A stretch of 47,998 nucleotides of DNA from positions 1 to 47,998 of the forward strand of contig JAKSYS010000495.1 of assembly GCA_022925895.1 (NCBI GenBank), given 5' to 3'. How positions within the stretch are numbered: position 1 is the first letter of the stretch; every line of letters starts with the position of its first letter. Below are positions 1-47,998 of this stretch, one piece after another. A model generated the notes under the pieces. That model did no database searches. It saw nothing but the letters and a program-made list of their open reading frames with translations, and was not told where the DNA came from. A program made the position numbers and the translations under genes. Origin of the DNA: Fragilaria crotonensis. Lineage: Eukaryota; Bacillariophyta; Fragilariophyceae; Fragilariales; Fragilariaceae.

Positions 1-316
1 CCCATTGACGGTTATCCATGGTCCAAAACTTGCCTCCGATCTCCTTTTTGGAACATCCTCCGCAGGCAACGAACGTCGTCGAACACCTGTGTTCGGAGTT
101 CGGAGCGATCCTATCCTGTCACCTGTCAATTGCAAAACTCGCAGATGTGCCAGTAGTAGCCAGTTGGCAATTTTAGAGATACACTCTGATCATAAAATAA
201 AGACTTCCGACCGAAACATATCCTGCTTCAAACGTAAGTATGCATACGAGGGAAAGATACGATGATCCGCTGAGTTTCACAATCACACAATCACTGACAC
301 CTCGCCAATCTTTCAG
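1..316 (+). other. Upstream region and 5'UTR intron of the GST gene
   Basis: No coding sequence is supported here. A GT-AG intron fits 234-316 (donor GTAAGTAT, acceptor CAATCTTTCAG), so the 5'UTR is probably spliced and the ATG at 317 is the first triplet after the acceptor. The region before 234 would then hold the promoter and the first non-coding exon. No TATA box is convincing. Confidence 0.5.
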
Positions 317-1066
317 ATGCCAGCGTCGTACGAAATCACTTATTTTGATACTGCTGGGCGCGCCGAAGCCATCCGCGTCATGCTTCACGCAGCGGGTGTA
401 GAGTTTAAGGACAATCGTTTGAAAGGACCGGATTGGCCAACCATAAAGCCTACGACCCCTCTCGGAGCCGTTCCAACGCTCAAGATTGATGATGTCACGT
501 ATTGCCAGTCATTGGTACGTCCTCTTCGTCATATATTGGATCCTTAACATAATGCACCTCTGAACTAGTCAAAAACCATCTGCAGGCTCTTGCCAGATAC
601 GCTGCCAAGCTGGCAGGTTTCTACCCTGAAGACCCACTCGAAGCCTTGGTCGTTGATGAAGCCATGGACTCTTGTACTGACCTCTTGACAACTTGTCCTA
701 AGGATACCGACGTTGAGGAAAAGAAGAGGAAGCGTCTCGAATGGCAGGAAGGTCCACTTACGAAGTGCGCCAACCTCATTGAAAGTCGCATTCAGGCTTC
801 TGGCGGAGCCAGTGTCGCCAAAGCCCCAAGCGTTGCCGATTCATTCTGAAGGGTGTTGTGGAGGGGATCAAGAGTGGCTTCTTCGATTACATCGACACGA
901 ATTTCTTTGACACCTATCCTGGGATTTTGTACGTACAAACGGAATCTTTGGTCGTTTCCTGCCCTTGATCTTGCTAAACATCTCCCCTGTTTGTTCTTGC
1001 AGAGCTACCTGCGATGCTATCGCGAAGGATCCCAAGGTGAAGGCCTACTATGACTCCCTCGAGTAG
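317..1066 (+). CDS. Sigma-like glutathione S-transferase, three coding exons, one frameshift
   Basis: Conjugates glutathione to electrophiles in the cytosol, or acts in prostaglandin-type isomerisation, as in the sigma/alpha/mu families. Exons are 317-514, 586-928 and 1003-1066, with GT-AG introns 515-585 and 929-1002. The N-terminal thioredoxin-like domain shows TYFDTAGRAEAIR with the expected catalytic Tyr (residue 9), GAVPTL with the cis-Pro, and the CQSLALARYA glutathione-binding QS motif split exactly by intron 1. The all-helical C-terminal domain follows (KLAGFYPEDPLEA, KGVVEGIKSGFFDYIDTNFF) and ends AKDPKVKAYYDSLE, about 200 residues, the normal family length. Near 840-843 the frame is lost: reading on gives a stop, while the next frame resumes at ILKGVVEG, so one base has been lost or gained. 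Either a recent lesion or an assembly error. Family call is firm; functionality is not. Confidence 0.85.
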
Positions 1067-1645
1067 CATGGTGAGGTGACAGATCGCATGATGCTTACGG
1101 CACGCAATCGTTGTGTCTCAATCTACGTACGAGTCGGAGTCAACTGCGTTGCATAGGTAGAGAAGCTCAAATGTGAAACTTAGGTACTGCAGTCTTACAT
1201 CTGTTTCATGTATTCGTTATTGGATTAGTAAGAGCTTCTAGTTCTGTTCTAAAATTTGGACGCATTTTCACTAATGCAGACTTTGATTTCCTTGTCACAG
1301 CATAATGCTGGAGCCAAGAGACTGGACGGACGTGGTACTACTTTTTCTTCGTCCCTTCTGCCAGAAACCATGTCACACCCCAATCGCTAATGACGGTTTG
1401 ACAATAATTGACTGACCAATCCGTCGGTCGGAATTGTTTCTGGAAAGATGAGTTTTGAATAAGTAAGAGGGTCTTATCCCTGCACAGAGCGGATGAGTCT
1501 GCATTGATCTGTCCTTTGGGTGGTAGGACAGAGAATGAAAATGATGATTGTTGATGATGATTTGTTATTGCCATTGACCTGCAAAAGTTGCTGGACAAAA
1601 AATCTTACACCAAGGGCTACTGGAGATAAACACAAAGATAACCTT
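1067..1645. other. Intergenic, no gene recognised
   Basis: Holds the 3' flank of the GST gene and AT-rich sequence up to the left inverted repeat of the piggyBac element. An 86-codon open frame on the minus strand (1338-1598) has no recognisable motif and I do not support it as a gene. Confidence 0.5.
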
Positions 1646-4600
1646 GTGTCTAAACGCCCGAAATCTTTAATTATTTTAGAGATCTCTTGGTGGTAAAATC
1701 TTTAATTAAAGATGATTTTGGGCCTCTACTCAACTTCATCATTTTGTCATTTACACCAAAATCAACAGGACAAATGTGTTCTCCATTGAGTCAAACCTCA
1801 AACCTCGTGGGCCAAATGGGGAAATCTTAGTAAGCGACAGTTCCTGACTTAAGTTAATGGGCAAGAAAAGGTTGCCAATTTTCGGGTTTTTCGGGTCGGA
1901 AAACAACGCAATGTACCCGGATATATAGTATGCAGTCTAAGCATGCTACACAACGTCAACGCATTCGAGGCTTCAATCAATTCATTGATTTCGTTACCTT
2001 TCACTTTGATTGAGCCAATACACTCCATTACAGTTGACTGAAGTGTGCTTTAAACAAAAGGTATGTAACTGGTGGTCATCTCTAACTTTTGATGCTTCCT
2101 GTGTTGTGACAATGAAACTGAAGGTGCTTTGAAAAAAATTTGCGAGTTTTTTTTGGTGCGCCACTATTTCATCATCGCTTCATTTCTCACTTCCTTGCTG
2201 TTCACAGCTTGTGTTGATCATGCCAGTCACAGATGACCCAAGACTCTACATTGGTGCCTCAGTTGAAGCAAAGGCAAGAATGTTTGTCACGTCCCTCGCC
2301 GAATGCAGTCGTCGCTATGGGACAAATGCAAAAACAAAAGTTGTGCCAGGACTCGTTGTGTCATTTGGCCAAGACAGGGCTCCTCCTGGCCGATCCCGCG
2401 CCACCACATTTATTGTTGCCGATTTCTTCTTCGGTGACAATGAAGTCAAACGAGGAAAGCTGAACATTGGCTGTCAAATGCTCTGCACTTCACGAAGAGT
2501 TGAAGGTAATTCTCCAACAACGTGAGAATCCGATTGCTGTCGTTGCATCACCAGCTCCTGTCGCTCAAGGAGCTAATGTAGCAGTACAAGAACAGCAATC
2601 ACCACAAGCAGTGCCTGCGGGACGAGATGACCACAGCAGGAGTGCAACAACCCCAGTGTCAGAACTACTATGACAGTTGGGCGACAGCAACACCCACGTC
2701 AGCAGCCACTGCTGTCACACAACTAATTACAAACAGTGACAAAGCCCAGCAACGTTGACTTTCCATGACACTCAGTGGTTTGAAGCAGATCCGTCTCTGC
2801 TGGATCAGGAGATAAATGGACCGGTAGTCCGGCGGCTGTGGTCCACTCGAAATAGTGTGTGGGGACCCTATTGGAGCAAGACTGCGACCGAGGTGAGACT
2901 ATGTCACGACTTGACTATTTTCTATGCATGTTCCCTCCGCAGTTTCTTTTGTCCATGGTTCGGTTGACATCACAACAGCTTGAGATGCTTTCAAAACCTG
3001 CAACAACAAAAGGCAAGGTTCTCAGGTTCTTTAGTGTGGTTATTCTGGCACCAAATTTGAATTTGACAATCGTCGAAGTCTCTGGGCTACAACTGCGACC
3101 TCTAAGTACATTCCAGCACCATTGTTTGGCAAGACCAACCTTTCTCAAAACCGCTTCAATGACCTTTGGCGATGCATTCGATTTAGCGATCAGCCACCAG
3201 TCCGTCCAGCTGATATGACTGCAGAGCAGTATCGTTGGAAACTGCTGGTCGACAGTTTTGTAAGTGAGTTCAATGAGCATCGCGCATCAACCGTTCTCCG
3301 TCTGAGAGAATTTGTGCTGATGAATCCATATCGCGTTGGTATGGAAAGGGAGGCCGCCACTGGATCAACCATGGCCTCCCTATGTATGTTGCAATTGACA
3401 GGAAACCAGAGAACGGATGCAAGATTCAGTGTGCATCCTGTGGAGTGGCCGAGCGGCATCATACTTTGTTTGAAGCTTGTAAAGACGGCGAGGAAGAGGC
3501 GCGACATGTTTCATTGATGGACGAAGCCGAGAGTGGACAAATCATGTCTGAAGAAGGACTTTTGCATGGAGCAAAGGTGATGCAAGACTTAGTTATGCCA
3601 TGGATGCATACCAATAGAATTGTATGTGGCGACTCCTACTGTGCTTCGGTGACAGCAGCACGCATGATGATGAGATACGGCATGCAATTCATCGGAGATG
3701 TGAAGTCCGCCACTCAACAATATCCCATGCCATACCTGTCACAAGTGGAGCTGAACAATCAAGGCGACCGCAAAGGAATGCTAACAAGAGGCGGAGAGAC
3801 AAATAGCAAACCCAAAATGATGGCCTTTGTCTGGATGGATTGACAGAGACGATACTTCATTGCAACCTGTTCTTCGCTTGCGGAAGTAAGCTCAAACAAA
3901 CAACAGCGATGGAGGCAACTTGAGATGCATCTGGTGATGATCACGGCGACCCGCAACTTGTTGATTTGGTGGTTCCTCAACCGAAAGCGGCTGAGGTTTA
4001 CTATGAAACGTGCGCTATGATTGATCGCCACAATCGTCATCGACAGGACACGCTTGGAATTGAAAACAAGCATGTCACCCACCAGAATTGGTCGATGAGA
4101 GTCAATTTGACTGTGTTTTCCATGATTGTTGTCAATACATGGCTTGCATACAGTCAATGCAAGGGCGAGAGTGCGATGGTGGAGAAGCAGAAGACACTCT
4201 ATACATTGCTTGCTGAAGAACTCATCGACAACAGATTAGATGTGCCTAATGTTCGACTTCGATTGTCGACGCCACGGGCCGAGCTGAATCAAATGATTTT
4301 TGACCGAATGGGTGATCCTAGAGCTGGAGAATCAGCTCACCTAACACCAACAAAGAGGAAGAAGCGAACAGTGAATGGGGATATACTTCCCTTCAGTCTT
4401 CAAGGCCGATGCCGAGTCTGTAAGTGTTTGACAACGTTCATGTGCTCGCTCTGTGAAGATAGCTTGGAGTGTACGACAACAACATGGATTTGCCACACAA
4501 AGAAAGGAAAGTTATGCTTTCCCACCCACTTAGAAATGAGCCATGGTGAATAATGAATAGGTTGCAATAGTTGGTTTATGAGTCTTATGGTAGATATGTG

Positions 4601-4759
4601 ATGATATTGATGACGGCAATCGGCCATTGTCAATGTCAAATTTTGCGTTGTTGATGGTACAATACGTACATCGACCGTCTTGCAAAACGTACGAAATTGG
4701 CCATCTTTAAAAAAGACAGATTTGCCTTTAATTAAAGAACCCCCCGGGCGTTTAGACAC
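1646..4759 (+). mobile_element. Decayed piggyBac-type DNA transposon
   Basis: A perfect 15-bp inverted repeat GTGTCTAAACGCCCG (1646-1660, reverse complement at 4745-4759) frames the transposase relic. Just inside both ends is a related TTTAATTAAAG-like palindrome (about 1666-1720 on the left, 4727-4738 on the right), so the ends are imperfectly matched over roughly 30-70 bp. The TTAA target duplication typical of piggyBac is not seen next to these repeats, so the exact termini are uncertain. The interior runs: AT-rich left end, about 500 bp of frame-shuffled N-terminal coding, the catalytic region, then a C-terminal Cys-rich tail. Confidence 0.75.
2755..4553 (+). pseudogene. piggyBac-family transposase, multiply frameshifted
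   Basis: Cut-and-paste transposase of the DDE_Tnp_1_7 (PGBD) family. Coding blocks appear in order but in different frames: GPVVRRLWSTRNSVWG (about 2817), RLDYFLCMFPPQFLLSMVRL (about 2910), FGKTNLSQNRFNDLWRCIRF (3125 on), the core ending at a stop at 3843, and a final 195-codon block from 3966 with MIDRHNRHRQDTLGIE and NWSMRVNLTVFSMIVVNTWL, which match the piggyBac C-terminal core. The tail has a Cys/His cluster (CRVCKCLTTFMCSLCEDS, then CHTKKGKLCF) like the C-terminal zinc finger of the family. At least four frame changes and stops make it inactive. The N-terminal boundary is unclear, and open frames from 2211 may be its first part. Confidence 0.85.
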
Positions 4760-4864
4760 TTGAAGCACGAATAAAATCACCCCAATCTCTTCCTGGTATA
4801 CTGGTAGTTGCTGTACGTCGAATGATTACTGTTCAACAGCATCAAGCCGTACCTCCGGGTTTTA

Positions 4865-5777
4865 TTGGGGGAAATCACCTTAATTGGGGTCATATCCCCA
4901 AATCGAGTTTCAAAATCTCTCCCAATTAAGCGTTTATGTGGTGCTCTGTAATGTGTCGACTGGATTCAGTTTCCCCCGATTAACAACCAAATTAGTAAAG
5001 TGCAAGTGCATCTTCACATCATCACATAGAGGATGTCCAAAACACAAAAAATCTTCATTGGATGTGGGCAGACTAGATTGTTGAATCAATGATCAGATAA
5101 ATATGTTCTGTTGTCTCAAGAAAAATATGTTCCTAACAGCGTGTAACAACAAATCTTGGTTTTCTTTTTGATGGTGGAACATCCATTATTGCGAGACACG
5201 AGAACTGATCTTCAGGTTCTGACTTCTTGGAGACACCTCAATGCCTACCTTATCCTCAGCTTGTTGGCCCTGAGGATTTTCACTGTACTTTTCTACTAGC
5301 ATTGCTTGACAACACACAAGAAACGTTGCAGTGTTGATGAACAAATTGCGGATCAACTTAATGATAAACTCCTAGAACTTGTCAGCACACACCCAAAGAG
5401 TCATGGTAACAATTGCTAGAAAGCTTAAGATGACTCTTGTTGCTTGGAGATGTCTTGCGCTGGATGGAGCATTCATGGCATAGACAAGTCGTTGCATCCC
5501 CAACCTGAAGTGCTTGTAAACAGATTGGTATCATCTGCATTCCCACCAGGAACACAGATAGTCAAGCCACATGTTGCAGTCATCAGCCAGTTTGGATGAA
5601 ATTGATATAAACTGATTTTCATTGTTGGAAGGTACCCTACTCCAGTGCAACGCAATTACCTCTTTGTTGAAAAAGTTAAATTTGCAGCATAGACTCATGA
5701 AGGTGGCTGAGATTTAGTTGCATCTTCCTCCTGATGTCTCAGACATGTCCCCAATTTGCCTCAGAAATCTCCCCCAA
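4865..5777. repeat. TTA-flanked inverted-repeat sequences (PIF- or mariner-like MITE relics)
   Basis: A terminal motif TTGGGGGAAATC begins at 4865 after TTA (4862-4864). Two inverted, diverged partners ending in CTCCCAA or CCCCCAA lie at 4896-4925 and 5749-5777, each followed by TTA (4926-4928, 5778-5780). This can be read as a 61-bp hairpin element (4865-4925), as a ~913-bp element (4865-5777), or as both nested. No transposase frame is visible between them. A 3-bp TTA duplication would fit PIF/Harbinger elements. Confidence 0.4.
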
Positions 5778-5780
5778 TTA

Positions 5781-6558
5781 GCCTCATTGCCGGGGCGCGT
5801 TTGTTTGCCGGTATACATTCCAGTTTGGACGTTAATTGACCGCTTGGTACATTATGCCAATAACATGACATGGTCGTTTAGGCAATGTTTGGTGATTAGA
5901 CAGCACAATGCTTTGTTCCACAACTCAATCTTTAGAAGAAACTGTAAATGTATTCCAATTTCATTAGCTACACTAAGCATCATTTTACAAGAAACAAGCC
6001 AAAAGATCATGAGGCAATTTCATCATGGATGAGTATGAGCGACAAAATGTTAATCCTTGCATTGGGGGTGTTGAGGATGCTGACAACAATATTATTGATA
6101 CCAGCATGATTGATGTGAGTGCCTACTATGCGAGTGACATTTCTGCTTTGAGCATTCTGGATAATGTGAACAGGGACACACACTGTCTGGATGCTACTCA
6201 GTCACTATCCAGATGTTCTTGATCATGACTTAGCATCAACACAATTCTGTGTATACTTACCGTGCTGCAAGAGTACTAGGAGAAGGAGGTGGTGAACAAA
6301 GTTGTATAGTACACATTCATACGTCTAAAGGAGATGCCCTGTCTGATCTCCGTCTTGACAATCATATCAAGAAACTACCTTTTCATTGCGAAGGTACTAG
6401 TTCACGTCGAAGAGAATCTGAGAGAAGGTCCGGCCCATGCACGTTCCAGCCGTACCGTTTGGGGCAGTTGAGTTTGCGCGCCAGCCTTCTCCGATTTGAA
6501 CGATGCGAGAGCTTTAGCGATGGTAATGATCCATCCGAGCCGGCAAGGTTGCTTCATC
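5781..6558. other. No gene recognised
   Basis: Contains a 65-codon open frame at 6025-6222 (+), rich in Asp, Asn and Ser, and a longer frame from 6249 that runs into the downstream repeat array. Neither shows a known motif or splice-supported extension. Probably decayed mobile DNA. Confidence 0.3.
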
Positions 6559-6872
6559 GTAAGCAAATTTTCTTGACAGTAAGCAAAATCAGTAAGCAAA
6601 TTCTGCCGGTAAGCGAATTTTGTAAGCAATTTTTTTCTGTAAGCAAATTTGATTTTCGTAAGCAATTTTTCTTTGCTGTAAGTAAATTTTATTAACGTCT
6701 TTGAAAATTGGTATGTTTTTACGTAGAAAAAGACAATACCCGTAAGCAAATTTAATCTTACAGTAAGCAAATTTTGTAAGCAAATTTCTGCTTACAATAA
6801 ATTTGCTTATGGTAAGCAAATTCCGTAAGCAAATTTTTTTTCGCTGTAAGCAATTTTTTTACAAACGTCAGC
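6559..6872. repeat. Irregular array of GTAAGCAAATTT motifs with a central spacer
   Basis: About 14 copies of GTAAGCAAATTT or close variants, 13-20 bp apart, almost all in the same orientation, in two blocks (about 6559-6695 and 6740-6872) separated by about 45 bp of unrelated sequence. One inverted copy (AAATTTGCTTA) lies near 6800. The minus strand reads as a repeated FAY/LLT peptide only because of the repeat. No terminal inverted repeat or target duplication was found. Confidence 0.8.
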
Positions 6873-7435
6873 CGTGTCACCACCACGCCGGCACATCCAA
6901 TTTTGCGCCAGCCAGACATCGATCGGAACTTGTTTCCCTCCCGGCGGGCGCGCATAGTTCCTTTATTCACGACTTCGCCCGCATTGCCGGACCTTCCAGG
7001 GAGATCATCAATTGCCGAAATCCTATGTAATGCATAGCTAGCTAGCGTCGGGTCCAATATGATTCAAAATCTTAACGTAATTTGTGGATCATGTGTTTTT
7101 GCACTTTGACTGTACATTTGAATGCTTCAGGATGGAGATTTCTCATTGGAAAGGAAATGGAATTTCCATTCTCTTTATATGCTTTTTTCAGAATTTGTTC
7201 AAAGCGTGGTCTCAGTTGTAACGTAACTTTTCGATAGCGTCTTATGGTTTTGTCTCACTCGACAATTTTTACCCGTTCTAATTGTGGGGAGCATTGGATC
7301 AGTCTGAATTTTGGATTCTTTGCGCACCATGGAATATTTTGCTTGATAGTCTTCGGGACTAACTTGCTCACCTAGTAGGAATAATAGAACTGAGGATCAA
7401 TTCCGTACATAAATCCGAGCTGGATCATTTGCCAA

Positions 7436-7825
7436 TCACCATTTCACTCCTGCAATGGTCATTAACATAGTAGAAATTGGCGCAGTCATCAATTTCTTCA
7501 CAGGGAATGATGCCTTGGTTTCACTCAATGAGAGAGTCGTGCGGATGCAATGGACAATGTAGCTGGTCTCAGGGCATGGGTCTGTTGTGCCATCCTTTTC
7601 TCTTTTCTTGTAAGTTGATTGATTGTGGGAACGTCTGCCGAAGAGCAGTTGGAACTGTCGGATGAGCTCTGATGGATCTGTGCTCAACGGCTCGAATGAA
7701 GTGACTTCTTGTCGATTACGCTTATCATAAAACTGCACTTCATTTCCATGAGTGCTGTTGGCTTCATGCATCCACTGGACATAAAGTATGGCTGGATGAA
7801 CACTCTTGCGATTGCTTGACGGCAT
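7436..7825 (-). other. Unrecognised open frame, 129 codons
   Basis: Mixed-composition frame with segments such as AILYVQWMHEANSTHGNEVQ and FEPLSTDPSELIRQFQLLFG that look like folded protein. An overlapping frame (7684-7959) may be its continuation after a shift. No domain or catalytic motif is recognised. It could be a relic of a transposon-encoded protein. Kept only because composition is more protein-like than neighbouring frames. Confidence 0.2.
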
Positions 7826-8431
7826 ATACTAGCGGAACTTGAGGGTTTTCTCCACACACGAACATTCGCGTGAGTTGGTTGTTCTTCCTGCTGGGCATTT
7901 GGAGCCGACGGCGGAATTGATGATTTACTGATGGCTGAATAAATGGAAAGCTTCATCATGGTAACTTGACGTAGAAGCTAGAGCCTAGCTATGCCAGATT
8001 CACGTGGAAAAATTTAGTAGACTTGATAGTTTCTTCTCCAAAGTGAAAAATTCTGCCTCGGGGTACTAGGTGGCATCATGCTTTGGTTGCTTCAGTTTGT
8101 CTCACTTGCTTGATCATTACTATTAACGAGTTTGAATCAGAAGGAGTAAGAAATAGAGGTACAAAGTCAGGTAAGTTCTGGACTCCGAATCTCAGCTTCA
8201 ATTTGGCAACATTCACAAACACAACATAAGGCAGACAGTCTTTAGATTTGTTAGTTGCTTGTCGGGATCAATCTCTGTGCATTTGCGACTGCTGCCACGA
8301 CTGCTTGTGTTGACACCAGCACATGATGCATCGGATGCACCAATGCTATCGTTGAGACGCTACAGGGACCATTGAAGCAGTTGGTGGCGGGCTGCCACCT
8401 CCCACAAGTACAAAGGTAGGAAGGTTGACCG

Positions 8432-8788
8432 TTAAGGAATGCCGCTCAAGTGTGCAATGCATGAGCTGGCCTTCCAGAACAAGTGACCCATGAAGATGTC
8501 TTGGTCGGCCTTGCTTGTGATCTTCATCTCGTCACAAGCATAATCTAAAAACAGACGACAATTCAAAGGACAAAAATTATGTTGCATAATGATAACTGTG
8601 TTTTTGATCAATTTCACCCTTGCCCTGTCCACTCTGTTCCATCCTTGACATCTGATGATGCAAAGTAAATCAGATTGCATTGCTTGATGCATAAATGTCT
8701 TGAATCTACTGTGGAGTTGCTGGCAAGAGTTTGCTATTTGTTCAAGCAAACAAATAGTTGCTCTCATGTAGTCAATATGACCATCCAA
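8432..8788 (-). other. Unrecognised open frame, 118 codons
   Basis: Contains protein-like stretches (HNFCPLNCRLFLDYACDEMK, SKADQDIFMGHLFWKASSC). Downstream on the same strand the reading frame breaks repeatedly, and an adjacent frame (8840-9052) may belong to it. This suggests a broken, probably mobile-element-derived gene. I cannot assign a family. Confidence 0.25.
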
Positions 8789-9157
8789 TACTATTTCATA
8801 GTTCAGGCATTTCTTTGAATACAGTTTGGTCTGTCATGTTCAAAAAGAATGTGAATCAACAGCATGTGTAGTACAAAACAAGCTGTCAGCAAATATGGTG
8901 GGCATCTTATCATACTTGTCAAGTTTGGACATTAGACCTTCTTCACCTGATCCTGCATGAGAACACAATATTACATGAAGAAAAGGAAGAACAACTGCGT
9001 GCCAACAACCGCCAACATTGCTGGGATGGGTATTGGTACTTGCCCTCATCAATTCATGTCTCGTCTTCTTGTTGCTGAGCCCTCACCAAGACATCGCGCC
9101 ACCTTGTTGCTACTTCCTAAGTAAGAGAACTTATATCCACATTGTTGCAAACTAGTT

Positions 9158-9742
9158 TTGTTGGAGGCACTCTACTATGGTATGCTGTTGAGTCCAATTA
9201 CTTGGGCAAGGTATTGGGGATATGTTGAACAGGCAGCCTTGCCTGTCTTGAAATTTCCTTACGATAATCTGTGCTTTGAGGATGCAACAATGTTTTGGGA
9301 CGTAGTGACCATGTTACCCACTTCAAAACTGAGCAGAGGAATATCATTGCATAACAAACCAATGCACACTGGATACAGTACTTCTTCTCCTCGTTGCCAG
9401 ATTCCTCATATGCTTGTTTCTAACAGACATAACTCCTCATTGTCAGTAGATGCAGCAGCAGGCAGTGTAGCAACAAACAGCGATGATTCAGCATTGTCCT
9501 CAGTCTAGTTACAGCACTTCATCAAGTGAGCCTTTGAAGCCACTCATTGTGTTCACCACCAGGTGCTGTTGTGATTCTGCTTCTTGATACCAGCTACGCT
9601 CAGAGCTTATAGTTTTGCTGAAAATGAAGATACAGCCAAAGAACACATGTTCTTCAAGCATATGCAGTCAAAGCAATGGTCAGCTGGATTTCCGAACTTG
9701 GCTAAAATTCTTGATAATTTGGACTTCCAAGTAAACAAATGA
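9158..9742 (+). other. Unrecognised broken coding-like relic
   Basis: Two plus-strand open stretches: 9158-9508, containing PITWARYWGYVEQAALPVLK, and 9575-9742, open but without an early ATG, containing NEDTAKEHMFFKHMQSKQW and ending KILDNLDFQVNK before TGA. They may be parts of one dead gene. No family recognised. Confidence 0.2.
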
Positions 9743-11161
9743 CGAGTCCCACTTAACCAAGAATAAAAGTGGATTCACGAATGAATTTCTTTATGTGCCC
9801 ATGGAATCTTGGGAATAAAAACCAAATGGACACCATCTTAGTATGTCTTATGTAAAAATGTCAAACCTTGTATTAAACATGCTGCAAGGTAGAGTTGCAT
9901 TCACTTATAACACGGCTATAATGTCATATTGAAGTCAAGTTCATAGGATTTTGGTACTAGTAGCTAGCAAGTGCTACTAGTAGTGCAGAATTGAACATGA
10001 TGGGCTTGTGTGTGTGCCATTGACAACACAAATGCAAATGTTAAAAACCTTGACAGAGCAATTGTTTTGTACCTCCAAGCGCAACCTGAGATTTTGCAAC
10101 TTATGGTGATTCCCCCATCACTAGTAGTAGCTAGTTGAGCTTAAGTGTGCATTGGCTGATTTCCACATAGTATGTCCATGGGACTGCAAAGTACCTTCAA
10201 GGAGGTTTCCTTCCTAACCTTTAAGTCCAGCCTTGGATTTTGCAACTCAGCAGGAATCCATCATCATTAGTAGTGTGAAAGTATGCATTGATTTGTATAC
10301 AAGTCCAGTACAAGATTAAACTTGTAATTGGTGCCATCAACAGCAACAATTAAAAGTTTGCAACTCTTGGCATTAGTACAGCGTACGAATGACGATATAA
10401 TAAACTCTTGCTTGCAACAGCATGGCACTACCTGAACGAAAAAATTGATACGCGTGCTTTTCAGTATCTTCGATCTGTGGCTACAGCGCACCAATTTTTA
10501 ACGTTATTACAGTATCGTACTCCAGTAAAGTAGCTTGTACTCGCTTTCTTAAATGGGTATGGTCTGCGTAAGAATCATATGCCAGTTATTCGGATTTGTA
10601 GAAACTGTATAAATCGAACGGACAAGGAACTGCCACGTCATGTGAAAGTCACAGAATGCTATTGAGAAGCCGTATCTAACGACTGATCTTTGCCATGTAC
10701 ACGGAGTACATATCTGGTGTATATGTCATACCAAAATGAACTTGTAAGAATGTACACATTGGCCATTATACAGAAACATGGAGTCCGAAAACTTCGTGCA
10801 TTGTTACTCGTACGAAATGCCTCAGTTGCATACATCATTCAACGAACCTCGGTTGAACTCGTACGCTGAGTAATAGGAGGATTCGTACCGCATATAAGAG
10901 AATTTTCAATTTGGCACGATTGCCTCGGAGTGGCACCCTCTGGGACCTTGAGGTCTACAGTGTTCTCATGTAAGGTGCAGTATATGTTTGATTGGTGGAG
11001 CAGCCCCTCTACAATTCTCGCCCTTCGCCTGCCGGAAGAGAATTACACCTGCTGCACCTAACGACGTTTTCCCTCGCTCTCACTTTTTCAGACATGCTGG
11101 AAAGCGTTGGAATTGGCATCCAGGCACCCAAACCTACATCTAGGAGATTGATTTCGTAGCC

Positions 11162-12058
11162 ATGGTTTCACTAATCGGCACCAACCACGTTGATGGCAGA
11201 TTTGCCGCGTTTGATCAAATGAACCATTGCATTCCAACCAATAGTAACGTTTCAGTTTCGTCGGGAGATGAGGTGTCTGGCGTCAGGAGGATCATACAAC
11301 GAAATGGAAAGGACTTTGTTCGTCAGCCATGCAAGGCACGAGGTGTCAGTGTTAAGGACGGTCAAGATCCACACGTTGCCAAGTTCGCCTACATCGACAT
11401 ACCCGTTGGAGCGGTGCATGGGACCGTTCTTTCCTGTTGCCACCCGCTCTGCAAATCCTCCGGTCGCCTTTTCCGCTACTGTATCCAATGTCAAACGGCA
11501 GTTGCCAAGCGTAACTTCAATGTACGTCATGCCCATGGAAAAACCCATTTGCAGCCTTTGCTCATGAAGAACATGGAAGATGTGAAGCCGGAGTCACGTA
11601 GTACTTGTAGTAGTTTGAGGAACACGAGAGCCATCAACCCGATTAGCGCTGACGATGCGGAAGCCAACATCCCGTCCTTCATTTCTATTGACGACAAGGT
11701 TAAGCCAAATACTCCCGTTCATGAGCCAGACGGAGCGATGTTCCCAGTGTATGTTACCTCGGGCGAACTTGAAGTTATTGCCTTGCTCCGCTCTCGCCCA
11801 GGACACGATTTTGCTGGAACAAAAGAGCAGTGGAGGCACGAAATTCTCAGTTATGCCGAGAAGGTCTGTCAAAGCGTGCATTCTCCAACTATCCCACTTT
11901 CTGGCAAAGCCCGCGTTTATGGCGGTGAAGTGTATGACTACGCGCCGCAAGAATTCAACGTCTGCACCTCCGCTGATGACCTGGATATGAACAACGACGA
12001 AAGCGCCTCAGCGAGCGATTTCGATGGCGTTGACATTGCATCCTTTTTTGAGGCTTGA
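11162..12058 (+). CDS. Putative zinc-binding protein with HPLC/FRYC-type motif
   Basis: Intact single-exon frame of 298 codons; the ATG lies in a GCCATGG context. Near the middle (residues about 94-128) is a compact Cys/His/aromatic motif: CCHPLCKSSGRLFRYCIQC followed by AVAKRNFNVRHAHGK, with two Cys pairs and two downstream His that could hold zinc. I recall similar cores (HPxC, RFRYC, VAKRNF, RHxHG) in many otherwise unlike diatom hypothetical proteins, but this is memory and not a search. The rest is low complexity or disordered, with an acidic C-terminus (NNDESASASDFDGVD). A segment around REILSYAEK-type helices (WRHEILSYAEKVC) may be structured. A nuclear, DNA- or RNA-binding role is a guess. 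No signal peptide. Confidence 0.7.
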   Translation: MVSLIGTNHVDGRFAAFDQMNHCIPTNSNVSVSSGDEVSGVRRIIQRNGKDFVRQPCKARGVSVKDGQDPHVAKFAYIDIPVGAVHGTVLSCCHPLCKSSGRLFRYCIQCQTAVAKRNFNVRHAHGKTHLQPLLMKNMEDVKPESRSTCSSLRNTRAINPISADDAEANIPSFISIDDKVKPNTPVHEPDGAMFPVYVTSGELEVIALLRSRPGHDFAGTKEQWRHEILSYAEKVCQSVHSPTIPLSGKARVYGGEVYDYAPQEFNVCTSADDLDMNNDESASASDFDGVDIASFFEA

Positions 12059-12679
12059 TATCGTCGTTCGATTTCGATCGCTTGAACCGCATGGCATTCC
12101 AACAATGGAAACCATGCATCCGACTACGTCGAACTCATGTCATGCTCCCACCTGCAGCTCTGGTTCAATCAGAAGGAGGGAGCGTACGGTTAGGACTTGA
12201 AGGGATGTTCACCTTTTTACCTCCAATCGAATCCAACAGGTCCAAATCATTGCGTAGAAAGTGCCGTCACTTTTTGTCGTTCTGGTTCACCAACCAAGTT
12301 TTCATCACTGCGTGCGCACATCCATCCCTCTCGCTATCGCACTCATCAATCGATGTACTGGTACCTGGTAGTTTCCTTCTTGAGTTGAGCGCCTCCACTC
12401 CATGAAAATCGTGAGTCTACTGAGGTCTACATGGGTTGAAAATCTTGTTGTCCGTCACACCGAACTACGAAACGATGTACGGACTTCGGTGCCTTATTTC
12501 TGTACAGCACATACATATATAAATATATATAGTAGGATATTCTTCCGTACAGTAAAGGACACACCAAACGAATTGTCAATTACTCCGAGTATTGCGGAGA
12601 TCGGAGATATCTACTGTTGTGGCAGTATGTACTACAGTCTCTCCAGTTGTAACAGACTCCTGTAAAGTTCAGATCCACC
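12059..12679. other. Intergenic, promoter region of the GH18 gene
   Basis: No supported gene. Contains an AT-rich stretch (CATACATATATAAATATATATAG, about 12,507-12,530) that could supply a TATA-like element, though it lies about 150 bp before the start codon. Plus-strand open frames at 12055-12405 and 12402-12665 have no recognisable motif. Confidence 0.4.
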
Positions 12680-13633
12680 ATGAGGGAGCAGTTCTACATT
12701 TTGTTAACAGTATTGTTGACGGCATACACCCGTGCCGAGTTCATCGTAGCGGGATATCTTCCTGATTATCGCAGCTACGTGAATGTCAACAATACAGCCA
12801 CTCTGTTGACTGACCTCATCCTCTTTTCCATCGAACCGAACGGTGTCTCAGATGAGAACCCCCTAGAAGGACAATGTTGTTTGGGGGAGTCTCATTACAA
12901 GCTCGCTCGAGAAGCGCGCAAGCATCGATCCCACTTTATTCGAACTCCGCTCAAGCTGTGGGTCTCAATTGGAGGAGCTGGTCGATCCTCAGGATTTAAG
13001 AATCTAGTTTCATCGGAGTCGAAACAAGTTTCATTTGTTCGCAACTTGGTGGGCTTGTGCAAGAGAGAGCATCTTGATGGGATTGATCTTGATTGGGAAG
13101 GCATCGATAGCCAGAATGACTTCAATCTGTACATGGATTTTATTGTGCTAGCCGCCAAAGCTTTACACGACGAAAACCTCATGCTGTCTATCACAACCCG
13201 ACACCGACACCCGCCTGCCGTATTGCACCACGTCGATCGCATCAATTTCATGGCATATGACTTATTGCTACCGAATGGCCCTAAACATCACGCCAGCTAC
13301 AGTGTTGTCACGAAAATGATCGACGAGTGGTTGGCAGCGGGGTACCCACCTCGTAAAATCGTCCTAGGCATTCCGGGATATGGTCGACACAAAGGCAGCC
13401 CTTCACAAGTCATGACGTACGCGGAACTCGTCGATGATGGACTAGAGGATGTCTCCATCAGTGAGTGGAAGGGCATTTTGTTTGACTCTACGAAACTGAT
13501 ACGCAAAAAAGTGGATTATGTCAAGAAGAAAGGGCTTGGTGGAGTGTTTCTCTGGGAACTTGGTCACGACAAACAGCTACAGTCAACCCACGGTGGTGTG
13601 CTTCTGAAGCCGTTTCAGAAATTCAGCAAGTGA
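12680..13633 (+). CDS. Secreted glycoside hydrolase family 18 (chitinase-like) protein
   Basis: 317 residues, intact, single exon. Residues 1-19 form a hydrophobic signal peptide (FYILLTVLLTAYTRA), so the protein enters the secretory route. The GH18 barrel begins with FIVAGYLPDY (strand 1), has the SIGG substrate motif at 96-99, and carries the full catalytic signature DGIDLDWE at 133-140 with Glu140 as proton donor and Asp136/Asp138 as assisting residues. MAYD (191-194) and the final VFLWELGHD strand are also present, so hydrolysis of beta-1,4-GlcNAc chains is expected. There is no chitin-binding module or GPI signal. In a diatom it could remodel chitin fibrils or act on external chitin. It converges on the nucleoporin gene, with about 80 bp between stops. 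Confidence 0.9.
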   Translation: MREQFYILLTVLLTAYTRAEFIVAGYLPDYRSYVNVNNTATLLTDLILFSIEPNGVSDENPLEGQCCLGESHYKLAREARKHRSHFIRTPLKLWVSIGGAGRSSGFKNLVSSESKQVSFVRNLVGLCKREHLDGIDLDWEGIDSQNDFNLYMDFIVLAAKALHDENLMLSITTRHRHPPAVLHHVDRINFMAYDLLLPNGPKHHASYSVVTKMIDEWLAAGYPPRKIVLGIPGYGRHKGSPSQVMTYAELVDDGLEDVSISEWKGILFDSTKLIRKKVDYVKKKGLGGVFLWELGHDKQLQSTHGGVLLKPFQKFSK

Positions 13634-13713
13634 AGGATGAGCTCTGACCGACAGCTACTAGCGTGCATTTAATAAGATGTACTTCATACTGTAGAATTTA
13701 AGACAATGAACGG

Positions 13714-16700
13714 CTAACGTCGTGGAGCTCGAAGGCGACCCCCCGAATGGCGTGGTCCCAGCACCAAAGCCACCGCTCGTCGGTGCACCGAATGGGGAGG
13801 CCCCTCCAAATCCACCAGACGCGGGCGTTCCAAATCCACCTCCGCCTTGCTGAGCTAACGATCCGAACCCACCCACTGCTTGGGTGTTTCCAAATGATGC
13901 ATGACCACCAAAACCTCGTGCGGTTGCACTGCTGCCGAAGCCTCCGCTTGCTCCAAAACCGGTTGCTGCTGGAGCCGGGGTGCTTCCAAACCTCCACTAC
14001 CGAATGTACCACTGGTACTGAGCGCAGAAGTGCTGCCGAAACCTTGAGCAGTGGAGGTAGTGCCCCCACCAAAGGCATTTCCTCCCCCGAGCTGAGAAGC
14101 TTGGCCAAATCCACCAGCAAATCCGCTTGTCGATGCCGATGGGTTGCTAGTCTGACTGAGACCGAATACAGATGGGTCGAGCTTATACTTATGAGCAAGA
14201 TTGCGAAACAATTTTTCCTCCTGGCCTTTGTACTTCTGCAGCACCATGTCGACATCACTCAGTTTTGATGCATTGTACTGTTGATAAAATGCAACAAGTA
14301 GTTCACGATTGCTCTTGCCTCCAAAAGCCGTCGGGGCTGATGATGCAGCGGTACCAAACGGAGTGGATTGCGCGGTCGCGAAAGGAGAGGCAATCGGTGC
14401 TTGAGACTGCATACCGAATGCAGTATTGGGCGACACAGCTGATCCAAACGCCGGTGCTGGTGCTGCCTGCGACGAACTCACTGTCGAGTTGCCAAGTGTT
14501 GACGACGCACTTCCAAACGGAGTCGGGCCTGCAGGAGGAGATCCACCACCAAAGGGGGTATTGGCTTGCGCAGTCGACCCAAAGGGACTTGGGACTGCCG
14601 TCGACAGAGCCTTTGCAAACGGGGACTCCTTCGCACCAAATGGCGTGGTCGAAGTTGTCAAGCCGAAAGTGCTGCCTCCAGACACGGCACCAAACTGCTT
14701 TGTTGACCCACCTGGAGCGCCGAACGATGTGGTCGGTGCTGCAGCTAAAGTCAAGCTGACGGTGTCCAGCGGATTAGTTGTCTTGTACCTCGCCGCCAAC
14801 TTCCCGAACATTTCGTCTTCCCTGCCCTGGTACCGATCGAGGTGCTTTGACACATCTTTGACTTTTTCGGGATTGTGTGTTTCGTAGAACTTCGTCAACA
14901 AGGCCTGGTAGTCTGGCTTGTCGGTGGCTGCGGCCTTCGACAGACCTGGTTCTTTAGAAGAAGCGAACACACCTCCGCCTGAAGCGGGGGCATCGGCTGG
15001 AAAGAGAGCCGCTCCTAAACTCTGCATTCCACCAAACGGTGACGAGTCGATCTTCTCGGGTTTCCTCTGGCTCTTCGATGGGGGTTCGCTCGGTTCGTTG
15101 TCGGAACCGAAGGCTTCGGTGCTGTGCTGGGCATGAGCGTATCCAGATGATTTTGGAGGATTCAGGGATGGCGCAGGAGATTCGGATGAGGAATTCGAAG
15201 CGAAGGAACCAGGGTCCCTTGTTGGCGTTGCCGGCAGTCCCGCAAATGACGAAGGCAGCTTTTCCGTCTGCGTTGGAGGGTGCTTGGGGGTTACTTCGTC
15301 GGGCACCGTCTTGGAGGATGCGGCAGCCCTAGCTTTTGACTCCATTACCTTCGCAAGCTTTTCCGGCGTCGTTCCATACTGAGCGAGAGATTCTCGGACG
15401 GCATCGGACGACTTCACTTCATTCAAATGCCTGGGCAAGTTGAATGATAGATTCCTAACCTTCATTTGATCAGTTGTAAATCCAGCATCCCAGTCAGGTC
15501 TTGTCACCAAGGAACTGGTGGCGATAGAGAACAGATCAGCCGCAATGGATGTGCCTGATGAGCTTCCTCCCGAACTCTTCTCATATTGCGGCGGGGACAG
15601 GAGCAACGAGTTACGGTCTGTTCTTGCACAAAGTGAATTACTTGAAGTCATGCGTTCGCGTTTCAACTTCAACAGAGGTGCAGCAAGGACAATCTTAGAC
15701 TGTTTCGGTGTATCTGTCCTCGTCACTTGGAACTGCTGTTCGATTCCTTGCCATTTGTGAAAATTCGACGAGCTGCGTTCGCGAACTAATTCCGATCCCT
15801 GCGGACTTGCCTTTAAGACGTTTTCGACATTTGGGTGTCGGGTGATACCTCTTCTTCCAAATCGCACTTTTGATTCGGGAGACTGCCATGCATTCTCGTC
15901 CCATGTTCTTGGCACCTTTTTGGACATATCGACCACCTTGCTATAGCATCTGGATGAAGCACTGTTGATGACGCTCGAGAGGTCAGTGACATTCTTGACA
16001 GACTCGAGTAACGCCTCCTTTCCAGAAGGTACAGTGTGTATTGTAGCAACTCTGTCATGCTGAACGGCTTCCAGAAGTCGTATGCCCCCATCAAGAATGT
16101 CTACGAGGCGGGGAATCATGATTGCTTCGGCCGCCAGACGACGACGCATTGCTTCCGAGTCAGCGTCGAGAGTCTGGGTTGACGTCGTTCCATTCTGTCC
16201 AGGCTGAGATTTTTTATGAACCCTGATCAATCGCTGCGCTTCTCCGATCTGTCGCTCGAGATCAGGTACACGACTTAACAAGAATACGCATCGCTGCCTA
16301 TGAATCGCGGCCTCTGAGTCGAAATCGAACATATAATTCCACATTTTCTCCCTGTTCTCAATCAACACTCGCAGTTCCTTCTCAAATGTGTCAACAGCTG
16401 TCGGCGACTGCTGCCGAAGAGATTGGATCGACTCCTGGAAGGCTTGCATAGCGTCCACAAACTGCGCTTCAAACGTCGACACTGGTCTGTCGAGGAGAGC
16501 GCTTGGCCCAGGTGGAATTTGTCTCTCGGTTTGATTCCTACTCTGCGTATTAGAGTTCTCGAACGTACTTGAAAGTGGATTGGTCATCAGTGGTGACGGC
16601 ACTGAGAGAACCTGCGAGGCAGCAGCGGCACTCGCATTAGGCAGCCCGTGACCTGTGGAAGGACAGCCACTGCTGGTGTTGCTACAAGCCTTGGCGACCC

Positions 16701-19700
16701 AAAATTACCAAGTGGGGCCGGATTGGAACTCTTGCCAAATGGATTAGACGGTGCTGATAATGACAACGGTGGATAGCCTGAGGAAACGGTGGGCATTGCT
16801 GGCTTCAGAACCGACTCAGCGACGATGCTTTTGGAGAAGGGAACTGATGGCAATGATGGCCTCGGCGGCAAACCAGACAACGGAGCCGTGGTGAACTCGG
16901 GGGGCGGAAGGTCAGTGGACGCAAAGCCGGCAAATGAATTTGTTGGGACTTTCGTTACTGGCAACTCAGTGGAGGCTTCCACTGCGCTGCGCAGAGGATT
17001 CACTACACCATACTTTTTCGCAACCTTTCAAGCATTACCTCCTCTTTTCCCTTGTACTTCTTCAGCAGCGCCGGGATGTCAGGTATCTTGGACGGCTCGT
17101 GGTCCTGGTACACTTTCATCAGTAGCGCTCCGTAGTTTGGCCCGTTCGAAGAATCAGCCTTCGCAGCTTCCGGTGTGCTTGAAGCGAACGGATTCGATGG
17201 CGCTTTGGATGACATTGGAGGATAACCAGAGGCGGGAGCAGGTATTGCAGATCCCGGCACAGCGGTCGTATTGGAAGAGTCTTCCTTGGCAGTATCTGGC
17301 TTGATCGAACCAAAAGGATTCGACGGTGCCTTTGACGATATTGGAGGATAACCAGAAACCGGAACTGTGGAGCTGGCCATCACAGTGTTCTTGAAAGAAT
17401 CTGCCTTCGCAGCGTCCGGCTTGCCCGAACCAAAAGGATTCGATGGCGCCTTCGACGACATCGGAGGATAACCAGTGCCAGGAGCCGGGCCTGCGGAAAT
17501 GGGCTTTGTCATCTTCGTGTCACTCGCGGGGGCGCCGGAAGCAAACGACCCTTGGGGGGCAGCCTTGTCGCCTTTCACTACGCCGAAGCCAAACGCCGAC
17601 TGCGGTTCCACCTTGATACCCTGGGCAACGCCGAAGCTGAAGCCTGATGAGACTGGTGCTTTCAAGGACGACGTCTCCGAAACCGGTGGCGAGCCAAAGG
17701 AGAAACCACTGCTGACCTGGGGCTTAAAAGTAGAACCTCCAAAGGAAAGCGTAGACGAGGCGGGTAGCGCAGATGCAGATGGCACGCCAAACGAGAATGA
17801 CGAAGTGCCAGCGGCAGCCATCGTCGAAGTTCCCTGTTTCGCCATATCGGCCTCGAAACCTGGACGAACTGTCTCACAAGACACGCACTTCTTTTTGTCA
17901 TCTTCATTCTGGATCATACACACGTCGCATTTCCATCCCTTGGGTTTACCAAAAATGCCGCCCCATCCGTCAGCCACGGCGGATCTCCCAGAGAAGCTCT
18001 CGTCCGCTCGGTCACCCTGCGCCTCTTCGTCGCTCTCGTCGTCACCTTCGAACAGCCAAGGAATGTACCACGCCTCGAAAGCTTTCCATGCGATGCTGCC
18101 GGGTGGTCCTTCCATGCTCTTGGCTGCCCTGCCGTGCACTTCCTCAGCGTATGTAGTCCCGATCTTCTTCATAAATTTGGGGAAAAGATCCATGTTGATC
18201 GATTTCCCGTCATCGGTGCTGAACACTTTGAAAACCGCGAGCACCCTCTGTCGTTCTTCTTCTCGCTCCTCTACCTCGTCCTCGTCAAGCTCTTGGTCTG
18301 CGTAGTCCTCGTCCGCCGATATCAACCCGCAGTACCATTTTATGAACGCCTCACGCTGGATAGAGTTCGATACATCTGGATCTACCAATTTGAGTTGAGC
18401 GTCGAGCTCCTCTCCGTGAAATCCTTCACCGAGTTCTTCCAGCAAGTCTTCGAAGCGCTCTATCGGGAGCTGTCCTGCTTTGTCGTCGTCGAGAGAATCG
18501 AATGCTTCGGCGGCAGCCTCGGCTCCAGGATAATCATATGCTTCCTTTTGTATGACTCGATTTGTCGACGACTCAGGGAGGTTTTTATCTCGGACAGTCT
18601 TCAGTGGAGGAGAGCTAAACAAAGGTTTTGTCATTGAGGAAGTAACGACAGTCGGAGTCGCATTCGACAGCCCGAATGCGCTAAATGGGGATTCAGAAGC
18701 GATGGGTAACGAGCTCAAAGACGCGAGCGGCAAAGTCTTCAAAGGATGCTTTGACGGGATTTGCAGAATTGCAGCAGTGCTGTTGCTAGTAGGAGCCAAT
18801 CTTGACGGGGATTGGCGGAGGACACTGCAGCGTCCAAAGGATTCATTATACCATACTTTTTCGCAACCTTTTCAAGCATTACCTCCTCTTTTCCCTTGTA
18901 CTTCTTCAGCAGCGCCGGGATGTCAGGTATCTTGGACGGCTCGTGGTCCTGGTACACTTTCATCAGTAGCGCTCCGTAGTTTGGCCCGTTCGAAGAATCA
19001 GCCTTCGCGGCTTCCGGTGTGCGTGAAGCGAACGGATTCGATGGCGCTTTGGATGACATTGGAGGATAACCAGAGGCGGGAGCAGGTGTTGCAGATCCCG
19101 GCACAGCGGTCGTATTGGAAGAGTCTTCCTTGGCAGTATCTGGCTTGATCGAACCAAAAGGATTCGACGGTGCCTTTGACGATATTGGAGGATAACCAGA
19201 AACCGGAACTGTGGAGCTGGCCATCACAGTGTTCTTGAAAGAATCTGCCTTCGCAGCGTCCGGCTTGCCCGAACCAAAAGGATTCGATGGCGCCTTCGAC
19301 GACATCGGAGGATAACCAGTGCCAGGAGCCGGGCCTGCGGAAATGGGCTTTGTCATCTTCGTGTCACTCGCGGGGGCGCCGGAAGCAAACGACCCTTTGG
19401 GGGCAGCCTTGTCGCCTTTTACTACGCCGAAGCCAAACGCCGACTGCGGTTCCACCTTGATACCCTGGGCAACGCCGAAGCTGAAGCCTGATGAGACTGG
19501 TGCTTTAAAGGACGACGTCTCCGAAACTGGTGGCGAGCCGAAGGAGAAACCACTGCTGACCTGGGGCTTAAGATTAGAACCTCCAAAGGAAAGCGTAGAC
19601 GAGGCGGGTAACGCAGATGCAGATGGCACGCCAAACGAGAAAGACGAAGTGCCAGCGGCAGCCATCGTCGAAGTTCCCTGTTTCGCCATATCGGCCTCGA

Positions 19701-22700
19701 AACCTGGACGAACTGTCTCACAAGACACGCACTTCTTCTTGTCATCTTCATTCTGGATCATACACACGTCGCATTTCCATCCCTTGGGTTTACCAAAAAT
19801 GCCGCCCCATCCGTCAGCCACGGCGGATCTCCCAGAGAAGCTCTCGTCCGCTCGGTCACCCTGCGCCTCTTCGTCGCTCTCGTCGTCACCTTCGAACAGC
19901 CAAGGAATGTACCACGCCTCGAAAGCTTTCCATGCGATGCTGCCGGGTGGTCCTTCCATGCTCTTGGCTGCCCTGCCGTGCACTTCCTCAGCGTATGTAG
20001 TCCCGATCTTCTTCATAAATTTGGGGAAAAGATCCATGTTGATCGATTTCCCGTCATCGGTGCTGAACACTTTGAAAACCGCGAGCACCCTCTGTCGTTC
20101 TTCTTCTCGCTCCTCTACCTCGTCCTCGTCAAGCTCTTGGTCTGCGTAGTCCTCGTCCGCCGATATCAACCCGCAGTACCATTTTATGAACGCCTCACGC
20201 TGGATAGAGTTCGATACATCTGGATCTACCAATTTGAGTTGAGCGTCGAGCTCCTCTCCGTGAAATCCTTCACCGAGTTCTTCCAGCAAGTCTTCGAAGC
20301 GCTCTATCGGGAGCTGTCCTGCTTTGTCGTCGTCGAGAGAATCGAATGCTTCGGCGGCAGCCTCGGCTCCAGGATAATCATATGTTTCCTTTTGTATGAG
20401 TAGATACGTCGAGAGGTCGACTTCGGGTTCCTCGGATTTTGAAATGACCTGCTCAGACATGCCTTCTAAAGGATTTGGGACGCCGTACGTCTTGGAAATT
20501 TTTGCAAACATTTCCGATTCCTTGCCCTTGAATTTCTTCAGCAATTTAGGGATATCCTTCAACTTTTCAGGATAATCTTTCTCATAGAACTTTGTCAAGA
20601 TAGCAGCATAATCTGGGTCGACTGCCTTGGTCGGTTCCAAAAGGGATGCAGCCGAAACACCAGTGACAGGCTGAGATCCGAGTAGAAGCTTCGAAACATG
20701 GTCCGTTTCCTCTTGTGTGACTCGAGGTGTCGAGAGTTCGACTTTGACTTCCTCGGATTTTGAAACTGCCTCTTTCGAGATGGCGTCTAAAGGGTTCGGG
20801 ACGCCATACGTCTTTGCAATTTTTGCAAACATTTCCGATTCCTTGCCCTTGAATTTCTTCAGCAATTTAGGGATATCCTTCAACTTTTCAGGATAATCTT
20901 TCTCATAGAACTTTATCAAGATAGCTGCATAATCTGGGTCGACTGCCTTGGTCGGTTCCAAAGGGACTGCAGCCGAAACACCGGCGACAGGCTGAGATCC
21001 GAAGAGTTGCGTTGTTCCCTTTCCAATGGTCGACGATGACGAAGTGTTTCCGCCAAACGCCCCGGAGGTATTGTCCAAGACCAGCTTATTCGGGACTGGC
21101 GCCGACCCAAATAGTGGTCTCGCGATCATTCCTGTCCCAGAAGCGTGGCTTTTGGGTGCACCGAAAGCCCCAAAGGGATCTGAAATCGCGCCAATTGTGA
21201 TCTCTGTTCCTTTAAGAAAACCGGGGGAATCCTTCGTTTCGGAAGCTAGAGATCCGAATGTAGGTCGATTATTGAAGCTTGCCCCAAACGTAGTACCAAA
21301 AGAAGGCATGCCGGTCCCTGATCCAAACGTAGGACTTTGTCCGAAGCTGGATGTGGCCGCAAGATCTCCATTCTCTTCTCGCGAGTTGGGGCGAGCAGCG
21401 GGTGGGGCCAAGCCAAAGGTGAAGGGGTTCGAAGCAGGAGCTGCTCCGAAACCACCGAACGCTGGAGTGGTAGCAGATGCTGTTTTGACAAATGATTGAG
21501 CTGAAGCGCCAACACTACTAGTTTGACCAAAAACTGGAGTCGGTGCAACTGACGCAGTCGCCTGGCCAAATTTTGGCGGCACAGGACTCGTCATTGGCAT
21601 CTGACCGATCGTCTGAGAGCTCGACATGCTTGCTCGACCCAAGCCACTGTTTTGAAATGCGACCGTAGTCTCGCCAAATGTCGGAGTCTTTGAAGAGCTA
21701 CCAATTGATGGTAAAAATGGAGCTGTCGCCTGTGCGACCATGCTTGGTTGGATTGGCACTGGCTGGAGCGGAGGCAGCTCAGGTGCCTTGAAATAGTCGT
21801 GGTTCCCCGAGTGTTGTAATTGAAGGCACGTAAGAGACCCATCGGTTGCGCTGATGTATAGCAACTGCCCCAGGGTTGCCAAACCGACGCAAAACGTGTA
21901 GTCGTCTTCTTCAGTGGTAGGCGTTGTTGCACCTGCGCCTTCCGTCAGCTCCAATAAGGTTAGGTCTGGCATGTACACGAGGGCGAGATCCGACCCCACG
22001 TTGGTTCCAACCACCAAGAAGTTGTAAATGAATTGTGTATAAAAGATATGCCTTCCATTGTGGGGAACGGAAAAGAAGGGAACGACATTCCCGATGTCAG
22101 CCCATTCAGAAGTAAGAGTGTTATTCTCAAGGGAGACAAGAAACATGTTCACGATATGCTCAGCCGTATCATCTTCATCTTCTTCATCATCACCATCACC
22201 GGTCAGAATGGTGCAAAACCCGACAATGAGGGTGGAGGCATCGTGACAAGCGAGATATGTACAGCAAAAGCCGTCGTCTGCTGGTGTTGCCCAGGACTTC
22301 AACAGCTCGGAAGTCTGATTCGCAACGCTGTACACTTCTATTTCTCCCATTTTCTTCCCAACAGCCACAATATCCTTCGATATCCAAGTGGCACACGTGG
22401 CACCACCAGCAACTACAACAAGGGCTCTTGGCGCTGACTCCGCCGCATTGTAAACCATAGCATGCTGTGTTCCTGCATCTGCGAGAAGCAATTGATGCCA
22501 AGGATTAAGCTCCAAGCTAATCAACGGTCCAGACGCGCTTGCACCCCAGTCGCGACTGGATGACAAGGGCTTGTCGACTTCACTCGAGACGAACGAATGG
22601 ACTTCGCAAGTCTCCATCGCAGAGTATGCGTGTCAGGTAGAATATCGTAACATTCCATCGATCCATCATTTTGTGCCACAACCAAGAGAGACTGTTGAAA

Positions 22701-22970
22701 AGCGAGTCTCACAACCCCGGCCGTTGTAGTGATGGCTTGCAGCTCCACCAGTTGTTGACTTGAATCACGTGAGTACTGTTCCTGTAGAATCGAGATTTTG
22801 GTCGGCAACGTGACGCGAGCGATCAGTCCAGTTCCGTTGCTGTCTAACCATGAAATGCCGGATCCCACAGGACGAGTTGGTGACGAAAAGGGATTCAGCC
22901 CTTCTTGGAAGGATTGATGTTGGAACTGTAGGGCTTCTTCAAGAGGCAGGTCGCCACTCTCCATGGTCAT
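13714..22970 (-). CDS. Nup214/Nup159-like FG nucleoporin with EF-hand, zinc-finger and repeated helical modules (frameshifted)
   Basis: One ~9.3-kb gene for a nuclear-pore FG protein on the cytoplasmic/mRNA-export side, by analogy with Nup214. Reading 5' to 3' on the minus strand: propeller-like N-terminus (about 22,960-21,750; SLLVVAQNDGSMECYDI, KKMGEIEVYSVANQ); FG-rich linker; two ~45-residue modules (about 20,940-20,470); then twice over a cassette of degenerate EF-hands, a RanBP2-type zinc finger, FG repeats and one module (20,400-18,855 and 18,557-17,013); linker; coiled coil (about 16,500-16,200, FEAQFVDAMQAFQESIQSLR); FG tail with two more modules. Starts: ATG 22,970 or 22,964 is preferred because upstream codons read through GTAC-rich intergenic DNA. 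Frame is lost near 22,610, 18,800, 17,025, about 16,700 and 13,985. The end is uncertain: in the current frame it runs to 13,658, but one base fewer in the G-run near 13,740 gives a basic LRAPRR end at 13,714. Family call good; integrity unknown. Confidence 0.8.
17013..18557 (-). repeat. Internal nucleoporin duplication, copy A
   Basis: Second copy in reading order of a ~1.55-kb in-gene direct repeat (period 1844 bp) carrying the EF-hand pair, acidic helix, RanBP2 zinc finger (Cys codons between 17,876 and 17,930), FG-type SGYPPMSSKAPSNPF repeats and a helical module. It differs from copy B at only a handful of codons. It has one T fewer than copy B in the run near 17,025, which shifts the frame and ends the reading at RLRKSMV. 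Confidence 0.92.
18857..20401 (-). repeat. Internal nucleoporin duplication, copy B
   Basis: First copy in reading order, near-identical to copy A. Zinc finger WKCDVC...CVSC lies at 19,720-19,779. The open frame is intact through its module (KVAKKYGIMNPLDAAV) and then loses frame near 18,800, just before the linker leading to copy A. Confidence 0.92.
20395..21010 (-). repeat. Older in-gene tandem duplication, period 321 bp
   Basis: Two successive 107-codon units (about 20,716-21,010 and 20,395-20,690), each with the helical module ending GVPNPL and a linker. The match is strong over the module (KLKDIPKLLKKFKGKESEMF in both) and weaker in the linker, so this is older than the 1.55-kb duplication. 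Confidence 0.85.
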
Positions 22971-23592
22971 GATGATAATGTTGCACGATATGATTGCCAT
23001 CAGTGGATGGGCAATGGACGCAACAAAGGGTTTGGGGTACCTGGTACCATGTACCAGCATGTACTCGTACCTGGCACCACGTATCGTACATAATACCCGG
23101 TAGGCATGTACCAGTAGTCTCTGCGTACGTTTAGGTTGCCAATATTTCTGGTACTGTGCTGTACGGTACGGTCATAGGGGTTTCACCTTTCATACGGACC
23201 TACGATTGTACTGGAGTACATGTACCAGGTACTACATTGTTACTGTAATATAAAGGATTCAAATCGAGCGCATCGTCCGGGAGTCGGGTGTCACGGAGAA
23301 CCGAGACGACACCTGCACCGACTCTCCAGCATTCTCAAGACCTGAGACCTGACAAATAGGCAGGTTTTATCACAGGGCGACCGTTGCCAATGACATGTTC
23401 CGAGCATATAGTACTTGTACTAAGTACCACATACCGCTATAAAATTGATCAATCGGTCAAACGATCGTGGTTTCCCGTCGTACCAGTAACTTGTACCAGT
23501 ACTCAAACCTCGTTGTTGCTGATTCACTGATTGCTGATGCACCTGAAAACGAGCGGGGAACATCTTCGACGCGTGTACTTGCTGCTCCAAAC
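22971..23592. promoter_or_regulatory. Shared divergent promoter region, nucleoporin / nicastrin
   Basis: About 620 bp between two divergent genes must hold both promoters. It is notably rich in GTAC-centred palindromes (GGTACC, AGTACT, GTACTGGTAC-like; especially 23,035-23,130 and 23,200-23,235, again near 23,405-23,510). No defined TATA box or factor site can be assigned. Confidence 0.45.
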
Positions 23593-25870
23593 ATGGTGCC
23601 CTTAGTAGCGTTCGTCAGGCTGCTTCAGGTGGTGTCGCTGCTTTTCCTTTCTAGCCCGGCGCGGGCATCATCCTCGCTCCTTTCCCAACCATTCACATCA
23701 TCCTTCCATAACCTTGCGCACGCTCCGTGCGTCTCTCTCTCGCGATGGTAAACAGGGATGTGGTACCTCGTCTCGCGAGACCCAAACAGGTGTTCTGCAA
23801 CTTTATCAAGGAGAGGGAAGTCTCGGGACTAACAAAATGGACGCCCCCTACGTGGCGTTGGTTCCTGAAGAGCTCCTAAGCAGGGACGCGATAGAAGATA
23901 TTCTGTCAAGCAACAAAAAGGAATTGCTCCAAGGCATTCTCGTCACTAACTCATCGAATGTGTCTGAGTTCTACAGTCCAGCACCTCGTTGTCCCAATGG
24001 GAAGAGAACGCCTTCGCAGTACCTCAATTATGGAAATTCCGCCTACGGTTGGAATCATTACGGTGATTCCCTCCTGCAACTCAATTTCAAGGGTGTTCCT
24101 CTCGCGTTGGTGCTGGATCGTGAGGTGTCAGACACGTTGGTCGCAGAATCCGGGAAGGATGTTGTAGCGGAGTTCAACTACTACATGGGGCCTATCAATG
24201 ATATCACCTCCCTCGGATGCTTGTCTTGGAAAGATGCTTCTGACAACCAATGGAGTCCCAAATGTTTGCCTCTGGGTGGGCAATCGGTGTGGAGTTACGT
24301 ACATGAGAATGCAGATACCAACAATCGGAAACTCCAGGATTCCAGCGCCAGTGGGGGTGTATTCTTCTTGACCGCCAGCATGGATGCCACATCTCTATTT
24401 CACGATGCGACGCCTGCGGCCAACGAAGCCGCCAGCAATATCCTGACCATTCTTATGGCCTCGAAGCTCCTTGGACAAGCGAAATTTACTCAAATCAACA
24501 AGATAGTCGTCGCCCTATTTCAAGGGGAATCTTACGGTTTCCTTGGCAGTCGGCGATTCCTGAAAGACATTACCTCATTCACCTGCAACTCCAACCCTGT
24601 GCCGGCTGTTGCCAAGAATCAGACCGCGGAACAAGCTTGTTTGGATCCACTTCGTCCGAGTTTAGAGTTTACCAAAGTTCTAGGAAGCTCTGGAACCATA
24701 ACTGGCATGCTGTCAGTCGATCAAGTTGGTGTCTTGACCAAGAGTCAAAATCTTTATGTACAATCTGACGGCTCCAACTTTGGAGGCTTTCTGAGTGCTG
24801 TCTTGCAAGGAGTTGCTGCCAATGGATACACAATAAGTCAAGTTGCAGTAGACGCTGACGATGACCATTTCAACGGAAACGATGTCACGATTCCGCCCAC
24901 TCCTTTGACAACACTCCTCTCCTTGACGAGCGGAGCAAAAGGTGGCGCCGTCTTGACAGGTTATTCTGAGACTTTTGCAGGAGAGTATGGATCCCACCGA
25001 GATTCGGTATGGTATCAAGATATTGACCTCGACGCCATTGCGACGGCAGCTACAGTTTTAGCGAGAGCGGCGGTTGCTGCAGCATCGGATGACGGAAGTT
25101 TGGATTCGGATGTGGCCACCGAGTACGCTCTTCAAGTTATTCCAGATGCACTTTCAGCTCAAGATGCGGATTTGTTGGCACTAGCTGAGTGCCTTTATAA
25201 GGACGGCAACTGTCCACTCCTGCTACAATACGCAGATGTCGAAGCCGCAACAGAAACGGGCAAGACTGGGCTCCACATTGTTGTAGGCACTCCGTTGGGA
25301 ACCCCCCCAAACTATTATACATCTGTTTTCGGTGGCGGTCAAGGGCAGCCCTTCGTGTCTGTTAACAAGAATATTTACGGATCCTACGTCGGCGACGAGT
25401 ACGGCCAACACGACTCTGATGCATTCGCGGTCCAGGCGTCATTGCTGGAACACGCCGTTCGAGGCCTCCTAAATGACTACTTGGGACGGCCTGCCTCCGC
25501 AAGCCTGAAATCTTGCAAGAAAACATCTGATTGCGGCAAGGTCGACTACTGTCCTAATCAGGAGGCTATCTGCACTGGTGGCCATAACTGCGTCTGCCGT
25601 CAAGCGAATTTGCATTTGGCCCTTGATGAAGCGCTCACGGCTGCACCCGGCAATTACACTAGTCACTTTTTGATATCTTCCAGCGATGAAGGCGTCAGTG
25701 CTCTTTATACGGAACCCTTTTGGGATGGTGGGGTGGGCATAAAGGTTTATCGAAACTCGAATACAACGGGATCGGTCGCCGCCATGGTGGTTGGTTCTTT
25801 AGTTGTTGTGGTGTCCGTGGTTGCCACGTTGCTCGTGAAGCGAACATTGGTAAAGGAAAAGCTGTATTAG
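23593..25870 (+). CDS. Nicastrin, gamma-secretase subunit (one N-terminal frameshift)
   Basis: Type I membrane glycoprotein that recruits substrates to the presenilin protease in the secretory pathway. Start ATG 23,593 opens a signal peptide (FVRLLQVVSLLFLSSPARA), followed by LAHAPCVSLSR, the usual Cys-rich start of the ectodomain. Frame then shifts by one base in the CT-repeat near 23,735-23,745 and resumes as GKQGCGTSSRETQTGVLQLY, again nicastrin-like. The large aminopeptidase-like (M28) lobe follows, with SMDATSLFHDATPAANEAAS and FQGESYGFLGSRRFLKDI, equivalent to the DYIGS region. Cys clusters lie near the end (CKKTSDCGKVDYC), then one transmembrane segment (MVVGSLVVVVSVVATLLV) with a short basic tail, VKEKLY. 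About 750 residues, normal for the family. The shift sits in a simple repeat, so error is as likely as mutation. Confidence 0.9.
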
Positions 25871-26024
25871 ATGTACGAGCACCATTGCATTGAATGAGAA
25901 ATCCCCCTTCAACTACGTCTAGTATCGGCTTCTAAAAACGAAAGCAAATGCTAAGTCTTCCTACAACTCTAAACGATTTTCTAGCGTAGTGAAGTTGGCA
26001 CGTGGCTTGTATAAAGCTGTTTTA

Positions 26025-28058
26025 TTAAGCATCTTGAGCGTTGGCCTTGCTTCTCCTTGGTTTGGTCACCTTGGCGTTCAGTTTCTTCTTGTTCTTATCC
26101 TGCCTTGATGGCGGAATCGAAACATGGTCGCTTCGAGGCTTCTTCTTCGTTGGTACCAGTTCAAGATCTTTAGATTTCGTAACTTCCTTTCTTTTTGAGA
26201 TTCCCTTACTGTCGTCCGGCGCTTGCTCCTTTTTCTTGGGGGTGTCAATTTCTTCCTCGTCACCATCACCCTCTTCGTTTACCTCAGGTTGTTCAATTGT
26301 GTCTTCAGGTTTTCTGTCACTCAGCTTCTGAATCTTGGCGACAAAAAAGCCGTCCATGTTATGAACATGGGGGTAGAATCTTCTTGTCAGTACAAGACTT
26401 GGATGAAATCGCTTCTGTTGATAGCGAACAAAGCCAGGCTTTCCAAAGTCCAGGCCTGCGGGAATGAGTTTGATGTCCCTCTTTTGAAGCGCGTAGTTCA
26501 CCACTTCTTCGTTTTCGTAAACACTGACACTGCAAGTGGAGTAAACCATGACCCCGCCAGACTTTTTGCTCTTGTGATTTAGGGCGTCAATGGCAGCCAA
26601 GAGGAGCTCCTTTTGCAAGTGAGCGCACTTTTGGACATCGAGAATGGTTCGCTGCACCTTGACACTGGGGTCACGACTGATGACTCCGAGTCCAGAACAT
26701 GGAGCATCCAAGAGAATTCTGTCAAACGAGTTTGGAAACTTGATGCCCAGCTTGCGACCGTCATGAATACAGGTGATCACATTCTTGACACCCAAACGAT
26801 GCATGTTCGCCACGGTTGCCTTTTGGCGCTCTGCCTTGAGATCATTTGCCATAATGACTCCTTTGTTGCGCATAAGCTGGGCAATGTAGGAAGTTTTGCC
26901 TCCAGGAGCAGCAGACATGTCCATGACTTTTTCGTTGGGCTGCGGAGCGAGAGCCAATACGGGGCACATACTAGCAGCGCTCTGCAACATGTAGTGACCA
27001 GACAAATATTCGGGAGTCGCACCGATTGGAACGGGCGACTCAACAATCTTGAGGCCCACTTTGGACCAACTGGCGAGCGGATCCAATGACACTCCTCGCT
27101 TCATCAGGGCAGAAGCAAGATCCTTGCGTCGAGCCTTGAGCGTATTGGTACGCACAACCAAAGGTCTAGGGCGATCGGATGCGTCCACGAACTCGAGCGT
27201 TTCGGATGGGCCAAACATGGACATGAAGTATTCCATCAGCTCTGGCAAGTATCCATACAACTCTGACATGTCTACCACAAACTGGTCAGTATACTCACTT
27301 CGGGCACGACCGGGCTCACGACGAATTTTGAAGTCAGCCAGCACTTCGAGAATTGATTCGATACGCGATCGAATTTCTGAGGGAGGAACAACTCTGTTAT
27401 GCTCAGACTCAAGTTCTTCTGCTGTGGGAAGGTGAAAGATGGCGGTTTCTTGTGCAATGGTGCGACGCATTTCTTCGTCTGCCTCTTCTTGTTCAATTTT
27501 CATTTCCTCATCTACTAATCTCGATTGACGCTCAACTTCGAGCTCCTCTTCATCCATCTCGTCAACTTCAATCTCATCTTCATTTCCTTCCTCGTCATCT
27601 TCGTCGGAATCCATTAGTTGCGATTTCTTGGGTTTCAACCACCTTACGTTGTCATCTGAAAAGAAAGGCTGATTTATCGGCTGCTCCTTGGGGTCATCCT
27701 CTTCATCATCATCATCATCATTATCATCACCATTATCATCACCAATGTCATCACCATTGTCATCATCATTGTCATCATCATTGTCATCATCATTATCATC
27801 TACGAGACTTTCTTCGTCATCCATGGAATCGCTATCGGAATTGTCGTCGTTTTCTTCCTCCTCCTCAGGTTGAGGCTCCTCCTTCTTCTTGTGCACAACC
27901 TTCTTCGTAGGTTCGCGGCCTCGTGAGCCCGACTTTTTTGGAGGCTGACTCTTGGCAGCTTTGCGGCTGTCCACCTTCTTTGGGGGTTGGTTCTTGACAG
28001 CTTTGCGGCTATCTGCCTTCTTTGCAGGCTGCTTCTGGGACGGTGTACGGCGCCCCAT
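26025..28058 (-). CDS. NOP2: Nop2/NSUN1-type 25S/28S rRNA cytosine-C5 methyltransferase
   Basis: Nucleolar SAM-dependent enzyme that methylates a cytosine of the large-subunit rRNA and is needed for 60S assembly. The start MGRRTPSQ (28,058) is preferred over an ATG nine codons upstream because basic MGRR starts suit nucleolar proteins. Order: Lys-rich repeats (QPPKKVDSRKAAKS), a very acidic region with a DDDN/GDDN tract encoded by an ATC-type microsatellite (27,700-27,820), the PUA-like/NOL1 N-domain (RTNTLKARRKDLASALMKRG), then the catalytic core: MSAAPGGKTSYIAQLM (SAM loop), DAPCSGLGVISRDPS (motif IV) and YSTCSVSVYENEEVV (motif VI, catalytic Cys). The basic tail is a nucleolar-type signal. 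Intact. Convergent with nicastrin, 154 bp apart. Confidence 0.93.
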   Translation of the reverse strand: MGRRTPSQKQPAKKADSRKAVKNQPPKKVDSRKAAKSQPPKKSGSRGREPTKKVVHKKKEEPQPEEEEENDDNSDSDSMDDEESLVDDNDDDNDDDNDDDNGDDIGDDNGDDNDDDDDEEDDPKEQPINQPFFSDDNVRWLKPKKSQLMDSDEDDEEGNEDEIEVDEMDEEELEVERQSRLVDEEMKIEQEEADEEMRRTIAQETAIFHLPTAEELESEHNRVVPPSEIRSRIESILEVLADFKIRREPGRARSEYTDQFVVDMSELYGYLPELMEYFMSMFGPSETLEFVDASDRPRPLVVRTNTLKARRKDLASALMKRGVSLDPLASWSKVGLKIVESPVPIGATPEYLSGHYMLQSAASMCPVLALAPQPNEKVMDMSAAPGGKTSYIAQLMRNKGVIMANDLKAERQKATVANMHRLGVKNVITCIHDGRKLGIKFPNSFDRILLDAPCSGLGVISRDPSVKVQRTILDVQKCAHLQKELLLAAIDALNHKSKKSGGVMVYSTCSVSVYENEEVVNYALQKRDIKLIPAGLDFGKPGFVRYQQKRFHPSLVLTRRFYPHVHNMDGFFVAKIQKLSDRKPEDTIEQPEVNEEGDGDEEEIDTPKKKEQAPDDSKGISKRKEVTKSKDLELVPTKKKPRSDHVSIPPSRQDKNKKKLNAKVTKPRRSKANAQDA

Positions 28059-28459
28059 GGTGATGACAACGTTGGTTCGAAACAATGGGGCCTGAAGGTT
28101 TCAAATTTTAATTGCTGGCTCACGTAGCAAGGCGCATAACCTGTACAGGACCACCATTCATCAGACATCAGACTGCAGACCCTACTGGTACAAGAGTACA
28201 AGAGTACAGTACTACTAGTAGTACTTGTACCTGGTATGATATTCGTATACTGGATGCACTTGTTGGTTGGTGTAAAAGTGCTTGTACCACTGTTGTGAGT
28301 CGCACAGTACATGTACGCCTAGAGTATGTACTAACTCGTCTGCCACCAGTACTGTAGTACGGCGGACTGCAATGACGGGTACTGGATACTGGATACTACT
28401 ACTGCTAGCAGCATATGTTCATGTATCTGTTCGTATTACGCATATGCTACTACTACTAC
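28059..28459. promoter_or_regulatory. NOP2 upstream region, GTAC-rich
   Basis: No gene supported. Dense in GTAC, AGTACT and TACTAC motifs from about 28,190 to 28,459, ending in TACTACTAC where the first copy of the recombinase element starts. Presumably contains the NOP2 promoter. Confidence 0.4.
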
Positions 28460-29497
28460 ATAACCCGGTGAAATATAAGAGATATAGACCTTTTACGAGC
28501 TCGGAGGTCACATTGTATAAGAAAATCTTATATTTTCAAGTAGTCCGAGAAGTACTCCGCGCGCCTTCTAGTGGTGATTCTGCGCACAATTCTTCAGTCA
28601 CACCAGTCATGAGAGGTATTCTTGGAAAAGTATAAGACTTCGAGCTTTTTGTCTTATACTTTCCCAGTGGGAGTAGGTACTTGTACTCGTGAACTCGTGA
28701 CAGCAATCGGTGCACACTACGACGCGTCGACGTATTTGGTACTGTAGTACTTAACTACCGGTGCAACTTGGAGATTGGGGCACAGTACCAGAACTGAACT
28801 GAAATTGACGGCAGTTTGTTGCAGTACTGCAGTATCTACTACTGTAGTAGTTCCAGCCCTAATTCCTACGGCATGTTGGGAATACGACCTTCATTCGCAA
28901 CTTTTACTACAACAAACAATACCAGGATGATGCGTAGATGCTTTATTCACTTGTGACTTCTGACGGTGAATGTTATTGTGACGCTGCGACTGCATACAAT
29001 GTGAAGTCAAACATCTTCGCCATCATGATGCTTCATCATACTGGAGTATCCATTATCATATTCCCTCTGAAAGGTCAGTGATTTCAATGTGCCTTGTACA
29101 TCATGTGCTTGTCGCTAACTTGTGTTCCCAACATCAAAAAATGACACAGTACTAGTATGACATGTTTGATCAAATCCAAATGCACTCGAAGCTTGTCGCC
29201 TGCTAAGAAGAAATTCTTGTCTGCAAAAGGCACACACCGGACCCAGTGAAAAGTACTACTTGGGAGTGTGCATGAAGGGTGAGGAGGGCATACCTCCTGT
29301 CTGTTTGTTCTTGGGGTGGTGATTTTGTGATGTCGGAAAAATTCAACATTCTCGCCAAAGGTAGACATCATCTTTTGCGCAACGTTACCGTTGCAAGTAG
29401 AAAGGGGACAAACCGAGACATCGTTATAAATCATTTTTGACATTCTTTCTTGGAGCTTCTGTTAAGGCCTTGTCTTGGATCCTGTTCTCGGTAAGTA

Positions 29498-29833
29498 CTA
29501 CGCACATGTGAGGCCAAGTTGATCAGCGACAATTTCTAAATCAAGTCTAAATTCACAGCAACGTTGCCAATTCCAGATGTTGCATCCTGTATCCACCATT
29601 CCACAATGATTTTTGAGAGCTGATGGCACACCTGTTGTGGCAACATGCCGAATGCTTCTACTAGTAAATACTCCGGGTATTTCAGCATCACTAGTTGCAA
29701 AATGCTGGTGAGGACAAATATTCCCGATGTCATTCAAAAGGCGCACTCGACAGTGTATAGTACTCAGAGTACTACTAGTAAGGAATTGATTCAGGCCTGT
29801 GAAGCATCGATTCCTGAAAATCAGAGTGTCCAA
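29498..29833 (-). other. Weak open frame downstream of the recombinase, present in both copies
   Basis: 111 codons (IWNWQRCCEFRLDLEIVADQ, HVATTGVPSALKNHCGMVDT), with a near-identical counterpart at 33,686-34,024 in copy 2. A further frame lies at 29,084-29,443 (partial counterpart 33,267-33,545; CTLPSSTFHWVRCVPFADKN). The copies are too alike for their similarity to show selection. Could be a second element gene, an exon, or non-coding. No family recognised. Confidence 0.25.
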
Positions 29834-29863
29834 CGTGGCTGGTTTGTCATGTGTAGATGTGTA

Positions 29864-32444
29864 CTAGTGGAGGTTTTGCATTACTTCCTGTTCAACAGTG
29901 AATTCCTTACCGAGGACCATGGATCTGTGTTCATGGTTATTGTGTTGTATGACTGCAGCATGACGCTTTTCGGGTCGTGTAATCGGAGTTCGTTTTCTCT
30001 TTGCTCTTTGTGTTCTGGGTTGGTTGAATCGTGTCGCTTGTGGAAGATTGTCCTTGTCAACTTGCTTTCCATGCTTGATGATCTCCGATGCCCTTGCATG
30101 TTTTGACCAAGTGGATATTTTCCATGTCTGTGGCTTCACTTTTGGACCTTTGTCGAACACATAGCTTACTCGCTTTGTCTTCAGATACTCAAATGCCACA
30201 CTATAAAGCTCCAAAAATTGGGTGGCAGTGATAGTACTTGGATTCCTTGGAATATCGAGCCCTGGAGTTTGACACATCATCTGCAGTATTGGCTCCCAAT
30301 GAAGGTGGAATACTGCTCTCACGGATTTTGGAAGCATTTTTGGGTCGAGCAGTCGGAATGGCCTTATTGGAGCAGCTTTTGACACAGAATCCTTTGTCTC
30401 GATTTCATAGCCAGGCATACCCTTCAACCACAGACAAAAAGCACCTCTCAAATCAACCTGGGTTGGGAACTCAAAAGGTTTTGGTACCTGCCAAAAGTGA
30501 CCATTGTGAGAATACACTCGATAAATGGCACCACCGCCATGATTGCTTATTTGCTCTTCTTCCCCTGCAAAGTCAACTCCTCCATCAGTGTTGTTGCCGA
30601 TTGAAATGTCATCACCTGATGTGTTGTTGGTCTGTCCATATCTCAACAAATGGGTGCGGATGCTATCAATTTTTGAATGCAACTTTGACATACGACAATC
30701 TAGCAGGTGTTCCATGTGCTTGCGGAAGTCATCAAGTATAAAATTCATTCGATCAGCTGTCATTTGGCCATTTGCAGACATTTTTGCCTCGTATGCTTCT
30801 GCCACAGACTCTTTGACCTGCATTGTTATATCTCGAACTTCTTCCAAAACTGTAGTACATATCTCCAACACCTTTTCACCATCACCGCACTTTGGATATG
30901 AGGTGGAATTCCTGTTGCAGTTTTCATTGACTCAGTTGGCTCTGTCGTGACAAGAGCCTTTAAATTAAGCAGCAAATCCTTGTCGTGGAGCAGTGGGATG
31001 AGGCCAAATGGATGCGGAACCTTCCGTATCCAATCATACAGAAATTCAGAGTGATGAATGACAGCAGGAAGGAGTCGAAGAAGTAATCCAGTGGGATTGA
31101 TTGAATTTCCTGACCAGCGTTGAAGGATTGGCCCATACATAAGGTGCATTGCCTCATTAATTTGTGCATTTCCCATTGGATCGATAGGAATGAAATGAGG
31201 CGGAAGGGATGCAAAGTTTTCATTAAGGGATCCAAGCCGGCCAAGATACGCCCAAGGTAAGTGTCGGCAGGTTCTGCTAAGTACAAATACAAATCAAATA
31301 CTCGACCAAGCGACCACTCACCACGCCCAGCTGTTGCTGTAGCAGGTGGTGGACAGGTTGTACCTGACTGAGAATAAGTACCGGAGCCTTTGCGAATTGA
31401 ATGCGTGTTTGCATGTTTAGGTCGAATGTAGGCCGACAGCTCCGGTGTATTTGCATCGAGAATATCATTGAGCTGGGAGCAGAACCGCTGTGATGCTGCT
31501 CCCTCTAGAGTGTCTCGAGTCAAAAAGAGATATTCACTGTCCCCAAACCGTGCAGTGTCCAGAGCAAACCAAACCCCGAGTGCTAGGTACAGATCCAAAA
31601 TGGCATCAAATGGATTGGAGAATAAATGCTTGTCATGTGCACTATCCCCGGTTTGATCAGTCTTGTGTTTGTCATACCTCCCCACAATCGAATCCTCCTC
31701 AAGGCGAAAGTTATGCAGACCAAGTGTCCCAATACTGATTGAACGCGCCATAAATGACCACTGCAACAACCCAAAAGTCCAAACAAAAGGATTTTTCAAT
31801 TCAAGTGCCCAGGTCATCCACATACGGAAAAGAGAGAAGGAAACAGGGTCTGCCTCGCATTCATCAATCCTCCCATCCTTCTTTGCAGTTGCAGCTTCTT
31901 TTCGATACGACATCATCCACTTTTCCATCTCCGTGTAGTAAGATGTGGGGAGCTGCTCTTTTGAACATTCTGCCCCCCACAGAACTGCATCATTATATTT
32001 TCGGATTTGTTCAAAGCTGCTTGTATTCCCGTTGTCCTTTATCTTCTTTGTGGTTAGGAAGGCCTTAAATATTTGTACGTTCAAACCCTCATAGCGCAAA
32101 TCGTGCGTGTTTTTATGATGAAACCCACCCAGGTCGGCATCGCCAAGCTTCCTGATACCTCCTAGTTCACAGTACTGTGGATATGCCTTCTTCATAAATT
32201 CATAAATATGCTTGATTCGATTCCGATAATCCTTCTTTGTTTTAGCCTGTCGGTCATGTCCTTCCGTTTCAAGCATTCCCATGCTGTGGAGTGTTTTGAT
32301 CGGGATACTTTCCCCAATTATAGGGACAACATCATTGGTGTCACGCTGATGTGGGCGTATGCGCCCATGTGATTGAGATGATGAATGTCGTGGCATGCTT
32401 GCGCTGATGGTCAGATAAGTTTTGTCACATGTGAAGTGCAACAC
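29864..32444 (-). pseudogene. Tyrosine recombinase (YR), copy 1, frameshifted
   Basis: Site-specific recombinase that would excise and insert the element through a covalent 3'-phosphotyrosyl intermediate. From the first ATG (32,444; an ATG at 32,396 is an alternative) there is an N-terminal helical core-binding domain (KTKKDYRNRIKHIYEFMKKA) and a catalytic domain. Candidate catalytic residues: Arg234 (FMARSISIG), His348/Arg351 (THSIRKGSGTY), Trp377 (GEWSLGR) and nucleophile Tyr386 (FDLYLYL), with the normal spacings Arg-Tyr 35 and Trp-Tyr 9. The frame is lost near 31,225 (one G fewer than copy 2) and near 30,870 (one T fewer). A long C-terminal region (QVKESVAEAYEAKMSANGQM, later KTKRVSYVFDKGPKVKPQTW) with a basic tail (QRAKRKRTP) follows and may bind DNA. 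Both shifts are intact in copy 2, so the ancestor encoded one ~860-residue protein. Confidence 0.82.
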
Positions 32445-32652
32445 AATTTTACCAATTTACGCACCTTGGGCTTGTGGTCGCATACAGTACCGTGTAGTAG
32501 GTGTCAGACATAAATTACTACTGGAGTACATAGCAGTACTGTTGGCTGGGACTAGTGGAGGCGTAGGACTCAAAAGGCCTGAGAAAAGCATGATGCTGGA
32601 CAGACCACAAAAACTGTATAAGCTTTCTTATACTTTTTGTCGAGGCTCCTAC

Positions 32653-35600
32653 ATAACCCGGTGAAATATAAGAGATATAGACCTTTTACGAGCTCGGAGG
32701 TCACATTGTATAAGAAAATCTTATATTTTCAAGTAGTCCGAGAAGTACTCCGCGCGCCTTCTAGTGGTGATTCTGCGCACAATTCTTCAGTCACACCAGT
32801 CATGAGAGGTATTCTTGGAAAAGTATAAGACTTCGAGCTTTTTGTCTTATACTTTCCCAGTGGGAGTAGTACTTGTACTCGTGAACTCGTGACAGCAATC
32901 GGTGCTCACTACGACGCGTCGACGTATGGAATACTGTAAGTGCCAACACACGGTGGCGATTGGGGCACAGTACCAGAACTGAACTGAAATTGACGGCAGT
33001 TTGTTGCAGTAATGCAGTATACGACTACTGTAGTAATTCCAGCCCTAATTCCTACGGCATGTTGGGAATACGACCTTCATCCGCAACTTACAACAACAAA
33101 CAATACCAGGATGTTGCGTAGATCGTTTATTCACGTGTTACTTCTGACAGTGAATTTATTGTGAAGCTGCGACTGCATACACTTTGAAGTCAAACATGTT
33201 TGCAATCATGATGCTTCATCATACTGGAGTATCCATGATCATATTCCCTCTGAAAGGTCAGTGACTTCAATGTGCCTTGTACCTCATTTGCTTGTCGCTA
33301 ACTTGTGTTCCCAACATCAAAAATGACACACTACTAGTATGACATGTTTGATCAAATCCAAATGCACTCGAAGCTTGTCGCCTGCTAAGAAGAAATTCTT
33401 GTCTGCTGCAAGGCACACCCCGGACCCAGTGAAAAGTACTTCTTGGGAGTGTGCATGAAGGGTGAGGAGGGCATCCCTCCTTGTCTGTTTGTTCTTGGGG
33501 TGGTGATTTTGTGTGATGTCGGAAAAAATTCAACATTCTCGCCAAAGGTAGACATCATCTTTTACCGCAACGTTACCGTTGCAAGTAGAAAGGGGGACAA
33601 AACGAGACATCGTTATAAATCATTTTGACATTCTTTCTTGGAGCTTCTGTTAAGGCCTTGTCTTGGATCCTGTTCTCGGTAAGTACTACGCACATTTGAG
33701 GCCAAGTTGATCAGCGACAATTTCTAAATCAAGTCTAAATTCACAGCAACGTTGCCAATTCCAGATGTTGCATCCTGTATCCACCATTCCACAATGATTT
33801 TTGAGAGCTGATGGCACACCTGTTGTGGCAACATGCCGAATGCTTCTACTAGTAAATACTCTGGGTATTTCTGTATCACTACTTGCAAATTGCTGGCGAG
33901 CACAAATATTCCAGATGTCATTCAAAAGGTGCACTAGACAGCAGTGTATAGTACTCAGAGTACTACTACTAAGGAATTGATGCAGGCCTATGAAGCATCG
34001 ATTCCTGAAAATCAGAGGGTCCAACGTGGTTTGTCATGTGTAGATGTGTAGTGGAGGTTTTGCATTACTTCCTGTTCAACAGTGAATTCTGACCGAGGAC
34101 CATGGATCTGTTCATGGTTATTGTGTTGTATGACTGCAGCATGACGCTTTTCGGTCGTGAAATCGGAGTTCGTTTTCTTTGCTCTTTGTGTTCTGGGTTG
34201 GTTGAATCGTGTCGCTTGTGGAAGATTGTCCTTGTCGACTTGCTTTCCATGCTTGATGATCTCCGATGCCCTTGCATGTTTTGACCAAGTGGATATTTTC
34301 CATGTCTGTGGCTTCACTTTTGGACCTTTGTCGAACACATAGCTTACTCGCTTTGTCTTCAGATACTCAAATGCCACACTATAAAGCTCCAAAATTGGGT
34401 GGCAGTGATAGTACTTGGATTCCTTGGAATATCGAGCCCTGGAGTTTGACACATCATCTGCAGTATTGGCTCCCAATGAAGGTGAATACTGCTCTAACGG
34501 ATTTTGGAAGCATTTTGGGTCGAGCAGTCGGAATGGCCTTATTGGAGCAGCTTTTGACACAGAATCCTTTGTCTCGATTTCATAGCCAGGCATACCCTTC
34601 AACCACAGACGAAAAGCACCTCTCAAATCAACCTGGGTTGGGAACTCGAAAGGTTTTGGTACCTGCCAAAAGTGACCATTGTGAGAATACACTCGATAAA
34701 TGGCACCACCGCCATGATTGCTTATTTGCTCTTCTTCCCCTGCAAAGTCAACTCCTCCATCAGTGTTGTTGCCGATTGAAATGTCATCACCTGATGTGTT
34801 GTTGGTCTGTCCATATCTCAACAAATGGGTGCGGATGCTATCAATTTTTGAATGCAACTTTGACATACGACAATCTAGCAGGTGTTCCATGTGCTTGCGG
34901 AAGTCATCAAGTATAAAATTCATTCGATCAGCTGTCATTTGGCCATTTGCGGACATTTTTGCCTCGTATGCTTCTGCCACAGACTCTTTGACCTGCATTG
35001 TTATATCTCGAACTTCTTCCAAAACTGTTGTACATATCTCCAGCACCTTTTTCACCATCACCGCACTTTGGATATGAGGTGGAATTCCTGTTGCAGTTTT
35101 CATTGACTCAGTTGGCTCTGTCGTGACAAGAGCCTTTAAATTAAGCAGCAAATCCTTATCATGGAGTAGTGGGATGAGGCCAAATGGATGCCCCGGAACC
35201 TTCCGTATCCAATCATACAGAAATTCAGAGTGATGAATGACAGCGGGAAGGAGTCGAAGAAGTAATCCAGTGGGATTGATTGAATTTCCTGACCAGCGTT
35301 GAAGGATTGGCCCATACATAGGTGCATTGCCTCATTAATTTGTGCATTTCCCATTGGATCGATAGGAATGAAATGAGGCGGAAGGGATGCAAAGTTTTCA
35401 TTAAGGGGATCCAAGCCGGCCAAGATACGCCCAAGGTAAGTGTCGGCAGGTTCTGCTAAGTACAAATACAAATCAAATACTCGACCAAGCGACCACTCAC
35501 CACGCCCAGCTGTTGCTGTAGCAGGTGGTGGACAGGTTGTACCTGACTGAGAATAAGTACCGGAGCCTTTGCGAATTGAATGCGTGTTTGCATGTTTAGG

Positions 35601-36824
35601 TCGAATGTAGGCCGACAGCTCCGGTGTATTTGCATCGAGAATATCATTGAGCTGGGAGCAGAACCGCTGTGATGCTGCTCCCTCTAGAGTGTCTCGAGTC
35701 AAAAAGAGATATTCACTGTCCCCAAACCGTGCAGTGTCCAGAGCAAACCAAACCCCGAGTGCTAGGTAAAGATCCAAAATGGCATCAAAAGGATTGGAGA
35801 ATAAATGCTTGTCGTGTGCACTGTCCCCGGTTTGATCAGTCTTGTGTTTGTCATACCTCCCCACAATCGAATCCTCCTCAAGGCGAAAGTTATGCAGACC
35901 AAGTGTCCCAATACTGATTGAACGCGCCATAAATGACCACTGCAACAATCCAAAAGTCCAAACAAAAGGATTTTTCAATTCAAGTGCCCAGGTCATCCAC
36001 ATTCGAAAAGAAGGAAACAGGGTCTGCCTCGCATTCATCAATCCTCCCATCCTTCTTTGCAGTTGCAGCTTCTTTCGATACGACATCATCCACTTTTCCA
36101 TCTCCGTGTAGTAAGATGTGGGAGCTGCTCTTTTGAACATTCAGCCCCCACAGAACCGCATCATTATATTTTCTGATTTGTTCAAAGCTGCTTGTATTCC
36201 CGTTGTCCTTTATCTTCTTTGTGGTTAGGAAGGCCTTAAATATTTGTACGTTCAAACCCTCATAGCGCAAATCGTGCGTGTTTTTATGATGAAACCCACC
36301 CAGGTCGGCATCGCCAAGCTTCCTGATACCTCCTAGTTCACAGTACTGTGGATATGCCTTCTTCATAAATTCATAAATATGCTTGATTCGATTCCGATAA
36401 TCCTTCTTTGTTTTAGCCTGTCGGTCATGTCCTTCCGTTTCAAGCATTCCCATGCTGTGGAGTGTTTTGATCGGGATACTTTCCCCAATTATAGGGACAA
36501 CATCATTGGTGTCACGCTGATGTGGGCGTATGCGCCCATGTGATTGAGATGATGAATGTCGTGGCATGCTTGCACTGATGGTCAGATAAGTTTTGTCACA
36601 TGTGAAGTGCAACACAATTTTACCAATTTACGCACCTTGGGCTTGTGGTCGCATACGAGTACCGTGTAGTAGGTGTCAGACATAAATTACTACTGGAGTA
36701 CATAGCAGTACTGTTGGCTGGGACTAGTGGAGGCGTAGGACTCAAAAGGCCTGAGAAAAGCATGATGCTGGACAGACCACAAAAACTGTATAAGCTTTCT
36801 TATACTTTTTGTCGAGGCTCCTAC
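32653..36824 (-). mobile_element. Crypton-like tyrosine-recombinase element, copy 2 of a tandem dimer
   Basis: 4172-bp unit, near-identical to copy 1 and in the same orientation, ending CTAC at 36,821-36,824 before unrelated DNA. Hairpins recur at 32,823-32,852 and 36,788-36,805. Differences from copy 1 are mostly single-base indels and scattered substitutions, plus a more diverged patch around 32,925-33,020. Confidence 0.8.
34012..36615 (-). pseudogene. Tyrosine recombinase (YR), copy 2, frameshifted
   Basis: Same protein as copy 1, with different lesions. The frame is broken near 36,130 and 36,010 (around CSKEQLPTSYYTEM and DPVSF), near 35,320 (one A fewer than copy 1, after NAQINEAMHL) and near 34,510 (LLDPK). 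The catalytic signature (MARS, HSIRK, GEWSLG, FDLYLYL) is complete, and the joint from catalytic to C-terminal part (LDPLNENFASLPPHFIPIDP) is read through where copy 1 is broken. It lacks the TAG at which copy 1 stops and reads about 15 codons further (NLHYTSTHDKPRWTL). Inactive as it stands. Confidence 0.82.
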
Positions 36825-36943
36825 GTAGGCGTAGTAGCTATGTAGTGTAGCGTACTCCCTGTAACTCTGGTACTAGTATTGTCCTACTGCTGACCTTTGC
36901 ACTGTCGAGCATGAACGACCTGTACTACGAACTACGAACAGCA
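36825..36943. other. Short spacer between mobile elements
   Basis: About 120 bp, rich in GTAC/TACTA motifs; nothing else recognised. Confidence 0.4.
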
Positions 36944-37606
36944 GTTCATACCAGGGCTGCGCAACAATATATTGTATTACAATATATTGCAATATATTGT
37001 TACCAATACAATATATTGTAGTAGTAAAAGTATTGCAATATATTGTATTGTCGTTCTGAAGTATTGCAATATATTGTATTGTTGTTCTGAAGTATTGCAG
37101 TAGTAGTATATTGTATTGTCCATCTGGAGGATTGCAATATATTGTATTGTCGTTTTGAATTATTGCAATATATATTGTATTGTCATATTCAAGTATTGCA
37201 GTATATTGTACAATATGTTGTACGGTGGCATGGTACAAGTACTATGTACCACTCTAGTATGCACTGTACGTGGATGCATCCGTACAATTGGTGTTTCGGT
37301 CCGGGCTGCGCAACAATGTTTACACTGTATTGCAATATATTGTTACCAATACAATATATTGTAGCCTTAAAAGTATTGCAATATATTGTATTGTCGTTCT
37401 GAAGTATTGCAATATATTGTATTGCTCTATTAAAGTATTGCAATGTATTGTATTGTCGATCTGAAATATTGCAATATATTGTATTGCTGAATTAAAGTAT
37501 TGCAATATATTGTATTGTCAATTTGAAGTATTGCAATATATTGTATTGCATATTCAAGATTCAACAATACAATAACAATACTATTGTGCGCAGCCCTGGT
37601 TCATAC
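36944..37606. mobile_element. Non-autonomous hAT-type element filled with 31-bp tandem units
   Basis: Perfect 8-bp target duplication GTTCATAC (36,944-36,951 and 37,599-37,606) flanks a 647-bp element (36,952-37,598) whose ends are inverted repeats CAGGGCTGCGCA (left) and TGCGCAGCCCTG (right). CAGGG ends plus an 8-bp duplication are the hAT signature. The interior has no coding capacity. It is two blocks of ~31-bp tandem units with core TTGCAATATATTGTATTG, separated by about 100 bp of GTAC-rich sequence (37,205-37,300). A second copy of the left terminus (GGGCTGCGCAACAATG) starts the second block at 37,303, so the element may be a nested or dimeric product. Confidence 0.88.
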
Positions 37607-37782
37607 ACTCGCCCGCCTCCATGAACTACCGGTAGTACAAGTACAAGTACTTAACTCCAATGTCAATAGCATCTCGCACGGGTTTGCAATTTCTTTTGAA
37701 AGAGCTAATAATTACTCATGATTGCTACCAAGGAGTTCTGACCAACGACTACCTTCACATTGTCTCGAGACCCAGACCTTTA
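37607..37782. other. Intergenic, 3' side of the FTSJ gene
   Basis: About 175 bp between the hAT element and the FTSJ stop codon. Nothing further recognised. Confidence 0.4.
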
Positions 37783-38592
37783 TCACGACCTCTTCGTCTT
37801 TTCCTTTGCGAGTTCATAGGGTGGTTGTATAGGAGGCTGAACGGGAGTATTGTCAAAATCTGAGTCAACTGGATAACTCTTGTTCGCATCCATGTCTACT
37901 CCTGTCTTTGAAAACCCTGACAAGTCACCACACGCGATGAACGGTACTACCGATGGATCCAAGCTCCCGATGTCAGCTATCGTACCCAAAGGCAATTTGC
38001 AGTTCCCTATAAAGTCTTCACACACCACAAACGCTTCACTCGAAGAATTTCTGGACGCCGACGGTTTGGCAACGCTGACACGGCGAAAAACGAGTCGCAG
38101 TTGGGCATACAATAAACCTACATCCTTGTGTCGGAAGATTTTCGCCACAAAGGTGCCTCCATCGCGCAGTAGATGTGTCGCCAAGGCCAGGGCACTGAGC
38201 AATAGCTGTCCCTGTAAATAGTCGTCCACATCGTGTAGACCTGTGACATCAGGCGCACCATCACACACCACCAGGTCGGCCTGTTGATTGTCGAAGGCTC
38301 TCAGAATCGCATGAGCCGTGTCGACCGACGTGATGTCACCCTGCATGCAGAAGACGCCATCCAAGGGCGCCATGGGCTGTAAGTCAACGGCCACCAGTTT
38401 CTGAACATGTTCACTCAGGACTTGGGACCAGGATCCCGGAGCGGCGCACAAATCGACGGCTCGCTGAGTTCCTGCCAAAAATTTGAACTCGGAATCCAGT
38501 TGTAACAGTTTAAATGCTGACCGCGCTCGATACCCCATTTCTTTGGCGCGGCGATAAAACACATCGCGTTTGTCTCTCGATAATCGGCCCAT
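37783..38592 (-). CDS. Trm7/FTSJ1-type tRNA 2'-O-ribose methyltransferase
   Basis: 269 residues, intact. RrmJ/FtsJ-fold enzyme that would methylate the 2'-OH of anticodon-loop positions 32 and 34 in the cytosol. The start [20 protein letters not shown] matches the family's start exactly. The K-D-K-E catalytic tetrad is complete: Lys28 ([11 protein letters not shown]), Asp111 (CDGAPDVTG), Lys151 (FVAKIFR) and Glu186 ([10 protein letters not shown]). SAM loop: [14 protein letters not shown] (46-59). The C-terminal tail ([18 protein letters not shown]) resembles the partner-binding tail of Trm7. The Asp/Pro content and YRARSAFK motif favour Trm7 over the mitochondrial or nucleolar relatives. The upstream 1 kb contains a palindromic array. 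Confidence 0.92.
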
Positions 38593-39086
38593 TGTGATGC
38601 TTTCTGAAGAATTCTGGTAGACCTACGCCAAACGTTCGGTCTGGATTCTGGAGAGGGGATATGCCCGAATCAACCGACGGCGACAGCAGATCTGATCAAG
38701 ACCTAAATTGAGAGATGAAAACAAAACTGATGGCAGGTGCGAGGTGCGACAGGTGCGGAATTGCGATAAAAGTTTACTCCTGAGTCACCAAGTTCGACCT
38801 CTGAGGAGTACTCTTGTGGTTCAAACTTGCATACTCCAGAACGTCTTCGTTCTGTTTTCGCCCGACACCCTCAGCTGCCATTTATTTTCAACTTCGTGAA
38901 CGTAGTCAGAGAAATAATCAGGGGTCTTCGTGCAGCGAACGAAGAGCTGGAAGGTCCGGCCAAAGCACGTTTTTGCCGTTAAGTTCCGGTAGCGAAGTCA
39001 TTTCCACGTGAGCCGACTTCAAAAAACATGTGCTGCGATATTTGTAGCTGGTGCAGTCTATGCAATCGAGCCGGTAAGGTTTTCTG
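38593..39086. promoter_or_regulatory. FTSJ upstream region
   Basis: About 490 bp with no supported gene. Holds the promoter of the FTSJ gene (minus strand). Short plus-strand open frames (38,708-38,899; 38,814-39,011) show no motif. Confidence 0.4.
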
Positions 39087-39434
39087 ATGCGAAGTGGAAA
39101 TCCACTTCGGCTAAGTGAAACTCCACTTCCCCGAAGTGAAATTTCACTTCCCCTAAGTGAAATTCCACTTCACCGAAGTGGAATTCCACTTAGGGGAAGT
39201 GGAATTCCACTGACCCGAAGTGAAATGCAATTTTCCCGAAATGACTTAGTACTGAATTGTGTAGGCGACACGTGTGTCTATCGCGTTGTGAGGAAGTGGA
39301 ATTCCACTTCGGGTAAGTGAAAATCCACTTCGGTGAAGTGGAATTTCACTTCGGGTAAGTGGAATTTCACTTCGGGTAAGTGGAATTTCACTTAGGGGAA
39401 GTGGAATTTCATTTAGGGGAAGTGGAATTTCACT
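39087..39434. repeat. 21-bp palindromic-unit array with central spacer
   Basis: Two blocks (39,087-39,240 and 39,293-39,434) made of 21-bp units, each holding an inverted pair of half-sites (core ACTTACCCGAAGTGAAATT; variants such as GAAGTGGAATTCCACTTC are fully palindromic). The blocks are largely inverted relative to each other around a ~50-bp unique spacer (about 39,241-39,292), so the whole can fold into one long hairpin. No flanking target duplication was found (only CTGAT at both sides). Confidence 0.85.
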
Positions 39435-39675
39435 GATTAGGATCCACATGATAAACGCGCCGGCCTTGCTTTTTATCAGTTGACAATGACATAACGTGGA
39501 ACCGAGACAATTACTATGAGGTGTCACGTGTTCTCGGTTTTTCCTCGATTCGGACGGTGCGGCCGGACCTTCCTGCACTTTATCACGTCCTGACGCTCCG
39601 GACTTCATTCATACAATTGGCAATATTGTTCGGTAACACTCTCGGGCAAGGGTTCTGAGATCATTATTTCAAAGA
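39435..39675. promoter_or_regulatory. Upstream region of the SET gene
   Basis: About 240 bp between the palindromic array and the SET-domain gene; no motif assigned. Confidence 0.35.
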
Positions 39676-40365
39676 ATGTCGACATATTTATCGGACTCGG
39701 ACCAGAACGCCTTGAGCGGAAGAAATGCCCTTCATTTTCGAGCCGAACCAGACGTTTCCGTGGCCTCCAAAACCGACAAGACAACAGAAACGATAACCGA
39801 TGAAACACCTATCGAAGGACATCGCGCTGAAAAACCCATTCAAATAACGTCCAATATGTGGCCCCGCAAGGGACAGGCAAAGAAATGAGAAAAGGCGCCT
39901 ATCGGTCGTCAATACACGGTGTCGAATGAGACAGCTGGACGAATCACACCTTCTCGCCGGCCAAACAGGCCTCTTTGCGGCGACATGCTTCGTCCAATGT
40001 GATATAGTTGGTGAATATTGTGGTGAGGTGGTTCCATCGATGCATGGTCGCGAATACAAGGCTGTCCTAGAAGAGAATGCGACCTTTCCCCTTGGAGTTG
40101 ATTCGCAACGATATGGTAACGAATGCAGAGCCATCAATCACTACGAAAACATCGCTGCTCTTCCAAATGTTGTCATGAAGACTTGTTACGTGGATCAGCT
40201 TCCGAGGCTTATGATTGTCTGCAAACGAGACATTGCCATCGGGAAGAGTTCCTTCTTGACTATGGAGATGCTTACGTCAATGCGTTCCTGCAAGGTAACC
40301 AAGGAGACCTGATAGGGTCTTCGACTCGATTTCTTGGTCTGAGATGGCAGGTAGTAGTACCATAG
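39676..40365 (+). CDS. SET-domain protein (lysine methyltransferase-like), frameshifted
   Basis: SAM-dependent protein lysine methyltransferase of unknown substrate. A short N-terminal region (39,676-39,888; SDSDQNALSGRNALHFRAEP) leads in a different frame to the SET domain: RQLDESHLLAGQTGLFAATC, then VQCDIVGEYCGEVV, YGNECRAINHYENI (the NxxR/INH cofactor motif), LPNVVMKTC, LPRLMIVCKRDIA, and in a third frame EEFLLDYGDAYVNAF (the catalytic pseudoknot with the DY tyrosine). Frame changes near 39,850-39,890 and near 40,243. A GT donor at CAAG|GTAACC (about 40,293) may mark a real exon end, so the terminal codons are uncertain. Lacks visible pre-SET or post-SET cysteines. Either broken or affected by assembly errors. 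Confidence 0.72.
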
Positions 40366-41072
40366 GGGACGAGTAATAGCAACGTCGTCCTCGTCTTCCA
40401 AACTTGTAAACCCTCGTGTAGATTTCGATCACGGATATGGAAAAGAAACGGGTATGGGAATTGAACTGAAAGGTCTGGTACATCACGGTTGTTTACGCGA
40501 TCCGAGACAGCTACATTTCACGATTGCACGGCCGTCCTGGAGTATTTGGTGTCCTTGGGGACGTAGTCTAGTTGTATATTCTGGTTGCAACGCTTCTATC
40601 GCTTTGATTGCTGGATCAGTAATACAAGTACTGTTTCATATGCAGGTTGGTTGAAGAGTGGAATTGGGAATCTCTGGTGAAAGGTGTTGAAATTTGAGAT
40701 GCCAGAAGTACCGACGTACAGACGCCTTCGTAGGGGTTTGTGAGGGTTCCAGTCATTCTTCTCACCAGCGGTCATTTTCATGACGGTCTCGTTTTTAACG
40801 GCATCCCGAGCATCGCCTGTCGGTCGGTGGTCGATGGGAGCTTCGAAGAGGTCGAAAAAGTCGAAGGCGCATCCGAATTTATACACTGGGTATGATACAC
40901 AAGAAGAAGTTACGGACAGCCAGACGTCAATTTCCTCGCGTTGAGTTAAACCCTTGTATACATATATGATAGGCATCCAAACCAGAGCACAACACAAAAA
41001 CGTCTCAGTCAGACTAATTCCAACAGCATTCCTCGAGATAGCTTTCACTTTTCAACCACTACTATTATAACT
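40366..41072. promoter_or_regulatory. Intergenic, promoter region of the UBE2G gene
   Basis: About 700 bp with no recognised gene. A 150-codon minus-strand frame (40,596-41,048) has no motif and overlaps the likely promoter, so it is not supported. A CATATATGATAG stretch near 40,960 is a weak TATA-like candidate. Confidence 0.4.
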
Positions 41073-41822
41073 ATGACTGAATATGGAGCCGAGTTGTTGC
41101 GACGTCAATTGGCCGGTAAGGAAGGAAACTTGAGAGAATTACAGACATTATTGGGTCTCGAAAAGAATAGTTCGAGCGTTGTTGATGCCCCGTTCCGAAA
41201 CGGCAGGAAATTTCGGCAGGACAGAGGTTGCGATGGTTTTCAAATTGGTGTGGTTTGATTCGGTCCGTATTGTTGAATGGACTCGCGTTTCCTTCACTTC
41301 CAACAGAATTCTACCCTGTCGGACGCCACTATTAAGCATTGTAACTCACCTCTGATCACCCCAGATCTTGCCAAAAATCCGATTGATTTGGTTAGCGTAG
41401 GATTGGAAGACGACAGCAGTGTCTATAATTGGGAGATTCTCATCATGGGACCAGACGGTACTCTTTATGAAGGAGGCTTCTTCAAAGCAAAGCTCTGCTT
41501 TCCATCCGACTTTCCGAACATGCCACCTACCATGACGTTTGTATCAGAAATGTGGCATCCGAATGTCTACGCTGACGGACGAGTCTGCATTTCCATTCTT
41601 CATCCACCGGGTGAAGATGAATTCAACTCGCAAGAGTCAGCAGATGAACGATGGAGGCCGATTCTGGGAGTAGAACAGATTCTCATTTCGGTCATTTCGA
41701 TGCTTTCAGATCCGAACGATGAAAGTCCAGCCAACCTGGATGCAGCAGTTATGTGGAGGAATGACCGAGAAGCTTTCAAGAAGAAGGTTCGGCAGGTTGT
41801 TCGTAGGTCTCAAGAAGAATGA
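41073..41822 (+). CDS. UBE2G1/Ubc7-type ubiquitin-conjugating enzyme E2
   Basis: Carries ubiquitin as a thioester for K48-chain synthesis, in relatives for ER-associated degradation. Two exons: 41,073-41,115 and 41,365-41,822, joined across a GT-AG intron (41,116-41,364) inside a codon to give RRQLADLAKNPIDLVSVGL. The spliced product is 166 residues, as expected. UBC fold: NWEILIMGPDGTLYEGGFFK, FPNMPPTMTFVSEMWHPNV (HPN motif at 79-81), catalytic Cys89 in DGRVCISILHPPGED, then the acidic insertion EDEFNSQESADERW that marks the UBE2G/UBE2R group. C-terminal helices VRQVVRRSQEE match UBE2G1. Reading exon 2 from the internal ATG at 41,277 would give a false N-terminus. Intact. Confidence 0.93.
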
Positions 41823-42291
41823 AGAATGCTAATGCACGCCTAGCAGTGCTCATAGTAGGAAGTAGAAATCTTGGAAAGCCGCTCGTTATCGATGGTTAGT
41901 GCTCTTCAGGTTCCAACCTAGGTGTTCGTCATTTTATGGCGCAGTTCGTCTGTTACAATTACTTTTGCTCCTCACTACCGCTATCTTAGTGAGCGCTGTC
42001 TATCATGTGGGGAACGGACTCCAGATGATTAATGCAGTGAGGATGGTCCAACCTTCTAGTTTTGAGCCCAATCGTGAACATTGACCTTCTCGCATTGGAG
42101 CCCAATTGACATGCGTGATGGAAATAGGCGAAGACCCTTTGTCGGCATTGCTATAAGTGTGGTGCAACCATATGCGCTGAACGATAAAGCAAACCAGCGC
42201 CAGAGCTTTCGAGTCAAATTTGTCAGATAACTTCTAGTAGGCGAGAAACTCAGAACAATATTATCTGATGTAGTTTGACTTTCATGAAAGG
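41823..42291. other. Intergenic, small hydrophobic open frame
   Basis: About 470 bp between the UBE2G gene and the ATPase. A 61-codon plus-strand frame (41,899-42,084) has a hydrophobic N-terminal stretch (LLQLLLLLTTAILVSAV) like a signal peptide, but nothing else supports it as a gene. Confidence 0.3.
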
Positions 42292-45200
42292 TCAGGAGGG
42301 ATTCAAGAAGACTGTCTTGTGCTTATTTGCCTCCTCTGTCGAGAACTTCTTGCGAGCCAAGAAACCTTCCGTCAAATGTCTTTGGTCGACGAATTCTTCA
42401 GACAATTTGTAATGTGATTGGATTTGAGAAACCTTGGCGGCGGCTCCCCAATACGAGTAAAGCTCGACCGCTCGTTCAAAGTATAGCTTGGCGCCATCTG
42501 GGTCGCCCCTATGCAACACGAATAACCCAGCTCGTTCATTCGCGATAGCAGCGTCGTGAAGAATACCGCTTCGAGAGGCAGTGGCGATCGCCTTGCGATA
42601 CAGGCTCATGACTTCGTTGATATCTTTGCTAGGATGGAGTGTTGCGCTTTCAGCAACACACAACTGAAACAAGTGGTAAACGTTGACGTTCTTGGCTTTC
42701 AGCATCGCACTCATCACGGCCATCAGCCTATTGGCATCTCGGACGAGAACGTTTTGCCGCCGTAGTGGAGCGTTCCTAGCCAACGCTAATTTTGTCAGAG
42801 CCATGTAGCCATACTGAGCGCAGGCTGAGAAGTGACTTGTTGTTCAAGCCCGAGTCTGCCAGAAGCCTCCCATTTCTTCTGCAAGCTCAAAGTCCCCAAA
42901 GTGGTACCCCAGAATCATCCGCATTGTCCACATTGCTCGAAGTGTCGCCAACTGATTCGTCACCGTAAGCTCGTTGGTTGCTACCTCCTGGTCCATTGCT
43001 CGGCCAGTAAGAGTCACAGGAGAAGATGCGTAGTCACCCATGAAGCACAGGATGGATTGCCAATGAATCCGCAATAACCAGAGCGACAGTCTGCGGTTGT
43101 AAGACGACAATTGTTCGACAAACTTCTGTGCGTCATCTTCTATTGATGCCAAAGGAAGACCAACGATGACATAGATGGCGACGTAATTGGCGACACACTC
43201 GTGCGCAACATCGATGTCGCCAGAATTCATCCCTGTCTTGTACGCGCTGATCATGGGATCCAAACACTGTTGCAACGGATTTTTGAGGTGATGAATGAAG
43301 ATGAGGTAGAGTAACAGTGGACGGGCTGCGTGATTCTCATGTTTCTCGACCATAGACAGTGCCAAATCGCCGTATCGAGTTGCGGCATTGCAGTCAAGCG
43401 AATCGCCACATAACGCACCAAGACCGGCGAAAGCATGGGCCGACGCCCACGTCTGCCCATGACGACAAGTGTTTCAGAATACGAAGGCACAGAAAAACAG
43501 CCAGCTCCTTTTGTCCAGTCAACCAAGCCAGCCTTGTAGTCTTCGACATCATTCGCATAGCAGCAATTGTCTTTGCATTTTCCATCTGGGGAAGTTGCAA
43601 TATTTGATCGTTTGTAATGCCTTTCAACATCCGTCGGACAGATGCAAGTTCTACGTACACTTGCAGCTTGTTGGGCTTTCTACGCATCGGCTCACCAAGT
43701 AGCTCGAGGGTCTTTATACCCAAATTCACAGCTTCCATCACATTCCCTTGAGCGGTGAACGATTCGAATTGTGAGAAGTATGCTGGTATCTTCTCCTCCA
43801 GACTTCTTGCGTTTTGTAAAACCTGTCGAATCAACTCCTCGCAGGTTCCAAATCGTCCAAGGATGCATTCAATATCTGCCAACTGGATGCAGACTTGCAT
43901 TGACAAGTCATAGTGGACTTTCCAACGAGAATCACTGTCGCCCATTAAGTTAAGCGAGGCCACAAGGAATTCACTTGCAGGGACTAGTGCTGATTTTTCA
44001 CTCGCGAGCTCGGCAGCTCTCTTGTTGAGCAAGATTAAATCCATTTTGTCGCTATCATCAGAGATTAAGCCAACAGCACGATTGAGGTGTTCTGCTGCCA
44101 AGAATAGAGTCCATTCTTTGTCAGACGACTCAGCCAACTGCTTCAGAACCTTCCCAACTTTCAAATGAAACGCAGGACGCCTCGATGAGGTCAGGTAATA
44201 ACTCGTATGCCGCCTGCTGGACCTTATCGTGAGCCCATTTGAAGGAATCGATCTCGTTCATCTCAATTAGCCGTTCCTTCACCGCGCCTCGCAAACAGAA
44301 CTTGGTCTCAGCAAACGTCATTTCTACAATTGCAGCTATGACATCCAATTCACAGTGCGCTCCTAAGCAAGCGCCGACACGCAGTGCATTCTGGGCCGTC
44401 TCGGGTAAAGCGCGAAGTTTGGCAGTAATGAGTTCCGCAACATTCTCTGCAACGTAAGTTTCACTTCGAATTTTGGTCACGTCGAATTCGAATTGATTCG
44501 AAGCGTAGTTTAGCCATAAATACTGTTCATGGGCCAACATCCGGAGGAATTCAATCAAAGTACGGATTGCCGTGCGTTTTCTCGAACACGACTTCTGACA
44601 ATTCAGCTGACTTCGAAAGATCGTTCGCTGTCAGAGTGACGTCTGCTATCATGTGATGAAGATCCGGTTGCTTCAATTTCCAATAGGCAATGTCGTTACA
44701 TTGCCATACCTCTTCAGGGAGCTCAAAGTTCTCCTTAGACGAGGGTGCAAGACTTCGTCATCACGATAGCATCCGATGATGATCAGCCCGTGACATTTGG
44801 TGTCTCGGGATAGATACTGTAAAAGGCAAGGACGGATCATCCGCCCATTGCAAGCCTCTCAAACACAAAACAACAGGCTTTGTCGGTGTGCATATAGCTC
44901 GAAGGAACGAACGAAATGAGTGTCTGATGCGGTCGATAGAGTGACTTGGTACAACGATGTTTGAGGGAACAAGCCTAGCCATTCCAGGAACAATTGAAGA
45001 AATGCGGCCCTTGGTATCAACTGTTTCTGTCATGCTCTGATGCGACACAAGTGACTTCCCAAACCGAGAAATTGAGTCAACAGATGTTGACTGACTTGAC
45101 ATAAAGGATTTCTCGCACCGCGAAAGTGGGTCACGCGATATCTTCCGCTTCGTCTCCTGTTCAGTTATGACTGGAGGGCAAGTGCCTCGCCTCATCGATG

Positions 45201-45752
45201 GCGCGGACGTCGCCTTCAGACTTAGTGATATCGCCCGTCGTGCCAGAGATGAAGGTTTTTCTCGCGTAAACGAAGCATCAGTCATCAGGTCATCAGGATT
45301 CGAGGCGGCGTCGCCAGTCTCCGGCATGCGGCTCAATTTGCGAGAGAGAGCCTCAATTTCAGGGTCCTCTTCCGAAAGAAATGATTCTTGAATCTTGGCA
45401 AGCTCTCCCCCTTCCTTCTCGGCCATCAGATCCGACAACTTAGTAAATGCTTGCGAAAAGGCGCAGTAGGGCTCTGGAGAGTTGATCGAATTTCCTTCGA
45501 CGTAGACGGGAGAAACTTTCTTTCGAAGAAACGGCAGAGGGCTGTTTTTCCAGTTCCAGTTGATCCGTGCACGAGAACAACTTGGGTGGAAAGAGCAAGC
45601 CCTTGGTCGCTGGACACTGAATTGTAGATACTCACAAGCTGCTCCATCTCATGATGACGCCCATACAGGGTTTTTAGCATGGAGAAATCTGGTTCCAGAT
45701 TCATCCCCGCCGAAGACGAGGAGTTATCGCCCAAAAACTGCAGTCGCTTCAT
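42292..45752 (-). pseudogene. AAA/STAND-type ATPase with TPR-like tail, multiply frameshifted
   Basis: Relic of a large (~1100-residue) predicted ATPase of the type fused to kinases or cyclases in bacteria, fungi and protists. N-terminus LKTLYGRHHEMEQLVSIYNS, Walker A GSTGTGKTALCRFFER, Walker B-like VVLCLRGLQWADDPSL, sensor region LIIIGCYRDDEV, helical bundle LRALPETAQNALRVGACLGA and WAHDKVQQAAYELLPDL, then TPR-like helices (LFLAAEHLNRAVGLI to RAVELYSYWGAAAKV). Frame changes occur near 45,515, 44,815, 44,720, 44,610, 44,575, 44,160 and 43,445, and there is an in-frame TGA at 42,844-42,846 with the same frame continuing on both sides. The stop argues for real decay. No kinase, cyclase or receiver domain remains attached. 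Signalling role in the ancestor is inference. Confidence 0.78.
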
Positions 45753-46861
45753 GACCGGTAGACTGATCCGGAAACGAGTAGGAGATGCAAGAACAACTGC
45801 TAACCAGATTCAATAGGCTTCCGTAGATGTTTCTATCATCAGTTGTCGAATGGAGCACCTTGCGTCCTATAGATATCTGAAACGATTTGTCATACACTGT
45901 ACGGTAGTGAATACGTAATACTGAGTACAGTAGTACGGAGTACACGTATGAAGTACATACAGTACTCGAATGCGGGGTCGTACAGTATGCATATGAGATA
46001 TGATATCAGTGCTCATGTGCGCATAAATAAATTCTGAATTGTATGTACAACATCTGTATGTACTTGTAATCATTTATAATTTATAATTTATCACATTCAT
46101 TAAATCGACAGTCGACGCTGTACTTGGAGTACACATATACATATATATTATACACTCGGAGTACTATCCAAATGTACGGCGGTCCGCCAAACACACATAG
46201 TAGTACAATCAATTAATCCAATAAGCATAGATGGGGGGGGGGCCGGACATTCGCAGGCAGCCATGTTCACATCGAGCGTCAACTCTGTGATACGAGATAT
46301 CCAAGACTACTTTAGTAGTGTACTTTTATTTTCTACCTGAGCAAGCCAGTCACGCCCCATATTTAGTGCCATACGCATACATGAAATATGGACTATGGAT
46401 GTCACAAAGACAAACGACATAGGTTTTTCACCTTTCTGTAAGTCGATACTTGAAACTTGAAGTATAATTATTCCACGAGGTCATTCGAAAACCGACGTCA
46501 GCGTCATGCTTCGTCCTGACAGTATTCGTGTGTTCGGAACACGAGTTCTTGCCGACGGTAGACTTAAAGTAAGTAGACATTGACCAAGGGACTTGATGGG
46601 AGAGGAAGTGACCCTGATGGCTCATCCAACCTTGGGCAAAGGTGTCTTGAAGAAGTCAACCATATCGTTGAATGATGGTACAAATATGCAGAAAATGTAG
46701 ATGCTAAGAAGTAAATTCCTTTCCTGTTTTGGGATGTGAATTATAAATATAAACTAGTAAGATGAAAAGTGACTTGAGATGTGATTTTTCACACAACAAG
46801 AAGTGTTGTCTTCATCCCACTTGTTCAGTGGTGTTTGAGTTATGTTACTATCAATGTTAAA
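45753..46861. other. Intergenic, AT- and GTAC-rich
   Basis: No gene recognised. Contains GTAC/AGTACT-rich DNA (45,890-46,200), TATAATTTATAATTTAT-like AT repeats (46,070-46,095), and a run of ten G near 46,232-46,242. Confidence 0.4.
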
Positions 46862-47042
46862 AAGAGCCAGCATTGTCAAAGAAATGACAACACTCATGAT
46901 TTGAATAAATAGGGAATTCAGGACAACGAAAAATGAGTGTGGTTGCAGCAAGAGCCAGCGTTGTCAAAGAAATGACAACACTCATGATTTGAATAAATAG
47001 GAATTCAGGACAACACAATCCAAAAATGAGTGTGGTTGCAGC
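46862..47042. repeat. 88-bp tandem direct duplication
   Basis: AGAGCCAGC(A/G)TTGTCAAAG... through ATGAGTGTGGTTGCAGC is present twice in a row (46,862-46,949 and 46,950-47,042). The second copy has a small insertion (CACAATCC) and one base missing. Each unit has an inner GTTGTCA/TGACAAC inverted pair. Confidence 0.9.
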
Positions 47043-47998
47043 ACTGAAAGTTCTGATTCTCAGATGTCATGGAATAGGTCATGGACAAACTAGGAAAACA
47101 AAGGACTGCACACTGCATTACCATATGGCATTCAACCTTACAGCTATTATGAGTGACAGTGCTGTGACGGAGGAGCAACAGTAGATTGCTAACAAGTTCA
47201 CATACTACAACAGTACCATGTTTGTTGTTTGTGTAGCTACAGTACTCAATAGTACCATCAGGTACATTTGTAAACTTTGGGGTTTCTCATGTAGCTTCTA
47301 CAAAGGTCTCAGTACAAAGCATGAACACTTTTTTGTAGTCCCAGCAGTAGTTGCATTCTTGAACATTTATGCTACTACTAGACACATATACCCGCATGAA
47401 CTACAGGAGCAGTATGAGCTTTGAGCTATGGTGAGCTGCATGCTCTTATCATGCTCATGTGTGGAAGTCATGCTGACTCCCAAGTCTTTGCACAACAAAA
47501 GTGTCTGGCTATGAAGGCATCCCAGAATACTTGTGGACGTGAAACAAAGGTGCCTATCACAATCTGGCCTTGGAAGAAAATGAAGGGAACAAAGCTTTTG
47601 ACAGGTGCTCAACAATCAATTCAAAAAGATTTGAAAATTTGTGAGATGAGTCAATGATGCAATTTAGCAAGACTGCTAGAAGAATTGTCCTGTTGCATTG
47701 GATTAACTATTTTGGAAGTTCAAAGAAACACATGGATGTGTAATGGACTTCTAATCCTGAATCCCATTAAAGCAACGGAGCCAGTGCTGGCTGAACAAAG
47801 TTGACTTCCTACTACACTTCTATGCCACCATCACAACAAATTGACTCCTTATATGCCTTAGGTTAGGCTACATAAGTTGTATGATACATCAGGAAGGTCC
47901 GGCAAGAGGTAAGCCACCTTGCTCGAGTTAGATACCGTCTTGCGGACCTCGGACCTCCCCAGCATCCAGAATCCAGGCAAAGAATGACATCGAAAATG
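47043..47998. other. No gene recognised to the window end
   Basis: Plus-strand open frames at 47,218-47,424 (VVAFLNIYATTRHIYPHELQ) and 47,421-47,657 are adjacent and may be pieces of one relic, but no family is recognised. The remainder is non-coding. Confidence 0.3.

Follow-up and report, generated by a model that had tools for sequence, protein, structure and literature searches.

Among described elements, the closest parallels to the locus reported here are the Cryptons of the S type (CryptonS), known from oomycetes and from the diatom Phaeodactylum (Kojima and Jurka, 2011; PMC3212892). According to the available parts of that paper, Crypton transposition had not been studied, and circular intermediates were proposed from analogy with prokaryotic elements. 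The element described here shares with CryptonS, as characterized in those parts, a stramenopile-type host, one tyrosine recombinase (YR) gene, a long C-terminal region and a short terminal direct repeat, and its YR contains the CryptonS catalytic set R...HxxR...Y. The repeats of CryptonS are 5-6 bp long and mostly TATGG, whereas that of our element is the 3-bp TAC; for this reason we call it CryptonS-like and not CryptonS, taking the 5-6 bp length as a tendency. "Crypton-like" thus denotes a resemblance, the element being set beside the Cryptons by description. The GCR1_C domain, expected in CryptonF and absent in CryptonS, was not listed for any of six C-terminal regions at E values up to 10, in a search where the HMMER filters drop most weak matches; the element is therefore not assigned to CryptonF.

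Head-to-tail arrays are familiar from bacteria. The available parts of one account (PMC3218068) describe SXT/R391 and ICESt1 as stacking where integrase and attachment site are shared, in arrays that are unstable and recombining, as appears to be the case here; those elements are bacterial and conjugative, whereas ours is eukaryotic and has a 3-bp core. In the parts of the Crypton literature that were available we found no description of such arrays, and in those of Kojima and Jurka (2011; PMC3212892) the word "tandem" occurs once, in the reference list.

The dimer, its core and its target

The window, by which we mean the whole 47,998-nucleotide stretch analysed, holds two copies of one element of a 62-Mb algal assembly. 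In that assembly an rbcL match with a putative rbcS next to it, on a contig of 150 kb, suggests that the alga is diatom-like. The original prediction of two units of about 4.2 kb, in the same orientation and with nothing between them, was borne out. Unit 1 (U1; 28460..32652, plus strand, 4193 bp) starts with ATAACCCGGTG and finishes with GAGGCTCCTAC, and Unit 2 (U2; 32653..36824, plus strand, 4172 bp) has the same orientation and adjoins it exactly, as read in the assembled contig. The pair is flanked by an RsmB/F-type gene and an FtsJ gene. On the plus strand of the window each terminal sequence occurs just twice, ATAACCCGGTG at 28460 and 32653, GAGGCTCCTAC at 32642 and 36814. The two units are 96.8% identical by BLAST, and their alignment of 4210 columns has 84 substitutions and 55 columns with gaps. 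Since this identity extends over 4.2 kb and the same ends recur at other loci, the pairing is not due to chance.

A TAC core lies at the left genomic boundary (28457..28459, placed from the sequence and an empty partner contig), at the junction, where U1 and U2 have it in common (32650..32652, reading TAC|ATAACCC), and at the right boundary (36822..36824), where genomic GTA follows. CTAC does stand before U1, at the junction and at the end of U2, as had been predicted, but we rejected it as the core, because identity across loci is limited to TAC: the 10 tabulated left flanks with a terminal TAC read GTAC in eight cases and CTAC in two. The CTAC at the left boundary of the window means little alone, since a CTACTACTAC repeat makes up the left flank.

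Insertions usually lie at TAC|GTA: of the 12 left flanks tabulated, 10 end in TAC, and of the 12 right flanks, 9 begin with GTA, against a background of 1.2-1.4%. The boundaries in this tally were entered by hand, and the right boundary shared by contigs C79 and C81 was counted once. The tally leaves out eroded ends (left and right in C786, left in the C872 copy), the left ends of C79 and C262, where the contigs start, the C317 right end, which was not located, the right end of C219, whose flank is the same as that of C443, and C471 and C569, which have another core. The exceptions are the left flanks of C81 and C339, ending in CAC and CGC, the right flanks of C355 and C327, beginning with GGA, and the altered right end of C63. 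In C471 the core is surrounded by a perfect 11-bp inverted repeat that none of 500 shuffles matched, while inverted repeats around the core in C443, C79, C262 and C569 were not beyond chance (P 0.12-0.71). Because C471 alone stood out among those examined, we do not claim inverted repeats as a general feature.

On contig C200, collinear with the window to the left and to the right of the site, the left and right flanks are joined at CTAC|GT and the element is absent. The two window flanks therefore belong together, and the site displays the Crypton trait of a short terminal direct repeat without further target duplication; a longer duplication, which would have counted against the original prediction, is not seen there. 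When joined flanks were searched for, C250, C327 and C471 yielded no empty partner, so that an empty site was recovered at one of the four sites examined.

The recombinase gene

Each unit carries a YR gene on the minus strand. That of U1 (29864..32444) is made up of ORFs at 30960-32444 (494 aa), 30826-31176 and 29864-30871 (335 aa, the C-terminal region), and that of U2 (34012..36615) of ORFs at 35980-36615, 35136-36140 and 34012-35319. The prediction of a YR protein of about 860 residues thus holds for the recombinase and its C-terminal region but not for an intact frame, as the gene is broken into three or more ORFs in both assembled units. Sequencing error may account for some of the coding indels between U1 and U2, 10 of 12 of which are homopolymer-run changes; a frameshift that U1 and C219b have in common suggests that the decay is in part real. 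A relative at C230 has a naturally intact, open frame.

The catalytic set had been predicted to be complete in both units, and every catalytic motif was indeed found in each. The catalytic region of U1 (31287..31751, minus strand) contains MARSIS (31734-31751), HKTDQ (31653-31667), HSIRKG (31386-31403) and GEWSLGRVFDLY (31287-31322), and that of U2 (35466..35930, minus strand) contains the same motifs at 35913-35930, 35832-35846, 35565-35582 and, for GEWSLGRVFDLY, 35466-35501. R, K, HxxR, W and Y are invariant across 11 YR sequences. With hhalign, R, K, H and R fall in register on XerD 148, 172, 244 and 247, and none of 100 column shuffles reached the score; the match is weak in absolute terms, with E values of 0.0097 (A3) and 0.010 (A1) and a probability of 4% for the full alignments, and 0.0037 and 9% for A3 cut to the columns of the window. 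The W-Y spacing of nine equals that of H270 and Y279 in XerD, by what we take to be the catalytic residue numbering of that protein. The similarity of the protein to XerD-type enzymes lies below the Pfam cut-off, and its C-terminal region, some 335 residues long or longer, has no counterpart in them. The invariant catalytic residues and the hhalign result support its classification as a putative tyrosine recombinase.

Neither the YR nor the C-terminal region gave a match above cut-off in searches of Pfam, PHROGs and PDB sequences; one U2 ORF had a sub-threshold Pfam match to Phage_int_SAM_5 (E 0.086, 13.7 bits, cut-off 22.3). The AlphaFold model of the YR was unusable (mean pLDDT 35), and that of the C-terminal region (pLDDT 52) gave 32 Foldseek matches in the PDB with E values of at most 10, of which none was as low as 0.001. 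Searches of viral contigs, phages (with one relative as query) and prokaryote genomes found no relatives. Within this genome the C-terminal region is conserved among the YR families. In 775 codons compared across six copies, 33 variable codons are synonymous and 10 non-synonymous, with 31, 9 and 3 variable sites at third, first and second codon positions; as the variation is mainly synonymous, the YR protein was under purifying selection. Downstream of the gene, an apparently non-coding stretch (28460..29860), whose ORFs have no Pfam match above cut-off, was compared in six copies, and in 12 of the 15 pairs it diverges faster than the third codon positions do.

Other copies and the origin of the arrays

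Six 4.2-kb copies have both ends in common and the same content, and the single copy on C250 has termini identical to those of the window units, where different termini would have spoken against the original prediction. Its tandem-array reading is further supported by head-to-tail arrays on six contigs besides the window, which bring the total to seven contigs and about five sequence families. Since C219 has the right flank of the window, the six represent at least five further sites, or at least six in all. C219 holds a three-unit array with the same ends and exact junctions; C471, C569, C262 and C327 hold arrays of other YR families.

We consider it likely that the two units form a dimer of a CryptonS-like DNA transposon, which leaves its site as a circle and inserts again at TAC, in many cases at the junction of an existing copy, with later exchange between units. 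The divergence of U1 from U2 (2.07%) is about that of U1 from C219a (2.00%) and of U2 from C219b (2.03%), so the two units are no closer to one another than to units of C219, which suits separate arrivals. It is also not what would be expected if host processes, by unequal crossing-over or replication slippage, had duplicated one inserted element without a recombinase. Such duplication would explain near-identical neighbours equally well, as between C219 b and c (0.24% difference) or in C471 and C262 (about 0.6%, or 99.4% identity each), but unequal crossing-over requires two copies beforehand and non-homologous breaks would not be expected to fall precisely on the core in several families; we regard this explanation as unlikely. 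The same near-identical units could have arrived together from multimeric or rolling-circle-replicated circles integrated once, by the same YR step. This seems improbable as an account of the arrays, as U1 and U2 are 2.1% apart and the C79 units 1.4% apart, and no replication protein was recognised in ORFs of 100 aa or more in the units.

An assembly artefact, in which two single-element loci were joined through the repeat or one unit was doubled, is something we hold to be a small chance. The sister contig C219 resembles such a join, as it couples the right flank of the window, which exists in three versions, with an unrelated left flank, and it may be chimeric; the many indels suggest error-prone reads, and a false join inside an array could still have occurred. 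Against this, C200 links the window flanks without the element, the other array contigs include C327, where a complete dimer with both flanks lies well inside a 483-kb contig, and the difference between U1 and U2 is greater than expected for a doubled unit. It is very improbable that the units are remnants of a YR retrotransposon of DIRS or Ngaro type, although the genome has many other weak Phage_integrase matches, which may be of that type. The units are overlapped by 16 ORFs with a length of at least 100 aa, none of which matched reverse transcriptase, RNase H or methyltransferase, and the six full copies keep the same ends and content. DIRS and Ngaro elements were accordingly rejected, as were Helitrons, whose HUH nuclease and helicase were found in none of the 16 ORFs.

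Two further observations bear on gain, loss and exchange by a CryptonS-like element. C79, with at least two units, and C81, with one, have a right flank in common (2 substitutions in 2839), and the C81 unit is nearest the outer unit of C79 (0.35%) and not the inner (1.44%). The units are also mosaic, with runs tests giving P of 0.0005 or less in five of five comparisons.

A proposed cycle

In the cycle that we propose, the element would encode a single YR of about 860-900 residues with a conserved C-terminal region, which would pair the two TAC cores bounding the element and excise it as a circle with the junction ...CTCCTAC|ATAACCC.... A single crossover at a TAC core would then integrate the circle. 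That core could belong to a new genomic target, usually TAC|GTA, or could terminate a resident element, and in the latter case the product would be a head-to-tail array in which each junction has one TAC. The reverse reaction would remove single units, and exchange between units would produce mosaics. From the sequences we infer the circle, its excision, catalysis by the YR and the direction of each gain or loss.

The same ends bound ORF-poor relatives of about 2-2.4 kb, which were presumably moved by the YR as well. They have in common with U1 its 5' terminal 221 bp or so (28460..28680, plus strand; 77-85%, one 48-base piece 92%) and its 3' terminal 73 bp or so (32580..32652, plus strand; 86-89%). 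CryptonI-1N1_RPro, a non-autonomous element of Rhodnius, is likewise a short relative with both autonomous ends, as described in the available parts of PMC3212892; its ends are 98% alike, whereas the relatives here are 77-89% alike over most of the common ends, and one of them (C79) is itself in tandem.

More tentatively, array building may be the way of life of this clade. The YR could prefer the junction of the element itself, TAC|ATAAC, over genomic TACGTA sites, residents would then act as landing pads, arrays might release reserve units as circles and still retain one copy, and segments could be exchanged as in bacterial integrative elements, with a core of three bases; we put this forward as a possibility that we ourselves doubt somewhat.

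Seven array contigs, an empty partner contig, and one-unit and two-unit contigs in one genome are the expected traces of the predicted reaction. With its short core, its defined ends and its non-autonomous relatives, the element provides a ready assay substrate. A YR from a eukaryote that has many targets and a core of 3 bp could serve as a tool; TACGTA occurs 7 times in 39.6 kb, giving an estimate of roughly 11,000 sites genome-wide.

Tandem units, empty site and core

The two units of the Crypton-like element, U1 (28460–32652) and U2 (32653–36824), lie head to tail with zero bases between them, exactly at the ends and coordinates of the original prediction, and their alignment has 84 mismatched sites and 55 gap columns. 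Their contig, C443, is one of 881 in the 62.1 Mb assembly, and its 47,998 bp form the entire window. The transposon is of an ordinary kind; its arrangement is unusual and telling, and the interest lies in how the units are placed, not in the element.

Both flanks are present without the element on contig C200, where the left flank matches 4185–4810 and 6085–6255 and the right flank 6419–7764. C200 runs continuously from ...CGCATATACTACTACTAC to GTGGGTAC...GTAGCTATG, and it is collinear with window positions 23389–28272, 37606–38949 and 39573–47998 at 96–99% identity. This continuity and collinearity indicate that the window flanks belong together and point to an insertion with no evident target duplication, the exact base count at the empty site being uncertain because of local divergence (3% within 37607–38940). 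C200 also holds about 1.27 kb (4811–6084) that is absent between window positions 28272 and 28284, and it has no equivalent of window positions 38950–39572. An insert of about 650 bp at 36951–37600 is bounded by inverted ACCAGGGCTGCGCA ends and encloses a 31-bp minisatellite; it is apparently missing from C200 and appears to be a polymorphic MITE-like element.

TAC ends 10 of the 12 tabulated left flanks, against 1.2% in the rest of the window (P ~6e-18), and GTA begins 9 of the 12 right flanks, against 1.4% (P ~5e-15), by simple binomial calculations that treat the sites as independent. In the element, C precedes TAC at the right end and A follows it at the left end, while the target has G before TAC in 8 of the 10 TAC flanks and mostly G after it. 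Because these neighbours differ between element and target, identity is limited to three bases. The predicted core, CTAC, holds at C443 and C317 (two of 12 left boundaries). TAC is the core in the arrays read other than those of C471 and C569, which have, respectively, CAG (in the gene's orientation, with one mismatch followed by more likeness) and AG.

Other arrays and changes in unit number

A probe made from the putative tyrosine recombinase (YR) gave at least 80 genome matches. Among the matches listed, like-oriented ones about 3.3–4.5 kb apart occur on six contigs (C443, C219, C471, C569, C262 and C327), for which alone the tandem state was read, and all six are tandem repeats at the DNA level. 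The arrays have periods of 3776 (C471, 99.4% identity), 3377 (C262, 99.4%) and 3472 (C569, 98%, where at least three units are followed by some 105 bp more), and C327 holds a complete dimer flanked by GGTAC and GGAGTAC at a site that differs from that of C262. The addition of C79 brings the array contigs to seven, which represent at least six sites, since C443 and C219 have a common right flank. About five sequence families contain arrays (C443/C219; C79; C262/C327; C471; C569).

Unit number differs between C79, which starts within one unit and continues into a second, and C81, which has one unit. Over 2839 bases their right flanks show 2 substitutions, besides 7 gaps, and the C81 unit differs from the outer unit of C79 at 7 of 1974 positions and from the inner unit at 34 of 2359. 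One event at the cores that either added or removed the inner unit would explain this contrast; sequence quality at the C79 array is uncertain because C79 begins at a contig end.

C219 carries three units with exact junctions. The distance between U1 and U2 is not smaller than that of either to some C219 units, and similarity was clustered in all five unit comparisons by runs tests, whose P values are rough because neighbouring sites are not independent. Such clustering fits exchange between units, and a mixed consensus in the assembly would fit too. The right flank of C219 matches that of the window with 16 substitutions in 3003 bases and its left flank is unrelated, which points either to a chimeric contig or to an exchange product of arrays at two sites. 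This left flank occurs a second time where contig C762 begins, some 1.1 kb away from the array. The third C219 unit contains an insert of about 320 bp (11857–12177 in the numbering of the stretch read) with inverted parts rich in GGTTTGGGTGGG/CCCACCCAAACC.

The recombinase, its copies and their decay

The YR alignment of 11 sequences, including the window's, has a mean column identity of 35% and 22 invariant columns, among which are R86, K113, H200, R203, W229 and Y238, so that the predicted catalytic set (R/HxxR/W/Y) is upheld. Restricted to the window's columns and set against a profile built from 43 XerD-type sequences, the alignment scored 27.6 by hhalign (E 0.0037, probability 9%), a score reached by none of 100 column shuffles (best 21.6) or by the reversed alignment (17.5); uncut alignments gave E ~0.01 and probability 4%. 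By position in that alignment, R86, K113, H200 and R203 correspond to the catalytic residues of XerD at 148, 172, 244 and 247. The W–Y spacing of nine residues equals the H–Y spacing of XerD. The protein is named by no library, and its one Pfam hit, to Phage_int_SAM_5, is below threshold (E 0.086). On these sequence comparisons the identification as a YR appears sound. Families also share a conserved C-terminal region, about 335 residues long (29–38% identity to the window's; 97% for C250); its long predicted helices may, with low confidence, serve DNA binding or dimerisation. A Pfam scan of all 16 ORFs of at least 100 aa overlapping the units gave no match above cut-off, and thus no recognisable protein besides the YR. 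Away from the arrays, the genome has 62 Phage_integrase matches at E <=1, none above cut-off, which are perhaps another YR group.

A 281-base junction probe gave 32 genome matches, the window's own included, and copies elsewhere are described from 15 stretches read. The single copy on C250 has the same ends as the window units, as predicted of single copies. Short relatives of about 2.0–2.4 kb have about 221 bp at one end in common with the window element (77–85%; one 48-base piece 92%) and 56–74 bp at the other (86–89%), and no ORF longer than 102 codons lies inside the element in the two checked. By reading of the alignments they would form two subfamilies, and their shared ends suggest that the YR could move them. 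One copy, on C63, has a direct repeat of about 29 bp on both sides (around 2737–2766 and 5138–5167) and an altered right end. On C872 some 16.7 kb separate one end of a short relative (81903) from the other (98659), as if a large insertion had split it.

Among six copies, variable codon positions were 31 third, 9 first and 3 second, and of 775 codons 33 varied synonymously and 10 non-synonymously, an excess showing that the protein was kept working while the copies diverged. C230 has a stop-free frame of 941 codons, of which 895 were read. Reading frames are broken in U1, U2, the C219 units and C250. Homopolymer changes account for 10 of the 12 coding indels between U1 and U2, and the C443 and C219 flanks differ by 33 gaps against the 16 substitutions, which suggests read error; one frameshift common to U1 and the second C219 unit suggests inherited decay. 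Two points slightly lower our confidence in the proposed explanation by circle integration, namely this common frameshift and the fact that one site accounts for two of the seven array contigs.

One 150-kb contig of the assembly carries a RuBisCO large-subunit match together with a putative rbcS, which points to an alga of the red lineage, probably a diatom, as host. Elsewhere in the window, a 1.6-kb direct duplication (16980–20412, 98.4%) lies within ORFs that, on our own reading, look like FG-repeat nucleoporin genes.
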